Of a DNA stretch of 64,000 nt, positions 1 through 64,000 are shown one piece after another. The notes under the pieces are model-generated. The model searched no databases and was not told the origin of the DNA. It saw nothing but the letters and a program-made list of their open reading frames with translations. Numbering within the stretch: the first letter of the stretch is position 1; every line of letters begins with the position of its first letter. This DNA is from Alphaproteobacteria bacterium. GTDB taxonomy: Bacteria; Pseudomonadota; Alphaproteobacteria; CACIAM-22H2. Where the stretch lies: contig JAEULA010000079.1 in the NCBI GenBank assembly GCA_016793165.1, positions 1 through 64,000 of the forward strand, given 5' to 3'. Made by a program: the position numbers and the translations under genes.

Positions 1-26
1 CCGAGGGAACCATTTGGTTCCCTCGG
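1..26. repeat. Perfect inverted repeat overlapping the phyR promoter
   Basis: Positions 1-12 are the exact reverse complement of 15-26, with a 2-nt centre. Each arm contains a GGAAC element, so the minus strand also carries a GGAAC at 21-17. A matching minus-strand -10 (CGTT) would have to sit exactly just outside the left edge, so a divergent EcfG-type promoter is possible but cannot be read here. Confidence 0.8.
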
Positions 27-30
27 CGTT
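6..30 (+). promoter_or_regulatory. EcfG-type (general stress sigma) promoter of phyR
   Basis: GGAAC at 6-10 and CGTT at 27-30 are separated by exactly 16 bp, the consensus of alphaproteobacterial EcfG promoters. The phyR start codon is 28 bp downstream of the -10. This fits the known positive autoregulation of phyR by the general stress sigma factor. Confidence 0.85.
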
Positions 31-57
31 GTCCGGCGACCCATCAAAGAGGTCCAC

Positions 58-852
58 ATGCGGTTGTCCGAGCATATTGCGTTGCACCTGCCTCAGCTGC
101 GCCGGTTCGCGCGGCTCCTGAGCGGCTCCCAGGCCGCCGGCGACGCCTATGTCGCGGCGGCCCTGGAATCGATCGTCGGAGGGGGCACGACCATTCCCGC
201 CGAAGGGGATGTGCGCACGGCGCTCTACCGCCTCCTGCTCGCGATCTGGGACAGCGTCCCGGCAAACCTCGCCGCGCCCCTGCCCGGCGGCCCGCGCCTG
301 GCGGGCGAACACCGGCTGGAGGCCCTGACGCCCCGCCCGCGCCAGGCGTTCCTGCTGCGCACGGTCGAGGGCTTCTCCGCGGGGGAGGCGGCCGCGATCA
401 TGGGCACGACGCCCGCCGAGTTCGAGCGGCTCACCGCCGCCGCGACGCTCGAGATCGCCGCCGAGGTGGCCACCAGCGTCCTGATCATCGAGGACGAGCC
501 GCTGATCGCGATCGACCTCCAGAACATCATGCAATCCCTCGGCCACGCGGTGGTCGGCGTCGCGCGCACCCATCGCGACGCGGTCGCCAAGGCCAAGGCG
601 ACACGCCCCGGCCTCGTCCTCGCCGACATCCAGCTCGCGGACGGCAGCTCGGGGATCGACGCGGTGAACCAGATCCTCGGCAGCTTCTCGGTGCCGATCG
701 TGTTCGTCACCGCCTATCCCGAGCGGCTGCTCACCGGCGAGCGTCCCGAGCCGGCCTACCTCATCAACAAGCCTTTCCATCCCTCGGTGATCCAGGCGGT
801 CGTCAGCCAGGCCTTGTTCTTCGAGCAGAACGCCAAGCGCCGCGCCTCCTGA
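58..852 (+). CDS. phyR: PhyR-type response regulator, general stress response master regulator
   Basis: 264 aa. Residues 1-135 form a sigma-factor-like domain (sigma2-like and sigma4-like helices) and residues 139-262 a receiver domain. Visible receiver residues are E145/D146 (acidic pocket), D190 (phosphoacceptor), T218 and K238. In this family phosphorylation frees the sigma-like domain, which binds the anti-sigma factor NepR and releases EcfG to transcribe stress genes in the cytoplasm. The order (sigma-like then receiver) and the length match PhyR. An EcfG-type promoter precedes it. nepR and ecfG are not in the window; they often lie divergent from phyR, which here would be beyond the left edge. 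Function is known for the family; orthology is inferred from sequence pattern. Confidence 0.93.
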   Translation: MRLSEHIALHLPQLRRFARLLSGSQAAGDAYVAAALESIVGGGTTIPAEGDVRTALYRLLLAIWDSVPANLAAPLPGGPRLAGEHRLEALTPRPRQAFLLRTVEGFSAGEAAAIMGTTPAEFERLTAAATLEIAAEVATSVLIIEDEPLIAIDLQNIMQSLGHAVVGVARTHRDAVAKAKATRPGLVLADIQLADGSSGIDAVNQILGSFSVPIVFVTAYPERLLTGERPEPAYLINKPFHPSVIQAVVSQALFFEQNAKRRAS

Positions 853-911
853 CACGCGCCGGCCGCCGCGGGCCCGGCGCCGCCGGGTCCGCGCGCCGCT
901 CGTCAGCGCGC

Positions 912-1301
912 TCACCAGTGGAGCGTGATCGCCTGGCTGCGGGTGCCCACCTGGACCATCCGCTCGACCTGGCGACCCTCGAAGCTCGCGCGAAGGCGGT
1001 AGCTGCCCGGGGCGAGCTTGGCGAGCAGATAGGGGCCGTCGAGCGTCGCGTCGAAGACGTCGCGGCCGCCGCGCGACAGGGTCACATGCGCGCCCGCAAC
1101 GTACTGGCCGGAGCGATCGGCGGTCAGGATCTGCAGCGGATAGCGCGGGGCCATCGCCTTGATCTCTGCGATCTCCGCGTCGCCGACGCCGCCGGTGACG
1201 TACAGCACGTCGCCCTGGGCCTTTTCGTCGAGCGCGAGCGCGGCATCGGAAGCGCCGGCCGCGAGCAGAAGACCGACAAGGACTCGATCGATGATTCGCA
1301 T
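912..1301 (-). CDS. Small secreted protein with a carboxypeptidase-regulatory-like beta domain
   Basis: 129 aa. Residues 1-23 look like a Sec signal peptide ending in ALA. The rest resembles a single Ig-like/carboxypeptidase-regulatory-like beta-sandwich (segments such as VAGAHVTLSRGG and LAPGSYRLRASFEG). The start ATG at 1301 is preceded by a GGGAGGT ribosome site. An exact EcfG-type promoter lies about 40 bp upstream, so it probably belongs to the general stress regulon. A periplasmic or surface role is inferred from the signal peptide; the precise function is unknown. Confidence 0.8.
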   Translation of the reverse strand: MRIIDRVLVGLLLAAGASDAALALDEKAQGDVLYVTGGVGDAEIAEIKAMAPRYPLQILTADRSGQYVAGAHVTLSRGGRDVFDATLDGPYLLAKLAPGSYRLRASFEGRQVERMVQVGTRSQAITLHW

Positions 1302-1338
1302 GGCGGCACCTCCCGTCGAATGAGCGTGTCGTCGCTTC

Positions 1339-1363
1339 AACGACCGAGGCCGGCGCCGGTTCC
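1339..1363 (-). promoter_or_regulatory. EcfG-type promoter for the secreted protein at 912-1301
   Basis: Read on the minus strand: GGAAC at 1363-1359, 16 bp, CGTT at 1342-1339. It is divergent from, and close to, a second exact site for the transporter gene on the plus strand. Confidence 0.82.
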
Positions 1364-1389
1364 ACCGACGATCGAGAGCGCGACCCGCA

Positions 1390-1414
1390 GGAACCTCCGC
1401 GCACCGGGCGCGTT
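1390..1414 (+). promoter_or_regulatory. EcfG-type promoter for the SLC13/RCK transporter
   Basis: GGAAC at 1390-1394, 16 bp, CGTT at 1411-1414. The transporter ATG is only 12 nt after the -10, so the transcript would be nearly or fully leaderless. Confidence 0.78.
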
Positions 1415-1425
1415 TACCGCTGTCG

Positions 1426-3240
1426 ATGCCCAGCTTCGAACCGACAAGCCTCCAGCAGGCCCTGGCCGCGAGCATCTTCGTGGTCACCCTCGCGGCGTTC
1501 GTCTGGGATCGCATCCGCTACGACATCGTCGCGATGCTTGCGCTGCTCGCTTGCGTCGGGCTCGGCCTCGTCGCGCCCGACAAGGCATTCGACGGCTTCG
1601 GCAATCCGGCGGTCGTCACCGTCGCCGCGGTGCTCGTGCTGAGCCACGCGCTGGTGCGCAGCGGCGTGGTGCAGGCGCTGGGCGAGCGTGTCGAAGCAGT
1701 GGCCGTGGAGCCCTGGCAGCGCATCGCGCTGCTCTGCACCGTCGGGGCCACGCTGTCCGCCTTCATGAACAACGTCGGCGCGCTCGCCGTCGTCATGCCG
1801 ATCGCCATCACCATGGCCCGGCGCAGCGGCACGTCGCCGGCGCTGATGCTGATGCCGCTGTCGTTCTCGACGATGCTCGGCGGGACGATCACGCTGATCG
1901 GCACGCCGCCCAACCTGCTCGCGTCGGCGGCGCGGGCGCGCTACGGCGAGGCACCGTTCGGGTTCTTCGACTTCACCCCCGTCGGGTTCGCGATCACCGT
2001 CGCCGGAATCGCGTTCATGGTCGTCGCGGCACGGTTCGTGCTGCCCGCCGACCGCGCCGCCAGGCCGTCCGGGATGGAGCTGTTCGACGTCGGCCACTAC
2101 GTCACCGAGCTGCGCATCCCCGAGGGCTCGGCCTGGATCGGGGCGACCGTCGAGGCGCTGGAGACCGAGCACGCCGACCGCCTGCTCGTCGTCAAGCTGC
2201 TGCGCAGCGGACTGAGCATGCGCCGCCGCCTCGCCGATCGCGCGCTGGTCGCCAACGACCTGCTGATCGTCCAGGCCGAGGCCGAGCTGCTGCAGGAGCT
2301 CGCGCGCAAGGGCGTGCTCGAGATCGCGGCCGCCCATGGCAGCGACGGCGAGAAGGCGCCGCTCGGCCCGCCGGGCGGCGTCGAGACGGTGGAGGTCGTC
2401 GTGCCGCCCAACAGCTGGCTGCAGGGCCAGACCGCGCGGCGACTCAATCTTCGCACCCGCTGGAGCGTCAACCTGCTCGCGCTGTCGCGCAAGGGCCGGC
2501 CGCTCGCGACGCGACTGCGCGACGCGCCGATCTTCGCCGGCGACGTCCTGCTGCTCGAAGGCGACCCGGACTCGCTCGCCGAGTCCGTCCGCGAGCTCGG
2601 CTGCCTGCCGCTTGCCGATCGCCGCATCGCCTTCGAGCCGTTCCGGCTGCTGCTGCCGATCGCGGTCTTCGCCACCGCGATCGTCGCGGTCGCGACCGGG
2701 CTGGCCGGTGCCGCCGTCGCCTTCGCGGCGGCGGCGGTGGCGGTCGTGCTGCTGCGCATCGTGCCCGCGCGCGAGCTCTACACGGCGATCGACTGGCCGA
2801 TCATCGTGCTGCTCGGCGCGATGATTCCCGTGGGCGGCGTCCTCGAGGCGACCGGACTCGCCGACCTCCTGGCGGGGAGGGTCGCCGGGTTGAGCTCCGT
2901 GCTGCCGTCCTGGGGGCTCCTCGCCGTCGTGCTGATCGCGACGATGGCGATCACGCCGATGCTCAACAACGCCGCGACCGTGATCGTGATGGCGCCGATC
3001 GCGATCGGCATCGCCCAGTCGCTTGGCCTGAACCCGGACGCCTTCGTCATGGCCGTGGCGATCGGCGCGAGCTGCGATTTTCTCACGCCCTTCGGCCATC
3101 AGAACAACACGCTCATCCTGGCCGCCGGCGGATACCGCTTCGCGGATTTCTGGCGGCTCGGCCTGCCGCTCGACTTCGTGATCGTCGCGACGGCGATCCC
3201 GGTGCTGCTGCTCGTCTTCCCGCTGGGCGGTGCCGGGTGA
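1426..3240 (+). CDS. SLC13/DASS-family membrane transporter with two RCK-C (TrkA-C) domains
   Basis: 604 aa. N-terminal membrane half (residues about 10-210) carries the NNVGAL and GTPPNLLAS motifs of the SLC13/ArsB-NhaD ion transporter superfamily. Two TrkA-C domains follow (about 230-300 and 320-400). The C-terminal membrane half repeats the pattern (ITPMLNNAATV, GASCDFLTPFGHQNN). This is the layout of Na+-coupled sulfate or dicarboxylate-type permeases. The substrate cannot be told from sequence. The TrkA-C domains suggest gating by a small ligand. No Shine-Dalgarno is visible upstream of the ATG, and an EcfG promoter -10 lies 12 nt before it, suggesting a leaderless stress-induced mRNA. 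No alternative nearby ATG was seen. Confidence 0.88.
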   Translation: MPSFEPTSLQQALAASIFVVTLAAFVWDRIRYDIVAMLALLACVGLGLVAPDKAFDGFGNPAVVTVAAVLVLSHALVRSGVVQALGERVEAVAVEPWQRIALLCTVGATLSAFMNNVGALAVVMPIAITMARRSGTSPALMLMPLSFSTMLGGTITLIGTPPNLLASAARARYGEAPFGFFDFTPVGFAITVAGIAFMVVAARFVLPADRAARPSGMELFDVGHYVTELRIPEGSAWIGATVEALETEHADRLLVVKLLRSGLSMRRRLADRALVANDLLIVQAEAELLQELARKGVLEIAAAHGSDGEKAPLGPPGGVETVEVVVPPNSWLQGQTARRLNLRTRWSVNLLALSRKGRPLATRLRDAPIFAGDVLLLEGDPDSLAESVRELGCLPLADRRIAFEPFRLLLPIAVFATAIVAVATGLAGAAVAFAAAAVAVVLLRIVPARELYTAIDWPIIVLLGAMIPVGGVLEATGLADLLAGRVAGLSSVLPSWGLLAVVLIATMAITPMLNNAATVIVMAPIAIGIAQSLGLNPDAFVMAVAIGASCDFLTPFGHQNNTLILAAGGYRFADFWRLGLPLDFVIVATAIPVLLLVFPLGGAG

Positions 3241-3285
3241 CCGGGGCGATCCGAGCCGCAGCGGCGAATATTCGCATGGCCGCCG

Positions 3286-3310
3286 GGAACCTATCGCGTG
3301 TCCGGCGGTT
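3286..3310 (+). promoter_or_regulatory. Near-consensus EcfG-type promoter of a candidate sRNA
   Basis: GGAAC at 3286-3290, 16 bp, GGTT at 3307-3310 (one mismatch to CGTT). It lies in a 232-bp gene-free gap and points to a terminator at 3424-3461. Confidence 0.45.
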
Positions 3311-3316
3311 GTTCGT

Positions 3317-3461
3317 TCGTGCGACGCCCCTGTCCGCGTCGCAGTGGATCCCGGCCGGCCCTCTCTCCCCGGATCAGGATCTGGAGCCGAGTGTGGCGGC
3401 GGCAGTGCCGTTCCTCGGAGCCTGGGCCCGGTGCGTTCCCCCTCCCGCACCGGGCCCTTTT
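3317..3461 (+). ncRNA. Candidate general-stress-regulated small RNA with a C-rich loop
   Basis: The gap between the transporter stop (3240) and the convergent transglycosylase gene (3473) has a near-consensus EcfG promoter, about 145 nt without a convincing ORF, a small hairpin (arms 3387-3391 and 3414-3418) and a strong intrinsic terminator. The terminator loop is TTCCCCCTCC, an exposed C-rich stretch able to pair with Shine-Dalgarno sequences. Caulobacter GsrN, a stress-sigma-controlled sRNA, also acts through a C-rich loop; similarity here is by analogy only. The 5' end is estimated from the promoter position. The alternative is simply a distant terminator for the transporter mRNA. Confidence 0.42.
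3424..3461 (+). terminator. Rho-independent terminator
   Basis: A 12-bp perfect GC-rich stem (3424-3435 with 3446-3457), a 10-nt C-rich loop and a TTTT run at 3458-3461. It ends either the candidate sRNA or read-through from the transporter gene. Confidence 0.88.
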
Positions 3462-3472
3462 CGTATGCGCCG

Positions 3473-4105
3473 TCAGCGACGCGCGCCATCGCGCAGCAGC
3501 GGCGGAACGCTGGCCGCCGCCGCGTCGTCCTGCGCCGCCTTCACCCGACGGAACGTCTCGCTCACCGCGGCGACGTAGCGCTGCGCGCGGCGCGGATCGG
3601 CGGAGTGATACCGGCCGACGCCGGCCCAGACGTCGCCGTCCTCGGCGGCGATCGCCTCGGCAAGGATCCGCGCCGCGATGCGGATGTTGGTCGCGGGGTC
3701 GAGCAGCGCCGCCGCCGACGCGACGCGGCCACGGTGAAAGCCGAGGTTGACCTGCATCGGGCCGACATCGAGGCGCCCGTCATGCCCCCAGCTTGCCAGC
3801 ACGCGCCGTGCCGCGTCGGCGTCGGCGGCGTAGACGGGACCGCGCGGCGTGTTGATGGCATAGGGCCACGGCCGCAGGCGGTGCTCCGGATCGCCGCGCC
3901 CCGATTCGTGGACGCCGATCGCGTAGAGGATCAGCGGATCGAGCCCATGGGCCGCGGCGGCGCTTTGCCAGGCGACATGGCCGGGATCGGCGATCGCGAT
4001 CCCGGCGTCGCCGGCGCGCGCCGGCGCGAGCTCCAGGAACGAGGGCGCTGCAGCCATGACGACCAGGGCGACAGGCAGGCGCACGAGGAAGCGCCGATTG
4101 ATCAT
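3473..4105 (-). CDS. Lytic transglycosylase, SLT-domain family
   Basis: 210 aa. A signal-peptide-like N terminus (residues 1-31) precedes a transglycosylase SLT-type domain (about 42-190). The catalytic glutamate is probably E67 in the IGVHESGRG motif; DVGPMQVN and VGRYHS motifs also fit. Such enzymes cleave peptidoglycan glycan strands with anhydro-muramic acid formation, in the periplasm. It resembles the short VirB1/PilT-associated type but no secretion apparatus lies beside it. It follows the DUF883/membrane protein pair on the same strand after 90 bp. No EcfG-type promoter was found directly upstream. Confidence 0.85.
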   Translation of the reverse strand: MINRRFLVRLPVALVVMAAAPSFLELAPARAGDAGIAIADPGHVAWQSAAAAHGLDPLILYAIGVHESGRGDPEHRLRPWPYAINTPRGPVYAADADAARRVLASWGHDGRLDVGPMQVNLGFHRGRVASAAALLDPATNIRIAARILAEAIAAEDGDVWAGVGRYHSADPRRAQRYVAAVSETFRRVKAAQDDAAAASVPPLLRDGARR

Positions 4106-4195
4106 GGACCAACCTCCGGGTCTCGAGGGTTCGTGAGAGGAACGGCGCGCGGAACGGGCGCGTCGGCTGACGGAAGCCGCCGAGGCGGCCCGCGT

Positions 4196-4501
4196 TCAGA
4201 TCCGGTGGACCAGCCGCCGGTCGCGCCCGCGCGCGACGACGTGGGCGAGGATGCCGGCCAGTCCGAGGCAGGAAAGCACGCTGCCGATCACCAGCTTCGC
4301 CGGCGTCGCGCCCCAGGCCGCCGCCGTGACGTCGTAGAGCGCGGCGAGTACGAAGCCGCCGCCGGCGCAGCCCAGCACGACGCAGAGCGCGACGAGCCCG
4401 AGCCGCAGGGCGAACGCCTCGGCCGAGCGCCGCATGCCGAGCGCCGAGCGCGCGAGCATGTTCTCCGCCAGGCCGAGTGCGAGGATCGCAAGGGGGCGCA
4501 T
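4196..4501 (-). CDS. Small inner membrane protein of the DUF883 pair
   Basis: 101 aa with two clear hydrophobic segments (about 35-58 and 68-90) and a basic C terminus. It starts 13 nt after the DUF883-like gene stops, so the two are very likely co-transcribed. I do not recognise a specific family, though its position and shape resemble small membrane partners (YqjE/YqjK type) found beside DUF883/ElaB proteins. The role is unknown; a stress-related envelope function is inferred from the neighbourhood. Confidence 0.72.
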   Translation of the reverse strand: MRPLAILALGLAENMLARSALGMRRSAEAFALRLGLVALCVVLGCAGGGFVLAALYDVTAAAWGATPAKLVIGSVLSCLGLAGILAHVVARGRDRRLVHRI

Positions 4502-4514
4502 GTTCGCGCGCCGT

Positions 4515-4883
4515 TCAGTCGCGCCGCATCATCAGGCCGACGACGAGGCCGAGGCCCGCGGCGGCGGCGGCGGCGGTGAGCGGGTTGCGGGCGAGGGTCG
4601 CGCCGAGGTCGTCGATCGCCTCCGACGCGGTGCTGCGCGCGACGCCGACGGCCTCCTGGCCGGCATCGACCAGCGTGTCGATGGACTGCTCCGCGGCGTT
4701 TGTCGTGGCCTGCCGCGCGCGCGCGATGAAGTCGCGCGCCTTGGCGACCACGTCGGCGGCCACGGAAATGTCCTTGTCGTCGCGATAGCGGTCGACCAGC
4801 GCGGCCAGGGATTCGAGCTGCTCCTTGAGCGAATCGATCTCGACGGCGATGTCACGACGCGACGACGACTTGCTGCGAGCCAT
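4515..4883 (-). CDS. DUF883/ElaB-YqjD-like membrane-anchored protein
   Basis: 122 aa. A charged helical region (residues about 10-95) is followed by one C-terminal transmembrane helix rich in Ala/Gly (about 99-118) ending in MMRRD. This matches the DUF883 family (ElaB, YqjD), tail-anchored proteins that associate with stationary-phase ribosomes in E. coli. The start at 4883 (MARSKSSSRR) is preceded by GGAGAAG; an upstream in-frame start has no such site. It probably shares the EcfG-controlled transcript of the csbD gene upstream, unless the hairpin between them terminates. Confidence 0.82.
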   Translation of the reverse strand: MARSKSSSRRDIAVEIDSLKEQLESLAALVDRYRDDKDISVAADVVAKARDFIARARQATTNAAEQSIDTLVDAGQEAVGVARSTASEAIDDLGATLARNPLTAAAAAAGLGLVVGLMMRRD

Positions 4884-4933
4884 GGGAACTTCTCCGAGGA
4901 CGGGGACGGGGTAGACGGCCGATGCGCCCGCAT

Positions 4934-4960
4934 CGGGACGCATCGCACGGATGCGTCCCG
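4934..4960 (-). terminator. Terminator-like hairpin between csbD and the DUF883 gene
   Basis: An 11-bp perfect stem (4934-4944 with 4950-4960) and 5-nt loop. There is no U-run, so it may be a weak or Rho-assisted terminator or an mRNA-stabilising hairpin. Confidence 0.45.
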
Positions 4961-4980
4961 ACGCGGGTCGCCGCGGCGAC

Positions 4981-5184
4981 TCAGAGGCGAGTCGCGCGCG
5001 TCCAGTCGTCGACCTGACGCTGGGCTGCTTCCTTCGCGAGGCCGTATCGCTCCTGCAGCCGGCCGACGAGCTCGGCCTGCTTTCCGTCGATCACGTCGAT
5101 ATCGTCGTCGGTGAGCTTGCCCCACTGCTGCTGGACCTTGCCCTTGAGCTGCTTCCAGTTGCCTTCGATGCGGTCCCAATTCAT
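4981..5184 (-). CDS. csbD: CsbD-family stress protein
   Basis: 67 aa. The pattern MNWDRIEGNWKQLKGKVQ at the start and the KLTDDDIDVIDGKQAELVGRLQERYG core are typical of the CsbD family, small helical cytoplasmic proteins induced by general stress in many bacteria. Molecular function is not established. The internal ATG at 5184 was chosen over an earlier in-frame start because family members begin at this motif and a GGGAGA ribosome site precedes it. An exact EcfG-type promoter lies 68 bp upstream. Confidence 0.93.
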   Translation of the reverse strand: MNWDRIEGNWKQLKGKVQQQWGKLTDDDIDVIDGKQAELVGRLQERYGLAKEAAQRQVDDWTRATRL

Positions 5185-5251
5185 CGCGGATCTCCCTTCT
5201 TGCGGGTGGATGTCGAGATCGCCGCGCGTGATGCGCGCCGACTGGGAGGAC

Positions 5252-5276
5252 AACGCGCCGCCGGTCCTGCGGTTCC
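5252..5276 (-). promoter_or_regulatory. EcfG-type promoter of csbD
   Basis: On the minus strand: GGAAC at 5276-5272, 16 bp, CGTT at 5255-5252. It probably drives csbD and possibly the DUF883 and membrane protein genes. Confidence 0.85.
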
Positions 5277-5296
5277 GGCGCCGCTTCGGTCGGGAA

Positions 5297-5467
5297 TCAG
5301 GGCGAGCGACCGCGCATCAGGTACATGACCAGGCTGACAATCAGGCCGATCAGGAAGATGAAGAAGAGCACCTGGGCGATCGACGCGGAGGCGCCGGCGA
5401 TACCGCCGAAGCCGAGGAGGCCGGCGATCACCGCAATGACGAGGAAGACGAGTGTCCAGTGCAGCAT
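5297..5467 (-). CDS. DUF1328 small membrane protein (UPF0391 family)
   Basis: 56 aa. Two hydrophobic helices (residues about 4-24 and 29-50) with the family signature LGFGGIAG between them and a short basic tail. DUF1328 proteins (YtjA type) are inner membrane proteins of unknown function, frequent in stress regulons. The gene has its own exact EcfG-type promoter, divergent from that of the entericidin-like gene. Confidence 0.92.
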
Positions 5468-5503
5468 GGCGAGCTCCCGGTGATTGATGAGCGACGGCCG
5501 GGG

Positions 5504-5528
5504 AACGCGGTCGGCGCGCTGGGGTTCC
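5504..5528 (-). promoter_or_regulatory. EcfG-type promoter of the DUF1328 gene
   Basis: On the minus strand: GGAAC at 5528-5524, 16 bp, CGTT at 5507-5504. Confidence 0.85.
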
Positions 5529-5541
5529 GTCGCATCGCGCG

Positions 5542-5566
5542 GGAACCGATCGCGCATCCGCGCGTT
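5542..5566 (+). promoter_or_regulatory. EcfG-type promoter of the entericidin-like gene
   Basis: GGAAC at 5542-5546, 16 bp, CGTT at 5563-5566. It is back to back with the DUF1328 promoter; the two -35 elements are 13 bp apart. Confidence 0.85.
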
Positions 5567-5614
5567 GTGCGGGCGGCGCGGCGCCAAGCCCGCAAGCTTT
5601 TCCAGGAGGAACCG

Positions 5615-5773
5615 ATGACGAGCACAAACCTCGTTCGAATCATTCCCGCGGCCGCAGTCGTCGCGCTGGGCATTCTCGCCGGTTGCAATACCGTCGAAGG
5701 CGCCGGCAAGGACGTCGAGCGCGGCGCCGAGAAGGTCCAGGACGCGGCCCGGGACGTGAAGCAGAAGCTCTGA
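5615..5773 (+). CDS. Entericidin A/B-family lipoprotein
   Basis: 52 aa. A hydrophobic signal (residues 10-22) leads to the lipobox LAGC with the lipidated Cys at 24, then the helical tail [20 protein letters not shown] typical of entericidins. Entericidin B is a small membrane lipoprotein under stress sigma control in enterobacteria. AGGAGG precedes the ATG by 4 nt. An exact EcfG-type promoter lies upstream, so stress control is well supported here. Confidence 0.92.
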
Positions 5774-6025
5774 ACCCCGACGGCATCGGCGCAGCTCGAG
5801 CGCTGCGATCGCGCAGGACGGGTCCGGGGCAAGCTCGCGGCCCGTCCGCCGCCGGTGCTGCGACGGCGCGCCGGTCCGAATATCGATCATCCGCCTCGCG
5901 CGCGTCGATCGCGGCGAATGCGGAGCGGCGCGCGCGAGCGCATTCCGACCTGTCGTCGGCGCGCGACCCGCCCTAGTCTTTCGGCGACCCGGCCTCGCAC
6001 CGCGAAGCTCCGGGTCGGAGGGACC

Positions 6026-6586
6026 GTGGGGCAGCAGGACTTCGATCGCCGAGCCGACGACGCGGCCGGCGGCGCGACCGACGACGGCGCGCCGGCGGTC
6101 GCCACGCCGACGGCCATGCTCGCGGCGTATCGCGTCGCGACGCTGGCGATCGGGACGATCGGCGTGGTCGTGTGCTGGCAGGCCCGCCAGCTCGTCTACT
6201 ACACGCCGTACGGGCCGGGCCCGGCCTTCTTCCCGCTCTGGCTCGGGGGCCTGCTGATCCTGCTCGCCATTGGCCTGTTCGCCGGCAGCTTCGTCGCGCG
6301 TCCCGCGCTGAGCGGCACGCTCGGGCCGGCGCGCGGCGCCCGGCTCGATCTCGTGGTCACGCTCGGCGCGATCGTCGCCTTCGCGCTGCTGATCGAGCGG
6401 CTCGGCTTCGTGCTCACCGTCTTCCCGATGATGATGGTGCTGCTGCTCGTCCGCCGCTGCGGATTCGGGCTCGCGGTCGTCGTCGCCGCGGTCGCCAGCG
6501 CCGGGGTCGGCTACGTCTTCATGAATCATCTCGGCGTCTCGCTGCCGCGGGCGCCGCACGACCTGCTCCTGCCGCTCGGCCTCTGA
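6026..6586 (+). CDS. tctB: Tripartite tricarboxylate transporter, small membrane subunit TctB
   Basis: 186 aa with a GTG start at 6026 preceded by GGAGGG; an ATG 90 nt further in is an alternative. Four hydrophobic segments (about residues 32-50, 64-84, 102-122 and 128-160) match the TctB family of four-helix proteins, including the PGPAFFPLW motif seen in this family. TctB and the large TctA form the inner membrane part of a secondary transporter fed by a periplasmic TctC protein. TctA follows 8 bp downstream. The first 30 residues are acidic and not hydrophobic. The substrate is unknown; carboxylates are typical. Confidence 0.88.
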
Positions 6587-6594
6587 GGCGCGCC

Positions 6595-8103
6595 GTGGAC
6601 GTCCTGCCGCATTTCCTCAACGGCCTGCTGATCGCGCTCAGTCCCGCCAATCTCGGCTACGCCTTCGTCGGCTGCTTCGTCGGCATGCTGATCGGCGTGC
6701 TGCCCGGCATCGGCTCGGCGGGCGGCATGATCATCCTGCTGCCCTTCGCGCTGAAGGTCGATCCGACCGGTGCGATCATCATGCTCGCCGCGATCTTCTA
6801 CGGCAGCTACTACGGCGGCACGATCACCACGATCCTGATGAACGTGCCCGGCGAGGCCGCCTCGGTCGTGACCATGCTCGACGGCCACCAGATGGCGCGC
6901 CAGGGGCGCGCCGGCGTCGCGCTGTCGATCGCGGCGCTCGGCTCCTTCGTCGGCGGGACGGCGGCGGTGCTCGCCCTCGTCTTCTGCGCGCCGCTGCTGA
7001 CCGAGGCGGCGCTGCAGTTCGGGCCCCAGGAGCTGTTCGCGCTGCTGGCCGTGGGCCTGGCGACCCTCGTGTTCCTCGCCGGCTCGTCGATGCCGCGCGC
7101 GCTCGCCATGGGCGTGCTCGGGCTGCTGCTCGGCACGATCGGCACCGACCCGACGATGGGCACGCCGCGCTTCACCTTCGGCCTGACCCCGCTGCTCGGG
7201 GGCATCGAGTTCGTTCCGGTCGTGATGGGCCTGTTCGGCCTCAGCGAGGTCCTGCTCTCCCTCGAGGCCCGCACGGGGACGATGGCGACGCACAGCGTCG
7301 GGCGCATCTACCCGAGCCGCGCGGAGCTGCGCGAATCCAACGGCTCGATCCTGCGCGGGACGGGCATCGGCTTCGTTCTCGGGCTGATCCCGGGCACGAG
7401 CCAGGCGCTGGCCTCGTTCATCTCCTACGGCGTCGAGAAGGCCGTCTCGAAGCGGCCGGAGGCGTTCGGCCGCGGCGCGATCCAGGGCGTCGCCGGGCCG
7501 GAGACCGCGAACAATGCGCATGCCAATGCCGCGCTGATCCCGCTGTTCACCCTCGCCATCCCGGGCTCGCCGAGCGTCGCGATCCTGCTCGCCGCCTTCA
7601 TCAAGAACGGGCTGGCGCCGGGCCCGCTCCTGTTCGAGCAGCATCCGGAGATCGTCTGGCCGATCATCGCCAGCATGATCATCGGCAACGTGATCCTGCT
7701 GGTGATGAACCTGCCCCTGGTCGGGATCTGGATCCGAATCCTGCAGATCCCGCCGGCCATCCTCTCGGCGATCATCGCGCTGTTCATCTGCCTGGGGACC
7801 TATCTGGTCAACAACAGCGTCTTCGACATGGGCGTGATGATCCTGTTCGGCGTCGGCGGCTATGCGCTGCGGAAGCTCGACTTCCCGCTGTCGCCGATCG
7901 CGCTGACCCTGATCATCGGCCCGATGATGGAGAACGCGCTGCGGCAGACGCTGACGATCTCGCGCGGCGACATCACGGCGCTGGTGCGCGGCCCGCTCTC
8001 GGGCGGGCTTCTGCTGCTGGCCCTGTTCGTGCTCACCTTGCCGCTGTGGCGCGCGCAGGTCCGACGCCTGCGGCGCGGACTCGGCAAGGACGTCGAGGAC
8101 TGA
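6595..8103 (+). CDS. tctA: Tripartite tricarboxylate transporter, large permease TctA
   Basis: 502 aa, GTG start 8 bp after tctB stops. About 11-12 hydrophobic segments. The conserved TctA signatures are present: [27 protein letters not shown] and the second-half counterpart [13 protein letters not shown]. This is the usual TctA length. It forms the transport channel for organic acids with TctB. Its neighbours tctB and tctC complete one transporter. Confidence 0.95.
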
Positions 8104-8147
8104 CCGATCCCGATCACCATCGAAGCAAACCGGAGGAGCCCATCGTC

Positions 8148-9137
8148 ATGACACGTCTCGCACGCAGAACAATGCTCGGCCTGGCCGCCGCCACGGCCCT
8201 TGCGACCGCCTTCGCCGACTCGTCGGCGGCGCAGGACTCGTGGCCCGCCAAGGGCAAGCCGGTGAACGTGATCGTCAGCGCCGGCGCCGGCAGCGGCCAG
8301 GACCTGACCGCCCGCATCCTCACCGAGCAGCTGGCGAAGGAGTTTCCCGGCTCGGTGTTCCAGATCGTCAACCGGCCCGGCGCCGGAACGCAGATCGGCA
8401 CGCAGGCGATCGCCGATGCCGCACCCGACGGCTATACCTTCGGCATCATCGCGCTGCCGACGCTGGTCACGCTGCATCTCGACCCGGCACGCCAGGCGAG
8501 ATTCACGAGCGCCAGCTTCGAGCCCGCCGCGAACTTCATCTACGACCCGGGCGCCATCGCGGTGCCGGCGGACAGCAAGTACAAGACGCTGACCGATCTC
8601 GTCGCGGACGCGAAGGCGCAACCCGGCGCAATCACCGTCGGCGTCACCGGCCCGCAGGGCCGCGAGCATCTCGACGTGGCGGCGGTGGAGCAGATCGCCG
8701 GCGTGAAGTTCAACCCGGTGTTCCACAACGACTCGGGCGCGGCGTTGAATTCCATGCTCGGCAAGAACATCGCCGCCATGCAAGGCAGCGTCGGCGACTA
8801 CATCTCCCAGATCCAGGCGGGCCGCGTGCGGCTGCTCGCCGTGTTCTCCGACGAGCCGAGCAAGTTCGCGCCGGGCGTGCCGACCGCGAAGTCGCTCGGC
8901 TTCAACGTCGTGTCGGGAGTCAGCCGCGGCTTCGGCTTCCCGAAGGGCGCGCCGCGCGACGCGGTGCAGAAGCTCGAGGCGGCGATCAAGAAGATCGGCA
9001 CCTCGCCCGAGGGGATCGCGCAGGTCGACAAGATGGGCTTCGAGATGAAGATCATGGACTCGGCCAGCTTCGCCAAGTACTGGGCCTCCGAGGCCGAGCG
9101 CATCACCGAACTGTTCAAGAAGACGGCGCAGAAGTAG
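8148..9137 (+). CDS. tctC: Tripartite tricarboxylate transporter, periplasmic receptor TctC (Bug family)
   Basis: 329 aa. The N terminus (residues 1-28, ending SSAAQ) is a signal peptide. The mature protein shows the Bug/TctC pattern: [44 protein letters not shown] and a mid-domain [15 protein letters not shown] precedes the ATG at 8148. Such proteins bind carboxylates through water-mediated contacts; the ligand here is unknown. It completes the tctBAC unit and is followed by a LeuB-like dehydrogenase. Confidence 0.93.
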
Positions 9138-9153
9138 GCCTGCTCGCGACCCG

Positions 9154-9185
9154 ACGCGGCGCGGGCGCGCATGCCCGCGCCGCGT
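9154..9185. terminator. Long hairpin between tctC and the dehydrogenase gene
   Basis: A perfect 13-bp GC-rich stem (9154-9166 with 9173-9185) with a 6-nt loop. There is no U-run. It may partly terminate or stabilise the tct transcript ahead of the dehydrogenase gene. Confidence 0.55.
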
Positions 9186-9222
9186 TCTCCCGGTCGAAAC
9201 GAAAGCTGCAACGAGGACCCGC

Positions 9223-10284
9223 ATGTTGATCGCGATCCTGCCCGGCGACGGCATCGGCCGGGAAATCGTCCCCGAGGCCGTCAAGGTGCTTCGCGCGCTC
9301 GAGCGGCACGGCTTCAAGGCGACGCTCGAGGAGGCGCCGATCGGCGGCGCCGGCCTCGATGCCGCCGACGACCCGCTGCCGGCGCCGACGCTGGCGCTCG
9401 CGCGCAAGGCCGAGGCGATCCTGCTCGGCGCGGTCGGCGACCCGAAATACGCCAGGCATCCGCACAACAAGCTGCCCGGGGTCGGCCTGCGGCGGCTGCG
9501 CAAGGAGCTCGACCTGTTCGCGAACTTCCGGCCCGCGCGCCTATTTCCCGAGCTGCGCGACGCCTCGACGCTGAAGCCGGAGGTCGTCGACGGCCTCGAC
9601 CTGCTGCTGCTGCGCGAGCTGACGGGCGACATCTACTACGGCACGCCGCGCGGCCGCGTCGAAGGAGCCGCCGAGCGCACCGCCGTCAACACGATGCGCT
9701 ACAGCGAGTCCGAGATCGCGCGCATCGGCCATGTCGCGTTCAAGGTCGCCCGCGGCCGCGGCCGCCGGGTCTGCTCCGTCGACAAGGCCAACGTGCTGGA
9801 GACGATGGCGCTGTGGCGCGAGGTGATGACCGAGGTCGGACGCCAGTATCCCGATGTCGAGCTCACCCACATGTATGTCGACGCGGCCGCGATGACGCTG
9901 GTGCGCGCGCCGAAGAGCTTCGACGTGATCGTGACGCCGAACCTGTTCGGCGACATCCTGTCCGACCAGGCCGCGATGCTCACGGGCTCGATCGGCATGC
10001 TGCCCTCGGCGTCGCTCGGCGCGACCTCGCAGGGTCTCTACGAGCCCGTGCACGGCTCGGCGCCCGACATCGCCGGCAAGGGCGTCGCCAATCCGCTGGC
10101 GACGATCCTCTCGGCCGCCATGCTGCTGCGGCACTCCTGCGATCGCGCCGATCTCGCCGAGCGCGTCGAGAGCGCGGTCCGCAGCGTGCTGGCGGCCGGC
10201 TACCGGACCGCCGACATCGCCGAAAAGGGAAAGCCGGTCATCGGCACGCGCGAGATGGGCGATCGCGTCGTCGCCGCGCTGTAG
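9223..10284 (+). CDS. 3-isopropylmalate dehydrogenase-like (beta-decarboxylating dehydrogenase)
   Basis: 353 aa. The family marks are [14 protein letters not shown] at the N terminus, [13 protein letters not shown], the metal-binding region [16 protein letters not shown] and the NAD site [15 protein letters not shown]. These enzymes oxidise and decarboxylate (2R,3S)-3-isopropylmalate, tartrate, malate or homoisocitrate. LeuB itself lies with leuCD in many genomes; here it lies behind a tripartite carboxylate importer, so a paralogue acting on an imported hydroxy-dicarboxylate is plausible. Sequence alone does not decide between the true leucine enzyme and a paralogue. No gene symbol is assigned for this reason. 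Confidence 0.88.
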
Positions 10285-10302
10285 GCCGGCGCGGCCGGCG
10301 CG

Positions 10303-11004
10303 TCACGCCTTGCGCGCGACGGCGTCGAAAGCGGGCCCCTTGCGGACCTTCTTGCGCCGGCTGATCTCCGCGATCGCGGCCGCCGGCGCGCCGTCGCGGA
10401 TCGCGATCTCCTGCTCCTTCTCGAGCACGAGCAGTTCCTCCGCCTCGAGGACCAGCGCCTCGATCGCCTCGTGCGGCGCGACGACGATGCCGTCGCGATC
10501 GCCGACGATGAAGTCGCCCGGGCGGACATAGGCGCCGGCACAGCGCACCGGGACGTCGACGGCGACGACCTCGACCTCGCTCGACGAGGGGCGCGCCGAC
10601 GTGCCCGCCGAGAAGATCGGCAGCGGCAACTCCGCGAGCTCCAGCGCGTCGCGCACGCGCCCGTCGGTGACGAGGCCGGCGAGGCGATGGTTGATGCAGA
10701 AATGCGCCATGTTCTCGCCGAGCAGCCAGCCGCGCGTGCCCGCGGCGGCCAGGATCACGACGTCGCCCGGCTCCACCCGTTCCGCCATCGTGTAGAGCGT
10801 GTGCCCGGCGTGCTTCATGCCCGAGCGCGGCGCGTAGCACATCGTGCGCACGCGGCCCGACACGCGCCACGCCGGATTCACCGGCAGCACGTCGTCCATC
10901 CACGCGCCGACGCCGAAGCGGGCGAGTGCGTCGGTCACGATGCTCGACGAGAAGCCGCGATAGGCGGCGGCGACGGCGGCGGCGACGGCTGGAACGGATG
11001 GCAT
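10303..11004 (-). CDS. RraA-family aldolase-like protein
   Basis: 233 aa. The RraA/4-hydroxy-4-methyl-2-oxoglutarate aldolase pattern is visible: SSSIVTDALARFG, GDVVILAAAGTRGWLLGENM and GLVTDGRVRD (Asp of the metal site). These are class II pyruvate-type aldolases or oxaloacetate decarboxylases; some members instead inhibit RNase E. It sits downstream of a flavin monooxygenase gene on the same strand, so an aldolase role in a degradation route is favoured. The C terminus is basic (ISRRKKVRKG). It converges with the dehydrogenase gene. Confidence 0.85.
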   Translation of the reverse strand: MPSVPAVAAAVAAAYRGFSSSIVTDALARFGVGAWMDDVLPVNPAWRVSGRVRTMCYAPRSGMKHAGHTLYTMAERVEPGDVVILAAAGTRGWLLGENMAHFCINHRLAGLVTDGRVRDALELAELPLPIFSAGTSARPSSSEVEVVAVDVPVRCAGAYVRPGDFIVGDRDGIVVAPHEAIEALVLEAEELLVLEKEQEIAIRDGAPAAAIAEISRRKKVRKGPAFDAVARKA

Positions 11005-11084
11005 GTCGAACTCCTGCTTGAAGCGGACGGCCCCGCGCGGATCGACGCGAGGATGCCGATCCGCGGAGGGCCGGCGGCGCGGCG

Positions 11085-12605
11085 TCAGGCGTAGACGAAG
11101 GCGCGATCGGTCAGATCGATCGCCGGCAGCTGGTCCTTCTCGGCCCAATAGTCGTGGAGATGCTGCCATTCCGGCTTGTCGCCGCGACGCGGCAGCAGGT
11201 GCTGCTGTCGCATGATGTAGCCGGGGTTGAAGTTCTCCGGGTCGACCCACGGGCCGAGCTTCATGTCGGCGTCCTCGGGTCGCAGCATCGGCATGACCTG
11301 GCCCGCGCCCGTCGCCTTCATGTGGTTGAGCAGGCGGCAGACGAAGTCCCCGACCATGTCGGAACGCAGCGTCCAGGACGCGCGGAAATAGCCGAAGATC
11401 CAGGCGAGATTCGGAACGCCGGTGAACATCATGCCGCGATAGGTGACGGTCTCGGGCCAGTCGACCGGGCGGCCGTCGACGACGAAGTCGATGTCGCCCA
11501 TGACGCTCAGGTGGAAGCCGGTGGCGGTGACGACGATGTCGGCTTCGAGCAGCGCGCCGGACCTGACGCGGATCCCCTTCGGCTCGAAGCGCTCGATCTC
11601 GTCGGTCACGACCGAGACCTGGCCGGCCTCGATCTGCTTGAACACGTCGGCGTCGGGCACGAAGACCATCCGCTGCTGCCAGGGCCGATAGCGTGGCGTG
11701 AAATGCTCGTCGACGATCGCCTCGGAACCGAGATGGCGGCGGATGCCGTCGATCATGTCCTTCTTCACCGCCTCGGGCTCGCTGAAGGTGCGGCGATGGA
11801 AGGCGTGCGTGTCGTGCAGGATCCGGCGGCGCACGATCTCGTGGATCCAGCGCTCGTCGATGCCGAGGGCGCGCAGCTCGTCCGCGATCGGCACGGCGTT
11901 GCGGCCGATGCGGAAATAAGTCGGCGAGCGCTGCAGCATCGTGACATGGCCGCAGCTCCCGGCGATCGCGGGGATCAGCGTCGCGGCGGTGGCGCCCGAG
12001 CCGATCACGACGACCTTCCGGCCGGTCAGGTCGAGATCGTCGGGCCAAGTCTGCGGATGCACGACGCGGCCGGCGAAATCCGCGAAGCCCGGCCAGTCCG
12101 GCGTATAGCCCTGCTCGTGCCTGTAGTAGCCCTGGCACATCCACAGGAAGCCGCAGGTGAAGCGGCGCGTCTCGCCCGCCTCGCCGACCTGCGCCTCGAC
12201 GCTCCAGCGCCTCTCGGCGCTCGACCATCGCGCCGTCACGATCCGGTGGCGGTAGCGGATGTGCCGCGCGAGACCGTTCTCGGCGATGATCTCGGCCATG
12301 TAGGCGCGGATCTCGTCGGCCGTGGCGAGCGGCACGCCGGTCCAGGGCTTGAAACGGTAGCCGTAGGTGTAGAGGTCGGTATCGGAGCGGATGCCGGGGT
12401 AGCGATGGGTGAGCCAGGTGCCCCCGAAGCTCTCCATCTTCTCGAGGATCGCGAAGGTCGTTCCCGGGCATTGCTGCTGCAGGTGATAGGCGCTGCCGAT
12501 GCCGGAGATCCCCGCCCCGACGATCAGCACGTCGACGTGCTCGGCCGCGCACGACGCGTCCCCCGGCTTGCCCATGCTTCGCTCGCTGTGGCTTCCCTTT
12601 GGCAT
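11085..12605 (-). CDS. Baeyer-Villiger-type flavin monooxygenase
   Basis: 506 aa from the ATG at 12605 (a second ATG 30 nt downstream is equally possible; neither has a strong ribosome site). The FAD motif GAGISG (about residues 29-34), the NADPH motif GSGATA and the Baeyer-Villiger fingerprint FAGRVVHPQTW are visible. Such enzymes insert oxygen into ketones using NADPH and O2. The downstream RraA-type gene, 80 bp away, may share the transcript. The regulator gene at 12809 is divergent, across a 203-bp gap that probably contains the control region. The substrate is unknown. Confidence 0.9.
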   Translation of the reverse strand: MPKGSHSERSMGKPGDASCAAEHVDVLIVGAGISGIGSAYHLQQQCPGTTFAILEKMESFGGTWLTHRYPGIRSDTDLYTYGYRFKPWTGVPLATADEIRAYMAEIIAENGLARHIRYRHRIVTARWSSAERRWSVEAQVGEAGETRRFTCGFLWMCQGYYRHEQGYTPDWPGFADFAGRVVHPQTWPDDLDLTGRKVVVIGSGATAATLIPAIAGSCGHVTMLQRSPTYFRIGRNAVPIADELRALGIDERWIHEIVRRRILHDTHAFHRRTFSEPEAVKKDMIDGIRRHLGSEAIVDEHFTPRYRPWQQRMVFVPDADVFKQIEAGQVSVVTDEIERFEPKGIRVRSGALLEADIVVTATGFHLSVMGDIDFVVDGRPVDWPETVTYRGMMFTGVPNLAWIFGYFRASWTLRSDMVGDFVCRLLNHMKATGAGQVMPMLRPEDADMKLGPWVDPENFNPGYIMRQQHLLPRRGDKPEWQHLHDYWAEKDQLPAIDLTDRAFVYA

Positions 12606-12808
12606 CAGCTTGAACGAGTGCCGTGCGTCTGGCCAGACCGCCGCGCAAGGCGACCCGCGCCCGCGGCGACGCCCGCCCGGCCCGGTCCGCGCGATGGCAT
12701 TGGAAACCCGGCCCCCGGACCGCATAATCGCTGGTCACCGCATCGGCGGGCGCGAGCCTTCCGCTGCGACGGCGACGGGACTCGAACACCGCCCTGGATC
12801 CGCCCGCC

Positions 12809-14515
12809 ATGCGACTTGTCATCGGTGATCACGAGCTCGACCTGCGGCGCCAGGAGATCCGTCGCGCGGGGGCGGCCGTGCATGCGGAGCCCCAGGTCCT
12901 CGATCTCCTCGTCCACCTCATCCGGAACCGCGACCGCGTCGTCGGCAAGGACGAGCTGATCGAGGTGATCTGGAACGGCCGCATCGTCTCGGACGCGGCG
13001 CTGAGCAGCTGCATCAGCGCCGCGCGCAAGGCCGTCGGCGACACCGGCGAGCGCCAGGCGATGATCAAGACGATGCATCGGCGCGGCTTCCGCTTCGTCG
13101 GTCCCGTCGAGGAGATCGCCGAGGCGCCGCCGGCCGAGGCGGCGCACGAGCCGCCAGCCGCACCTTCCGTCGCGACGTTGCCGCCGCCGGCCGCCGCGCC
13201 CGTGCCCGTTGCGGCGGCGGCGGCGGCCGCCTCCCCGACGCCGGGCGCCACGGCGACGCCGGCCGCCGCGCCACGGACCGAGCGCAAGCCGTCGGTCGCC
13301 GTGCTGCCCTTCGTCAATCTCGGGCGCGACCCCGGCACCGAGTACTTCACCTATGGACTGACCGAGGACGTCATCCGCCTGCTCGCGCGCAATCGCTGGC
13401 TCGACGTGCTGAGCCGCCATTCCGGCGCGGCGTTCAAGGACCGCGACGTCGACGCCCGCACCATCGGCGCGGCGCTCGACGCGCGCTATCTCGTCCAGGG
13501 CAGCGTGCTGATCTCCGGGGAGCGCCTGCGCATCAACGTCGATCTGGTCTCCGCCGAGAGCGGATTGCAGCTGTGGTCGGAGAGCTACGACCTCGAGCTG
13601 GCCGACATCCTCGCCGTCCAGGACACGATGGCGCGCCAGATCGCGGCCGTGATCGAGCCCGAGCTGTCGCGCATCGAGCGCGAGGCGGCGATCCGCCGGC
13701 CGCCGGCGACCATCGACGCCTGGGAGTGCTATCAGCGCGGCTTCTGGCATCTCTGGGGATTCACGAAGCCGGGGATGGCGGAGGCCGAGGCGATGTTCCG
13801 CCGCGCCATCGAGCTCGACCGCGACTTCGCCCGCGCGCACGGCGCGCTCGCCTATGTCCGGCTGCAGGCCGCGATGCTGAGCGAGCCGCAGGACCGTCCC
13901 GATCTGCTGAAGGCGGCGCTCGACGGCGCACGCGTCGCGGTGTCGCTCGATGACCGCGACTGCATGAACCAATGCGTGCTCGGCCGCGCGCTGGTGGCGA
14001 CGGGGCGGCGTGCCGAGGCGATCCCCGCGCTCGAGCAGTCGGTCGCGCTGAATCCCAGCTTCGCCCAGGGCTGGTTCGCCCTCGCCGATGCGCTGGTGCT
14101 CGAAGGACGCGAGCGCGAGGGCATCGCGCTGCTCGATCGCGCGACGCGTCTCAGCCCGCGCGACGCCCATATCTGGACCTTCAATGCCGTGCGCGCGATG
14201 GCGCTGCTGTCGCTCGGCGCGCTCGACGAGGCGCTCGAGTTCGCCGAGCGCGCCGTGCAGCACCCCAGGGCCTCGTACTGGGCGCATGCGACACGTGTCG
14301 CCTGCCTCGGCCTGCTCGGCCGCGGCGACTCCGCGCGGGCCGCGCGCGACGAGCTCTTGGCGCGCCTGCCCGACTACTCCGTCGCGCGGGCGCGGCTCGA
14401 TCTCGTCGACCTCATGCACACCCCGGAGCGCGCGGTCGAGCGGTACATCGACGGTCTGCGCCGCGCCGGCGTCCCCGAGCAGCCGCGCACGGCGGGCGGT
14501 CCCGGCGCCTTCTAG
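12809..14515 (+). CDS. Winged-helix/TolB-like/TPR transcriptional regulator
   Basis: 568 aa. Residues 1-100 form an OmpR/CadC-type winged helix (LDLRRQEIRR, MHRRGFRFVG). An Ala/Pro-rich linker spans about 108-155. Residues 160-290 form a TolB-like N-terminal domain (SVAVLPFVNLG, FTYGLTEDVI, ARYLVQGSV). TPR repeats fill about 310-520. This arrangement is common among regulators and adenylate-cyclase-linked proteins of soil alphaproteobacteria, but the signal sensed is unknown. It is divergent from the flavin monooxygenase gene, which it may control. Confidence 0.85.
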   Translation: MRLVIGDHELDLRRQEIRRAGAAVHAEPQVLDLLVHLIRNRDRVVGKDELIEVIWNGRIVSDAALSSCISAARKAVGDTGERQAMIKTMHRRGFRFVGPVEEIAEAPPAEAAHEPPAAPSVATLPPPAAAPVPVAAAAAAASPTPGATATPAAAPRTERKPSVAVLPFVNLGRDPGTEYFTYGLTEDVIRLLARNRWLDVLSRHSGAAFKDRDVDARTIGAALDARYLVQGSVLISGERLRINVDLVSAESGLQLWSESYDLELADILAVQDTMARQIAAVIEPELSRIEREAAIRRPPATIDAWECYQRGFWHLWGFTKPGMAEAEAMFRRAIELDRDFARAHGALAYVRLQAAMLSEPQDRPDLLKAALDGARVAVSLDDRDCMNQCVLGRALVATGRRAEAIPALEQSVALNPSFAQGWFALADALVLEGREREGIALLDRATRLSPRDAHIWTFNAVRAMALLSLGALDEALEFAERAVQHPRASYWAHATRVACLGLLGRGDSARAARDELLARLPDYSVARARLDLVDLMHTPERAVERYIDGLRRAGVPEQPRTAGGPGAF

Positions 14516-14570
14516 CGCCTGGCGCGTGATCGCCCGCGATTGCGGTCGCGCCTGTCCATCCGCGCCCGGC

Positions 14571-15779
14571 TCAAAGGCCGCCGGCATGGAGCGCCGGTGG
14601 CGACGCCGTGCGCACGCATTCGACCGGCGATACCACCGGCGGCTCGCCGCGGGCGAGCAGTTGCGCGACCTCGTGCTTCATCGCCTGATTGAGTGCCTTG
14701 TGGAGGCGTTCCAGCGTCGGCATGTCCCAGTCGAACGACGCGATCGCATCCGTCGCCTCGAACAATGGCAGCGACAGCTCGTCGCGCAGCGCGGCGTAGC
14801 GCGCGAGCGCCGCCTCGGTGCCGGCCGCCGCCGCGTCGGCCAGCAGCTCGGCATCGCGCAACGCATCGGTGATGCCGTGCGCGGTGATCGGATCCTTGAA
14901 GTAGCCGGCGTCGCCGACCAGGGCCCATCCCGGACCCGTGGCGCGCCGGAAGAACCCCTTGCGGCCCGCGAAGGGCCAGATGCGCGACGCCGGCGTCGCC
15001 GCCTCGACCGCCTCGCCGAGCGCCGGCGACACCTCGCGCAGCACCCGGTGGTAGCCCGCGACCGGATCGCGCAGCAGGTCGCCGCGGAAGCGCGACGGCG
15101 GCACGGCCGCGAAGACGCAGTGCTGCGCGGCATTCGTTTCGATCACGCCGACACTCGCGCCGTCGCGGTAGTGCCAGTGGTAGCCCTGGGCGGCGAGGCC
15201 CGACCAGTAGCCGTAGAGCACGCTCGACGTGTGCGCCGCCTGTCGCGTCATCGGCGCATCGACCAGCCGCGCGACGGTCGAGCCGACGCCGTCCGCGCCG
15301 ACCACGAGCCCGGCCTCGATGCGCAGCGGCTGCTGCCGCTCGTCCATGATCACGGCGCCCCTGACGCGCTCGCCGTCGCGCACCAGCGCCGCCAGGCTGT
15401 GGTGATGCCGGATCTCGACGCCGGCCTCGCAGGCGGCATCGACGAGCACGCTGTCGAGGATCGTGCGGCGCGGCGCATACAACGCGTCGACGCCGTCGGA
15501 CGGCCGGATGTCGACCGCGACGGCCTCGTCGCCGTAGTGGAACGTGGTGCGGCGCACCGGCGGCGTGCCGAGAGCCTGGAGCCGCGGCAGCAGCCCCCAG
15601 CGATGCAGCTGCAGCACCGCCCCGCGCATCAGCGCGTGGGTCGACAGCGTGTCCTCGCCGTAGCCGCCGCGATCGACTGCCAGCACGCGCAGGCCCCGGC
15701 GAGCCATCAGCATCGCAGTGGCGGCGCCGGCGCAGCGCGCGCCGATGACGAGCACGTCGTAGCGTTTCATCTGCAGCAT
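14571..15779 (-). CDS. FAD-dependent monooxygenase/reductase (PHBH-like family)
   Basis: 402 aa. N-terminal FAD motif GARCAGAATAMLMARRG, a central GADGVGSTVARLV and the second FAD motif VGDAGYFKDPITAHG identify the p-hydroxybenzoate hydroxylase/geranylgeranyl reductase group. GGGAG precedes the ATG at 15779, which lies 16 nt after the previous gene's stop. It is probably the last gene of a three-gene unit with the flavoprotein and the MaoC hydratase. The substrate is unknown; a lipid or aromatic substrate is possible. Confidence 0.87.
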   Translation of the reverse strand: MLQMKRYDVLVIGARCAGAATAMLMARRGLRVLAVDRGGYGEDTLSTHALMRGAVLQLHRWGLLPRLQALGTPPVRRTTFHYGDEAVAVDIRPSDGVDALYAPRRTILDSVLVDAACEAGVEIRHHHSLAALVRDGERVRGAVIMDERQQPLRIEAGLVVGADGVGSTVARLVDAPMTRQAAHTSSVLYGYWSGLAAQGYHWHYRDGASVGVIETNAAQHCVFAAVPPSRFRGDLLRDPVAGYHRVLREVSPALGEAVEAATPASRIWPFAGRKGFFRRATGPGWALVGDAGYFKDPITAHGITDALRDAELLADAAAAGTEAALARYAALRDELSLPLFEATDAIASFDWDMPTLERLHKALNQAMKHEVAQLLARGEPPVVSPVECVRTASPPALHAGGL

Positions 15780-15795
15780 GGTGCTCTCCCTTGGC

Positions 15796-17031
15796 TCAGG
15801 CCGAGGCGCGGCCGTTGGCGGCGAGGAATTCGTGGATGTCGGCGGCCAGCGCCGCGGCATCGAGCCCGACGCCATCGAGGAAGCTCGAGCGCCGACGGCG
15901 CATGAAGCGCAGGCCGAGGACATAGAGCCCCGGCACCGGCGTGACGCCGCCGTCGTGGCGGATCTCGCCCGCGGCATCGAGCACGGGCACGCGCAGCCAG
16001 CGGTAGTCGCGCCGGAATCCGGTGGCCCACACGATCGTGCGGATGCCGGCAGCCGCCGGATCGAGGCGCGTCGGCGACGTGCCCGGCGCGAACCGCGCCG
16101 GCCAGGCCTCGCGCGGCGCCCCGTCGATGTCCGCCGCGAGGTCGATCCGCGCGAGCATCCGTTCCATCGTGCCCTGCGCCGCCGCGACGGACGCGTCGAG
16201 GTCGTCGGCGAGGAGGAGGACGCCGTCCGCGACGTCCACGAGCCGGCCGAGCAGCCGCACGCCCTGCGCCTGCAGCGTGGTCAGGTCGATGTTGCGGCGC
16301 GCGGGGTCCCCGACGAGCTGCAGCGAGGGCTGCGCGCGCGCACGCGCGATGTCGCGCACGTCGCGCACCGTCTGGTCGAGGATGCCGATGCGCTCCATCC
16401 ACGCCATGATGTCGCGACCGCGATAGACCCGCGGCAACCGCGTGTGGTCGCCGACCGCGAGCGCGACCGGGCGGCCGGAGCGGTGGATCTCCTCGGCGAG
16501 CTGGACCCCCGATGCGGAGGCGCCCACGACGAGAACGCCGCCGGCCGGCAGCTCCCGGGCGTTGCGGTAGCGCGTCGGCGTGACCTGGACGAGCGCGCTC
16601 GACACGCGGCGCGCCATCGGCGGCACGAACGGGACGTCGCAATCGCCCGTCGCGACGACGACGACGCGGGCATGCCGGATGCCGCGGCCGGTCTCGATGC
16701 GATAGCCGACCGGCGCGCGCCACACGGCACGGACCGCGGTGTCGGTCTCGACCGGCGCCGCGGAGGCGCGGGCATAGCCGGCGAGGTAGGCCGTCACCTC
16801 GGGCATCGTCATGTAGCCGTCGGGGTCGGCACCGGCATAGGACCATCCGGGCAGCCTGCTCATCCAGTTCGGCGTGAGCAGTCGCAGCGAGTCCCAGCGC
16901 TCGCTGCGCCAGCGCTCGGCGACGCGGCCGCGCTCGAGGACGGCGTGGTCGACGCCGAGCATGGACAGGCAGCGGCTCATCGCCAGCCCGGCCTGTCCCG
17001 CTCCGATGATGATCGCGTCATTGCGCAGCAC
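15796..17031 (-). CDS. CzcO-type flavin-containing monooxygenase
   Basis: 411 aa. FAD motif IIGAGQAGLAMSR at the N terminus and NADPH motif VVGASASGVQL about residue 165, followed by ATGFRRDY near the C terminus. It belongs to the flavoprotein group that includes CzcO and YUC-like monooxygenases. A BVMO fingerprint was not seen. It lies between the MaoC hydratase gene and the PHBH-like gene with short gaps, suggesting a shared pathway. The substrate is unknown. Confidence 0.87.
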   Translation of the reverse strand: MLRNDAIIIGAGQAGLAMSRCLSMLGVDHAVLERGRVAERWRSERWDSLRLLTPNWMSRLPGWSYAGADPDGYMTMPEVTAYLAGYARASAAPVETDTAVRAVWRAPVGYRIETGRGIRHARVVVVATGDCDVPFVPPMARRVSSALVQVTPTRYRNARELPAGGVLVVGASASGVQLAEEIHRSGRPVALAVGDHTRLPRVYRGRDIMAWMERIGILDQTVRDVRDIARARAQPSLQLVGDPARRNIDLTTLQAQGVRLLGRLVDVADGVLLLADDLDASVAAAQGTMERMLARIDLAADIDGAPREAWPARFAPGTSPTRLDPAAAGIRTIVWATGFRRDYRWLRVPVLDAAGEIRHDGGVTPVPGLYVLGLRFMRRRRSSFLDGVGLDAAALAADIHEFLAANGRASA

Positions 17032-17079
17032 GGCGGTTCCCCTTGATCTTCGGCGACGCGCGTCGGAAGGCCGGACGCG

Positions 17080-17535
17080 CTACCGCGCCGCCAGCGGCAC
17101 GGTGTAGACGGTGGCGGTGCCCGTCAGGCACGGCTCGCCGGCCGCATTGCGGACCGAGGTCTCGATCCGGCAGATCGGTTTGTCGGGCCGCACGTCCTTG
17201 ACCTCGACGCGACCGGTGATCGTCTCGCCGATCCCGACGGCCTTGACGAATTTCCACTCGACCGAGAGGAAGACGCTGCCGGGACCGGGCAGGTCCTCCG
17301 CGACGATGGCATTGAGGAGTCCGGAGGTGACGCCGCCCTGGACGATCAGGCGCCCGAACACCGAGCGCTCTGCCGCCGCCTTGTCGAAGTGCAGCGGATT
17401 GCGATCGCCGGTCATGTCGGCGAAGGCCATGACATCGGCCTCGGTGGTGCGGCGGGTGCGCTCGGCGAAGTCGCCCGGCTTCGGACGTCCTGCGACGATG
17501 CCGGCCCAGCCGTCGACGATGGTCGTATCGCTCAT
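17080..17535 (-). CDS. MaoC-like (R)-specific enoyl hydratase
   Basis: 151 aa hot-dog fold protein. The hydratase 2 motif is visible: FADMTGDRNPLHFDKAAAE with the catalytic Asp and His, then GRLIVQGGVTSGL. Such enzymes hydrate trans-2-enoyl-CoA to (R)-3-hydroxyacyl-CoA. It heads a minus-strand run with two flavoproteins, spaced 48 bp from the next gene. Confidence 0.9.
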   Translation of the reverse strand: MSDTTIVDGWAGIVAGRPKPGDFAERTRRTTEADVMAFADMTGDRNPLHFDKAAAERSVFGRLIVQGGVTSGLLNAIVAEDLPGPGSVFLSVEWKFVKAVGIGETITGRVEVKDVRPDKPICRIETSVRNAAGEPCLTGTATVYTVPLAAR

Positions 17536-17641
17536 CGGTAGTCTCCGTGGTCGGTGGTGACGGGTGCCGAGGGACAGGCCTCGGCCGTGGCGAGCCGCCG
17601 GCGGCGGTGACGCGATGCGCGCCGCCGGCGTCCCGGCGACA

Positions 17642-18232
17642 TCAGGCGCGAAGGCCGACCGAGACCGGCACGCCGTTCGTCAGCACGTCGAACACGGCCG
17701 AACGCGCGACCGACTGCGCGACGAGCTTCTCGAGCATCTCCTTCGGCGCGTCGGCGTCGATCCGGAAGTCGACCTTGATCGATTCGAACCCGTTCCGGAC
17801 CTTGTCCGACAGGCCGAGGATCCCCTGCAGGTCGATGTCGCCGCTGACGTCGGCCTCGACGGCGTGCAGCTTCACGCCGCGGGCGGCGGCGATGTTGGCG
17901 ATGCCGGCGGTGAGGCACGCAGCGATGGCGTGCAGCAGGTACTCGACGGGCGTCGGCGCGTTATCGCTTCCGCACAGCACCCCTGGATGATCGGCGTCGG
18001 CCACGTACGCCGACTTGTGGCTGTGCGCGCCGCCGGCGCCGGTGAAACCGGTCATCGTGCTGCGCATATGCGTGCCGTTGATCCACTGGCCGTTGGCGCG
18101 GAACTGGAACTTCGCGAGCGCCGGCTTCTCGCCGACGGCGCCGATGGTGGCGAACAGCGCGGGCGTGTCGATGCCGTTCATCGGCACGGGCTGCCGCCGC
18201 GCGGCGGGCTTCTCGAGCGTGGTCGTGGTCAT
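17642..18232 (-). CDS. OsmC-family protein
   Basis: 196 aa from the ATG at 18232. The OsmC fold is marked by C87 (HPGVLCGSDNAPTPVEYLL) and C106 (AIAACLTAG), spaced as in peroxidatic OsmC/YhfA proteins. These remove organic hydroperoxides or act as uncharacterised thiol proteins. A 30-residue N-terminal extension is present. It lies 106 bp upstream of the MaoC gene on the same strand. No EcfG-type promoter was found upstream despite the stress-protein family. Confidence 0.88.
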   Translation of the reverse strand: MTTTTLEKPAARRQPVPMNGIDTPALFATIGAVGEKPALAKFQFRANGQWINGTHMRSTMTGFTGAGGAHSHKSAYVADADHPGVLCGSDNAPTPVEYLLHAIAACLTAGIANIAAARGVKLHAVEADVSGDIDLQGILGLSDKVRNGFESIKVDFRIDADAPKEMLEKLVAQSVARSAVFDVLTNGVPVSVGLRA

Positions 18233-18544
18233 GGGCTTCTCCTCGGGACGGACCGCGGGGCCCGGAGGCCCGGCGGCGGGTTGCGATGTTCTCGGCGCCG
18301 CCGTCACCGCGACCGTTCGAGGGTCATGACGTTGCGCTGCGAGCGTCGCGAAACTAGGCGCGCCCGTCCGCGCTCGCTTGGCCGCCCCCTGGGGAAGTCC
18401 TGGAGATTTCCTGGATCTTCGTGCGTCGGCGCCTCCCAATGCCGATGGCTCGGGGTCGGTAATCGATCAACGACCGATTCCCTCTTCGTTATCTGGTTTC
18501 AGTATTGAAATCGGAGAGGTTCGTTCGTTACTCTCAAATCCATT
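18233..18544. other. Divergent intergenic region
   Basis: A 312-bp gap between the OsmC gene and the Cys-cluster secreted protein. The right part (about 18455-18545) is clearly more AT-rich than the surroundings and holds short inverted repeats (for example CCGATT at 18474-18479 with AATCGG at 18509-18514). It probably contains promoters. No consensus EcfG site was found. Confidence 0.5.
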
Positions 18545-18991
18545 GTGCGGATTCACTGCGCCGTCTCTCGCTTCATCCGCCTCCTCATCAGGACATTTGC
18601 GCTCCTGCCGATCGCTCTGCTGCTCGCCTTGACGCCGGCGGCCTTCGCGCATCCCGGGCATGAGCGGAGCGCCGCCGAGGCCGGCCCTGCGCAGCGGGAC
18701 GTCGAGGCGAGCGCGGTCACGCGAAGAGGCGACCTCCCCGAGCTCGAGGAACGGGTGAGCGCGGCGACCCCCGATCACGGTTCGATCGTCGCTGACCTGC
18801 CAGAGAGTCCGTCGCCGTGCCCTTGCTGCGACGAGGACGACTTCTGCGGCGGCGGCGCCTCCTTTCCCGTCGAGGCGACACGCATGCCGCTCGAGGCCGA
18901 GCTCGGCTCACTCGTGACGCCGGCGCCCGAACGGCATCGCCCGGACGACCCGATCGACATTCCTCCGAAGCCGCCGCGCATCCACGTCTGA
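18545..18991 (+). CDS. Secreted small protein with a Cys cluster
   Basis: 148 aa, GTG start. Residues 1-35 form a signal peptide ending AAFA before HPGHE. The mature part is acidic and contains a compact cluster CPCCDEDDFC at about 92-101, then a Pro-rich tail. I do not recognise the family. His and Cys near each other suggest metal binding (copper or zinc), which is inference. It stands alone between the OsmC gene and the LuxR-type regulator. No ribosome site is obvious. Confidence 0.6.
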   Translation: MRIHCAVSRFIRLLIRTFALLPIALLLALTPAAFAHPGHERSAAEAGPAQRDVEASAVTRRGDLPELEERVSAATPDHGSIVADLPESPSPCPCCDEDDFCGGGASFPVEATRMPLEAELGSLVTPAPERHRPDDPIDIPPKPPRIHV

Positions 18992-19340
18992 GGCCGCTCG
19001 GCCTCGACGTTCTCTGCGCCGGCGGCACAGGCCGCCTGGCGCCGTACGGCACTTCCAGGAGATCTCGATCCATGGCTCCCAAGCTCAATGCCCGATCGTG
19101 GCCGACGCGCCGGCCTTCGAGCCGCCGAACAAAAGGGGCACGCATCGCTTCGGCGCGCGAAGTGACGGGGCGCCCGACCCCGATGCCGAATTCCATTTTG
19201 GTGCTACCCAAGCGTCGACATGGTGATCGGCGTTTGCGACACCTACCCTTCCTGCCCCCAACTCGCGTCAATCCACCGACCGGAAACAGCGATCGTCGAG
19301 CTCTTCGCTTCACCGGCGTCACATCGCAATGGAGCTCCCG
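18992..19340. other. Intergenic region upstream of the LuxR-type regulator
   Basis: 349 bp with no convincing gene. The plus strand has a short open frame from 19071 but without a ribosome site or family resemblance. The end of the region holds the GGAG ribosome site of the regulator. Confidence 0.5.
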
Positions 19341-20084
19341 ATGACATCCGAGTCGCCGGCTTCCACATCCGCGCCGACGCGCTCGAGCACGGCTCCCTCG
19401 GCCCGATCCGAGTTCCTGAATCCGCCGCAGGAGTCGGGCCGCGAGGAGCAGGCCCCGAAGGAGATCCGCTTCCTTTCTCGGCTCACCCTCCACATCGTGC
19501 GGGCCTCGGACGCGGATCTGACGTCCGCTCACCGAAGCTGCTCTGAGCTCGCCCCGCTCGCCGCTCCGAAGGTGGCGCCGGACATGATCGTCTTCCTCGA
19601 CTACATCAATGATGCGGCGAACCGCTCGTGCCTCGTCGGCGTGCGCCGAATGCTGCCGGGGACGCCGCTCGTGGTGGTGCCGCGGACATTGAGCGCCTTG
19701 CTGACGACGCAGCTGCTCGCCGACGGGGCCCAGGCCGTGATTCCGCCCGATGCCGATCCCAGCGCCGTCTTCTCCGTGCTGCAGCTCGCCGCGCGCGGCG
19801 GCGCCTACGCGCCCCCGCAACCGGCCGCCGCCGCACCGGCCGAAAGCGCTGAGCGCGCCGACCACGCGGGCGCGCACCGCAGCTCGGCTCGCTGGGCGAA
19901 CCGGTCGGTCACCGACCAGCAGCAGCAGATCCTGTCGCTGATCCGCCGCGGACATACGAACAAGGAGATCTCGCGCACCCTGAACATCTCCCACAACACG
20001 ACGAAGAACCACGTCATGCGGCTGATGCGGAAGTTCAAGGCGTCGAACCGCGCGATGCTCGCCGCGATGACGAACGAGTCGTGA
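19341..20084 (+). CDS. LuxR-type regulator with a degenerate receiver-like domain
   Basis: 247 aa from the ATG at 19341, chosen because GGAG lies 6 nt upstream; an ATG 12 nt earlier is in frame. Residues about 45-165 look like a receiver fold (DMIVFLDYIND, LLADGAQAVI), but the usual N-terminal acidic pair and C-terminal Lys are not evident. Residues about 185-245 are a LuxR/FixJ helix-turn-helix (ILSLIRRGHTNKEISRTLNI). It may be phosphorylation-independent. It precedes a histidine kinase and response regulator on the same strand by 200 bp and may work with them. Confidence 0.82.
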   Translation: MTSESPASTSAPTRSSTAPSARSEFLNPPQESGREEQAPKEIRFLSRLTLHIVRASDADLTSAHRSCSELAPLAAPKVAPDMIVFLDYINDAANRSCLVGVRRMLPGTPLVVVPRTLSALLTTQLLADGAQAVIPPDADPSAVFSVLQLAARGGAYAPPQPAAAAPAESAERADHAGAHRSSARWANRSVTDQQQQILSLIRRGHTNKEISRTLNISHNTTKNHVMRLMRKFKASNRAMLAAMTNES

Positions 20085-20286
20085 CGGAAGCGTGGCGGCG
20101 CGCGCACTCCGCGATCGCAAACGGGTAGCACCCATCGGAGCGGCCGCTTTTCACTCTCCTTTGGAACGCCTCGCGGTAATCATCGCCCCGATGCGACAAC
20201 TCGCCTCGGGAGGACAGAATGCGAAGCCGCGCACGGCCATCGACTGTGGAGACGGATCGTCATGAAGTCGCGTCGACAGGCGCGGC

Positions 20287-21870
20287 GTGACGCCCCAGCT
20301 CGATGACGACCCGCGCGCAACGGCGCGCCTCGGAGCGCTGCTCGAGTGCATCAACGACGCGGCGATCATCGTCGACGAAGCAGGTCGCATCGTCGTCTTC
20401 AACCGCAATGCGCGGCAGCTCTTCGGCTATGACGAGCACGAAGTCGTCGGCCGGCAGCTGGACATCCTCCTGCCGGAGGGCGCGAGAGAGAATCACGCGC
20501 GTCATCTCCGCGGGTTCGCGTCGTCGGCCGAGCCGATCCGGCGAATGGGCGGGCGCCCCGACGTCATGGGGCGGCGGAAAGACGGCTCCATCTTCGCCGC
20601 GGAGGCGTCGATCGCGCGGTTCGGCTCCGGCGACGCCCTCGAGTTCCTTGCCGTCGTTCGGAACCTCGACGGGCTGAGGCCCGGGGACGCCGAACTGGTC
20701 CTGGGCGCACGCGCCGCCAAGGCGCAGTTCCTCGGCGCCATCGACCACCTCAGTGAAGGCCTCGCCTATTTCGACGCCGATCGCAGGCTTCAGCAGTGGA
20801 ACGCGCCGCTGTGCCGCCTCATCCCCGACATCGCGGACCGCCTGCAGGTCGGCCTACCGCTCGAGGCCTTCACCGACGCGCTCCTCGCGGCGACATCCCG
20901 GCTGTCCCTCACGCGGTTCGGCGACGACGCGACCGGGACGACCGCTGCGGACTCGGCGACGGGAGAGTTCGTCGGCGAATGCGCCGAGTTCCGGACCTCC
21001 CAAGGGCGCGTGGTCGAGGCCTGTCGCCGCATCATCCCCGACGGCGGGATCATCGAGCTCTATCGCGACGTCACCGACCTGCACGCCAAGCAGGCCGCGC
21101 TGCAGCGGGCGGTCGGCGAAAAGGACGCGATGCTGCGCGAGCAGAGGCGCTTCCTCGCCATCGCCAACCACGAGTTCCGAACCCCGCTCGCGATCATCGA
21201 CAGCTCCAGTCAGCTCCTGCGCGCACGGCTCAAAGACCACGCCTCGTCGACGGTCACGACACGCCTCGACCGGATACGTCGAGCTGTCGAACGGATCGTC
21301 GATACGATCGACTGGGCGATCAACGCGTCGGACATCCTGGACGCGCCGCGCGAGGAGCGGATCGAGTCGTTCGACCTCTGCGTCCTCGTCGACGAGATCA
21401 CCGTGGCGCTGGCCGACGTGCATCACGCGGCGCGGATCTCGATCGCGCATCCGCCCGAGCCGCTTGTCATCGAGGGCGACCGCTCGTTGGTCGGGCACGC
21501 GGTCGAGAACATCGTGAGCAACGCGATCAAGTTCTCCGGATTGTCGCCGGAAGTCGTCATCGAGACCGCCGCCGAGGGCGATGTCGCGCGCGTCGCGGTG
21601 ACGGACAACGGGATCGGCATTCCGGAGTCCGAGCGCGAGGCGGTTTTCGAGCGCTATCACCGTGCGAGCAACTCGGCCGGGACGCCCGGCTCGGGCATCG
21701 GCCTCTACCTCGTGAGCCGGGTCGCGCAGCTGCATGGCGGCTTCGTTCGCATCGAGACGCCGCCGAGACCGGGTACGCGGATGGTGCTGGGCTTGCCGTT
21801 CAGGTTCCCGACGAGGTCGGGCGATGCCGGCGAGAAAGGGCGAGATGACGAAGTCCATCGTGATCATTGA
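20287..21870 (+). CDS. PAS-domain sensor histidine kinase
   Basis: 527 aa, GTG start. A PAS domain spans about 15-128, a second PAS-like domain about 143-268, then HisKA with the phospho-accepting H295 (ANHEFRTPL). The ATPase domain shows the N box (N412), G1 DNGIGI (440-445) and G2 GSGIGLYL (468-475). No transmembrane segment is seen, so it is a cytoplasmic sensor. Its 3' end overlaps the response regulator gene by 26 nt, so the pair is translationally coupled and almost certainly cognate. The signal is unknown. Confidence 0.93.
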   Translation: MTPQLDDDPRATARLGALLECINDAAIIVDEAGRIVVFNRNARQLFGYDEHEVVGRQLDILLPEGARENHARHLRGFASSAEPIRRMGGRPDVMGRRKDGSIFAAEASIARFGSGDALEFLAVVRNLDGLRPGDAELVLGARAAKAQFLGAIDHLSEGLAYFDADRRLQQWNAPLCRLIPDIADRLQVGLPLEAFTDALLAATSRLSLTRFGDDATGTTAADSATGEFVGECAEFRTSQGRVVEACRRIIPDGGIIELYRDVTDLHAKQAALQRAVGEKDAMLREQRRFLAIANHEFRTPLAIIDSSSQLLRARLKDHASSTVTTRLDRIRRAVERIVDTIDWAINASDILDAPREERIESFDLCVLVDEITVALADVHHAARISIAHPPEPLVIEGDRSLVGHAVENIVSNAIKFSGLSPEVVIETAAEGDVARVAVTDNGIGIPESEREAVFERYHRASNSAGTPGSGIGLYLVSRVAQLHGGFVRIETPPRPGTRMVLGLPFRFPTRSGDAGEKGRDDEVHRDH

Positions 21871-22237
21871 CGACGATCCCGTCCTGCTCGAGGACCTCGC
21901 CGAGGTTCTCCGCAGCGAGGGCTACGCCGTGCACACGGCAATGGACGGCGCCCGCGGCCTCGACCTGATCCTCGGGGTGTGCCCAGACCTGATCGTGAGC
22001 GACCGCTCGATGACACCGGTGTCGGGCTTTGCGGTCCTGATGACGCTGCGGACGCAGCACCCGGAGCTACGGTCGATCCCGTTCGTGTTCCTGACCGCGC
22101 TATCCGATCCGCGGGACATGCAGGCGGTCGCCGACCTGTCGCCGACCGCATACTGGCTGAAGCCGGTCGACTATGCGGAGCTCGTCGAGCGCATCTCGAG
22201 ACTCATTGGTCCCGGGCGAGACTCCGTCGTCGCCTGA
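21845..22237 (+). CDS. Single-domain response regulator
   Basis: 130 aa, receiver domain only. D9/D10/D11 acidic pocket, phosphoacceptor D53 (VSDRSMTPVSG), T84 and K106. There is no output domain, so it probably acts through protein contacts or as part of a relay. It begins inside the kinase gene, with a GGGCGAG ribosome site in the kinase coding sequence. Confidence 0.92.
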   Translation: MTKSIVIIDDDPVLLEDLAEVLRSEGYAVHTAMDGARGLDLILGVCPDLIVSDRSMTPVSGFAVLMTLRTQHPELRSIPFVFLTALSDPRDMQAVADLSPTAYWLKPVDYAELVERISRLIGPGRDSVVA

Positions 22238-22339
22238 CGGCGACATCTCTCGCCGCGCGCATCGACCGCCTCCGATGCCCCGCTGAACCGCGCACGAGGA
22301 AGGCTCCGAGGATGCGTCGACCGCCGCGCCAGGCGCGGT

Positions 22340-23785
22340 TCAGGCGGCTCCGACCGTCGCCCCCTTCGACATGTCGAAGGGCGGCTCGACATCGTCGGGG
22401 ATCGGGCAGACATAGGGTGTCGCCTTTGTGCGCGCGGCGTGGTCCGCCTTGGCGCGCGCAAGCAGGCCGGGATCGCTCAGCACCTCGATCGCGGTGCCGG
22501 CCATCACCTTGGCGGCATGCACCATGCCCTTGTGCGCCATCGGCAGCTTGCCCTGAGCCGTGAGCTGCCAGGAATGGCCGGGCGTGCCGAGGATGCACGT
22601 CGCACCGCGCGCCTGCACGGTCGGCACCACCCAGCTCACGTCGCCGACATCGGTGGAGCCCGCCATGGTCGAGGACTTCGCCTCGAGCGGCACGACCATG
22701 TCGGCGAGGAGCTTGCCGGGCTGCGCGGGCATGCCGATGCGCTTCCAGGTGGATGCGATGTCCTGATCGGTCACCGACCGGCGGAAGCGCTCGGCGTCGG
22801 CCTGATCGCGCATGTCGAAGCCCGGGCCACCGAGCCGCGTCATCACCTCGTACATCGCGCGCTCGAGCGGCTCGTTGGCGAGGAGGTTCGAGACGGCGCT
22901 GATCACCTTCGTCTCCAACTCCGTCTCGGTCATCAGCGCGGCGCCCTGGGCGATCTTGCGCACCCGCGCGACCAGCCGGTTCATCTCGGGCAGGTCGGCG
23001 GCGCGGATCAGGTAGCGCACCTTCGCGCGGGCCTGGACGACGTTGGGCGCGATGCCGCCGGCATCGAGATACGCGTAGTGGATGCGCGCGTCGCTCGGCA
23101 TGTGCTCGCGCATGTAGTTGACGCCGACATTCATCAGCTCGACCGCGTCGAGCGCGCTGCGGCCGAGATGCGGCGCCGTCGCGGCATGCGCGGCGCGGCC
23201 CGTGAACGAGAAGTCGATGCGCGTGTTCGCAAGCGAGTGGGCCTCCCACACGCCGGTCCACGGGCCGGGATGCCAGGAGATCGCGACGTCGACGTCGCGG
23301 AACACGCCGGCGCGGACCATGAAGCCCTTGGCGGCGCCGCCTTCCTCGGCGGGGCAGCCGTAGAACCGGACCCGGCCGGGCGTTCCGGTGCGCTCCAACC
23401 ACTCCTTGAGCGAGCTCGCTGCCATGAGCGCCCCGCTCCCGAGCAGGTTGTGGCCGCAGCCGTGGCCGCCGCACTGGTCGGGCAGCGGCATGTGCAGCGG
23501 ATTGCCCGCCTCCTGCGACAGGCCGGGCAGCGCGTCGTACTCGCCGAGGATCGCGATCACGGGGCCGCCGCTGCCCGCTTCGCCCATCACCGCGGTCGGG
23601 ATGCCGGCGACATTGGCCTCGACCCGGAAGCCTTCGGCGCGAAGAACCGCCTCGATGTCGGCCGCCGAGCGATGCTCGGCATAGGCGAGCTCCGCATAGG
23701 ACCAGATGCGATCGCTCAGCTCCGTGTAGCGCTGCCTGCGCGAGTCGACCAGCGACCAGACCTCGCGCTCCTTCTGCACCGTCAT
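22340..23785 (-). CDS. M20-family amidohydrolase, AbgB-like
   Basis: 481 aa from the ATG at 23785, preceded by GAGGAG. The length and the motifs HGCGHNLLGSGAL and YGCPAEEGGAAKG (metal ligands and catalytic Glu pair) match the p-aminobenzoyl-glutamate hydrolase subunit B group of M20 peptidases. AbgB with AbgA splits p-aminobenzoyl-glutamate; no abgA or abgT lies nearby, so the substrate is uncertain and could be another N-acyl amino acid. It converges with the response regulator gene and stands alone. Confidence 0.88.
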   Translation of the reverse strand: MTVQKEREVWSLVDSRRQRYTELSDRIWSYAELAYAEHRSAADIEAVLRAEGFRVEANVAGIPTAVMGEAGSGGPVIAILGEYDALPGLSQEAGNPLHMPLPDQCGGHGCGHNLLGSGALMAASSLKEWLERTGTPGRVRFYGCPAEEGGAAKGFMVRAGVFRDVDVAISWHPGPWTGVWEAHSLANTRIDFSFTGRAAHAATAPHLGRSALDAVELMNVGVNYMREHMPSDARIHYAYLDAGGIAPNVVQARAKVRYLIRAADLPEMNRLVARVRKIAQGAALMTETELETKVISAVSNLLANEPLERAMYEVMTRLGGPGFDMRDQADAERFRRSVTDQDIASTWKRIGMPAQPGKLLADMVVPLEAKSSTMAGSTDVGDVSWVVPTVQARGATCILGTPGHSWQLTAQGKLPMAHKGMVHAAKVMAGTAIEVLSDPGLLARAKADHAARTKATPYVCPIPDDVEPPFDMSKGATVGAA

Positions 23786-24182
23786 TGTGATCTCCTCAAT
23801 GGCGTCGGCATCCGCGCCGCCCCGGCGCGACACTGTCGTGATGGTATCAAATCCCGGATCGCCTCGCGCCATGCCGCATCGCTGCGGGTGGCTCGGGGAC
23901 TGCCCATCGCCGTGCGACGCCCAAGTGCTCCGATCCGTGCCGGCGAAGGTCCAGTGCGCCGATGCCGGGTCACGTCCGCGGCCTCGGCACGATCATCGCG
24001 ACCTCGCCGCCCGCCGCTGTGACCGCGAGCTTCCGGTCAGATCAAACTCGGAGAAGGTCGCATACGAAGCGACTTGCTCCCCATCGAGGACGTCCAGCGG
24101 GAGCATGTCACGACGACGACAGCGACGGCGGCAGCACACGACGACCAGCGACTGGCCGGCGACCACCGCACACCGGCGCCGA
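23786..24182. other. Intergenic region without a recognised gene
   Basis: 397 bp. Contains a run of ACGACGAC-type trinucleotides near 24105-24120. I see no convincing coding sequence or RNA. Confidence 0.5.
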
Positions 24183-24731
24183 TCACCCGGACTTTGCGCG
24201 CCCGCGAGGAAATGACGTCGCAGGCTTGGCCGAGCGGATCTTGTCCGTATTGAGCTCGCCCGCGGCGCCCCAGCCCTTGACGCCCTCGGGCACCGTCGGC
24301 CGGAAATCCTCGTAGAGCGAGAATGCGTGCACCGGCAGCTCGGCCGTGGTCATGGACGCGGCCAACGCCGTCATCGCCTCGCGAGCAGGCACAAGCCCGT
24401 CGCCGAACTTGCTGTCGAGGTAGCGGTCGACGCCCGCGGGGTTGATCGGCTTCCCATCGGCGTCGAGCGCACGAACGCCGTCCTTGGTCTTCGCGATCGG
24501 AATGGACCGTCCCATGATCTCGGCGGTCTCCCGCTTCGCCTTCGCGCGCCGTTGGGCAGGGCTGTCGCGGCTCTCTTCGGCGAGGCCGAGCCGCTTCGCT
24601 TTCGCGTATGCCGCGAATCCGGCGACGGCTCGACCGAAGGTAAGGGCCGCGGCGCGATCATGGCCGAGGCGCTCGGCCACGACGGCCGCCCACAGGGTGA
24701 GCACCGGCGCCCGGTTGATCCGAATCCGCAT
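24183..24731 (-). CDS. Hypothetical protein beside a tRNA fragment
   Basis: 182 aa. I do not recognise it by function. The protein is rich in Ala, Lys and Arg; residues about 5-50 are a predicted helical stretch, residues 75-90 contain IPIAKTKDGVRALDADGKP, and the C terminus is basic. There is no signal peptide or membrane segment. Codon use resembles coding sequence and similar uncharacterised proteins are, as I recall, found in alphaproteobacteria. It lies 150 bp from a tRNA-Thr remnant, so it flanks a possible integration site. Confidence 0.6.
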   Translation of the reverse strand: MRIRINRAPVLTLWAAVVAERLGHDRAAALTFGRAVAGFAAYAKAKRLGLAEESRDSPAQRRAKAKRETAEIMGRSIPIAKTKDGVRALDADGKPINPAGVDRYLDSKFGDGLVPAREAMTALAASMTTAELPVHAFSLYEDFRPTVPEGVKGWGAAGELNTDKIRSAKPATSFPRGRAKSG

Positions 24732-24880
24732 CGGGCAATCTTAGGCGGATCGAGGGGCGCTCGGTAGCAGCCAAGCGCTCATCGGATCGTTCGGCCCTGT
24801 CAGCGAGAAGCTCCGGCGGAAATGGAACCATCCCGATCCCAGCAGTCACGGCGCGCCCGGTCCCAAGCCTTTGGTCCGAA

Positions 24881-24925
24881 TGGTGCCGCAGAAGGGAATT
24901 GAACTCCCGACCCGCGCATTACGAA
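24881..24925 (-). pseudogene. 3' fragment of a tRNA-Thr(CGT) gene
   Basis: On the minus strand the 45 nt run from the anticodon loop TTCGTAA (anticodon CGT) through the 3' anticodon stem, variable region and T loop TTCAATT to the acceptor strand CTGCGGC, discriminator A and CCA. The 5' half is missing: upstream bases cannot pair with the anticodon or acceptor strands. The T stem has an A-C mismatch. Such 3' fragments are left where an integrative element used a tRNA gene as its attachment site. Confidence 0.72.
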
Positions 24926-25392
24926 CTCGGCTTGACCGGCCGCAGGCTGAACGCCCTCGCCCGCTGAACTAGGAATTAAATATATCCAAAGGCCGGCGCT
25001 ACGCTCTCGTGCCCCGACATGCTCGCTACTGACATTGCAGAGTGTTTGCAGATGAGGCGAGCGGGGAAAGCGTTCATCGCAATATCACACGCGTTGCCGT
25101 CGCCCGGTTCTCGGCAGGCAGCGTTCTCTCGGGGAGCAAAATCAGTAGGGTCGGTGCGCGCTGCCTGGAGCGCGGCAGAATCATTTGCTTCCTGCCGGAC
25201 CGCGCAGGTCGCGGTCCCGGAGCTCAGCCGCGTTGGGGGGCCATCGGAAAGCACGTCTCGCCGCGGACACCCGTAAACGCGCGGGTCACGCTCACGCTCT
25301 TCGGAGCCCATCACATCGTCGGCGTCACGGTCCACAAATCTGAATTGCGCAGACAGCCGCAGCCACATGGTCCGGCAGCTGCGTGCAGAGGC
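24926..25392. other. Gene-poor stretch next to the tRNA remnant
   Basis: About 470 bp. Position 24971-24990 is unusually AT-rich (AATTAAATATATCC). Short open frames on both strands (85 and 130 codons) lack ribosome sites and family resemblance. No integrase is seen. Confidence 0.5.
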
Positions 25393-27276
25393 TCAGGCTC
25401 CGGGCGGTCGATCGCCTGCTCTTCCGCGCCAGCGCTTCGCGACGAGCGCCGCGCCCGCCAAAGTCGTCGCGAGTCCGATTCCGACGACGGTCCAGTCGAG
25501 CGGTGGGACCGCGACGAGAAAGCCGCCGACGAGGAGCGGGATCGGCCGGCAAAGGCCAGTGACGTCGCCGCGATGGAACTGGTCCAGCGCGATCGCCATT
25601 GCGAAGAGACCTATCGTGGTCAATGCCGTCACCGCCACGATCTGCAGCGCACCACCCATCATCAGAAGTTCCGGCCGATAGACGAAGGCGAACGGCACGA
25701 GATACTTGACCATCCCGAGCACCGAGGCGAGCCAACCCGTTTCCCAGTAGTCGGCCTTCGCGATCGTCGCCGCCGCATACGAGGTGAGGCCCACGGGAGG
25801 AGTGATCATCGCGGCGAGAGCGGCATAGAAGACGAACATGTGTGCGCTCAACTTGGGAACGCCCAGCTGGGTGATCGGAATCGTGATCAGTAGCGCGACG
25901 ATGACGTAGGCCATGCTCGTCGGCATGCCGGTGCCGAGGATCATGCAGGCGATGAAGGCGGTGATCAGGAGCATCGTCACGCTGCCGTCCGCCCAGGCGA
26001 TCATCAATGCCGGCAGCTTGGTGCCGAGGCCTGTCAGCAGGATCGGACCGGTGATGAGGCCGAGCGCGAGCGTCACCACCACGATCTCGACCAGTTCGCG
26101 GCCGCTCTCGTGCAGGGTATCGAAGACCTTGCGCGGCGTGTAGCGGTCGCGGCCGAATGCGGTGACGGCGAGACACACGAGCATCGCGTACACGGCGGAG
26201 ATCTGGAGCGAATCGCGCTCGACCAGGAACCATGTCAGCGTTCCAGCGGTCGCCACGAAGGACAGCGCGCTGGGATCGACCAGCACCTGCCGGAGCGAAG
26301 GCCGCGCGCCGAGGATGGACTCGAGATCCGGCCTGGCAGGAACCCGCCGCGCGCGCGACCACACGGCCACGCCGAGGGTGAAGAAGTAGAGCGTGCCGGG
26401 GATGGCCGCCGCGTAAATCACGTCGGTGTACGAGACACCGATGAGATAGATCATGAAGAAGACGGCGAACCCCAGGACCGGCGGCATGATCTGCGCGCCG
26501 TTCGCCGCCGTGGCCTCGATCGCCGCAGCCAACGCCGGCTTGAGCCCGGCCTGCTTCATCATCGGGATCGTGATGTTTCCGGAGATGTAGACGCTCCCCA
26601 TGGAACTGCCGCTGACCATGCCGACCAGCGCGCTGGAGAACACGCAGACAAGCGGCGGGCTCGTCGTTCCCGATCCGAACAGGAGCCGCGCGAGGCCGAT
26701 GATGAACTTGAGCGTCCCGGAATGCTCGAGCACGCGGCCAAGAATCACGAACAGGGCCATGTACTTGAGCGACGCGTCGATCGCGAAGCCGAGGATCCCG
26801 TTCTCGTTGGTGTACAGGAAGGTGAAGATCCGATTGAGCGAGTAGCCGCGGTGCCCGCCGAGCCAGTTTGGCAGGTGCTGCCCGAAGAAGGTGTAGAGCA
26901 GGAAGATCCCGACCACGATCGCGAGCGACTTGCCGAGGCTGCGCACCGTGGCGACGAGGATCAGGTACACACCGATCGTCCCGAGCACGAGGTCGGTCGC
27001 GATCGGGAGGCCCTGGCGATCGAGAAGCTCCTGCCAGGAGAGGACCACGTAGCCGAAGACGATGACGGCGAGCACCGCGTGCACACCATCGATGATCACG
27101 ACCGCCGGCCGCTCGGACCGTGTCGACAGGAAGAAGGCGCCGAGGCCGATCAAGGCCAGCAGCGCCCGCTCCTGCATCGGCACCAGCGGGTACCAGACAT
27201 TGGCGATCGCAAACGTGCCCAGGCCGACGCAAGCGAGCACCGTCAGCGCGCGCCTCAGGCGCAGCACCCCTTCCAT
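25393..27276 (-). CDS. TRAP transporter fused 4TM/12TM permease (TAXI type)
   Basis: 627 aa. The N-terminal third holds the small DctQ-like membrane part and the rest the large DctM-like permease, a fusion typical of TAXI TRAP systems. Marks include MVSGSSMGSVYISGNITIPMM, ANGAQIMPPVLGFAVFFM and MGTGMPTSMAYV-like GTGMPTSMAYVIVALL. It moves substrates across the inner membrane with Na+ and a binding protein; the TAXI receptor gene is 18 bp upstream. It is the last gene of a ten-gene operon. Ligand unknown. Confidence 0.93.
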   Translation of the reverse strand: MEGVLRLRRALTVLACVGLGTFAIANVWYPLVPMQERALLALIGLGAFFLSTRSERPAVVIIDGVHAVLAVIVFGYVVLSWQELLDRQGLPIATDLVLGTIGVYLILVATVRSLGKSLAIVVGIFLLYTFFGQHLPNWLGGHRGYSLNRIFTFLYTNENGILGFAIDASLKYMALFVILGRVLEHSGTLKFIIGLARLLFGSGTTSPPLVCVFSSALVGMVSGSSMGSVYISGNITIPMMKQAGLKPALAAAIEATAANGAQIMPPVLGFAVFFMIYLIGVSYTDVIYAAAIPGTLYFFTLGVAVWSRARRVPARPDLESILGARPSLRQVLVDPSALSFVATAGTLTWFLVERDSLQISAVYAMLVCLAVTAFGRDRYTPRKVFDTLHESGRELVEIVVVTLALGLITGPILLTGLGTKLPALMIAWADGSVTMLLITAFIACMILGTGMPTSMAYVIVALLITIPITQLGVPKLSAHMFVFYAALAAMITPPVGLTSYAAATIAKADYWETGWLASVLGMVKYLVPFAFVYRPELLMMGGALQIVAVTALTTIGLFAMAIALDQFHRGDVTGLCRPIPLLVGGFLVAVPPLDWTVVGIGLATTLAGAALVAKRWRGRAGDRPPGA

Positions 27277-27294
27277 CCCTGGACGCCCTCCGGC

Positions 27295-28269
27295 CTAGCG
27301 CTTCCAGAGTCCGGCTTCGGTCCAGTAGCGCTGTGCGCCGGGATGAAACGGAAACGGCGCGGTGTCGCCCGCGAGGGTCGTCGGATCGGCGAGCGCCTGG
27401 GCCAGAGCCGGTTGCAGGTCGGTCAGCTTCTTCAGATTCTGATGGACCGCCTTCGCGATCGCGTACGCCGTCCCGTCGCTCATGTCCTTAGTCGCGCCGA
27501 TGGCCACGAGCCCGTATCGCGCCGCCGTGACCGGCTCGGTCTGCCCCGGCAGGCTGCCGACAGGGAAGGTGATGTGCTCGACCTTGGCCGCCGTCAGCTT
27601 GGCCGGATCCATCGATACCCAGCGCAGGGGCTTGCCGCTCGCCAGTTCCTGGATCGATGCCGGGATCTTGAACCCGGAGGTGAAGCCGACCGCGCCGTCG
27701 ACGCGTCCCTCGCCGAGCATCCGGTAGATGTCGGCATAGGACGCGAAGACGTGCTGGATGTCGGTGTCGTAGCTCAGCCCGGACGAGGCCTCGAACCAGG
27801 GCTGATAGAGCGGCTTCAGCGTGCGGCCATCGGGACCGATGCCGACGCGCTTGCCCTTGAAGTCCGCCGTCGCCTTCAGATTGGTCGAGGCGAGGGTGAT
27901 GATGCTGTAGGTGAAGTGGAACGTCCCCGCGATCGATCGGATCTCCTGGAACGGCGGCTCGTTCGCGAACGCATTGCGCCCGTCCCATGCATCCACCACC
28001 GCAGTGTTGGTGAAGATGCCGACATCGATCTCCTTGCGCCGCAACAGGCGGAAGTTCTCGACGCTACCCGAGGTCGACGTGTTCTCGATCCGCGCCGACG
28101 GAAAGGCCTCGCTCAGCACCTTCTGCAGCGCCGCTCCCAGGATAAAGAAGTCCGCACCGACGGAACCACCGCCGATCGTAAGCCCCTTGATCTCCTGCGC
28201 CATCGCGGCGCCCGAGATGGCAACGGCTGCGGCGACGGACGCGGCCATCAATCGAAACGAATGCGACAT
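27295..28269 (-). CDS. TAXI-family TRAP substrate-binding protein
   Basis: 324 aa from the ATG at 28269. An earlier in-frame ATG (28275) directly abuts the GGGAGG ribosome site, so 28269, 6 nt away, fits better. A signal peptide ends at AMAQ. The mature part shows TIGGGSVGADFFILGAALQK and the TSGSVENFRLLRRKEIDVGI region typical of the TAXI receptors. Ligands of TAXI proteins include glutamate and unidentified acids; here unknown. It pairs with the fused permease. Confidence 0.92.
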   Translation of the reverse strand: MSHSFRLMAASVAAAVAISGAAMAQEIKGLTIGGGSVGADFFILGAALQKVLSEAFPSARIENTSTSGSVENFRLLRRKEIDVGIFTNTAVVDAWDGRNAFANEPPFQEIRSIAGTFHFTYSIITLASTNLKATADFKGKRVGIGPDGRTLKPLYQPWFEASSGLSYDTDIQHVFASYADIYRMLGEGRVDGAVGFTSGFKIPASIQELASGKPLRWVSMDPAKLTAAKVEHITFPVGSLPGQTEPVTAARYGLVAIGATKDMSDGTAYAIAKAVHQNLKKLTDLQPALAQALADPTTLAGDTAPFPFHPGAQRYWTEAGLWKR

Positions 28270-28304
28270 GGACATCCTCCCTTGCTCGTCACGACGGTTG
28301 CGCA

Positions 28305-28610
28305 TCACGCGCTCGATCCCTGCTCGAACGGATTGGGATCCACCGGATGCTTGGCGAGCGGGTGGATCGTGACGTCCATCCACGGCCAGACCGGCAGGCT
28401 GGAGATGATCGCGTGCATTTCGGTCGCGCCGGCCGCGCGCCAGAGGCCCCAGTTCTCGCGCCGTCCGGGCACGCGCCACATGCGCACGAGATGCCCCTTG
28501 GCGGCCAGCTCCTTGGCGTGCGCGCGCTCCTCCTTGGAGACCTTCTCCTTGAAGACCGGATCCATGTTCTCCGGCCAGTTAATCTTGATGTTGATCAGGA
28601 ACTCCATCAT
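28305..28610 (-). CDS. Muconolactone isomerase-like protein
   Basis: 101 aa ferredoxin-like fold protein. MEFLINIKINWP and RAHAKELAAKGHLVRMWRVPGR, then ASSLPVWPWMDVTIHPLAKHP-type ending (SSLPVWPWMD, HPLAKHP), match muconolactone delta-isomerase (CatC), which converts (4S)-muconolactone in the beta-ketoadipate pathway. No catA, catB or pcaD lies nearby, so it may serve another isomerase role. AGGAGA precedes the first ATG. It lies between the TAXI receptor and the FAD oxidoreductase. Confidence 0.85.
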   Translation of the reverse strand: MMEFLINIKINWPENMDPVFKEKVSKEERAHAKELAAKGHLVRMWRVPGRRENWGLWRAAGATEMHAIISSLPVWPWMDVTIHPLAKHPVDPNPFEQGSSA

Positions 28611-28628
28611 CGCAGCTCTCCTCTTGCT

Positions 28629-30245
28629 TCAGTTTCGAATCTGGTCGGCAAGCACGGCATGCGCCGAGTTGTGTCCCGGGACACCGGTGACGTACCCGCC
28701 GGGCCACGTCCCGGCACCGGAGAGATAGAGGCCGCGCAGCGGCGTCCGGTAATCGCTGACGGCGCGGTGCGGCCGAGCACCGAACAGAAGGCGGGGCTGC
28801 ATGTCACCATGCGTGATGTTTCCCTCGACCATCCCGAGATCGGTCTCGATCTCCGGCGGCGCCATGAAGCGCGTGGCGACGATGCGGTCCGGAAGGTCGG
28901 GCATCATCTCCGTAAGCACGTCTATGCAGTGCTTCCCAAATCGATCGCGCTCCGTGTCCCAGCTGCCTTCGCGCAGCTCGTAGGGCGCATGGAAGAGATT
29001 GATGCTCATCAGATGCCGGCCTTCCGGGGCGAGACCAGGAGAGGTCGCCGAGGGGATCAGTCCCCAGATGATCGGATTTCGCGAGGGGACACCGCTCAGC
29101 GCATCGACGATCGACGACTCGATCCAATCGAGCGAAGCACCCATGCGGAACTGCGTCGTGGCCGCCACCGTCGATGGCAGATCGTCGGGCAGGCCGCGAT
29201 AGGACGGCAACCCGTCCAGGGCGAGCGCGATCTTGAACGCCGAGCCGCGGATCCGGAGGCCGGCGATCTCGCGGCGCAGATCGGCGCCGACGGCGGCGTC
29301 GTCGAGCAGATCGCGGAACAGCAGCTTGGGACTGAGCGCGGAGATCACGACCGGGGCGGTGAACTCCTCCCCGGCCCTCGTGGCGACGCCACATACGCGA
29401 CCGTCGCGATGCAGAACCCTGGCGACCGGCACTTCCGTTCGCAGCGTGGCTGCATGGCTGCGGAGCACGGCCACCAGGGCATCGACGATGGCGCCCATGC
29501 CGCCGATCGCCAGGCCGGTGGATCCACGCAAGGCGGTCCGGCGCGGGTCGTGCGCGTCGCCCGCACCCGCGGGAGACGACGCAAGCGACAGTGGACGCAG
29601 CATGAGCCCCATCGCCGAGCCCGGCATGGAGATCGGCGTGAGATTGCCTGCCGTCGCCACCATGCCGAGCAGCGCCTTCGCCTCGTGCGATCGCAAGGCG
29701 CCGTCCAGAAGCTCGGCCAGACTGCCGTTGAACACCCGTTCAAACATTCGCTTCTGGGCAGGCGTCTTCATGCGCTGCGCGAGCGTAACGAGATCCGGCG
29801 GCGGCTCGAAGAGGGACACGCCGAGATCGGCGGCGAACGCCTCCAGCTCGGCGAGCAATCCGTGGTAGCGGCCGGATTCCCCCTCGGCAAGGGAGTCGAG
29901 TTGCCGGTCGACCCGTGCGCGATCGCGCCATCCGATGAAGCAGCGATCGGGAAAGCCGTGCACGACCGTGAGTTCGGGCCTGAAGAAGCGCAGGCCGAAC
30001 CGTTCGAGCTCGAGATCGGCGACCACACGCGGCTCGAGGGAGCCGGGCGAGTTCGGGTACGAGACACGGTACCCGGGAATGAACTCCGTCGTCGCGCATG
30101 CGCCGCCCATGCGATCACGCGCTTCGAGCACCGCAACCTTGCGACCCGCGCGCGCGAGATAAGCCGCAGCTACCAGTCCATTGTGGCCGCCGCCCACGAC
30201 GATGACGTCGTGGGTGTTCGCGGCCTCGACGCGGATTGCCGTCAT
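28629..30245 (-). CDS. Phytoene desaturase-like FAD oxidoreductase (PYROXD2-like)
   Basis: 538 aa. N-terminal FAD motif VVGGGHNGLVAAAYLARAG and EARDRMGGACATTEF, plus the C-terminal LSGAGTWPGGYVTGVPGHN. These match CrtI-like oxidoreductases of the PYROXD2 group, not true carotenoid desaturases. No other carotenoid genes are in the window. Its place inside a transport and catabolic operon suggests dehydrogenation of the imported compound or a product. Substrate unknown. Confidence 0.9.
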   Translation of the reverse strand: MTAIRVEAANTHDVIVVGGGHNGLVAAAYLARAGRKVAVLEARDRMGGACATTEFIPGYRVSYPNSPGSLEPRVVADLELERFGLRFFRPELTVVHGFPDRCFIGWRDRARVDRQLDSLAEGESGRYHGLLAELEAFAADLGVSLFEPPPDLVTLAQRMKTPAQKRMFERVFNGSLAELLDGALRSHEAKALLGMVATAGNLTPISMPGSAMGLMLRPLSLASSPAGAGDAHDPRRTALRGSTGLAIGGMGAIVDALVAVLRSHAATLRTEVPVARVLHRDGRVCGVATRAGEEFTAPVVISALSPKLLFRDLLDDAAVGADLRREIAGLRIRGSAFKIALALDGLPSYRGLPDDLPSTVAATTQFRMGASLDWIESSIVDALSGVPSRNPIIWGLIPSATSPGLAPEGRHLMSINLFHAPYELREGSWDTERDRFGKHCIDVLTEMMPDLPDRIVATRFMAPPEIETDLGMVEGNITHGDMQPRLLFGARPHRAVSDYRTPLRGLYLSGAGTWPGGYVTGVPGHNSAHAVLADQIRN

Positions 30246-30276
30246 CTCGATCCCCCGCCTCCACCCGCCGGGCCGG

Positions 30277-31290
30277 TCATGGCGCCGGCGACCAGGTCTG
30301 CCCGAACAGCCGCATCCAGTTCCCGCCGATGATCTTGTCGAGCTCGGCCCGGCTGAAACCGCGCTTCGCGAGGCCTTCGACGGCCTTCGGGAAGTCGCTC
30401 GGCGAACGGAACCAGCGGGGCCACTCGGCGAATTTGGGGCTGATGGCGAGGGGACTCTGACGTGCGAACCGTCCCGCGCGCCACCATACGATCTCGGCCT
30501 CGGGCCAGCCCGTGTATAAGTCCGTGCCGAAGCCTCCGTGATCGACGCCGACCAGATCGACGGTCCAGCAGAGCATGTCGCAGAAGGTCTTGAGCGACGA
30601 ATCGGATCCCCCGCGCATCAGGCGGGGATACATGCTGAGACCGATGACGCCGCCGTGCTTCGCCAGCGCCTTGATCAGCGGAGTGGATTTGTTGCGGCGC
30701 TTGAGCTCGATCTCCATGCCGACGAACTCGGACGGGTTGGCGTGCGTGATCGCGACCGGCAGTGACGAAGCCTCGATCGTGTCGAAGCACGTGCGCTCGT
30801 TGCAATGCGAGAGGTCGATGAGCATGCCCAGCTTGTTCATCTCGGCCACGACATTTCGGCCGAAGACCTTCGACAACCCGGCATCGTTGTCTTCCCAACA
30901 CCCGTTCGCGACGTTGTTCTGGATGTTGTAGGTCAGCTGCACGATGCGGACGCCCAGCGCATGGAACGTCCGCACCAGATCGATGTCGTCCTCGAACGGC
31001 GAGGTGTTCTGGAAGCCGAACACGACCGCGGTGCGGCCCGAGCGCGCGATCCGCTCGACGTCGTCGACCGACGTCGCCAGGGCGATCAGATCGCCATGTG
31101 CCTCGAAGTGCCGATGCCACTTGCCGATGACCTTGAGCGTGTCGCGTGCGTCCTCCCAGATCGCAAGCGTGATGTGGACGCAGTCGACGCCGCCGCGCCG
31201 CCACTCCTCGAAGCGCGGACGCTCCGGAAAGCTGTGCTCCATTGCATCGACAAGCAGGCCGCGGCCCGCCTTCGGTTCCTTCTTCGCCAT
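30277..31290 (-). CDS. M19 (membrane dipeptidase/renal dipeptidase) family enzyme, unusual metal site
   Basis: 337 aa from the ATG at 31290, preceded by GGGGGGAG. H162 in IDLSHCNE, H183 in ITHANP and D250 in GVDHGG match conserved M19 ligands. However the N-terminal HxD motif is replaced by DAMEHS, and the usual bridging Glu is Gln at 94 (FGFQNTSP). It may use one metal, bind a different substrate or be catalytically altered; this is inference. The family hydrolyses dipeptides and some amides. It lies beside a Dpp-type importer. Confidence 0.85.
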   Translation of the reverse strand: MAKKEPKAGRGLLVDAMEHSFPERPRFEEWRRGGVDCVHITLAIWEDARDTLKVIGKWHRHFEAHGDLIALATSVDDVERIARSGRTAVVFGFQNTSPFEDDIDLVRTFHALGVRIVQLTYNIQNNVANGCWEDNDAGLSKVFGRNVVAEMNKLGMLIDLSHCNERTCFDTIEASSLPVAITHANPSEFVGMEIELKRRNKSTPLIKALAKHGGVIGLSMYPRLMRGGSDSSLKTFCDMLCWTVDLVGVDHGGFGTDLYTGWPEAEIVWWRAGRFARQSPLAISPKFAEWPRWFRSPSDFPKAVEGLAKRGFSRAELDKIIGGNWMRLFGQTWSPAP

Positions 31291-31349
31291 CTCGTCTCCC
31301 CCCTGTTCCAGAGTCTCGATACGAACGATCCGGTCGGCCGTACCCGTCG

Positions 31350-33410
31350 TCAGGCGACGGCGGCCTTCCACCCCATATTGGACAGCGCGGCACGGACGGC
31401 GTCGGAGCGCCAGTGGTGACAGGCGACTTCGTGGCCCCTACCCGCATCGGCGAGCGGCGGCTCGTCCCTGCTGCACTCGGACGTCGCGAACGGGCACGAG
31501 CGCTGGTACCGACAGCCCTGCGTCGCGACCGTCGGGTCCGGCGAGTCGAGTCGCGCAGTGCCCCGCCTGCGTCGCCGCTCCACATGCGGATCCGGAATCG
31601 GCACCGCCGAAAGCAGCGCATGCGTGTAGGGGTGACGCGGCGCGTCGAAAAGCTGGGCGCGCGAGGCGTTCTCTATGACCTTGCCGCCGTACATCACCAC
31701 CACGCGATCGGAGATGTGTCGGACGACGCTGAGGTCATGGCTGATGAAGAGATAGGTGAGCCCCTTCCACCGCTGCAGGTCCTGGAGGAGATTGATGATC
31801 TGCCCCTGGATGCTCACGTCGAGCGCCGACACCACCTCGTCGCAGACCACGAATTGCGGCTCGATCGCGAGCGCGCGCGCGATTGCCACGCGCTGGCGCT
31901 GTCCGCCGGAGAGCCTATGCGGATGCTGGGTCGCGACGCGGGTCCCCAGCCCCACGGCATCGAGCAGGTCGCGCACGCGAGGCGTGGCGCCGCCGGACGG
32001 AACGATCCGATGCACCTCGAGGACCTCGCGCAGCGTCTCGCCGACCGTCATTCTCGGATTGAGGCTCGCATAGGGATCCTGGAAGACCAGCTGACCGACG
32101 CGCGGCAACCCGTCGTGCGATCGCGCGAGCGTCGCGATGTCGACGCCGAACATGTCGACACGTCCTGCGGAAAGCGGCGCCAGGCCGAGCAGCGCGCGGC
32201 CGGTCGTGCTCTTGCCGCTTCCGCTCTCGCCGACCAGGCCGACGGTCGTTCCACGCGCGATCTCGAACGATACGCCGTCGACAGCACGCACCACTCCGGA
32301 CGCGCGCCGAAGGATACCGCGACGGACGGGGAAATGGACGCGGATCTGGTGCACGGCGATCTTCGCCGCCGCCTCGCGCGCGGACTCGGCAGGCGCGAGC
32401 GACGGTGCGGACGTCGACACATGCGATCCCGGCAGCGGCTCACCGGGGATCCAGCAGCGCGCGAGATGGCCCGCGCCGTCGATGGGCTTCAGCTCGGGCC
32501 TGTCGACGGCGCAGCGCGCGGCGGCGCGCGTGCAGCGCGGCTGGAACGAGCAACCCGGCGGGCGGTGAGCCGCATCCGGCGGCAATCCGGGAATCGGCGA
32601 GAGACGCTCCCCGAGCGACGTATCCAGCCGGGGGATCGCGGCGAGCAGCGCTTGCGTGTAGGGATGGGCGGGCCTGGCGAAGACCTCCGCGGTCGACGCG
32701 GTCTCGACGATCTTGCCCGCATACATGATAGCCACCCGATCGGTGACCCCGGCCACCAGCCCGAGATCGTGGCTGATCAAGATCAAGGCCATCTCGAGCT
32801 CGCGCCGCAGCCGATCGAGAAGCTCGATGATCTGGGCCTGGACGGTGACGTCGAGCGCGGTCGTCGGCTCGTCAGCGATCAACAGCCGCGGCCTGCAGCT
32901 GATCGCCATCGCGATCAGAACCCGCTGGCGCATGCCGCCGGAGAGCTGGTGCGGATAGCTGGCGAGCCGTGCCTCGGCCGCCGGGATGCCGACCTGCTCG
33001 AGGAGCTCGAGGCAGCGAATGCGCGCCGCCGCCGCCCCCATGCCGTGCTCGACGATCAACGGCTCGGCGAGCTGCCGGCTGACGGTCATGACCGGGTTGA
33101 GCGCCGACAAGGCATCCTGCGAGACGTAGGCGATACCGGTGCCGCGGAGACGACGCATCGACTCCGCGTCGAGGGTCGCAAGGTCGAGACCGGCGAAGCT
33201 CATCCGTGCCGCCGCGATGCGGCCACCCGGCGGCAGAAGCCGCTGCACCGCGAGCATCGTCTGGCTCTTGCCGCAGCCGGACTCGCCCACGATCCCGACC
33301 GACTCGCCCGGCGCGACGGCGAGCGATGCCTGGTCGACCACGCGGCGCTCGCGCCCGGCCGCGCCGTAGGAGACGACGAGGTCGCGGACGTCGAGGAGCG
33401 GCGCTTCCAT
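31350..33410 (-). CDS. Fused Dpp-type ABC transporter ATPase (DppD-DppF fusion)
   Basis: 686 aa from the ATG at 33410. Two complete ATPase modules: first with GESGCGKS, LSGGM and LLIADEPTTALD; second with GESGSGKS, LSGGQ and FVVCDEVVSALD. Each ends in the oligopeptide C-terminal domain with Cys clusters (CSFQPRC and CRYQRSC), seen in Dpp/Opp ATPases. It powers the importer formed by the next two permeases and the binding protein. The start lies 1 nt after the DppB-type gene's stop. Confidence 0.95.
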   Translation of the reverse strand: MEAPLLDVRDLVVSYGAAGRERRVVDQASLAVAPGESVGIVGESGCGKSQTMLAVQRLLPPGGRIAAARMSFAGLDLATLDAESMRRLRGTGIAYVSQDALSALNPVMTVSRQLAEPLIVEHGMGAAAARIRCLELLEQVGIPAAEARLASYPHQLSGGMRQRVLIAMAISCRPRLLIADEPTTALDVTVQAQIIELLDRLRRELEMALILISHDLGLVAGVTDRVAIMYAGKIVETASTAEVFARPAHPYTQALLAAIPRLDTSLGERLSPIPGLPPDAAHRPPGCSFQPRCTRAAARCAVDRPELKPIDGAGHLARCWIPGEPLPGSHVSTSAPSLAPAESAREAAAKIAVHQIRVHFPVRRGILRRASGVVRAVDGVSFEIARGTTVGLVGESGSGKSTTGRALLGLAPLSAGRVDMFGVDIATLARSHDGLPRVGQLVFQDPYASLNPRMTVGETLREVLEVHRIVPSGGATPRVRDLLDAVGLGTRVATQHPHRLSGGQRQRVAIARALAIEPQFVVCDEVVSALDVSIQGQIINLLQDLQRWKGLTYLFISHDLSVVRHISDRVVVMYGGKVIENASRAQLFDAPRHPYTHALLSAVPIPDPHVERRRRRGTARLDSPDPTVATQGCRYQRSCPFATSECSRDEPPLADAGRGHEVACHHWRSDAVRAALSNMGWKAAVA

Positions 33411-33411
33411 C

Positions 33412-34362
33412 TCAGCCCAGCTTGATCTTCGGGTTGACGCAGGCATAGAGCACGTCGACGACGAAATTGATCACGACGAAGACGATGGCGAGCAGCATCA
33501 CGCCGCCCTGGATCAGGGCGATGTCGCGCGCCGAGATCGCCTGGAACATGGCGAGACCGATGCCGGGCCACGAGAAGACCGTCTCGGTCAGTACCGCGCC
33601 GCTCAGCAGGAAGCCGGCCTGCAGGCCGATCACCGTGATGACCGCCGGGATGGCGTTGGGCAGGGCGTGGCGGAACACGATCCGCCGCTCCGACAGGCCG
33701 CGGCTGCGCGCCGTGCGGATGTAGTCGCTGTTGATCACCTCGAGGAGTGACGACCGCGTCATGCGCGCGATGATCGCCAGCGACCACGCGGCCAGGGTGA
33801 AGGTCGGCAGGATCATGTGGGCGGCAAGGTCGCCGATGCCGCCGCCGTCGACGACCGCATACATGCCGCTCACCGGCAGCAGCTGCAATTCGAGGCCGAA
33901 CACCAGGACCAGGAGCAGGCCCATCCAGAACGGCGGCATGCTGTTGAGGAACAGGACGGCGACGGTCAAGCCGCGGTCACGCGGCGAACCCGGCTTGAGT
34001 GCGACCCAGGTGCCGATTGCGATGCCGGCCGCGGATGCGATCGCCGTCGCCGATACCGCAAGCAGCGCCGTGTTCGCCAGCCGGTCGACGAGGACCCGCG
34101 CGACCGGAAGGCCGAAGAGGGCGGACTGGCCGAGATCGCCGACCGCGAGGTGCCGGAGGTAGGCCCAGTATTGGTGCAGCAGCGAGCGATCGAGTCCGAG
34201 GGCCGCGCGCAGATCACGTCGCGCCTCCTCGGAGGCCGCCGGGCCGAGCAGCGTGTCCGCGATGTCCCCGGGAATGATCTGCGTCAGCAGGAACGTCACA
34301 AGCGTGACGCCGAAGACGACGGGCAGCGCCTGGATGACGCGGCTGATCGTGAAGCTCAACAT
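33412..34362 (-). CDS. Dpp-type ABC transporter permease, DppB-like
   Basis: 316 aa, six hydrophobic segments. N-terminal MLSFTISRVIQALPVVFGVTLVTFLL and the permease signature LAAWSLAIIARMTRSSLLEV are typical of DppB/OppB/GsiC. The Pro at the VLTETVFSWPGIG motif is also conserved. Forms the channel with the DppC-like protein, encoded immediately upstream (20-nt gap). Confidence 0.95.
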   Translation of the reverse strand: MLSFTISRVIQALPVVFGVTLVTFLLTQIIPGDIADTLLGPAASEEARRDLRAALGLDRSLLHQYWAYLRHLAVGDLGQSALFGLPVARVLVDRLANTALLAVSATAIASAAGIAIGTWVALKPGSPRDRGLTVAVLFLNSMPPFWMGLLLVLVFGLELQLLPVSGMYAVVDGGGIGDLAAHMILPTFTLAAWSLAIIARMTRSSLLEVINSDYIRTARSRGLSERRIVFRHALPNAIPAVITVIGLQAGFLLSGAVLTETVFSWPGIGLAMFQAISARDIALIQGGVMLLAIVFVVINFVVDVLYACVNPKIKLG

Positions 34363-34381
34363 GGCGGGACCATCCAGCCCA

Positions 34382-35263
34382 TCAGTCCTGCTCCCGGCGG
34401 AGCCGTGGATCGAGCAGGTCGCGCGCGCCGTCCCCGATCATGTTGAAACCGATCGCCAGCAACACGATCGCCAGTCCCGGCATGGTCGAGACATGCGGCG
34501 CGATCGCGATCGCGGTCCGGCCGGAACTCAGCATCTGCCCCCAATCGGGCGTCGGGGGCTGAGGGCCGAGCCCGAGGAAGCTCAGACTCGCGGCCAGGAT
34601 CACGTTGCGACCGGTTTGAAGCGTGCCGTAGACGATCAGCGCCCCGAGGACGTTCGGCGCGATATGGCGGAGCATGATCCGCGTCCGGCCGTAGCCGAGC
34701 GCACGCGCCGCCTCGACGAACACCTCCTCCTTGATGGCCAGCACGCCGCCGCGCACCACGCGCCCGAAGGTCGGCACGGTCACGACGACCATCGCGATGA
34801 TCATCGACTCGATCCCCGGACCGAGCGTCGCGCCGATCGCGAGCGCGAGCAGGATCCCGGGAAACGCGAACATGACGTCGAAGGCCCGCATCAGGGCCGC
34901 GTCGAGCACCCCGCCGACATAGCCGGAGATAAGGCCGATGGCGCCGCCCACCGCCAGCGAGATGGCGGTCGGCACCACTGCGATCAGCAGTGCCAGACGC
35001 GCACCGAAGACCAGTCGGCTCAGGATGTCGCGACCCAGCTCGTCGGTCCCGAGCCATCTCCCTTGCGAAAACGGCGGGCGATAGCGCTGCATCGGATCGG
35101 CGAACAGCGGGTCGTGCGGCGCGATCAGATCAGCGAAGACGGCGCACAGCGTGATCGCGGCGATGATGGCGAACCCGGCGGTGAACCCGCCGTTAGCGAA
35201 GAGTCGCCGCATGCCCGCCCATCGCTCCGTGGCCTCGAGCAGGTCGGCGGCGGACTTGGCCAT
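34382..35263 (-). CDS. Dpp-type ABC transporter permease, DppC-like
   Basis: 293 aa. N-terminal one-helix segment with LIAPHDP then the permease domain with GTDELGRDILSRLVFGAR and the conserved SFLGLGPQPPTPDWG motif. ATG at 35263 fits DppC-like proteins and starts just after MAKSAADLL. Partner of the DppB-like protein. Confidence 0.95.
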   Translation of the reverse strand: MAKSAADLLEATERWAGMRRLFANGGFTAGFAIIAAITLCAVFADLIAPHDPLFADPMQRYRPPFSQGRWLGTDELGRDILSRLVFGARLALLIAVVPTAISLAVGGAIGLISGYVGGVLDAALMRAFDVMFAFPGILLALAIGATLGPGIESMIIAMVVVTVPTFGRVVRGGVLAIKEEVFVEAARALGYGRTRIMLRHIAPNVLGALIVYGTLQTGRNVILAASLSFLGLGPQPPTPDWGQMLSSGRTAIAIAPHVSTMPGLAIVLLAIGFNMIGDGARDLLDPRLRREQD

Positions 35264-35298
35264 GGGCCCTTCGCGATACTCGCCACGCGGCGGATGGA

Positions 35299-36024
35299 TC
35301 AGGCTCGGGTCCAGAGGCTGCCGAGGTTGGGAATGATGTCTTTCAAGCCGCAGCCGCGCAGCGCGCGCCACAGCGACGCCTGGTTGCTGCTGATGACAGG
35401 TACTCCGGTATCGTTCTCGAGATACTGGAGCATCTGGAAGGTGCGGAACGTCCCGCACGAGACGAGGATCGCATCGACCTTTCCGCCGGCCATGCGGAAG
35501 ACCTCGCGGCCCATGCGATACGACACGTCGTCGCCATGCAGGCTCGAATCATAGGGATCGGTGAGCTGCAACCCCTTCATCGCCCTGACGCCGACCTGGT
35601 GGGCCTCTAGGTACGTGCCCAGCGCCGCGTTGACCGAGTCCGTGTAGGTCGAGCAGACGGCGACCCGCGTCGCGCCGACGGCGCGCAGCGCGTCGATCAT
35701 CGCTTCCATCATCGTGATCGCGGGAATGTTGGTTGCGTCGGTGATCTGGCGGACAACCTCGGCATTGCGCCCGGTGCCTTCAAGGAAGATCCCCGGTGCG
35801 CCGCACTGCACGATGATGTCGACCTTGGCCGTGGCCAGCTGCTTCGCCGCCGTAACGACCTGCTCCATCATCACCTTGAGGCCGCCCTGGTCGACCTTGG
35901 GCACGATCGTGCGTGCGTCCGCATAGGCGACGCCGACGGGCGTCACGGTGCGCCATTCCTCCGCGCCTTCGATCGCGGTGGCCGGGCGGATCTGGCCGAT
36001 ACGTGCTCGCCATCCTTGCAACAT
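35299..36024 (-). CDS. Asp/Glu racemase superfamily protein, maleate isomerase/AMDase-like
   Basis: 241 aa. Two Cys in the expected positions, C74 (VQCGAPGIF) and C190 (VSCGTFRTF), match the catalytic pair of maleate cis-trans isomerase and the related decarboxylases and hydantoin racemases. It catalyses isomerisation, racemisation or decarboxylation of a small dicarboxylate; sequence does not settle which. It sits 35 nt upstream of dppC-like in the same operon and 55 nt downstream of the binding protein gene. Confidence 0.85.
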   Translation of the reverse strand: MLQGWRARIGQIRPATAIEGAEEWRTVTPVGVAYADARTIVPKVDQGGLKVMMEQVVTAAKQLATAKVDIIVQCGAPGIFLEGTGRNAEVVRQITDATNIPAITMMEAMIDALRAVGATRVAVCSTYTDSVNAALGTYLEAHQVGVRAMKGLQLTDPYDSSLHGDDVSYRMGREVFRMAGGKVDAILVSCGTFRTFQMLQYLENDTGVPVISSNQASLWRALRGCGLKDIIPNLGSLWTRA

Positions 36025-36078
36025 GTCGTCCTCGCTCTCGTAGGTGATCGAACGGCGCGGGTCGTGCGACGTCGCGTG

Positions 36079-37710
36079 TCAGCGCAGCCCGAGGCCGGGA
36101 TAGTCGAAGAACACGGAAGGCGCCGCGGCCAGTCCGGTCACACGCTCACGGTAGATGCGCGGCAGGCGGTCCTGGTAGAGGAACACCCAGGGCGCCTCCG
36201 CGGCGACGAGCTCCGCCGCCTCGACGTACAACGCCCGCCTCGTCGGCGTGTCGAGCGCGACGCGCGCACGGTCGAACAGGGCGTCGAGCTTCTCATTCCG
36301 GAACCACCCTCGATTGACGCCCTGCGGCGGCTGCTGCGCGCCGCCGAACATGCGCTCGAGCCAGTACGGCGTCTCCACGCCGGTAGCCCAGCCGTTGAGC
36401 GAGCCGTGGACGTCGTCGCGATAGCCAGGCCCCTCGGCCGCCACGAGCGCAGCGAACTCGAGGAATTGCGGTACGAGGTTGACGCCGACGGCGCGCAGAT
36501 CCTGCTGGATCAGCGCGATGACCTGAGGGGCCAGAGTGAGGCCGGGACCGCTGTTCGGCACGTAGAGGCGCATCGTCACCGGCATCGCGATGCCGGTGGC
36601 CGCCAGAAGCTGCCGCGCCTTCGCGGGGTCGTAGCCATAGGGCTGGGCCATCCCGGGACTGAATATTTCGTTGCCGCCAGGCACGGGGCCGCCGAGCGGC
36701 GCCACCTGTCCGCCGGTGAGCGCGACGATGGCCTGACGGTTGATCGCGAAGTTGAGCGCGCGCCGGAAGTCGGCATTCGCCGTCGGCTGCACGCGGGTGT
36801 TGAGACGGACGAAGTACTGGTTCGGCGGTTCGGGATACTGGATGGCGATGCCCGGTTTGCCTTGGAGCTGCTGCACCTGCTGCGCATTGGCGCTCGGGAT
36901 CACGTCGATGTCGCCCGTCTGCAGCGCCGTCGCCATCGTCGTCGGATCCGGGATCTGCCGGAAGACGACGCGCTCGACCTTGACGGCGCCGCCCCAGTAG
37001 CGGGCCCATCGCCTGAGATCGAGCTGTTGTCCCTGCACGAACCGGTCGAGCGTGAACGGACCGGTGCCCACCGGATTTGCCCCGAGCGCATCGCCCTTGT
37101 GCTCGGACAAGGCGCGCGGACTGACGATGCCCATGCGCCGATCGGCCAGCAGGCGGGGCAGCTCGGCGAACGGTTCCTTGAGCGCGATGACGAAGGACCC
37201 CGCGTCGGGCGCGTCGGTCGACGCGATCCAGCGGGTGAGGAAGGACATCGCACCGGCGGCCCGGGCGTCGTAGGTCGCCGAGCCCTTGTCGATGAGCCTG
37301 TCGAAATTCGCCTTCACCGCCGCGGCATCCAGCGGCGTGCCGTCGTGGAACACGACCCCGGTCCGGATCCGCATCGTGAGCATGCGGCCATCAGCCGAGC
37401 TCGACCACGACTCGGCCAGCCCGGGCGTCAGCGCCGGCGCCCCCTTCGTCTCGGAACGCATGTCCTCGCGCACGAGCGGATCGAAGATGGCGTCGATGAT
37501 CCGCAGCCCGACGGTGCCCGTCAGTCGATGCGGATCGAGGGGCGGGATCGTCCCTTCCGCCCCAATCACGAGGACGCCCGGGCTCGCGGACCACGCCGGC
37601 GCGCCGGCCATGATCGTAAGCAACAGCCCGAGAATAGCCCCAACCCACCCTCGGCGAACGCCGTTGCGGCCGCGGGCAGCGAAAAAAAGACAAACGATCC
37701 TGGCCAGCAT
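36079..37710 (-). CDS. Dpp/Opp-type ABC transporter substrate-binding protein (SBP family 5)
   Basis: 543 aa. A long N-terminal region with a hydrophobic core (residues about 22-40, ending APAWSA) is a signal sequence. The mature part shows LDPHRLTGTVGLRIIDAIFDPL, the WSSSADGRMLTMRIR segment and FHDGTPLDAAAVKANF, all typical of family 5 receptors. GGGGGAA precedes the ATG. It is the first gene of the operon and is divergent from the LysR gene over 147 bp. Ligand unknown. Confidence 0.92.
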   Translation of the reverse strand: MLARIVCLFFAARGRNGVRRGWVGAILGLLLTIMAGAPAWSASPGVLVIGAEGTIPPLDPHRLTGTVGLRIIDAIFDPLVREDMRSETKGAPALTPGLAESWSSSADGRMLTMRIRTGVVFHDGTPLDAAAVKANFDRLIDKGSATYDARAAGAMSFLTRWIASTDAPDAGSFVIALKEPFAELPRLLADRRMGIVSPRALSEHKGDALGANPVGTGPFTLDRFVQGQQLDLRRWARYWGGAVKVERVVFRQIPDPTTMATALQTGDIDVIPSANAQQVQQLQGKPGIAIQYPEPPNQYFVRLNTRVQPTANADFRRALNFAINRQAIVALTGGQVAPLGGPVPGGNEIFSPGMAQPYGYDPAKARQLLAATGIAMPVTMRLYVPNSGPGLTLAPQVIALIQQDLRAVGVNLVPQFLEFAALVAAEGPGYRDDVHGSLNGWATGVETPYWLERMFGGAQQPPQGVNRGWFRNEKLDALFDRARVALDTPTRRALYVEAAELVAAEAPWVFLYQDRLPRIYRERVTGLAAAPSVFFDYPGLGLR

Positions 37711-37829
37711 CGGTTCCCCCAACCACAGCTTCGGCCGCAACGACCCATCGGAGGCGTGATCGCTCCGGCGAACCGCACCGCGCATTCTGCGATCCACCCC
37801 AGCGATCGTCCATCCAGAAGAATGCGAAA

Positions 37830-37839
37830 ACTTATAAGT
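37830..37839. promoter_or_regulatory. Palindrome in the LysR/operon divergent control region
   Basis: ACTTATAAGT is a perfect 10-bp palindrome in the 147-bp gap between the divergent LysR gene and the transport operon. The stretch 37825-37850 is AT-rich in an otherwise GC-rich window. It is a candidate LysR-type binding site; this is inference. Confidence 0.4.
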
Positions 37840-37857
37840 CTTGATTATGCTAGCGGC

Positions 37858-38847
37858 ATGAGCGTCGCCCTCCGCCATCTCCGCGCGTTCGAATGCGTCG
37901 CCAGGCTCGGCAGCTTCACGCGCGCCGCGGAGGAGCTGAAGATCTCGCAGCCGGCGCTCACGATGACGGTGCGCCAACTCGAGGGCCATGTCGGCACGAG
38001 CCTGTTCGATCGCACCACGCGTCGGGTCTCCCTGACGCCGCAGGGCCAGGACTTGGTTCCCGTGGCGCGCCGTCTCCTCGGCGACTTCGACCTCGCAATC
38101 GAGGACGCGCGCTCCCTCGCGAAGCGGCGATCCGGCCGAATCGGCATCGCCTCTGTCATCTCCGTCTCGGTGAAGGTCCTGCCCGGCGTCATCCGCCGCT
38201 TCTGCGCCGCGCATCCGTACACGAGCGTCCACCTCTACGACGGTAACTCTTCCGACGTCCGGGGAAGAGTACGGCGCGACGAAGTGGATCTCGGCTTCTG
38301 CAGCATGGACAGCAACGATCCGGACCTCGACTTCAAACCGCTGTTCCGAGACCAGATCGGGCTGCTGGCGCGCGTCGACCATCAGCTGTTGCGCATGCGC
38401 CGCCAACTCACATGGGCGGATCTCGACGGCCACGACTTTCTCGGCCTCGCGCAGGGAACGGCCACGCGTCCGATCCTCGAGAGCGTCGTGAATCTTCCGG
38501 CTTCGGTGCGATCGCCAAACTACGAGGTATCGAACCAGTCCACGCTCGAAGCGATGATCGAGGAAGGGATGGGCGTGACGATCGTGCCGGCCCTCATGGG
38601 ATCGCGCGGCGCCAACGCGCCGCTCAGGTTCAGGCCTCTTGGCGACCCGGTGATGTGGCGCACGATCCACGTGGTGACCCGCAAGGGACGGAAGCTGTCA
38701 TCCGCCGCATCGGCCCTCGAGGACCTGCTCACCGCCGAGATCCGGCAGATATGCGGTGGCAGCCGCCTGATACAATCCCTGGATCGTCCTTTGCTAGGTA
38801 GCCGCCCCGGTCATCGCGACAGGCGAATGGGGCGTGGACGGGAGTAA
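37858..38847 (+). CDS. LysR-family transcriptional regulator
   Basis: 329 aa. The N-terminal helix-turn-helix (residues 3-62: LRHLRAFECVARLGSFTRAAEELKIS) and effector domain match LysR. Divergent arrangement with the Dpp/TRAP operon strongly suggests it controls that operon in response to the transported compound or a product. The ligand cannot be told. Confidence 0.93.
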   Translation: MSVALRHLRAFECVARLGSFTRAAEELKISQPALTMTVRQLEGHVGTSLFDRTTRRVSLTPQGQDLVPVARRLLGDFDLAIEDARSLAKRRSGRIGIASVISVSVKVLPGVIRRFCAAHPYTSVHLYDGNSSDVRGRVRRDEVDLGFCSMDSNDPDLDFKPLFRDQIGLLARVDHQLLRMRRQLTWADLDGHDFLGLAQGTATRPILESVVNLPASVRSPNYEVSNQSTLEAMIEEGMGVTIVPALMGSRGANAPLRFRPLGDPVMWRTIHVVTRKGRKLSSAASALEDLLTAEIRQICGGSRLIQSLDRPLLGSRPGHRDRRMGRGRE

Positions 38848-39140
38848 CCGCGGGCCGGCGGAAGTTCCGCCATCCTCAATCCACTGCTGCGCCTGGCCGG
38901 AGGCGCTCAACAACTCCGGCGTTAGCATCCGCCGCGAACGAGAGGCGCCGCAGCGTGACCCGCATCGGTGGCGGCGCAACTTATTCGCGGCGGACATTCA
39001 TGGAAGCTCGAACGTCGATGGATCCGTCGACGGGATCGACCCGTCTCACGACATCGCGCTATCGTCGTGATGCTGTCATGACAAGGGGTCCGCTGCCGCG
39101 CGAGGGCAAGCCCGATTCTTTCCCGCCCGGGTCGTACGAG

Positions 39141-39755
39141 ATGAAAGAACTGGCGATCCACTCGATCTTCCCGACAACAATCCAGTTCCTGGATATCGAT
39201 CGGGAATTCTCCGCGGCCGAAACTGCATTCCTGTTGGAAACCCAACGCTGCATGCAGCTATCGGAGGGAAACTTCCGCAGCAATGATCGTCGCATTCTGG
39301 ATCGCGACGCGATGTCCATTCTCAGGGGCGAGATACTGTCTGCGGCGCAGACATATCTTCACAAGGTCGTTCGCGCGAGGCCGGAAGTCCAGCCGTGCAT
39401 CACGCAATCTTGGCTGAACATCACCAAATTCGGGCAGCACCATCATCGGCACGCGCATCCGAACAGTTTCATTTCCGGCGTCCTGTACATCAATGCCAAC
39501 GAGGCCACCGACCGGATCTACTTCTTCAAGGACGGCTACGAGCAGATCCAGCCCGTTCCAACGGAGTGGAACAGACACAATGCGACGTCGTGGTACTTCG
39601 CGGTCAAGACGGGCCAGATCGTGCTGTTCCCTTCGCGTCTCTCGCACATGGTCGAAACCAAGGACAACGACGAGACGCGGATCAGCCTGGCCTTCAATAT
39701 CTTCCTGAAAGGCCCTATCGGAGACGAAAGCGCGTTGACGGCGCTTACGCTCTGA
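39141..39755 (+). CDS. Putative 2-oxoglutarate/Fe(II) oxygenase
   Basis: 204 aa from the ATG at 39141, the start fitting family members that begin just before IFPTTIQFLDI; upstream starts exist (for example 39078) without ribosome sites. The iron and co-substrate motif HAHPNSFISGVLYIN (H104, H106) and later LFPSRLSHMVE (H169) with R180 match a family of small 2OG-Fe(II) dioxygenases. Such enzymes hydroxylate proteins or small molecules. It is convergent with the PEP-CTERM gene, overlapping by 11 nt. Whether it acts on the surface proteins nearby is unknown. Confidence 0.8.
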   Translation: MKELAIHSIFPTTIQFLDIDREFSAAETAFLLETQRCMQLSEGNFRSNDRRILDRDAMSILRGEILSAAQTYLHKVVRARPEVQPCITQSWLNITKFGQHHHRHAHPNSFISGVLYINANEATDRIYFFKDGYEQIQPVPTEWNRHNATSWYFAVKTGQIVLFPSRLSHMVETKDNDETRISLAFNIFLKGPIGDESALTALTL

Positions 39756-40494
39756 CCGGGACGTCGCTGCGCCGCCGCCCGAGGTGGAGCCCCGCAAGAC
39801 CGGCTGCGAGCAAGAGCAGCGACGTTGGCGCCGGCACCGGCGTCGCGATCGCCCGTGCGACAAAGAGATCGTCAATGCTGAAGCCGCCACCGAGGTCGCT
39901 CGTGCTGATCGACAAGCCCGCGATGTCCGGCCCGCCCGGATTGGAAAGCGCCAGCGCCATCAAACCGGCACCGTCGTTCAGAACCACGCCCAACGACGTC
40001 CCGGTCGCGTCGAACGCCTCGATCGTGGTGAGGCCGGCCGCAACGAACTCTCCGATCGTGAACGCCACTACCGGTACCGCGAACCCGAATAGAATCGAGA
40101 CTGGTGACGCGAAAGAGGCGCCGTCGGAACCGCCCGTGATTACCGGGCTGCTGCCAAACGCGGCATCGTTTGCAGTGATGGCATAGCTCAAGATGTCGGA
40201 AACCAGCGCGAGAGTCCCCGGCGTCGGCGAGCCGCTCAGGGAGATCGGCGACCCGGCGACCAGACTCTGGCCGGCAAAGTAGCCGGCAAAGGCGATCGTC
40301 AACCCGTCGAAGGGCGCACCGGCGAACGCGTAGGCCGGATTGACGGTGGATTCCGGTACCTCCGAGAACGTCACAAGCGGTGATGCGTCGACGACTCCCG
40401 TTTGCGACGACAGCGTCAATGCCGCCTTCGCATCGCCGGCACAAAGAACCCCTGCAATCGCGGCGGCTGAAAGGAGCATGCGCACATGTGACAT
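39745..40494 (-). CDS. PEP-CTERM-type exported protein
   Basis: 249 aa from the ATG at 40494. A signal peptide ends near AGDAKA. The C terminus has the sorting signal VPAPTSLLLLAAGLAGLHLG followed by RRR, a PEP-CTERM tripartite tail recognised by exosortases. The body is rich in small residues, typical of PEP-CTERM proteins (for example FDGLTIAFAGYFAGQ). No exosortase gene lies in the window. It is on the same strand as, and 88 nt after, the SecA-like gene, so it may share the transcript of the giant protein locus. Confidence 0.85.
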   Translation of the reverse strand: MSHVRMLLSAAAIAGVLCAGDAKAALTLSSQTGVVDASPLVTFSEVPESTVNPAYAFAGAPFDGLTIAFAGYFAGQSLVAGSPISLSGSPTPGTLALVSDILSYAITANDAAFGSSPVITGGSDGASFASPVSILFGFAVPVVAFTIGEFVAAGLTTIEAFDATGTSLGVVLNDGAGLMALALSNPGGPDIAGLSISTSDLGGGFSIDDLFVARAIATPVPAPTSLLLLAAGLAGLHLGRRRSDVPVRA

Positions 40495-40582
40495 CGAGTT
40501 ACCCTCTAAGATTGCGCTCAATGCGATTTTCGGCCGCAGGCCCGCCAGCCATCTTCATCGTTCTCGGCGGGCATGCAACATC

Positions 40583-42529
40583 TCATTCGGGCTTTCCAGC
40601 GAATGCGATTGCGTCTCCCAGAAACTCGTCCGAGTGAAGAAGATCTCGACGCATTCGCGCATGCAGCCGCTCGGCACGCCACTGTGCGATCCTTGCAATC
40701 CTTGCGATCACAGGCCCGCCGCAATGCGCGGCAACCCGCCTCGCGGACGACAGTCCATGCCAATCCAGCAACGCGTCATCCAGTGCGACATAAGAGCAGA
40801 CGACTCCCGGGTCGCCCTGGCGACCGCACCGACCTGCGAGCTGCCGATCGATACGGCGTGACTCGTGCGGCTCGGTGATGAGGACGTGAAGTCCACCCAG
40901 CGCGGCCACGCCCTCGGCGAGACGTATGTCCGTTCCGCGTCCGGCCATGTTGGTCGCCACGGTGATCGCGCCACGGGCACCTGCCTGCGCGATGATCGAA
41001 GCCTCGGCGGCATCCTGCGCGGCGCTCAGGACCACATGGGGTAGACCGTGAGCGCGGAGCACGGCGCTCGCGCGTTCCGCACCGGCAACCGTCCGGGTCC
41101 CGATCAGGACCGGCGCGCGGCGCGCGTGGATCGACCGGATTTGCCGCGCGATGGCCTCCCACTTCTCGGTGCCCGAGACGTATCCACGTATCGCATGCCA
41201 CCGCTTGCGATCCGGCCGATGCGGGGCGATCGCGGCAACTGGAAGGCGGTAAGTCCGCCACAGTTCGCCGGCCACTTCGCGCAGCGTGCCGCTCATGCCC
41301 GCAAGGCAGCGGTACCGCCGAAAGAAGCGCTGATAGGTCATGCGCGCGGTCGTTGACCGCCGTGGCGACAACGCGAGGCCTTCCTTGCGCTCCACCATTT
41401 CCTGCAAGCCCTCGCTCCAGGTGCGGTCCGGCAGGATGCGGCCCGTGAACTCGTCGACGATCTCCGCCTTGCCATCGCGGACGAGATAATTCTCGTCGCG
41501 GCGCACGACGCGCAGCGCCGTGAGCGCCAGCTCGATCAATCGCTCGCGCTCGGCGATTTCGTTCCACGGAGGTCCCAGCGCCGCCGCCGTCGCCAAGCCC
41601 CGCTGCGCATGCGGCAACAGCGCGATGCGCCGCTCGCGCGCCAGCAACAGATAGTCGCGACCCTCGCGCATCGCCGCCGCAAGGCTCAGCGCCCGATCGA
41701 ACACCGCCTGGTCGCGGTCCTCGGGGATCTCGGCCGATAGGATGAGCGGCGTTCGCGCCTCGTCGATCAGCACGCTGTCAGCCTCGTCGACGATCGCGAA
41801 ATGCAGTCCGCGAAGCAGCGACGTCCCGCTCGCTCCGGACAGCCTCGCCACCTTGTGTCCAAATGCGCCCTGCCGCCGGCCGAGCGCCAGGCGGTCGCGC
41901 ATGTAGTCGAAGGCGAGTTCCTTGCTCGTGCATAGGGTGATGTCGCAGCGATAGGCCGCCGCGCGATCGCGGCGCTCGGTCTTCTCCGTCACGAGACCAC
42001 AGGACAGTCCTAGGCGCCGATAGAGGGGTCCCATCTCGCGCGCGTCGCGCTCTGCGAGGTAGCCGTTGACGGTCACGAGATGCGCCGGGGTGCCGGCGAG
42101 GCCCGACACCGATGCCGCCAACGCAGCGGTCAGCGTCTTGCCCTCGCCCGTCGCCATTTCGACCGCCATCCCGCGCAGAGCCGCGGCGGCGCCCAGAATC
42201 TGCGACGGAAAAGCCTGCAGGGCGAGCGCTCGGCGCGCGGCTTCGCTCGCGACGGCGAGGGCGTTGGCAAGGCTCGCGTCGGAGCGATTGGCCGTCGCGC
42301 GAAGAGCCGCGCGCGCGGCGCGGATCTCCTTGTCGAAGGCGGCTTCGTCGAGGCGCTCCATGGAGGCAATTCGGGCTTCGGCCTGAGCGAGGATCGGGGT
42401 CGGCCCCCCTCCGCGTCGCCATCGCCGCGCCGCGGCGACGGCGGCAGCCGCGGCGCGATCGAGCAGCGTCTCGCGCGGAACATGCCGCTCGGGGAAGTCG
42501 CGAAGTTGGGGAAGAACGAGATCAGACAC
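40583..42529 (-). CDS. Short SecA-like translocase ATPase
   Basis: 648 aa (bacterial SecA is about 850-900). Walker A MATGEGKT (125-132), Walker B VDEAD (247-251) with VLIDEARTPLI, motif VI-like TNMAGRGTDI (526-535) and the GRCGRQGDPG motif (566-575) are intact. After it only about 75 residues remain, so the helical scaffold/wing domains and the Zn-binding C-terminal tail are missing. GTG start overlaps the M50-HlyD gene by 8 nt. It is likely not the housekeeping SecA; a special export role for the neighbouring surface proteins is inferred. Confidence 0.9.
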   Translation of the reverse strand: MSDLVLPQLRDFPERHVPRETLLDRAAAAAVAAARRWRRGGGPTPILAQAEARIASMERLDEAAFDKEIRAARAALRATANRSDASLANALAVASEAARRALALQAFPSQILGAAAALRGMAVEMATGEGKTLTAALAASVSGLAGTPAHLVTVNGYLAERDAREMGPLYRRLGLSCGLVTEKTERRDRAAAYRCDITLCTSKELAFDYMRDRLALGRRQGAFGHKVARLSGASGTSLLRGLHFAIVDEADSVLIDEARTPLILSAEIPEDRDQAVFDRALSLAAAMREGRDYLLLARERRIALLPHAQRGLATAAALGPPWNEIAERERLIELALTALRVVRRDENYLVRDGKAEIVDEFTGRILPDRTWSEGLQEMVERKEGLALSPRRSTTARMTYQRFFRRYRCLAGMSGTLREVAGELWRTYRLPVAAIAPHRPDRKRWHAIRGYVSGTEKWEAIARQIRSIHARRAPVLIGTRTVAGAERASAVLRAHGLPHVVLSAAQDAAEASIIAQAGARGAITVATNMAGRGTDIRLAEGVAALGGLHVLITEPHESRRIDRQLAGRCGRQGDPGVVCSYVALDDALLDWHGLSSARRVAAHCGGPVIARIARIAQWRAERLHARMRRDLLHSDEFLGDAIAFAGKPE

Positions 42530-44669
42530 GGAGCGACCGAAGCATGGACTGCCTCAAGGCGCGAAGGATTCGCCATGCGACCGGCTCCGAGCCGAGATCG
42601 AAGCGGGCGTAGACGTGACCGCCGATCCGATCCCCCGGCGTGGGTCGATCGGGGCGCACCTCGATCTCGAACCACCGTTCGAGCGGGCGTTCACCACGCG
42701 GACTCGACGGGTCGAGCAGCATCGGCCCGCCGCCGGTCGCGGCCAATGCCGGCGCCGGCGCCTTGTCGAGCGCCGACGGAACCTCTCGCGCCAGACGCGC
42801 GGGGACGGAGTGATCAATCGTCTCGGTGTGGCGCAGCTCGACGCCAATCATCCGGCTGCGCACGAGGTCGATCGTCGCCTGAGGGACCACGACACGAATG
42901 CCGACATCGGCATCGCCGATGACGTATCCCAGCAACTCGCCTTGGCGCACGAAGCGGCCGGGTAGCGTATCCGCCGCGGGCATGACGAAGCGGCCGGCCT
43001 GTGCCGCCGTGATCACGAGGTCGCGCTCCCGCTGCTCGGCGCGTGCGAGTTGCGCACGCGCGCGACCGAGCTGCTCCTCGGCCAGACGGGCCTGCGCACG
43101 ATCGATGAGATTGACGGCGTTGAACCGGCTCTCGATCACCGCGGCTTGCGCTCGATAGACATCCACCTGCGCCGACGTTACGGCGTCTTCGAGCTGGATC
43201 ACCGGTTGCCCCGCCGCGACAAGCTGATCGGGCGTCGCGAGAAGGCGCAGCACGAACCCGTCGGCTCGGGCCCGCACGACGGATTCCTCCGGCACCCACA
43301 CCACGCCATGCGCGACCGCGGCATAGGGCAATGGCAATGCGAAGAGCGCAGCAGCAGCAGCCGCGAAGGCGCCACCGGTCACGGCCATCGCCCGTCGCCG
43401 CCGCCGCGCGAGCGCCGGGCTCGACAGGATGAATCGCATCGCACGCAGCAGCGGCAGCACGAGCATCTGCACCAGGGCCCACGCGGCGATCAGAATGCCG
43501 AGCCCGAGGAATTGCTGGGCGACGAGAAAGGCGATCGCGAGCGTGACGCTGAGGCGATAGATCGTCGCGGTCACGCCGTAGCCGAGCAGCCACTTGGCCT
43601 CGCCGGGCGCCACGACCGGCGATTGGCTCTCCGTCATGCCGAAGGCCCGACGTTGGATCAGGTACAGCATGTAGCGCCGCGAGCGCTGGTCGAGATTGGC
43701 GATCCCGAGCAGATCCCCGAACACATAGTACCCGTCGAAGCGCAGCAACGGGTTGGCATTGAAGACGAGCGTGGAGACGCCGCACAGCAGGATGAGATTG
43801 AAGCACGCCGCGCGCGCCAAGCCCGGCGGCAACTCGACCCACGCGATCATGGCCAGTGCCGCGATCGCCAGCTCCGTCATGATTCCCGCCGCGCCGACCA
43901 GCATCCGGCGCCAGCGCTCGGGAAAGGCGCTCGACGACGACGCGTCGACATAGGGTACCGGGAAGAACACGAGCAGCATGACGCCGGTCTCGTGCACCTC
44001 GCCGCCGCCGAGGCGCGTCGCGTAGGCATGGCCGAGCTCGTGCAGCGCCTTGCTCAGCGGATAGAGCAGCGCCAGCATCAGCACGTTGTAGCTCGAGAAC
44101 ACCCGGTCGCTGATATTGGCCGTGAGCTCCGGCCAGTGCATCGCCCCGAGGATCGCCGCGGCGACGATGAGGGCCAGCCAGAGCGCGAATCCTGCTTTGG
44201 TGAAGATGGGTCGCGCGAGCCACAGCGTGGCGTCGAGGAAGCGCGAGGGATCGAATGCGGGCAATCGCAGCGCCATCGGGTTCGTCAAGCGTGCCAGCAG
44301 GCGTCGACTGCTCTCGCGCTCCGCTCGGCGCTCCAGCTCCTCCATGTCGGGCGGCAGTGCCGCGTTGAGGAGATCCCCCTGATGGAGCTGCACCAGCAGC
44401 CGGACGGCATCTCCTTTGGTCGGTCGTTCGGCGCCGAGCATTTCGCCCACCGCAGACAGGATTTCGGTCATCGTGCGCCGGCCGTCCATGCGGCAGAGCA
44501 TCAGATTGGCCGCCGGAGAGACGCGAAAGAAGCGGCCGCTCTGGTGGTCCTGCAGCACAAACCACACCTGTCCGCGATAGACATGCCGGTGCACCTGGGC
44601 ATGCCTCCGCAGTCGCGGCTTGAGATCGGCGACCCGATACCAGCTGGAGGCGAAGGAGTCGCCGCTCAC
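42522..44669 (-). CDS. PqqD-like/M50 protease/HlyD fusion protein
   Basis: 715 aa. GTG at 44669 overlaps the stop of the preceding gene as GTGA, which decides the start. A PqqD-like winged domain (about 10-105; FRVSPAANLMLCRMDG) is followed by a multi-pass membrane region with the M50 metalloprotease motif HELGH (210-214) and the second motif NANPLLRFDGYY (D312). The C-terminal part (about 455-700) is a HlyD-like adapter with lipoyl and coiled-coil parts. Site-2-type proteases cleave membrane-embedded peptides. The PqqD domain, known to bind peptides, may select a substrate; this is inference. Confidence 0.9.
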   Translation of the reverse strand: MSGDSFASSWYRVADLKPRLRRHAQVHRHVYRGQVWFVLQDHQSGRFFRVSPAANLMLCRMDGRRTMTEILSAVGEMLGAERPTKGDAVRLLVQLHQGDLLNAALPPDMEELERRAERESSRRLLARLTNPMALRLPAFDPSRFLDATLWLARPIFTKAGFALWLALIVAAAILGAMHWPELTANISDRVFSSYNVLMLALLYPLSKALHELGHAYATRLGGGEVHETGVMLLVFFPVPYVDASSSSAFPERWRRMLVGAAGIMTELAIAALAMIAWVELPPGLARAACFNLILLCGVSTLVFNANPLLRFDGYYVFGDLLGIANLDQRSRRYMLYLIQRRAFGMTESQSPVVAPGEAKWLLGYGVTATIYRLSVTLAIAFLVAQQFLGLGILIAAWALVQMLVLPLLRAMRFILSSPALARRRRRAMAVTGGAFAAAAAALFALPLPYAAVAHGVVWVPEESVVRARADGFVLRLLATPDQLVAAGQPVIQLEDAVTSAQVDVYRAQAAVIESRFNAVNLIDRAQARLAEEQLGRARAQLARAEQRERDLVITAAQAGRFVMPAADTLPGRFVRQGELLGYVIGDADVGIRVVVPQATIDLVRSRMIGVELRHTETIDHSVPARLAREVPSALDKAPAPALAATGGGPMLLDPSSPRGERPLERWFEIEVRPDRPTPGDRIGGHVYARFDLGSEPVAWRILRALRQSMLRSLRV

Positions 44670-46543
44670 GGGAGCCACGCCCAGGATTCGATCCGGATCC
44701 AATGGAGCACCGGGCGCATCCAGATCCAGACGAGGCGCGCGTCGCCGGCCTCGATATGGCCAATACCCTCCATGCCGGGTCGCAAGCGCGCCTCGCCGCG
44801 CGTCAGCCTGGCGTCGACCCGAAATGTCATCCGTCCGTCCCGGGCCTCGGCGACCGGTGTCACGCGCTCGACGACGAACGGCAACGCCACGTCCGGCAGG
44901 GCCGAGACGAGCACGGCGCCGCGCTGACCGGGCGTTGTGTCGGCGATCTGACTCTCGTGCACACGCAGCTCGACGCGATAGTCGTCGAGCGGTGCGATCT
45001 CGAACATCACGTCGCCGCGACGAACCGGCGCCCCGATGGACTGGCTGAGATCGCCGGACACCACGAGCCCGTCGAAGGGCGCAGCCAGTGTGGTGCGCGC
45101 GAGTTGCTCGTCTACGAGGCGGATCTGGGCATTCGCCTGATCGATCAGGGCACGGAACCGCGCGGTCTCGGCGCGCTGTCCCTGGCTCAGGGCCTGGTCG
45201 TAGCCCGCGCGATGCTGCGCGCGCTCCGTCACCCAGCGCAGGCGCTCGAGCACGAGATCGCGATCATCGAGACTGACCACCGGCGCGCCGGCCCGCACCA
45301 TGTCTCCCGCCCTGACCTTGGCGTCCGCGACGAAGCCGTCGAACGGCGCGGCAATGACCCGGCGGACGGCGCCTTCGATCCGCGCGTCGGCACTGATCCG
45401 GTAGGGGCCGCGAGCAAATTCCCCGAACAGGCCGCAGGCGATCAGGCCGGCCGCGGCAAGCTTCAGGCCCCAGTGACCGGGGCCGAAGAGGCGAACCGCG
45501 AGACGCCCGACGGAGTCGATCGCCTTCAACGGCAGCGGACGGTCGATCTCTCGCTTGTCCAGCAAGGCCGGACCCACGATCGCCACGACGGCTTCAGCCA
45601 GATCGACCGTGACCTGGTCGAACGGCTGATCCGGTGGTCGCTCGAGGGTCACCGCGCCGACCACCCTGTCTTTGACGAGCATCGGGATCGTCAGCGCCTG
45701 GCCGCCACCGCCATGCGCACGCAGCAGCTCGGCATGAGCGCGGGTCAGAGGCTCGTCGTCCGCATCGGCGGCGGGAACCAGCACGAGGCGGCGCTGATCG
45801 ATCGCTTCGTCCATCGCATCAGCGAGATGCCGGACGAGATCCATCGTCCTTCCGAATTGCGCGCTGTGCGAAATGCCGACGACTTTCGTCTGATGGCGTC
45901 TTGTGAAGCCGATGCTCACGCGCTCGCAGCCGAGGCGGCTGGCTATTTCGGTCGCTGCGAGCCGGCAGGCCGGCACGAATCCCTGTTGCTCGAGGGACGC
46001 CGCAATGAGCTGCAAGGCGAGCCCCGTTCGGTCGGCGGCATGCCGCAGCGCCGCGGCGTCTCCGCCACGCCGGCGCTCCTTCATCCAGGCGGAGGCCCAT
46101 TGCAGCTGGCGCATGGCATGACGCGGATCGCGGCCGGGCGCCGTCGAGATGTCGAGCGCGATGGCGGCAATGGCGACGCCGTCGATCTGGATCGGATAGG
46201 CGACACGGGTTGGCGCATCAGGAGCGGTGGACGGCGCCGGTTGCACAAGTCCGCGCTTGCCGTCGATCGCCGCCCGTGCCGCCGAGATCAGGCCGGCATC
46301 GGCGGGCGCACCGACCGGGGTGAAGACGACCAGCGGAGAACCCTCCGGTCCCGCATCGAGCCAAACCAGGACGCCGCCGATCGTGCCGGCGACCATGCGG
46401 CAGGTCAGGCCCAGCCACGCCTCCGCAAAGGACCTGTCGTCCGTCGCTGCGGTCAGGTCGCGCCAGAGCGCGTGCTCCAGCACCGTCGCGCCGTCACGTC
46501 CCGTGGGCGCCGGTCCTAGCGTTTCAGGATTGGAGCCGGACAT
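44666..46543 (-). CDS. GAF-HlyD fusion periplasmic adapter
   Basis: 625 aa. Two GAF-like domains in the cytoplasmic part (about 20-160 and 165-325), one transmembrane helix (about 363-380, GHWGLKLAAAGLIACGLFG), then a HlyD-type periplasmic adapter: barrel-sandwich part APFDGFVADAKVRAGD, a coiled-coil hairpin about 430-490 and TLAAPFDGLVVSGDLS. Adapters of this kind link an inner membrane exporter to an outer membrane channel. Fusing sensory GAF domains to an adapter is unusual. It starts 11 nt after DUF3467 stops. Confidence 0.88.
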   Translation of the reverse strand: MSGSNPETLGPAPTGRDGATVLEHALWRDLTAATDDRSFAEAWLGLTCRMVAGTIGGVLVWLDAGPEGSPLVVFTPVGAPADAGLISAARAAIDGKRGLVQPAPSTAPDAPTRVAYPIQIDGVAIAAIALDISTAPGRDPRHAMRQLQWASAWMKERRRGGDAAALRHAADRTGLALQLIAASLEQQGFVPACRLAATEIASRLGCERVSIGFTRRHQTKVVGISHSAQFGRTMDLVRHLADAMDEAIDQRRLVLVPAADADDEPLTRAHAELLRAHGGGGQALTIPMLVKDRVVGAVTLERPPDQPFDQVTVDLAEAVVAIVGPALLDKREIDRPLPLKAIDSVGRLAVRLFGPGHWGLKLAAAGLIACGLFGEFARGPYRISADARIEGAVRRVIAAPFDGFVADAKVRAGDMVRAGAPVVSLDDRDLVLERLRWVTERAQHRAGYDQALSQGQRAETARFRALIDQANAQIRLVDEQLARTTLAAPFDGLVVSGDLSQSIGAPVRRGDVMFEIAPLDDYRVELRVHESQIADTTPGQRGAVLVSALPDVALPFVVERVTPVAEARDGRMTFRVDARLTRGEARLRPGMEGIGHIEAGDARLVWIWMRPVLHWIRIESWAWLP

Positions 46544-46554
46544 GACCGACGCCG

Positions 46555-46854
46555 TCAGACGTCGAGCGCGCCGTATCGGGATTCGTACTCGCGCAGGACC
46601 CCGTTGAGCGCCAGGGCGAGCCGCTTGGCCGCAAAGGGCGACAGGATCACACGATTGCTGAGCGACACCGAGAGCGTGCCGCTCGCTCCGTTGTTCCAAC
46701 TCTGATTGGTGCCGAAGAACAGGTCGACCTGCTCGCGCGAACTATGGATGTTCACGACATTCGCGAAGCTCGTCGTCATGCGCGTGTCATCCCATTGCAG
46801 CTGCGCTTCGTGCGCAACGGATGCAGGAGGGCGGGAGGTCTCGGTTTCGGACAT
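46555..46854 (-). CDS. DUF3467-family protein
   Basis: 99 aa. The motif VNIHSSREQVDLFFGTNQ and the C-terminal SNRVILSPFAAKRLALALNGVL are characteristic of DUF3467. The molecular role of this family is unknown, and it is often found beside secretion-type genes. It lies 113 nt downstream of the giant gene and 11 nt upstream of the GAF-HlyD gene, so it is probably part of the same unit. Confidence 0.88.
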   Translation of the reverse strand: MSETETSRPPASVAHEAQLQWDDTRMTTSFANVVNIHSSREQVDLFFGTNQSWNNGASGTLSVSLSNRVILSPFAAKRLALALNGVLREYESRYGALDV

Positions 46855-46967
46855 GAGGATGCCTCATCGATGGTGTTGCGACAGGAGCAGGAGAGCTCGA
46901 GCACAGGGTCCCGGACCCGTCGCGACCGCGCCCACCAGGCGCGATGAGGCGGGGCGCACCGCCACGA

Positions 46968-49900
46968 TCAGCTCCTGACCACTGGTGGGGCGGAGCGCCG
47001 CGCCTCGGCGAGGGCCGGGGCCATGGCCCATCGCTCCCCCAGATCGTCGTCCTCGATCCAGGCCCGCGCGTCACCGGTCGCCGGCGACGTGCCGGCAAGC
47101 CAGGCGCCGCTCTCCTCGTCGAACTGCACCGCCGGCGGCGGCGGCGCGGGTGGCTTGGCGGCGATCTGCTGCGTGACGATGCGGACGTCGCCGGACTGCA
47201 CAAGTTGAATGGTGCTCGCCGAACCGGGCAGTACGACCGTCGCCTTGGGGAGCACGGGCTTCGCGACCGTGACCGGGGACGATCCAAGCCTGACCGACGA
47301 TGCAATGGGCGTCGGCGAGCCGACCGGCACCGCCGATATCACCGGGGTCGACGGCGCGGAAGCGCTTGGCGCCGCGGGGAGGGAAGCGCCCGCGGTCGCA
47401 GTCGGCGCCGGGATGACGACTGGCGGCGTGCCGATCGGGGGCAGCACGATAGGAGCGGGCGTCCCGATGACGGCCTTCGTCGTCATCGTCGCCGAGGCGG
47501 CATTGTCGCTGTCCTTGACCTGGACGCTGATCGTGAAATTCGACTGGGTCAGATAGGTGTGGGCGACGGTGAAGCCGCGAGCACCCGATGCGATCGGCAC
47601 CAGAGTCGCGGAACTGCTGTCGCCCCATCTGATCACCAGCGTGTGCCCATCGAGCGCCCCGGGATCGCTGAACGTTCCCTCGATCGACATCGGCTCCCCG
47701 GGCTTGATCGCGCCCGGTACCGCCGCCGTATTGGTCAATGCGACCAGGACGGGCGAAACGTTGCGGACCGTCACCGTCGCCGCGGCGGATGCGGCCGCAT
47801 CGGCATTGTCGGTGAGCGTTGCGTTGACGACGAACGCGTCTCCCGCGCCGCCGGACGGGTTGTTCAGATAGCGATGGGTCGCCGTGAAGAGCCGGGCCGC
47901 TTCGTCGACCGTCGCCGCCGAGCTCGATCCATCGCCCCAGTTGATGGTCGCCGCATGCGTGTCGAGCGTTCCGGCATCGGAAAAGCTGCCGGTGATCGTG
48001 ACCACACCGCCTTCGTTGATCGTCGCCTTGTCCGTCGTGAGCGCCGTCACGATCGGTGCGGCATTCCTCACCGCAACCGCGGCCGCTGCGGCGCCCTCGC
48101 CACCGTCCTGATCGACGACCCGTGCCATGATCACGTAGCCCGGCCGGCCGGGGTTGTCGTCGAGGTAACGGTGCGCCGCGCTGAAGTCGCGCACGGCGCC
48201 ATCCGGCGTCAGGGTCTCACTGGTGCCGTCCCCCCAATCGATGAAGACGCTATGCAGATCCAGCGAGCCCGGATCCGCAAACGCACCGGTCACGACGACG
48301 ATGCCATTCTCGTCGATCGCCGTCGCGTCCAGGGCGAGAGGCGCGAGCACCGGCCCCACGTTCCGGACGATTGTCGAGGTCGCGGCGGCAGCGACTCTGC
48401 CATCGGAGGCGGTCAGCGTGCCGCCGATCGCGAATGCGCCTTCCGGTGCACCGGCCGGATTGTCGAGATAGCGATGCGACGCGGCGAAGCTCTTTGCGCC
48501 CTCGTCGACGGTACCGGTGCTCGTCGTGCCGTCACCCCAATCGATCACGACGCCATGCGTGGCCGAGGGAGTCGGATCGGCGAAGGTTCCGGTCACGAAG
48601 ACCATGCCGTCTTCGTCGACGGCGCTCGACATCGTCCGGAACTCGACGAGCGACAGCGGTGTCGCACTCACCGATGCCACCGCGCTTGCGCTGACCGTTG
48701 CGCCGGCATTGTCGGCGAGCAAGACGCTGACCGGATAGGTTCGGATGACGCCTCCCGCCGGGGCACCGGGCTCCACGGAATAGACATGCGTCGCCACGAA
48801 GCTGCGCGTCGCCTCGTCGACGGCGGCGTCACTGCTGGTCGCGTCGCCCCAGTCGACCGTCACGGTGTGCGTATCGACCGCACCGGCATCGGCAAAGCTG
48901 CCGGAGAGCGTCAGCACGCCGCCCGCCGCGACGAGTATCGGCGACAAAGCGATCTCGCCAAGGGTCGGCGCCAGATTCTCGACCGCGACGCCGATGGCTG
49001 CCTCGCCTGTCGCTCCGTCTTCGTCGGCAATGACGGCGCGGATCGTGAACGTCCCGGACGCCGACCCTGCCGGATCGTCGAGATAGACATGCGTGCCGGT
49101 GAACGAGCGGCCCGCCTCGTCGACGACACCGGCCGTCACCGTGCCATCACCCCAGTCGATGGACACCGAGTGCGCGTCGACGGCGCCGCGATCTGAGAAG
49201 CTTCCGACGACGGTGACGATTTCGCCCTCGTCGATCGTCGAACGGTCGGCATCGAACACCGCGACGACCGGCGCGATGTTCCTGACCGAGATCGGCGCGA
49301 CGGCGCTTGCCGGTTCGCCGGAGCTAGCCGCTACCGTCGCCGTGACTAGGAAGCTGCCGTCGGGCCGGCCGGCAGGGTTGTCGAGATAGTCGTGGGTGGC
49401 AAAGAAGCCGCGCGTCGCAGGATCGATCGGCACCACGACCGGCGCCGTGCCGTCGCCCCAGTCGATCGTCACCGTCGGTGTCGCCAGCAAGCTCAAATCC
49501 GAGATCTCGCCGGTAAGAGCGGCCGTACCGCCCTCGTCGATTGCCGCCTTGACGAAGCCGAAATCGACCGCGACGGCCGGGGCCCTCGCAACGGAGAGGC
49601 TCGTCGAGGCCGTCGCCGTGGCGCCGCCCTGGTCCGCGACCGTTGCGACGATGATGTAGCCGCCTTCATCGGCGTAGAGATGCTCCGCGGCGAATTCGGT
49701 CGCACCCATGGGCAGGACCAACGATTCCGTTTGTCCGTCGCCCCAACGGATATCGACGCGGAACGTATCCTGCGCGCCAGGATCCGACACCGTTCCCGAT
49801 AGGCGGGCCAATTGGCCTTCGACAATCGGGGCAGGCGCCGCCAGGTTCAGGCTCGGCGCCAGGTTGGTGACGGTGATCGCATGCGTCGTGGAGGTCACGC

Positions 49901-52900
49901 CGTCGGAATCGATGGCCTCGACGCCGATTTGGTAGTCGCCGGCGACGGCGTAGACATGAACCAAGGTCTGCTCGGCGCCGGTGTAGCTCTCGATCGAGCC
50001 ATCGGCCCAATCGACGTTCCAGCGCTCGACGATCTGCGGCGGCGGGTGGCTCGCGTCGAGGATCAGGGTGTAGGGCGAGCCCTGCGAGACCGTAGAACTG
50101 CCCGTGACCGTGAGAACTTGCGGCACATCCGTCACGACAACGGTCGCGCTGAACCGGGCGATGCCGCCATCGTCGTCGATCACCTGGCCGCTGACCTGAT
50201 GCGATCCGCGACTTGCGATCGCGCTCGCGGGAACCAAGAAGGTCTGCGGGCCGGTCAATCGAGTGGTCGTGTGGTCGAAGACGCCGTCGTCGTCGAAGTC
50301 GAGCTTGTAGATGAAGCCTGTCGTGTCGTCCGCCGCGGCGGCGTCATCCGGCACGATGGTGAGCGTCGCGTTGCTTCCCTGCGTGACGGAAGCCGGCGGC
50401 GCGATCGCGAGATCGGGCGCAAGGTTGTCGACGATCACCCGCCGCGACGCCGTCGACGTCACCACGGTCCCGTCGTCGTATGTCACCCTGACCTTCGGAC
50501 TGAACGTGCCGCTGTCGGTGATCAGTCCGCCTTGGGCCCACCCCACCGTGATGGTCCGGCCCGTGAACGAGCCGTCGAAGGTGCCGTCGCCGTCGACATC
50601 CCACGCGTAGTTCGTGGGCGTGCCTGGCGCGGTGGCGGTCATCGTCAGGCTGGAGCCCTCCGCGATCCGGTAGACGCCGCCGACGCTGACTTGAGAGGCG
50701 AGCACATTCACGCCGATCTCGAACGGGGGTGCCGTCCAATCCGGATCCGTCGCCTCCATCGCATCGTCGCGGACCCCGACCGCGACCGCGTAGGTTCCCG
50801 GCTCGTAGTAGACATGAGTCGCCGATGCGGCGGTGCCGCCGAGGGATTCGGTGACTCCATCGCCCCAGTCCACCCTCCACTCGGTCGCCGCTTCGTCGCC
50901 GGCCTGGGCGATACCGAAATTCACGATGACCGGAGACCCGACCTTCGTCGTGGCAGGACCCGAGGCGGTGACGGTCGGCGCGACGCGATTCACCTTCAGC
51001 GTGGTGTTGATCGTCGTCGACAACCCGTCCGCGTTGGTCGCGGTCACGCCCACCAGATAGGCCTCGTCGCGCGCCCGCGTGATGTTCAAGGCGGCGAGAT
51101 CCTCCCATGTCACGGTCACGGTGGTGCCGATGGCATCGCCATAACGGCCATCGCCGTTGATGTCCCAGTTCAAGTCCTCGAACAGCGCATTCTGGGTGCC
51201 CATGGGCAGGACGCTGGCGGACAGAACGAGATCCGCGCCCTCGTCGATCGCGAAGCTGCCGACCGTGATCACCGGCGAGGAGACCACAGAGGCGACCTCG
51301 AAGCCGGCGAGTCGGACGGCTCCCCTGCCGTTGTTCTGGACGGTCAACGGGGTCCGCGAATAGGTCTGCGGTGATCCGGCGATATTGCGCGAGTCGAAGC
51401 TCAGCTTGGCCTCGGCGGCGGTGCCGCCGTCCTCGAGCCCGATCTCCGATTCGCTCGAGAGCCCTTCCCCATTGACGTAGACGGAGTCGATGCCGTCGCC
51501 GGTGGTCAGGATGACGGATGATCCCGAACCGAGTCCGACGATGTCGAAACGGTCGTTCCCCGACCCGGCCGTCACCTTCAGCACCGAAGCGTCCCGGGTG
51601 GCCCCGCTGCTGAAGCGATTGTCGCCGGAACCCAGATCGATGGTCGTCGCCAGACTCATGTCGAGCAGGCTCACGATGTCCGCGCCGGCACCGGTGCTGA
51701 TCCCGAGCGTCGGCACAGGCACCGGGGTGGCCGATGCGGTCAGAGTCGGCACCGCCAGCAGCGAAATCGAGTCGGCGCCGTTGCCGGTCGTGATGTTGAC
51801 CGTCTCGATCGCCTGGAACGTGACGACCGACGATTGCGGCGCCAAGCCGTCCCGCTTCGCGACGGAGATCTTCGCGACACCGCCGTTCTGCGCTCCGACC
51901 CCCGGGCTGCCGACATAGGCGAAAAGATCGCCGGCTGCGTTGCGCGGCGCCACCACGACATCCAGCGGCGCGGCCAGGCCACCAACGCCCGCCACGTCGT
52001 TGCGCAGGATCTGCATGAACTGAAGCGAGCCGGTGTCGAGCGTGCCGTCCGCGAGGCGCTCGAATGCCAGCACGGCATTCGAGCCCCTGGCCGCGACCAA
52101 GACGTACTCGCCGTCGGCGGTCGCCGCGATGCCATCGGGCCGCGACAGGCCGCTGACGCCCAGCTTCAGGTTCCGGACGGTCTGGATGTGATCGAGGGCG
52201 CCAAGCGCGCCGACCGCGAACACCGAGATGCTGTTGCCCGACTCGTTCGCCACGTAGAGGAACTTCCGGTCCGGGCTGAGCGTCATGTCGACCGGGCGAT
52301 TCAATCCGGTGCCGTCGGCCGTCGTAACTGTGGAGCGGATCGCCTGCGTGCCCGGATCGAGCGAATAGACGCGGTTGGTGGTGCTGCTGACGGCGAACAT
52401 CAGGTCGACGCTCTCCGACAGGGCGCGGTCGCCGTCGTCCGCGAGGAGGACCTTGGTCAGCTTCAAGTCGTTGCTCACCGTCGTGACGGCGGTCGGAGCC
52501 CCGGCGGTCGTCGCGCGAGTGAATTCCAGCAGGCCGGATGCACCGACCGCGATGACGGTCTTCGAGTCGCCCGACACCGCGAGGCTGCTGAAATAGCCAT
52601 TGGCGGCGGCGGTCGTGTTGGCGACATGGACCAGATCGCCGTTGATATCGCGGCTGAACGTCTCCAACTCGCCGGTCGCATCGTTGCCGACAAAGACGGT
52701 CTTGCCGTCCGGGGCGATCGCTATGCTGGTCGCGCCTGTCAGTGACGGCAGGGTGCCGGTGCCGCCGACAAGGTATTGACGCTCGCTCATGTCCGAGGTG
52801 TTGACGCTGACGAGCACGCCGCTCGTCTTGCTGAGGCCGTAGATCTGCTTGCCGTCGGGACTGAGTGCGACCGAATCCAGCGACGGGAGATGTCCGCCGC

Positions 52901-55900
52901 CGGGCAAGGCGATCGTGGGCAGGTCGAGGAAGGCGGCGGACGTGTTCGAATTCGCCGTGGCGCCGGCCGTCAGCTTCACGTTGCTGATCGTCGCCGTCTT
53001 GCCATTCGCGTCCTTCACCGACGCGTTGAAGGTGAAGAAATCCGCATCCTTCAGGACGGCGTCCTTCGGGACCAGAGTCAGCCAGGCCGCGTGCGGATTC
53101 AGGCCGACGAGATTCGTGGTCGTTTCCACGCCGCCGGTGGTCAGGGTCTTCAGGAACGCGGGATTGGTCACCGAGTATTCGTGCCGAGCATCGGTCGCGA
53201 AGTCGGCATCGATCACGCCGAGCCGTGGCGTGCCGAGCACGGAGTTGGTCAGATTGACGAAGAACAGCAGGTCGAAGCCCGTGTAGTTCGTCGTCAGGCT
53301 GAAGTCGTTCGCGGCGTTCTCCGGATCGACGATGTCGAGCACGGTTCCGCTGCTGATGCGGACCACCGCCGCATCGGATCCGGCCGGAACGATGTTCGGA
53401 TCGTCGAGCCCCAGAGCGTGAATCAGCAGGTTCTGCTGCGCCGAGTTCAGCGCCAGCACGCCTCCGACATCGCCGCCATTCGTCAGCCCAACGACATTCG
53501 GCGTGGAGACCGGGAAGGAGACATCGTTGGTATCGATGATCGCCCCGGCCGCGTTCCTGACCGTTTCCGTGAACGCCGCGGCGATGAACGCGTTGATGCC
53601 CGACGGACCCGTCGATCGCGTCACCGTGGCTCCGCCGACCGGCGACGGGATATTGGCGATGCCCGTCACAGCTCCGGTCGCACTGACAGTCAAGTTGGTG
53701 TTGCTCGCGACCAGGAAGCGCCCATCGACGCCTCCGCTCGCGCGACCCGAACCGCTGTTCGCTCCACCGACACCCCCGTGGACGTCGACTGTCAGATTGC
53801 CGCTCGCGACATGAAGGTCGGACGCCACCAGTCGGACGGTCCCGCCCGCACCGCCGCCGCCGCCACCGGCTTGACCGCCATCACCGCCGTCGCCACCGCT
53901 GCCGCCCAAGCCGCCGTAGTTCCCGAATCCACCGTTGCCGCCATCGCCGCCGGAACCCGAGGCCAGTTCGCCAAGCGTCCTGCCTTCGTTGAGGCCGTTG
54001 TCCCTGGCGGAGAGAGAGGAGGATGGCACTCGTCCGCTGGCGCCGCCCTGGGCAGCGGTCGCGTCTTCGCCGTCGCCGCCAAAAGCGTTCGCAGCGACGC
54101 CGTCGCCGATCGTCAACCTGCCCTGGACAACGATCTCGAACGCGCCGCCACCGGCGCCGCCATCGCCGCCAGTCCCGCCGTCGCCACCACTGCCGCCATC
54201 GCCGCCCGGGACGCCGTCGCCGCCAGCGCCGCCGTGGCCGCCAAATCGATTGACGTTAGGTGTATTCGCGGCCTGACCGCCGCCGCCGCCACCACCGCCG
54301 CCGCCGCCGCCACCGCCGCCGTTGCCCGCGGTCCCGCCGCCGCCGCTGCCTCCGGAGCCGCCGCCGCCGCCACCGGATATGAGATCACCGGCGCCCGTGT
54401 TGATCGTGCCGCCGGTCCCCTCGGCACCGTTTCCGCCGGCACCGCCATCCGCGCCATCGGCTCCGTCGCGGCCCACGCCGCCAGTACCGCCATCCTCCGC
54501 ATCATTTCTGTTCTTGGCCGTATTCGCGTTTCCACCGGTCCCGCCAGTGCCGCCGCCGGCAGCCTGGCCGACCGAACCGGCTGCGGCTCCGGCAACGCCG
54601 GCATCCCCGCTCTCGCCTTGGCTGCCCGGCGCATTGACGCCGCTCGTGGGCGATGTGCCCGCAGTCGCAGCGGTGCCGCGTTCGCCGCGAGTCCCGACAG
54701 CGCCGGACGCGCCCTTGATGCCGTTGCTGCCGTCGATGAAGTCGATGTCGTCGCGCCCGCTTGCTCCAGCACCGCCGGCGCCGCCCGCCCCGGCGCCTCC
54801 GCCTTCGCCGATGGTATCGCCGCCTACCCCGGCAACGCCGGCCGTGCCGGCTCCGCCACCGCCAGCTCCGCCGGCCGTCGTGCCGTCAGCGGCCACATCG
54901 AACCGGACATTCGTCCCGACGGTCGCGTCGCCGCCGACATGGATCGCCAGGGCGTTCGATCCGATCGCCGTGATCACGGTCGGAGACGCATCGCTTGCAC
55001 CGTCCGGGATCACGAGATCGCCGTTCAAGGTGAAGCGCCCGATCTTGTCCGCGACCTTGAAGGAGAAGTCGCCTGTCCCCAGCCACACCTCGTCCTTGCC
55101 GATGACGAAGTCTCCATTCACGCCGTTCCTGAATCCATCACGGGTCAGGTCGACTTTGATCTTGCCAGCGGTCAGCTTGCCTTCGTCCGTGTCGAAGGTG
55201 ATCCGCTCGCCCTCCGCGATGAAGATCGGCAGCACCGTCTGGGCGACCAGCGGCAACTCCTCGATACCGATGATATTGTCGACGGCGAGCCGCGTCGTCG
55301 GAACGAAGCTCAACGATGTCAGCCCGGTCAGCGGCACCTGCAGCAGGTCGTAGAGGAATCCGTCGCCGCTTCCCGGTGTACCGACGAGGATCGTTCCCGA
55401 CTCGCCGAGGCTGGTCGTGTAGTCCAGCGCGATCGTACCCGGCGCAACCCCAACCGCGCCGACGGCACTGAATCCGAGGCCATAGAAGGTGAAAGGGTTG
55501 CCGCTGACCGAGGTGATGGTGAAGCGCTCGCCATTGGTCCGCGCCGCGGCCGAATTGCTGCTGACGTCCGGGTTGCTCGCACTCGTGTCCACCAGGAGAA
55601 AGCCGCTGCCGTTGCTGGTCGCGACCTTCATCACGCCGTTCTCGCCCGTCGCGCTCTTCGCCCCGGTCGTCAGGGTGTTGAACGAGATCGCGCGGCTGAG
55701 ATCCAAGGGCTGCGTCGCCGCGATCGTGGTCAACGGTGCACCGGCGAAATCGAGCTGGATCCGGCTGCCATTGATCGCGCCCGCCACCGCGCCGGGATTG
55801 GTGACCGTGTCGTCGAGGCGATCATTGGCGCTGCCGCCGTTGATGCGCACCGACCCGGCCAGATCGGCCTTGCTCGTGACGACGATCTTGGCGCCCGGAG

Positions 55901-58900
55901 CGTCCGGATTCGAATAGTTCCGCGCGCTCACCTCGGTCCCGTTCAAGATCGTCCAGAGCACCGGGACCGCGGTCGCGCCGGCATTGCCGGTATTGTCGAT
56001 CAGCAGGGTCTCGACCCGCGCCTCGACGGACTTGAAAGCGTCGGTGGGCAGGCCGCCGAAGGCCAGTGTTGCCGTATCGGAACCCTCCCCGCCGCTCACG
56101 CTGCGCAGGCGACCGGCGGTGGTCGCAACTTTCGTCAGCGTCACGACGTCGTCGCCGCCACCGCCATCGATCAACAGCAGCTTGGTCGCTTCGGCGGACT
56201 CGTCGACCGTCAGCTTGTCGGCACCGGAGCCGAGATCGACGTCAACCTCGCCGATCCCGGACAGCGTCACGACGGTCCCAACGACGCCCGAAATCACGAG
56301 ATCGCTGCCGATCACGGCGCCATTTGCGATCCTGCCCGTGATCGCCGCCGAGCTCGCGCTCCGATCGATGGTGACGATGTTGGCAGCCCCGCCGGTGATC
56401 GTCAGCGCGGCACTGGCGCCGGTGACGGTCACATTGCCAAGCGCATTGCCGTCCTCGTCCTCGGCATTGGGCGCGATGTTCCCGAGATTGACCGTCGTCG
56501 CGTGCGTCGTGTCGGCGATCGTCAGCCGCGCGCTGTTGGCGCTCTGATCGATCGTCACGGTGTCGACATTGGCGTCGAACGTCACTTCGCCCGTCGCTCC
56601 GTCCGCCGTGACCCGGCCCATTCCGTCGATGCTGTCCAGCGTGATCGTGGAGCCGATCGTCGGCGCGACGATCAGCGAGGTGGTCTTGCCCGCGCCGGCG
56701 CCGCGAATCGACACGTCGCCATCGAGATCCGCGAGATCCGCGCCGATCGTGAGATCGCCCGACCCTGCGCTCGCGTCGATCGAGACCAGGCCGACGCCGG
56801 CCAGCGATCCGTTGATGCCGAAGTCGTAGGCGGCGCCCAGCTTGACGGTCACCAGGTCGAAGTTCAGCCAATTGACCCCGGCGCCCGCCATGCCGAAGCC
56901 GGTCAAAGCGTCGAACCCGTTCACGACGGCAAGCAGTCCGTTCACCGTGCCGCCGCCCGCGTTCGCGCGATCATCGACGACGATGGAATTGGAACCCGTG
57001 CCGCCGTCGAAGATCACCATGCCGTCGATGTCCGACAACCTGCCCGCCGCATTGCCTGCGGTGGCGACATTGGTCCCGGACCCCAGATTGACGCGCGTCG
57101 TCGTCCCGGCCGCGCTGCTGCGCACGGCCATCGTGTTGTCGCCGTCGCCGAGGGTCACGGTGACGATCTCGACGCTCGGCCGCAGGGTGATCGGCCCCGC
57201 GTTGCCCAGGCCGGTCAGCACGCCGTCGGCATAGATGCCGGTGCGATCGAAGCCATCGGCCGCATCGTTGATGTCGACCGAATCGCCACTGCCGACGCCG
57301 TTCGAGCCGCCTTCGATGGTCAGTGGCGCGGCAAATCGCGTGAGCGTCCCGGCGTCGCTTCCTGCGACCCGCGCATTGCTGCCGAGGAAGATCCGGTCGT
57401 CCTGCGCTCCGGTGTCGATCGTGGTCGCGCTCGATACGCGGGTCAGCGCGATCCGATCGGCGTCGTCGCCGCCCATGATGGTAACGCTGGTGCCGGCGAT
57501 CGTGCCGCGAAGATCGAGATCCGCGCCCGATCCGCCGTCGGCGGCACCCTGATCGGCCCTGATCGTGACGGTCGTACTCGCCTCGATCGCGCTGCCGGAC
57601 GGCGTGACGATGTTGTCGCCGGCATCCAGCGTCACCGCGCCGTTGATCGCACGGACCGTCCCCGCGCTGCCGAGGACGATGTCCTGGCCCGCCGCGATCC
57701 GATCCGGCACGGCAATCGTGACATCACCGCTCGTCGACGCGACGGCAGAAAGGATCGTGAAGCCCCCGGCCTCGCCTTGGATCGACATGCCAGTCTTCGC
57801 GCTGGCGGTCAGCGTGACTCGGCCGTCGCCGGCGTGACCGATCCGCAGCGGAGCCGAAGTCGAACCGATGCTGCCGCCGTTGGCGGCAAGGGTGACGGCC
57901 GGGGCATCGATCGCCGGCACCTCGACGTCGACGGCCCCGAGGATCGAAGCGGTGGCGGCGAGGTCGGCCGATGTACCGGCAGCGATCCGGCCGATCCGCA
58001 AGCTGCCCGTCTGCGACAGGCGCACGCCATCCGAGGCGACGGCCGTGACCGAGTCGGACGCGGTGATCGCAATCTTCCTCGTCGCGCTGCCGATCGACTC
58101 GCCCGCCGCGAGCGCCAGTGTCGTGGTGCTCAACGACTGGCCCGTGCCGCTGGCCAGGATCGAGCCGCCGTCGGCGGCGATCGATGTCGTGCCTGCCGCA
58201 TTGGCAATCGCACCGGTGAGGACGATGTCGGCTGCCGAGGTGCTGCGGATCGTGATCGGCGTCGTGCCGACGACTGCCGTCTTCGTCATGCTGAAGCCGG
58301 AGTGCTGGGGCGCATCGATGGTGATGGCGCCCGCCGGATCCACGCTCGCGTTAAGCGGATTGATGGCGCCGATCGACAGCTTCTTGGTCGAATGATTCGC
58401 GATCTCGACGGACTGCAGCGTCCGGCTGAATCCGATGGTCGGCGACCCCGTCAGTGTCGCCGACGAATCGAGGAATCTGCCGAACGAGATCGGGCCGAAA
58501 TCGCGATCGGCATCGATGCTGAATGTCGCCGTTCCGCTGAGCCGCCCGGTATACGCGATCGGCGAGACCGTGATCGTGGAACCGTCGCTGGTTGCCGTGA
58601 GCCCGGTGGCATGGATCGTGCCGTCGGCATCGACGATCAGCACCGGCGCGACAGGGCCGAGCATGACGACCTTGCTGTCCCAGACGATCGATCGGCTGTA
58701 GGTACCGGACATGGATGCCCGCTCGTCCCCCACATCGATCAATGCGCCGTCGCGATTCGCGGACGGCGCGAAGTCCGGCAGGACCGGAAGATTGGCTTCG
58801 ACGAGCAGGGCCCGCGTGCGCAGCTCCGCATCCGCGGCGCCCACGACCTGGGCGAACGCCTTGAAGGTGGTCTTGGCCGTCGGCGAGGTATCGGCCGCGA

Positions 58901-61900
58901 GCGCCTGGCTCTCGGCATCCGCAACGGGACCCAGCTCGAACGCATCGGCCACGGCGCGGACATCGACCGAGCGATCGCCCTGAACCACCGCCCCGGCGCC
59001 GATCGTCGCGGTGACGTGCGTCGTGGCATCGACGATCGCGGTCGCCACCGACGCATCGACGGCCGCCTTCACTTCGGAATCGGCGTGGGTTTGCGTGTCG
59101 ATCGAAACGAGATCGGCGAGGATCGTGATCCGGTCGGCGACCAGTTCCGCCCCCGCACCCACGCTGGCGGTCGTCGTGTTGGTGATGAAGAACTTGCTGT
59201 CGGTCGTCGCGCCAACGCCCAGGCCGCTGCCGTCGGACGCCGAGCTCGAGCGCCCCTGCAGGGACGCGAGCGCCGAGATCGACAGGGAGTCGTCCGCCGT
59301 CAGCGCCGCATTCGCACCAATCGTAGCCGTGGTGGTGTCGGTCAGTGTCGCGGTGCTGTAGGCGAACATCACCGTGATCGCGCCGCCACCGGTTCCTTCC
59401 GCGTCGGCATAGACCTTGGAAAGGCTGTTCGCGACGACGGACACATCGTCGCCCGCAGTGATGTCGACCCCGGAGCCGATCGCGACCCGGTTGACGTTCG
59501 TCATCGTGACGATCGCCCTCTGGACGCCGACCGCGACGCCGCCGTAGGACGCGCCTTCCGCCGTGACGGCGAGGTGCGGCGTGGCCTTGCTCTGCACGAC
59601 GACGTCGCCCGACGTGGCGGTGAGCGCAGCTCCGTTGTCCACCTCCACCGAGGTCGCGATCTCGGCCGAGCCGGCGATGCGCACGCCGTCGACCGCGACC
59701 AGTCCGATTCCGCCCGAAGCCGGCGACACGCCGAGAGTCGCAAAGACGTGGTTGTCGGACGTCACGGCGATCGACGATCCCTCGACATGAGCATTCCGGC
59801 CGACGCGCGCCGTCACCGTCGGCGAGAGCGTGACCCCGCCGAAGACCAGGCCAACGGCGACAAGTCCGACGGCGCCACCCGCGAGTTCCAGCGATCCCGC
59901 CTGGATATCGCCTGCGGCCGCCACCGTGACGGCACCGGTTGCGGCGATCGAAGCGTCGTCGTCGACGAGAGCCGTGACGGAGCCACCGAGTCCGACATTC
60001 GCCACCGCCGCACCCGCTGCGCCGAAGAGGGCGCCCGCCAATCCGACTCCGATCGGCCGGTCGTCGACGAACGGCCCGAAACTCTGGATCTGATCCGCTG
60101 TGACCGTCACGCTCGCGACATCGCGGATATCAGCGAACGCACCGACGACCGCTATCGTGTTGACCGCGAGATCGACGATCGTGACCGATACGCCGGCAGC
60201 CGCGCCGCCGGCGGCGATGCTCGCGGAGCCGGCCGCCGCTTTGCCCGTCACGCTCTGTCGCGCGGCGACCGATACCGCGCCGAACTCCCTCGCCACCGCA
60301 TGGCGATCCGTCGTCCCCCCCTCCGCGATCCCCGCCTCGATCCGAGCGCCCATCGAGGACGCAACCGTGCTGACATCGGTGAGCGACATGCCCGCTCCGG
60401 CCAGCGCCACGAACCCGCTCGCCGATCCGGCGAGGCCGAAAGCGGCGAGCGTCGCGTCGCGCGACGCCTGGACGTTCAGCGCGCCGGCCCCCGTGCCCTG
60501 AATGGCCGCGCGTGCGCCGATGGCGGCGGTGACGTCCGACTCCACGGTCATCACGGCGACGCCGACGCCGACGGCGGCTCCCGCGGCAAGGGCAGCACCA
60601 CCAGCCTCGATCGTGACCTTCATGGCCTGGCGGGCCGTCACGCTCATCGACGCGGCCGTGACATCCGCCGAGCCGCGCGCGCTCTCGCCGTCGACGACGG
60701 CGCTCGTGCCGCTCGCCGACGCCGCGGCACTCGCGCGGGTGACGTCCGACAGGACGCCGGCGCCGGGCAGACCGGCGGCATTGCTCGCCCGCGCAGCGTT
60801 GCCGACATCGCCGCCATCGGCGGAGAAGCGATGGGCGGTCCCGGTCGCGACCGATCTGTTCAATGCGATCGCATTGCCGCTGAGCGCGTCCGCGCGGCTC
60901 GAGGCAAGACGAACTTGGTTCGCGCTCGCGGTCTCGATGACGAAATAGGTCCGGCCGTCGACGAGCCCGCCGATCGCCCGGCCCCCGCCGGCATCGTAGA
61001 CGACCGTGTCGCCGGTCTTCAGACCCGTCGCGGTCCCGAAATTGATCCGATTGCCCGTCAGGACGGCGCTGGCCGGATCGACCGGATCCAGCCCGCCGGC
61101 GCCCTCGACCTGCATCCCCGCGATCGCCCCGCCGATCGCGTCGTCCACCATGCCGATGACGGAGCCCTTGCTTCCGCCATCCAGGGCATCGCCGCGCGCC
61201 GAGCCGCTCGCGTCGTCCCTCGCCGTATACTCGGAGGTGAATCTCCCGCCGAGCGACAGCACCGAAACGCCCCCGCCCAGGGCGAGGCCGCCCGCGGCGG
61301 CGGCATTCGCGTAGGACTCGATGTCCCGCCGCGACTGCGCGTTGACACCGACGGCACCGGCCGCGACCACCGCCGCGTCGCCGATCGCGGCGGTCGTATT
61401 GTTCCGGACGATTCCGACATCGACGCCCGCGCCGACCGCACCGGCACCGGCGCCGAGCGCACCGGCAATCGCGAGGATCGACGCGGAATTGCCCGCGCCG
61501 ACGGCGACGTCCCTTGACGATGTCACCGCCGCGCCGGCGCCGATCGTCGCCACGACGTCGACGTTCAGGAGATCGACGGAGACCGCGCCCGCGACGCCGG
61601 CGAACACGCCGCCCGCGCCGCTGCCGGCAATGTCGTAGACGGTCTCGCTCGACAGCGCCTGGACCGCGACGCCGCTCATCGATCGGGTCGCATAGGCACC
61701 GGTAGAGGGTGTCCCGTCGCTCAGAATGCCGGTCATCGATCGACCGCCATCGCCATCGGCGACGACCGAAGAGGCATCGATCCGCGCGCTCACGTCCTTG
61801 TTGATCAAGGTCAGCGCGACGGCTCCGGCGCCGCCGCCGGCGCCGACTCCGATCCCCGCCGCGCCAGCGATGGCGTAGTCCGTCGTCTCGCTCCGCGCCT

Positions 61901-64000
61901 CGACGAGCACGTTGCCGGCGGCATCGATTCTTGCGCCGTCGTCGATCGCCGCGTGCACGCCCATCGGGTTCGCGGCACTGCCGATCACGACGGCGGCGGC
62001 GGATCCGGCGATCGCGAGCGACCCCGACGCGGAGAATCCTGCCGCGATCGCGACGATCTTTTCCTTGGCCGTGGCGCTGACCGTCACGTCGCCCGAGGCG
62101 GTGACGTCCGCGCCGGACACGATTGCACTGGTCGTGCCCATGAGGACCGGGGCCGCGACGGCGCCCGCGCCCGCGAAGCTACCGCTCGCGCGCGCGCCGA
62201 TACCCAAGGTGAGGTTCGTGTAGGTCCGGCTGGCGGTCACGGTGACGGATGGCGTCCGCGTCGAATGCGTTGCCGACACCGCCGCGTCGTCGTCGACATG
62301 CGCCAGGGTGTTGATCGTGTGCACGCCGACCGCGCCGGCGATACCGGCTGCGACCGAGCCGGCCGCGCCGACCGCGGCGCCGACGCCGGCCAGATCGTCG
62401 ACGCTCACGGCGATCACGCTGACGCCGCGCTGCGCCGACGTCTGAGGAGTTCCGAAGGCGGGCTTGTCGATGTCGTGTCCGTCGGTGCCGAAGGCCGCGT
62501 TGTCGATCCTCGGCACCCCGACCGACATCACCCTTTGGACCGAATGCTGATCGGCGGCGCCGGCACGCCCCGCCGCAACGGCGATCGCCGGTCCGCCCTT
62601 CGTCGCCGCCAGCTGGAAATGCCCGCTGTCGTTGACGATCACATAGTAGAGACTCTGCCCCTCCAGCCCGTTCAGCGGAGTGCCGTCGGCGGCATAGACG
62701 ACCTGGTCGCCGTTCGCGAAGCCATGGCCGCTCTTCGCAATCCTGCCCGCCGCGTCGACATCCGCGGTCGTGAAAGTGGCGGTGATCGCCTCCCGCTGCG
62801 CGTCGATGCCGGTTCCGACGGCGAACAGCCCGCTATTCGCCGTGCTGGCCGTGCCGAGCGCCAAGGCGGTGACCTTCGCACCGGTGCCGATGGACGCCTC
62901 GGTCGTCTTCTTGATCACCCCGATATTCGCGGCGTTGCCGACGGCCACGCCCCCCGCAACCGACAAGGCGCCGGCCACCGCCGTCGCATCCGTGCGGTGG
63001 TCCGCCGACACCACGACATTGTTTCGCGCCGCCACCGTCGCGCCGTCGTCGATGCGCGCCGCGGCTACCAGATTGAGAACCGACACGCCGGCCGTCGCTC
63101 CCCCGGCGATGGAGCCGCCGCCGACCCCCGTCACCGAGGCGGCGACGATCTGTTCGCTCTCGGTCGCGGTGATCGATACGTCCCGGTCGGCCTTGATCCG
63201 CGAGCCCGCGCCGACCGTCGCTCGTGTCTGACGCGTGATCACGCCCGCGTCGACGCCGACACCGAGCCCGGCCGTGCCGCCGGCGGCCAGCGCGCCGGCC
63301 GTGCCGAGCAGGATGAACGAGCCGCTGGCCCTGACCGTCAGATCGGCCGTCGTTCCCGCCCCGGTGCCCGCCTTGATCTCGGCGCCCGGAGGCCGCGCCG
63401 CCGTGGCGTCGGTTATCGAGGCGGCGGTCGCGTCGTTCACGGCCGTGACCGTTGCGGAACCCGCGATGCCCGCCGTGCCGCCGCCGCTGCCGCCCACCGC
63501 GATATTCGTGAGGTCGATCGCCGAGTCGGCGGCGACGAGAATACCGGTCACGCCAGTGACGGCCGCATCTCCGGAGATCTCCGCGGTCGTGGTGTTGAGC
63601 ACCACCACGGTGCCCGACGAGGCGCCGAACCCCGCCTTGCCGCCTGCCGAGACCTGGCCGGCGATCGAACCGATCTTGGAACTGTTGTTCGCGATGATCG
63701 TGACGGAGCCCGCCGCCGACACGGCGCCGCTCCCGCCGATCCTTGCGACCACGTCACTGGCGACGATGGCGGTCGACACCGATCCCGCCCCTGCAAACTT
63801 CTCCGCACCGGCCAATCCGACGGCGAGCGCCTGAATGAGGCTCCCCTCAAAGCCGAGGACGGTCGTGCCCCCGCCGCTCGACACGTTCGAATCGACGACC
63901 TCCGCCGCAACCCTGTGGGAAATGTAGTTTCCGGCGAATCCGGCGCCGCCGCCCGATCCGCCCTTGGCGAGCGCAGCGCCGCCGACCAGCGAGCGTATCG
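46968..64000 (-). CDS. Giant surface adhesin-like protein (partial; start beyond right edge)
   Basis: At least 5,676 codons in one frame; no stop is found up to 63998, so the N terminus lies outside the window. Order from the N-terminal side: long Ala/Gly-rich beta-helix-like repeats (64.0-58.7 kb), a haemagglutinin-like repeat region with RTX-like NGADSI motifs (58.7-55.0 kb), a Gly-rich GGxGGxGG segment (54.9-53.8 kb), YVTN-type beta-propeller repeats (52.9-51.9 kb; SPDGK, YVANESGN), a further RTX-like patch (51.8-51.3 kb) and at least ten PKD-type domains with WGDG or close variants (51.2-47.5 kb). The tail is Pro/Ala-rich with an acidic end. No LPXTG or PEP-CTERM tail is seen. Probably exported and surface-attached or secreted; export route inferred from the genes downstream. 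Confidence 0.88.
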   Translation of the reverse strand, partial: IRSLVGGAALAKGGSGGGAGFAGNYISHRVAAEVVDSNVSSGGGTTVLGFEGSLIQALAVGLAGAEKFAGAGSVSTAIVASDVVARIGGSGAVSAAGSVTIIANNSSKIGSIAGQVSAGGKAGFGASSGTVVVLNTTTAEISGDAAVTGVTGILVAADSAIDLTNIAVGGSGGGTAGIAGSATVTAVNDATAASITDATAARPPGAEIKAGTGAGTTADLTVRASGSFILLGTAGALAAGGTAGLGVGVDAGVITRQTRATVGAGSRIKADRDVSITATESEQIVAASVTGVGGGSIAGGATAGVSVLNLVAAARIDDGATVAARNNVVVSADHRTDATAVAGALSVAGGVAVGNAANIGVIKKTTEASIGTGAKVTALALGTASTANSGLFAVGTGIDAQREAITATFTTADVDAAGRIAKSGHGFANGDQVVYAADGTPLNGLEGQSLYYVIVNDSGHFQLAATKGGPAIAVAAGRAGAADQHSVQRVMSVGVPRIDNAAFGTDGHDIDKPAFGTPQTSAQRGVSVIAVSVDDLAGVGAAVGAAGSVAAGIAGAVGVHTINTLAHVDDDAAVSATHSTRTPSVTVTASRTYTNLTLGIGARASGSFAGAGAVAAPVLMGTTSAIVSGADVTASGDVTVSATAKEKIVAIAAGFSASGSLAIAGSAAAVVIGSAANPMGVHAAIDDGARIDAAGNVLVEARSETTDYAIAGAAGIGVGAGGGAGAVALTLINKDVSARIDASSVVADGDGGRSMTGILSDGTPSTGAYATRSMSGVAVQALSSETVYDIAGSGAGGVFAGVAGAVSVDLLNVDVVATIGAGAAVTSSRDVAVGAGNSASILAIAGALGAGAGAVGAGVDVGIVRNNTTAAIGDAAVVAAGAVGVNAQSRRDIESYANAAAAGGLALGGGVSVLSLGGRFTSEYTARDDASGSARGDALDGGSKGSVIGMVDDAIGGAIAGMQVEGAGGLDPVDPASAVLTGNRINFGTATGLKTGDTVVYDAGGGRAIGGLVDGRTYFVIETASANQVRLASSRADALSGNAIALNRSVATGTAHRFSADGGDVGNAARASNAAGLPGAGVLSDVTRASAAASASGTSAVVDGESARGSADVTAASMSVTARQAMKVTIEAGGAALAAGAAVGVGVAVMTVESDVTAAIGARAAIQGTGAGALNVQASRDATLAAFGLAGSASGFVALAGAGMSLTDVSTVASSMGARIEAGIAEGGTTDRHAVAREFGAVSVAARQSVTGKAAAGSASIAAGGAAAGVSVTIVDLAVNTIAVVGAFADIRDVASVTVTADQIQSFGPFVDDRPIGVGLAGALFGAAGAAVANVGLGGSVTALVDDDASIAATGAVTVAAAGDIQAGSLELAGGAVGLVAVGLVFGGVTLSPTVTARVGRNAHVEGSSIAVTSDNHVFATLGVSPASGGIGLVAVDGVRIAGSAEIATSVEVDNGAALTATSGDVVVQSKATPHLAVTAEGASYGGVAVGVQRAIVTMTNVNRVAIGSGVDITAGDDVSVVANSLSKVYADAEGTGGGAITVMFAYSTATLTDTTTATIGANAALTADDSLSISALASLQGRSSSASDGSGLGVGATTDSKFFITNTTTASVGAGAELVADRITILADLVSIDTQTHADSEVKAAVDASVATAIVDATTHVTATIGAGAVVQGDRSVDVRAVADAFELGPVADAESQALAADTSPTAKTTFKAFAQVVGAADAELRTRALLVEANLPVLPDFAPSANRDGALIDVGDERASMSGTYSRSIVWDSKVVMLGPVAPVLIVDADGTIHATGLTATSDGSTITVSPIAYTGRLSGTATFSIDADRDFGPISFGRFLDSSATLTGSPTIGFSRTLQSVEIANHSTKKLSIGAINPLNASVDPAGAITIDAPQHSGFSMTKTAVVGTTPITIRSTSAADIVLTGAIANAAGTTSIAADGGSILASGTGQSLSTTTLALAAGESIGSATRKIAITASDSVTAVASDGVRLSQTGSLRIGRIAAGTSADLAATASILGAVDVEVPAIDAPAVTLAANGGSIGSTSAPLRIGHAGDGRVTLTASAKTGMSIQGEAGGFTILSAVASTSGDVTIAVPDRIAAGQDIVLGSAGTVRAINGAVTLDAGDNIVTPSGSAIEASTTVTIRADQGAADGGSGADLDLRGTIAGTSVTIMGGDDADRIALTRVSSATTIDTGAQDDRIFLGSNARVAGSDAGTLTRFAAPLTIEGGSNGVGSGDSVDINDAADGFDRTGIYADGVLTGLGNAGPITLRPSVEIVTVTLGDGDNTMAVRSSAAGTTTRVNLGSGTNVATAGNAAGRLSDIDGMVIFDGGTGSNSIVVDDRANAGGGTVNGLLAVVNGFDALTGFGMAGAGVNWLNFDLVTVKLGAAYDFGINGSLAGVGLVSIDASAGSGDLTIGADLADLDGDVSIRGAGAGKTTSLIVAPTIGSTITLDSIDGMGRVTADGATGEVTFDANVDTVTIDQSANSARLTIADTTHATTVNLGNIAPNAEDEDGNALGNVTVTGASAALTITGGAANIVTIDRSASSAAITGRIANGAVIGSDLVISGVVGTVVTLSGIGEVDVDLGSGADKLTVDESAEATKLLLIDGGGGDDVVTLTKVATTAGRLRSVSGGEGSDTATLAFGGLPTDAFKSVEARVETLLIDNTGNAGATAVPVLWTILNGTEVSARNYSNPDAPGAKIVVTSKADLAGSVRINGGSANDRLDDTVTNPGAVAGAINGSRIQLDFAGAPLTTIAATQPLDLSRAISFNTLTTGAKSATGENGVMKVATSNGSGFLLVDTSASNPDVSSNSAAARTNGERFTITSVSGNPFTFYGLGFSAVGAVGVAPGTIALDYTTSLGESGTILVGTPGSGDGFLYDLLQVPLTGLTSLSFVPTTRLAVDNIIGIEELPLVAQTVLPIFIAEGERITFDTDEGKLTAGKIKVDLTRDGFRNGVNGDFVIGKDEVWLGTGDFSFKVADKIGRFTLNGDLVIPDGASDASPTVITAIGSNALAIHVGGDATVGTNVRFDVAADGTTAGGAGGGGAGTAGVAGVGGDTIGEGGGAGAGGAGGAGASGRDDIDFIDGSNGIKGASGAVGTRGERGTAATAGTSPTSGVNAPGSQGESGDAGVAGAAAGSVGQAAGGGTGGTGGNANTAKNRNDAEDGGTGGVGRDGADGADGGAGGNGAEGTGGTINTGAGDLISGGGGGGSGGSGGGGTAGNGGGGGGGGGGGGGGGQAANTPNVNRFGGHGGAGGDGVPGGDGGSGGDGGTGGDGGAGGGAFEIVVQGRLTIGDGVAANAFGGDGEDATAAQGGASGRVPSSSLSARDNGLNEGRTLGELASGSGGDGGNGGFGNYGGLGGSGGDGGDGGQAGGGGGGAGGTVRLVASDLHVASGNLTVDVHGGVGGANSGSGRASGGVDGRFLVASNTNLTVSATGAVTGIANIPSPVGGATVTRSTGPSGINAFIAAAFTETVRNAAGAIIDTNDVSFPVSTPNVVGLTNGGDVGGVLALNSAQQNLLIHALGLDDPNIVPAGSDAAVVRISSGTVLDIVDPENAANDFSLTTNYTGFDLLFFVNLTNSVLGTPRLGVIDADFATDARHEYSVTNPAFLKTLTTGGVETTTNLVGLNPHAAWLTLVPKDAVLKDADFFTFNASVKDANGKTATISNVKLTAGATANSNTSAAFLDLPTIALPGGGHLPSLDSVALSPDGKQIYGLSKTSGVLVSVNTSDMSERQYLVGGTGTLPSLTGATSIAIAPDGKTVFVGNDATGELETFSRDINGDLVHVANTTAAANGYFSSLAVSGDSKTVIAVGASGLLEFTRATTAGAPTAVTTVSNDLKLTKVLLADDGDRALSESVDLMFAVSSTTNRVYSLDPGTQAIRSTVTTADGTGLNRPVDMTLSPDRKFLYVANESGNSISVFAVGALGALDHIQTVRNLKLGVSGLSRPDGIAATADGEYVLVAARGSNAVLAFERLADGTLDTGSLQFMQILRNDVAGVGGLAAPLDVVVAPRNAAGDLFAYVGSPGVGAQNGGVAKISVAKRDGLAPQSSVVTFQAIETVNITTGNGADSISLLAVPTLTASATPVPVPTLGISTGAGADIVSLLDMSLATTIDLGSGDNRFSSGATRDASVLKVTAGSGNDRFDIVGLGSGSSVILTTGDGIDSVYVNGEGLSSESEIGLEDGGTAAEAKLSFDSRNIAGSPQTYSRTPLTVQNNGRGAVRLAGFEVASVVSSPVITVGSFAIDEGADLVLSASVLPMGTQNALFEDLNWDINGDGRYGDAIGTTVTVTWEDLAALNITRARDEAYLVGVTATNADGLSTTINTTLKVNRVAPTVTASGPATTKVGSPVIVNFGIAQAGDEAATEWRVDWGDGVTESLGGTAASATHVYYEPGTYAVAVGVRDDAMEATDPDWTAPPFEIGVNVLASQVSVGGVYRIAEGSSLTMTATAPGTPTNYAWDVDGDGTFDGSFTGRTITVGWAQGGLITDSGTFSPKVRVTYDDGTVVTSTASRRVIVDNLAPDLAIAPPASVTQGSNATLTIVPDDAAAADDTTGFIYKLDFDDDGVFDHTTTRLTGPQTFLVPASAIASRGSHQVSGQVIDDDGGIARFSATVVVTDVPQVLTVTGSSTVSQGSPYTLILDASHPPPQIVERWNVDWADGSIESYTGAEQTLVHVYAVAGDYQIGVEAIDSDGVTSTTHAITVTNLAPSLNLAAPAPIVEGQLARLSGTVSDPGAQDTFRVDIRWGDGQTESLVLPMGATEFAAEHLYADEGGYIIVATVADQGGATATASTSLSVARAPAVAVDFGFVKAAIDEGGTAALTGEISDLSLLATPTVTIDWGDGTAPVVVPIDPATRGFFATHDYLDNPAGRPDGSFLVTATVAASSGEPASAVAPISVRNIAPVVAVFDADRSTIDEGEIVTVVGSFSDRGAVDAHSVSIDWGDGTVTAGVVDEAGRSFTGTHVYLDDPAGSASGTFTIRAVIADEDGATGEAAIGVAVENLAPTLGEIALSPILVAAGGVLTLSGSFADAGAVDTHTVTVDWGDATSSDAAVDEATRSFVATHVYSVEPGAPAGGVIRTYPVSVLLADNAGATVSASAVASVSATPLSLVEFRTMSSAVDEDGMVFVTGTFADPTPSATHGVVIDWGDGTTSTGTVDEGAKSFAASHRYLDNPAGAPEGAFAIGGTLTASDGRVAAAATSTIVRNVGPVLAPLALDATAIDENGIVVVTGAFADPGSLDLHSVFIDWGDGTSETLTPDGAVRDFSAAHRYLDDNPGRPGYVIMARVVDQDGGEGAAAAAVAVRNAAPIVTALTTDKATINEGGVVTITGSFSDAGTLDTHAATINWGDGSSSAATVDEAARLFTATHRYLNNPSGGAGDAFVVNATLTDNADAAASAAATVTVRNVSPVLVALTNTAAVPGAIKPGEPMSIEGTFSDPGALDGHTLVIRWGDSSSATLVPIASGARGFTVAHTYLTQSNFTISVQVKDSDNAASATMTTKAVIGTPAPIVLPPIGTPPVVIPAPTATAGASLPAAPSASAPSTPVISAVPVGSPTPIASSVRLGSSPVTVAKPVLPKATVVLPGSASTIQLVQSGDVRIVTQQIAAKPPAPPPPAVQFDEESGAWLAGTSPATGDARAWIEDDDLGERWAMAPALAEARRSAPPVVRS

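Follow-up and report, generated by a model that had tools for sequence, protein, structure and literature searches.

Between a gene for a CitMHS/TrkA-C transporter (1426-3240, + strand) and a convergent gene for an SLT-domain, lytic transglycosylase-like protein (3473-4105, - strand) lies the intergenic stretch considered here; "the window" denotes the whole 64-kb stretch of DNA that was analysed. The general stress response (GSR) regulator gene phyR is located at 58-852 on the + strand, with PhyR sigma-like and receiver domains above the Pfam cut-offs, and CsbD, DUF1328 and entericidin genes, reaching position 5770, belong to the same locus. Six consensus EcfG boxes with CGTT occur in the first 6 kb, each with a start codon 11-67 nt to its 3' side, among them the transporter's own box (1390-1414, 11 nt upstream of the start). 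In the window as a whole, GGAAC-N16/17-GTT was found nine times against 1.54 occurrences expected, and contig C65 of the same genome carries a second cluster of EcfG-like boxes together with an ECF-type sigma-factor gene (sigma-70 regions 2 and 4). Because of PhyR, the CsbD, DUF1328 and entericidin genes, the boxes in front of start codons and the cluster with the sigma-factor gene on C65, the locus is, as far as sequence tells, a general-stress-response region, in line with the preliminary description, which placed its candidate RNA among stress-controlled genes.

In the same-genus genomes G001-G003 no full-length PhyR match was obtained, only weak matches (best E 1.7e-6), and the contamination rating of the assembly itself is 7.84 %. 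For these two reasons the window's contig, C1, may be misbinned; despite this concern its 4-mer usage is near that of the other contigs (correlation 0.964-0.983).

Terminator, predicted loops and coding potential

The proposed noncoding transcript would comprise about 148 nt (3317-3464, + strand), the start being placed by promoter spacing and the end by the terminator. As had been described, this terminator is a strong intrinsic one with a C-rich loop: an inverted repeat also recovered by the hairpin scan (3424-3461, + strand), its GC-rich 12-bp arms (3424-3435/3446-3457) are 100 % complementary, enclose the 10-nt loop TTCCCCCTCC (3436-3445) and are followed by TTTT. It is the sole hairpin of at least 8 bp with a T-tail found in the 64 kb, and one of 25 terminator-like hairpins in 905,631 sampled bases of the genome, five of which lie inside genes according to gene calls. 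Loops of the 24 others are at most 5 nt long in 18 cases and none of the six longer ones is all-pyrimidine, which leaves the candidate terminator as the only one of the 25 with a long all-pyrimidine loop. Among the other hairpins outside genes (n = 19), 12 start 17-89 nt past a same-strand stop and the remaining seven at least 182 nt from one; the candidate terminator stands 184 nt past the transporter stop.

Three more hairpins are predicted on the + strand upstream of the terminator, the first, an inverted repeat with 8 bp, at 3320-3343 (loop CCCTGTCC), the second at 3346-3382 with the all-pyrimidine loop CCCTCTCTCC (3359-3368) and the third at 3383-3422 with the loop GCAG, which is not C-rich. 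Two of the four predicted loops (CCCTGTCC, CCCTCTCTCC, GCAG, TTCCCCCTCC) are C-rich; at least two such loops arose in 6 of 1000 dinucleotide shuffles, a criterion chosen post hoc with the sequence already seen. The fold with the terminator included is strong, with a z-score of -3.4 owed mostly to the terminator, and the body without it a z-score of -1.19, with 23 of 200 shuffles folding equally well. No open reading frame of at least 20 amino acids is contained in 3241-3472 on the + strand, where long frames only pass through, in agreement with the initial statement that none was present. A small protein was considered and rejected, as the GTG frames inside the candidate that are preceded by a Shine-Dalgarno (SD) sequence continue past the terminator.

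The claim that the terminator loop is suited to pairing with ribosome-binding sites was borne out in so far as 19 of 151 SD-bearing leaders of the sampled genome contained a complement to it of at least 6 nt, compared with six for the reversed loop and 11 for a 16S anti-SD sequence of the same length. Pairing of the loop is thus predicted to be possible with ribosome-binding sites at large, and no individual mRNA emerged as its target from these 151 leaders.

The promoter-like site and its overlapping hairpin

Upstream of the proposed start, GGAAC-N16-GGTT (GGAACCTATCGCGTGTCCGGCGGTT) is found at 3286-3310 on the + strand, and a perfect 12-bp palindrome, GCGAATATTCGC (window 3264-3275), is situated a short way 5' of it. 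The site had been called a near-consensus EcfG promoter, which holds for the exact GGAAC, but its -10 element reads GGTT where CGTT is expected. Genome-wide, the CGTT form is clearly distinguished from a reversed control pattern (134 versus 41), whereas the GGTT form is hardly enriched (49 versus 34). A weight matrix was built from 21 of 22 listed consensus sites, one without upstream sequence being left out; the site scored 12.6, and left-out consensus sites scored 8.7 to 22.1, 20 of 21 of them higher, by a matrix that is biased to CGTT because its sites were selected as exact matches. Only 18 of 1,584,480 background positions reached the score of the site. For Sphingomonas melonis, GGAAC-N17-20-GTT is given as the motif of EcfG, and some EcfG-dependent genes are reported with GGTT (PMC6599016), and GGTT therefore does not exclude EcfG control. 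Since the next gene is convergent, a + strand promoter at this position has no gene to drive ahead of the terminator.

The preliminary description mentioned neither the second all-pyrimidine loop (3359-3368) nor an inverted repeat overlapping the promoter boxes, CCGCCGG (3280-3286) and CCGGCGG (3302-3308), which is followed by the T-rich tail TTGTTCGTT. With a stem extended by G-U pairs the hairpin covers 3276-3312 (+ strand), with the T-rich region at and past its end, and folds with -18.9 kcal/mol, and it is a candidate terminator of the transporter mRNA. This hairpin is the strongest argument for the main rival explanation, in which the stretch is a plain 3' UTR of the transporter: 3276-3312 would either terminate transcription weakly, ahead of 3424-3461, or stabilise the 3' end, 3424-3461 would be a strong back-up against read-through into the convergent gene, and the promoter-like boxes would be a by-product of the inverted repeat. 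Repeat and T-rich tail together arose in none of 1000 shuffles of 3241-3340, the repeat begins 40 nt and the extended stem 36 nt past the transporter stop, distances that fall among the 17-89 nt seen for 12 of the 19 other hairpins outside genes, and the GG of GGAAC and that of GGTT both sit in or at the arms of the hairpin. However, some of the T-rich tail is taken up by the stem in the best fold, the strong terminator is unusual in its loop and stands 184 nt past the stop, and GGAAC-N16/17-GTT is itself rare, arising in 0.1 % of 2000 shuffles of the intergenic stretch. This explanation is quite possible, though less likely than not.

Distinctly improbable, by comparison, is that an RNase cuts the RNA from the transporter mRNA and that its C-rich loops then act by pairing. 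The presence of such loops and the consensus EcfG box at 1390, 11 nt before the transporter start, would suit a processed RNA of this kind, and 3'-UTR-derived sRNAs are known in alphaproteobacteria, with UdsC described as one in Rhodobacter, but a plausible promoter is present at the right distance.

Conservation and other C-rich-loop elements

Conservation in related genomes, which had been proposed as a check, spoke against the candidate: a DNA search of 96 relatives and 385 genomes of the class, in which few candidates were scored per genome, yielded no homologue. Matches with E <= 0.001 came from three of the 96 relatives and four of the 385 class genomes, the own genome being counted in each. 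Among the short matches rejected as homologues, L119 and L120 lie in open reading frames, L119, which spans the promoter, lacking the GTT; L002 and L003 were likewise rejected, these having been read without a systematic gene call. A single-sequence covariance model, searched against the 385 class genomes with strict filters and few candidates scored per genome, returned the own genome and two weak matches at chance level (E 0.084 and 0.179). Against three ar14-like loci the same model gave E 0.0005 to 0.002 and against locus L208 0.042, but the ar14 search had already selected these four for their C-rich loops. Regarding synteny, the closest transporter found, that of Stella vacuolata (62 %), is followed by ABC-transporter-like genes without such an element.

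Ten stretches were compared, namely the window's first 9 kb, three of contig C65 and six around phyR in five other genomes, and in them no EcfG-like site but that of the candidate preceded a C-loop hairpin with a T-tail. None of the six phyR neighbourhoods held this combination, which is weak evidence because the relatives are distant (PhyR identity 42-54 %); G026 has one EcfG-like site with a C-loop hairpin that lacks a T-tail. That the terminator alone is functional and promoter and C-rich loops are accidents of a genome with 70 % GC is highly improbable, for although DNA searches and covariance model found no conservation and about 1.5 such promoter-like sites are expected per window, terminator and boxes are jointly improbable by chance.

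Further C-loop elements were encountered. L208 (G000:C2:23375-23465, - strand) consists of a hairpin whose loop has 11 Cs, with an TTTTCTTTTC tail, downstream of a TTGACT-N17-ATATCA-like promoter, between neighbours that, judged from their translations, are a hydrolase-like and an exonuclease-like gene; it gives this genome another candidate for a C-loop sRNA. At L206 (G000:C92:11978-12082) two C-rich-loop hairpins without a T-tail lie between convergent frames. An RNA-like element with three hairpins, long C-rich loops and a T-tail is common to three same-family genomes (L178, L179, L180; 42-44 bits against ar14, under the cut-off), and L176 (G044:C1:245431-245802) is a tandem array of CCTCCTCCC hairpins that looks like successive copies of CcsR1 and ar14.

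A possible stress-controlled sRNA and its closest known counterparts

The candidate as an EcfG-controlled sRNA with C-rich loops and its own promoter stands at about an even chance. In this mechanism PhyR would release the GSR sigma factor, the noncoding RNA of about 148 nt would be transcribed from the EcfG-type promoter at 3286-3310 and would end at the terminator, and its exposed pyrimidine loops, chiefly UUCCCCCUCC with its anti-Shine-Dalgarno core CCUCC, would pair with purine-rich ribosome-binding sites and thereby alter translation or stability of several mRNAs under stress; from the observed sequence elements, GSR locus and rare loop we infer transcription, start site, EcfG dependence, targets and direction of regulation. 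The reading is supported by the GSR locus, a putative promoter without a gene, the rare loop, the presence of two C-rich loops, the comparison of ten stretches, the matches in SD leaders, the GGTT boxes of S. melonis and the match to the ar14 profile, and it is weakened since GGTT is hardly enriched, the matrix score is low, no homologue was found, the body folds with z -1.2 and the boxes overlap a hairpin. Judged by its anatomy, with which it is compatible, and by good precedents at the same type of locus, a GSR-controlled C-rich-loop sRNA appears plausible. If real, it would be a further RNA arm of the alphaproteobacterial general stress response, encoded beside its regulator, and would make it possible to ask whether RNAs of this kind have a common function although their sequences differ; if the stretch is a mere 3' UTR, GC-rich hairpins can mimic EcfG promoters, which calls for caution in promoter scans.

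In the window no Rfam family scored as high as its cut-off. With the threshold relaxed, the best family was ar14 (RF02344), with 26.9 bits against a gathering cut-off of 58.8 (E 0.0019 for the stretch); in the genome-wide search the candidate (E 0.0137) was second of four matches. Two other places in the genome score similarly (27.8 bits, the genome's best ar14 score, at L206, and 25.7 bits), so that the model responds to C-rich hairpins generally; nine of 14 control genomes also match at E <= 10 in the genome-scale search, and in a search of 143 genomes 54 matched at E <= 10, none above the cut-off, with four of 14 controls. In ar14, CCUCCUCCC is reported in each of three hairpins, under an RpoD-type promoter (PMC10746234, PMC3927594). 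The terminator shows the highest sequence agreement in the alignment, the first two hairpins lack CCUCCUCCC, no loop of the candidate carries it and the CCUCC core occurs in one loop; because ar14 is defined by its three CCUCCUCCC loops, and as the score is below the cut-off, membership was rejected. The candidate may nevertheless work like ar14. It resembles NfeR1/ar14 in that anti-SD loops sit on its hairpins, the terminator among them, and in a weak full-length profile match, but differs in the lack of CCUCCUCCC loops and in its putative EcfG-type instead of RpoD-type promoter. CcsR1, sX13 and ErsA, which are C-rich-loop sRNAs, gave weak profile matches covering the C-rich terminator loop (E 0.17 to 1.5, far under the cut-offs), a feature in common and not homology.

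EcfG-driven noncoding RNAs beside phyR are already described, namely ReC64 and GsrN-like RNAs. ReC64 of Rhizobium etli, likened here by description, is an EcfG1-driven, intergenic noncoding RNA at the phyR locus; the candidate shares the location and may share the type of promoter, but ReC64 has 88 nt, a consensus promoter and a mapped start (PMC3892343). The search for GsrN-like RNAs relied on transcription, on an EcfG site close to consensus and on a position near the GSR locus (PMC5869019); the candidate lies 2.4 kb from phyR, and its promoter nearly corresponds. The likeness to Caulobacter GsrN drawn in the preliminary description stands for the C-rich loop and the nearness to phyR/ecfG that is usual in these RNAs, may extend to the EcfG/SigT-type promoter, and is less close in loop position: GsrN bears its C-rich loop, with six tandem Cs, in the 5' half (PMC5869019), whereas the 5' loops of the candidate are CCCTGTCC and CCCTCTCTCC and the terminator loop holds its longest run of Cs (5). 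The comparison, made by described features, is functional only, and the richest loop in the terminator is more like NfeR1/ar14. Rather unlikely, but worth naming, is that an EcfG-driven anti-Shine-Dalgarno sRNA here combines GsrN-type control with ar14-type loops, including that of the terminator, by separate origin and with no sequence homologues, in which case GSR RNAs with C-rich loops would have arisen beside phyR more than once and would not go back to one ancestral gene.

Follow-up and report, generated by a model that had tools for sequence, protein, structure and literature searches.

We describe a 715-residue protein in which a PqqD/RRE-like domain is followed by an M50 site-2 protease and a HlyD-type adapter in one chain, and we consider it fairly likely that giant proteins bearing a short N-terminal LEPR tag have a dedicated machine for export and maturation, with this fusion as its inner-membrane core. 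The fusion belongs to, and forms the core of, a conserved cassette comprising a giant, DUF3467 or SapC, a HlyD-GAF adapter, the fusion itself, a truncated SecA-like ATPase, a short adapter and sometimes TolC. This gene set probably serves to export very large proteins marked by a short N-terminal tag. In the 64,000-nucleotide stretch analysed here (the window), the order is giant, DUF3467, MFP1 (the HlyD-GAF adapter), fusion and SecA-like gene, with short gaps or overlapping genes:

46968 to 64000, minus strand: giant protein with PKD and other repeats, its frame staying open as far as the contig end (65631)
46555 to 46854, minus strand: DUF3467 small protein, 99 residues (46% identity to Thalassospira DUF3467, E 1.2e-20)
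44666 to 46543, minus strand: MFP1, a HlyD adapter with an N-terminal GAF region (GAF and HlyD in Pfam)
42522 to 44669, minus strand: PqqD/RRE-like, M50 site-2 protease and HlyD adapter fusion, 715 residues
44361 to 44648, minus strand: PqqD/RRE-like domain of the fusion, residues 8-103 (profile match to 3g2b and structural match)
44028 to 44042, minus strand: HELGH zinc-binding motif, residues 210-214 (H210, E211 and H214 invariant in 82/82 aligned relatives, a count partly biased by pattern-based retrieval)
43731 to 43760, minus strand: NANPLLRFDG motif, residues 304-313 (N304 and D312 invariant in 82/82)
42525 to 43334, minus strand: HlyD/MexA-type periplasmic adapter part, residues 446-715 (MacA 4dk1, E 1.3e-10)
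40583 to 42529, minus strand: SecA-like ATPase, 648 residues (PF07517 at 288 bits, PF01043, PF21090)

The fusion ORF is read from the minus strand, from a GTG start at 44669 to a stop at 42522, in agreement with the coordinates of the initial annotation. The HlyD-GAF gene upstream, for which the ATG at 46543 is the likely start, has its stop codon overlapping this GTG, and homologues of equal length match the fusion from residue 1 onward. A chance event or misassembly was rejected as the origin of the fusion, as full-length relatives occur in 80 genome loci and on several complete plasmids.

Profile searches matched residues 16-102 to the PqqD structure 3g2b (E 1.6e-4), with a second, weak PqqD/RRE match to TbiB1 (5v1u, E 0.35). 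In a structure model built from a 69-row alignment (pLDDT 87; 41.6 without the alignment), the N-terminal part (residues 8-103) could be superposed with Z about 10 and rmsd 2.2 on GdmN entries, in a region that we read as RRE/PqqD-like. The modelled domain is consistent with a PqqD/RRE-like winged-helix fold, and peptide binding is putative. At the other end of the chain, PF13437 scored 30.4 bits and model residues 445-704 matched MacA/MexA structures (Z about 14), with a predicted barrel-sandwich, beta-barrel and alpha hairpin typical of HlyD/MFP adapters. These profile matches and superpositions bear out the earlier proposal that PqqD-like, M50 and HlyD parts share one chain. Six transmembrane stretches are predicted in the fusion, one in MFP1 and none in the four other cassette proteins tested, making the fusion the only predicted polytopic membrane protein of the cassette.

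The central domain scored 24.8 bits against PF02163 (M50), slightly under the Pfam cut-off of 27.2. It has the HExxH motif, the distant aspartate in an NPxxxxDG-type motif and the membrane core of an M50 site-2 protease. No M50 structure figured among the structural matches of the model, a list that a single domain filled and that is therefore uninformative on this point. D312, inside NANPLLRFDG, is the candidate third zinc ligand. Both catalytic motifs are intact, as had been claimed from the sequence alone: H210, E211, H214, N304 and D312 are identical in 82/82 aligned relatives and N306 is kept in 77/82, although the HExxH conservation of the 80 genome loci is biased because one of the patterns used to retrieve them contained HExxH; this bias touches neither D312 nor the plasmid relatives. 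The M50 fold might instead serve purely as a membrane platform or channel with no need for proteolysis, a use that would suit the sole polytopic membrane protein of the cassette. We think this very unlikely, as an HExxH and distant aspartate retained in 82/82 relatives across two deeply split clades exceeds the needs of a scaffold.

The fusion shares its PqqD-type domain and M50 core with the daptide protease MpaP, for which leader processing has been proposed. The daptide intramembrane protease model NF041824 aligned over the N-terminal half of the fusion (residues 29-421) with 145.7 bits but did not reach its cut-off of 300, and the YydH/LiaK epipeptide protease model NF058609 gave 35.3 bits against a cut-off of 225. 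Unlike both of these families, the fusion adds an adapter, and its partner is a giant protein whereas theirs is a small precursor peptide. Could the cassette be an ordinary set for maturing and exporting a RiPP that just happens to adjoin a giant gene? Given the shared architecture the question is a natural one, but we attach next to no weight to this reading: besides the low NF041824 score, the annotated cassettes examined show neither a precursor peptide nor a modifying enzyme as a recurring neighbour, and the link between the giants' tag and the fusion, described below, holds in the genome samples.

Genome loci were analysed for the best 80 of 560 relatives. Among these, MFP1 lies upstream of the fusion in 78/80 and the SecA-like gene adjoins it in 76/80, or in 67 of the 69 loci with at least 2.5 kb of downstream sequence; a short adapter was found in 52/80 and DUF3467 or SapC in 46/80. 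That DUF3467 acts as a SecB-like chaperone is a guess. A two-sequence TolC model that may miss most members found TolC in 5/80 of these loci and in 2/8 others; TolC is annotated beside the Methylosinus and Thalassospira cassettes, and none lies beside the window cassette. A same-strand ABC ATPase was present within 7 kb in only 3/88 loci, and the ABC ATPase (31350-33446) and permease (33412-34362) of the window match opp/dpp-type importers. At least one fusion, on a Magnetospirillum plasmid, adjoins a protein of roughly 490 residues and not a giant. The matches listed place the cassette in alpha-, beta- and gammaproteobacteria, Nitrospirota, Thermodesulfobacteriota, Myxococcota and Deferribacterota, and the source genome has a second cassette on contig C88. 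A full-text literature search, in a collection with few subscription papers and no bioRxiv preprints, returned no description of the cassette; the gene set is widespread and apparently undescribed.

The SecA-like motor is not a universal part of fusion cassettes. Two genomes that lack the gene locally carry one elsewhere, in addition to the housekeeping SecA. In Thalassospira it is absent both beside the fusion and anywhere on that plasmid, and among 16 divergent loci, two have none beside the fusion and another two have a weak match or a very divergent copy.

The source genome encodes two SecA-like copies (contigs C1 and C88) alongside its housekeeping SecA (contig C113). The SecA-like ATPase contains the DEAD motor, the preprotein cross-linking domain and the second motor domain. 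Alignment with the genome's own SecA showed that it stops early in the scaffold helix, short of the wing domain and the two-helix finger, the parts that canonical SecA brings to SecY. Pfam gave no SecA wing/scaffold match, and the PDB matches do not extend beyond about residue 557 of SecA. A SecA paralogue beside the housekeeping SecA recalls the accessory Sec system of Gram-positive bacteria, in which a second SecA, SecA2, is devoted to large surface proteins. Unlike SecA2, however, the SecA-like ATPase has neither wing domain nor two-helix finger and is encoded together with adapters and a site-2 protease, and SecA2 models scored 334-422 bits against cut-offs of 725-1100. An accessory SecA2-type motor could feed the giants into SecYEG, with the fusion processing them and handing them over afterwards. 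With its two motor domains and the cross-linking domain, the ATPase is clearly related to SecA, and all these cells have Sec channels. We nevertheless regard a SecYEG route as unlikely, since the ATPase ends ahead of the wing domain and two-helix finger, no signal-peptide-like core is seen in the giants, and a sister cassette manages without any SecA-like gene.

In the sister cassette, found in Azospirillum, Niveispirillum, Burkholderia and on an E. coli plasmid, the order is giant (DUF4347/Ig), TolC, two successive adapters and an M50-HlyD fusion. It has in common with the window type a homologous fusion, two adapters and a giant with a cognate LExRxxFDA tag, but differs in having no DUF3467 and no SecA-like gene (0/14 loci). 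Sister fusions form a clade separate from the SecA-type fusions, the two clades being deeply split.

A single short motif, in the form LEPRxLLSAD or LExRxxFDA, opens the giants of both cassette kinds. The former corresponds to the LEPR-XLL domain (NF012209), which is the N-terminal tag of the giants tied to the SecA-type cassette. NF012209 scored above its cut-off in 49/51 genomes or records with a SecA-type fusion, compared with 3/289 in the class at large, one of these being the source genome. In a phylum-wide check on an even sample of 398 genomes, the fusion was present in 46/47 tag-positive genomes and the tag in 1/307 fusion-negative genomes (Fisher 1.8e-33); of the 37 genomes with a high-scoring fusion, 4 had no tag at threshold. 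For the sister form, a motif model derived from six giants matched, at E 0.005 or better, 9/12 class genomes with a sister fusion and 0/277 others; because training sequences lie in or near four sampled genomes, we also give the count without genomes near the training set (5/8). The initial annotation had named fusions in unrelated loci without giants as the finding that would speak against its proposal; when this was checked genome-wide, the giants' tag and the fusion co-occurred almost exclusively. That annotation makes no reference to the shared tag, the SecA-like gene, DUF3467 or the genome's second cassette. The excerpted text of PMC10868602 and PMC9611531 merely mentions the LEPR-XLL motif, and no machine assigned to it (NF012209, LEPR-8K) was found in the searched literature.

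The giants appear to lack a classical signal peptide, a reading that rests on hydropathy. Thirty-nine N-termini were examined, one of which was not parsed. None of the 38 tag-bearing N-termini has a hydrophobic core of at least 2.0 on the KD-12 scale (two controls gave 2.38 and 2.64), and no transmembrane-like stretch was seen around the tag in this set. The window giant runs off the contig end, placing its N-terminus, with any tag, outside the contig. A LEPR start (37.7 bits) in the same genome runs off the end of contig C59; it fits the window giant but is not joined to it. At the other terminus, two loose motifs occur in the last 150 residues of 10/43 and 14/43 giants, compared with 2.1% and 7.6% of internal windows, but a C-terminal signal was not relied on because both patterns were derived from the same data.

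These N-termini also bear on the release role first suggested for the M50 site, in which an exported giant stays tethered in the envelope until it is cut free. Proteolytic release is used by known adhesin systems, and the intact catalytic residues and membrane location of the fusion are consistent with it. We judge it quite unlikely here: no transmembrane-like stretch was seen around the tag, the element the giants have in common is the N-terminal tag with no retention module seen, and the M50 domain is joined to a cytoplasmic-type recognition domain and therefore suits early processing. The anatomy accords with removal of the tag in the course of export at least as well as with tethered release. 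A link to PEP-CTERM proteins was set aside; the neighbour concerned (39745-40521) is a marginal match (20.5 versus 20.7 bits) and does not recur as a cassette part in the annotated relatives examined. Exosortase, the known PEP-CTERM enzyme, is encoded elsewhere in the genome (217 bits).

In the export and maturation machine that we favor, the cytoplasmic PqqD/RRE domain would bind the tag and, in the window type of cassette, the minimal SecA-like ATPase would feed in a chain without a signal peptide. The fusion would either form the membrane entry or dock the chain there, and the chain would be carried out in one step by the fusion's HlyD part together with the other two adapters and a TolC-type channel. 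A cut by the M50 site at or close to the tag would release the mature giant from the machine. Such a route resembles type I secretion in its HlyD-type adapters, in the TolC of some cassettes and in very large repeat or RTX substrates without a classical signal peptide. It differs in having no dedicated ABC transporter, the place of which is taken by the M50-adapter fusion and, in the window type, the SecA-like ATPase, and in an N-terminal tag. Our more far-reaching suggestion, which we put forward tentatively as a possibility with the odds against it, is a new secretion type in which a stripped-down SecA motor pushes tagged, signal-peptide-less giants, thousands of residues long, through the M50-adapter fusion, the adapters and TolC with neither SecY nor an ABC transporter; the fusion would then combine the roles of receptor, membrane gate and tag-cutting protease.

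To our knowledge, the export of proteins of 5,000 to 19,000 residues without a classical signal in Gram-negative bacteria is mostly unexplained. The data presented here lead to a testable claim, that one N-terminal motif, one protease-adapter fusion and often one SecA-like motor constitute a system, a sister form of which reaches an enterobacterial plasmid. If this is true, the LEPR-XLL motif would gain a machine, PqqD domains would gain a role beyond peptide natural products, and SecA would be shown to work with an adapter/TolC route.

The fusion of a PqqD/RRE-like domain, an M50 site-2 protease and an HlyD adapter lies in the window within a run of genes on one strand, as follows.

40583-42529, minus strand: SecA-like ATPase
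44669 (GTG start) to 42522, minus strand: fusion, reading frame of 715 aa
44666-46543, minus strand: HlyD protein with a GAF domain (MFP1)
46555-46854, minus strand: DUF3467 protein
46968 to 65630, minus strand: giant protein, frame open up to the contig end

A second cassette of the same genome, on contig C88 (L004 3500-19999, L030), comprises a giant, an HlyD-GAF protein, a fusion 47% identical to that of the window, a SecA-like gene, a short adapter and an oxygenase-like gene, which by our reading probably encodes a 2-oxoglutarate oxygenase. A LEPR-XLL start (37.7 bits) is found on contig C59 of this genome (362206-362402, L119) in a frame that leaves the contig end, and could represent the N-terminus that the window giant lacks on its own contig. 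Elsewhere in the window, the SBP_bac_5 solute-binding protein at 36079-38670 is read in a long frame that carries ~340 additional residues at the N-terminus matching no family, and its start codon may be wrong; a 459-aa frame at 30242-31621, adjoining a CrtO-like oxidoreductase, has no Pfam or NCBIfam match.

Profile searches of the fusion returned HlyD (PF13437, 30.4 bits) and M50 (PF02163, 24.8 bits, slightly under the cut-off of 27.2). The top NCBIfam match was NF041824, daptide intramembrane protease, which covers residues 29-421 and scores 145.7 bits, below its cut-off of 300. A profile of 82 relatives matched MacA (4dk1, E 1.3e-10), PqqD (3g2b, E 1.6e-4) and, weakly, the putative zinc metalloprotease MJ0392 (3b4r, E 0.016). 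The AlphaFold2 model, built from 69 aligned rows, had a mean pLDDT of 87.0 and a pTM of 0.67; Foldseek and VIA matched residues ~445-704 to MexA/MacA, and VIA matched residues 8-103 to GdmN entries (Z ~10), a region that we read as RRE/PqqD-like. The catalytic residues H210, E211, H214 and D312 are identical in 82/82 relatives; the invariance of the first three is partly selected because HExxH is contained in one of the two scan patterns, whereas D312 is free of such selection. Six transmembrane stretches are predicted in the fusion, one in MFP1 and none in four other cassette proteins, leaving the fusion as the sole polytopic membrane protein among those tested.

The genome's housekeeping-type SecA is encoded on contig C113. 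Aligned with it, the SecA-like protein has lost an insertion of 34 residues from its second motor domain and breaks off soon after the scaffold helix begins, although the reference is itself cut by a contig end. Matches to SecA structures in the PDB likewise stop near residue 557. From these end points, and with the boundaries that we take these elements to have in SecA, the protein lacks the wing domain, the two-helix finger and the C-terminal linker. The Walker A motif TGEGKT is kept in all seven SecA-like proteins compared.

Genome contigs were scanned for the fusion, and partners were scored by home-made profiles on six-frame ORFs. Among the best 80 of at least 560 relatives, MFP1 was present at 78 loci, the SecA-like gene at 76, the short adapter at 52, DUF3467 at 26, SapC at 21 (either of the two at 46) and TolC at 5, all lower bounds because contig ends cut many loci. 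Within the subset of these 80 having at least 2.5 kb of downstream sequence, the SecA-like gene was found at 67/69. L051 and L087 have none at the fusion and a copy elsewhere in the genome (934 and 823 bits), besides housekeeping SecA. The gene is also present at 7 of 8 other loci (window, C88 and six plasmids); a search of the Thalassospira plasmid sequence found none. Plasmid tblastn with the fusion gave 73 records, 13 of them with a query coverage of 80% or more. At 14 of 16 further loci, chosen among the lower scorers of the phylum sample described below, a SecA-like match adjoins the fusion (two are weak or divergent, at 189 and 51 bits); L229 and L230 have no such match beside it. These two loci and L028, all with a short adapter and two with TolC, lack the SecA-like gene at the fusion, and their fusions score as the SecA-linked group does. 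SapC-family genes occur in many cassettes (L026, L038, L043, L045, L060, L066, L071, L078 and others), mostly where DUF3467 was not found, and the two may replace one another. In several cassettes (L025 24626-25666, L004, L167) the short adapter is followed by a gene resembling an oxygenase, whose product might modify the giant.

The giants of the SecA-type cassettes share an N-terminal tag, LEPR-XLL (NF012209), in 49 of 51 fusion-holding genomes or records, drawn from 48 fusion loci and six plasmid records, less two loci left out, and including the window's own genome. Their open frames reach 15,167 aa in this sample; the longest LEPR-XLL frame of the whole analysis was 19,427 aa (motif at G406:C115:112865-112924). 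No signal-peptide-like hydrophobic core was seen in the 38 tag N-termini parsed from 39 tag loci. Near the C-termini of giants at 43 loci beside cassettes, FDExxGxFV- and IDWG-like patterns, picked post hoc, recur. Within the window's class the tag occurs in only 3/289 genomes, own genome included. A search for the tag only, in 14 named control genomes, also gave a match in Deinobacterium chartae and in no other.

Across 398 genomes sampled evenly from the phylum, the fusion was found in 91 (37 at 480 bits or more) and the tag (NF012209, E <=0.002) in 47, of which 46 hold the fusion; only one of 307 fusion-free genomes has the tag. It accompanies 33/37 high-scoring fusions versus 13/54 lower-scoring ones, the 480-bit line having been set after the scores were known. 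The p-values for the association of tag and fusion overstate independence because species are related, but the tag is distributed over many families.

A second, distant fusion group scores ~85-360 bits against the fusion profile A1, and six of its members are split off by a fully supported branch in an 82-row tree made by a quick method and containing long branches. This class (ii) has the order giant, TolC, short adapter, HlyD, fusion, also in annotated plasmid cassettes, one of which encodes a ~490-aa ELWxxDGT protein instead of the giant. The SecA-like gene was found at 0/14 class (ii) loci; the constant pair is therefore fusion and tag, not SecA. Class (ii) giants start with ALEPRMMFDAA, ALEPRFMFDAA, ALESRQLFDGAA, ALEARYMFDAA or ALEPRVVYDAS, which NF012209 sees weakly (~13 bits in 3/5, under its cut-off of 17). 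A motif model from six such segments, A4, matched 13/289 genomes of the window's class at E <=0.05, and all nine matches at E <=0.005 belong to the 12 genomes with a class (ii) fusion (Fisher 6.4e-15; 3.7e-9 after removal of four training-related genomes).

Because the fusion is the only polytopic protein of the cassette and an ABC ATPase lies near it at only 3/88 loci, the data argue for the fusion itself as the inner-membrane station of an export route. In the simplest reading, whose steps beyond gene linkage we infer, the LEPR tag would be received by the PqqD domain and trimmed by the M50 site, the adapters and TolC would carry the giant out, and in cassettes that have one the SecA-like ATPase would drive the chain. 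The parts of the cassette are each annotated somewhere and LEPR-XLL is already a named motif; the only papers found to use the name (PMC10868602, PMC9611531) do so for a giant of Vibrio and for an item in a list. A full-text literature search found no description of the cassette itself; we take it for a variant of tripartite export, and there is a real chance that it represents a separate secretion type.
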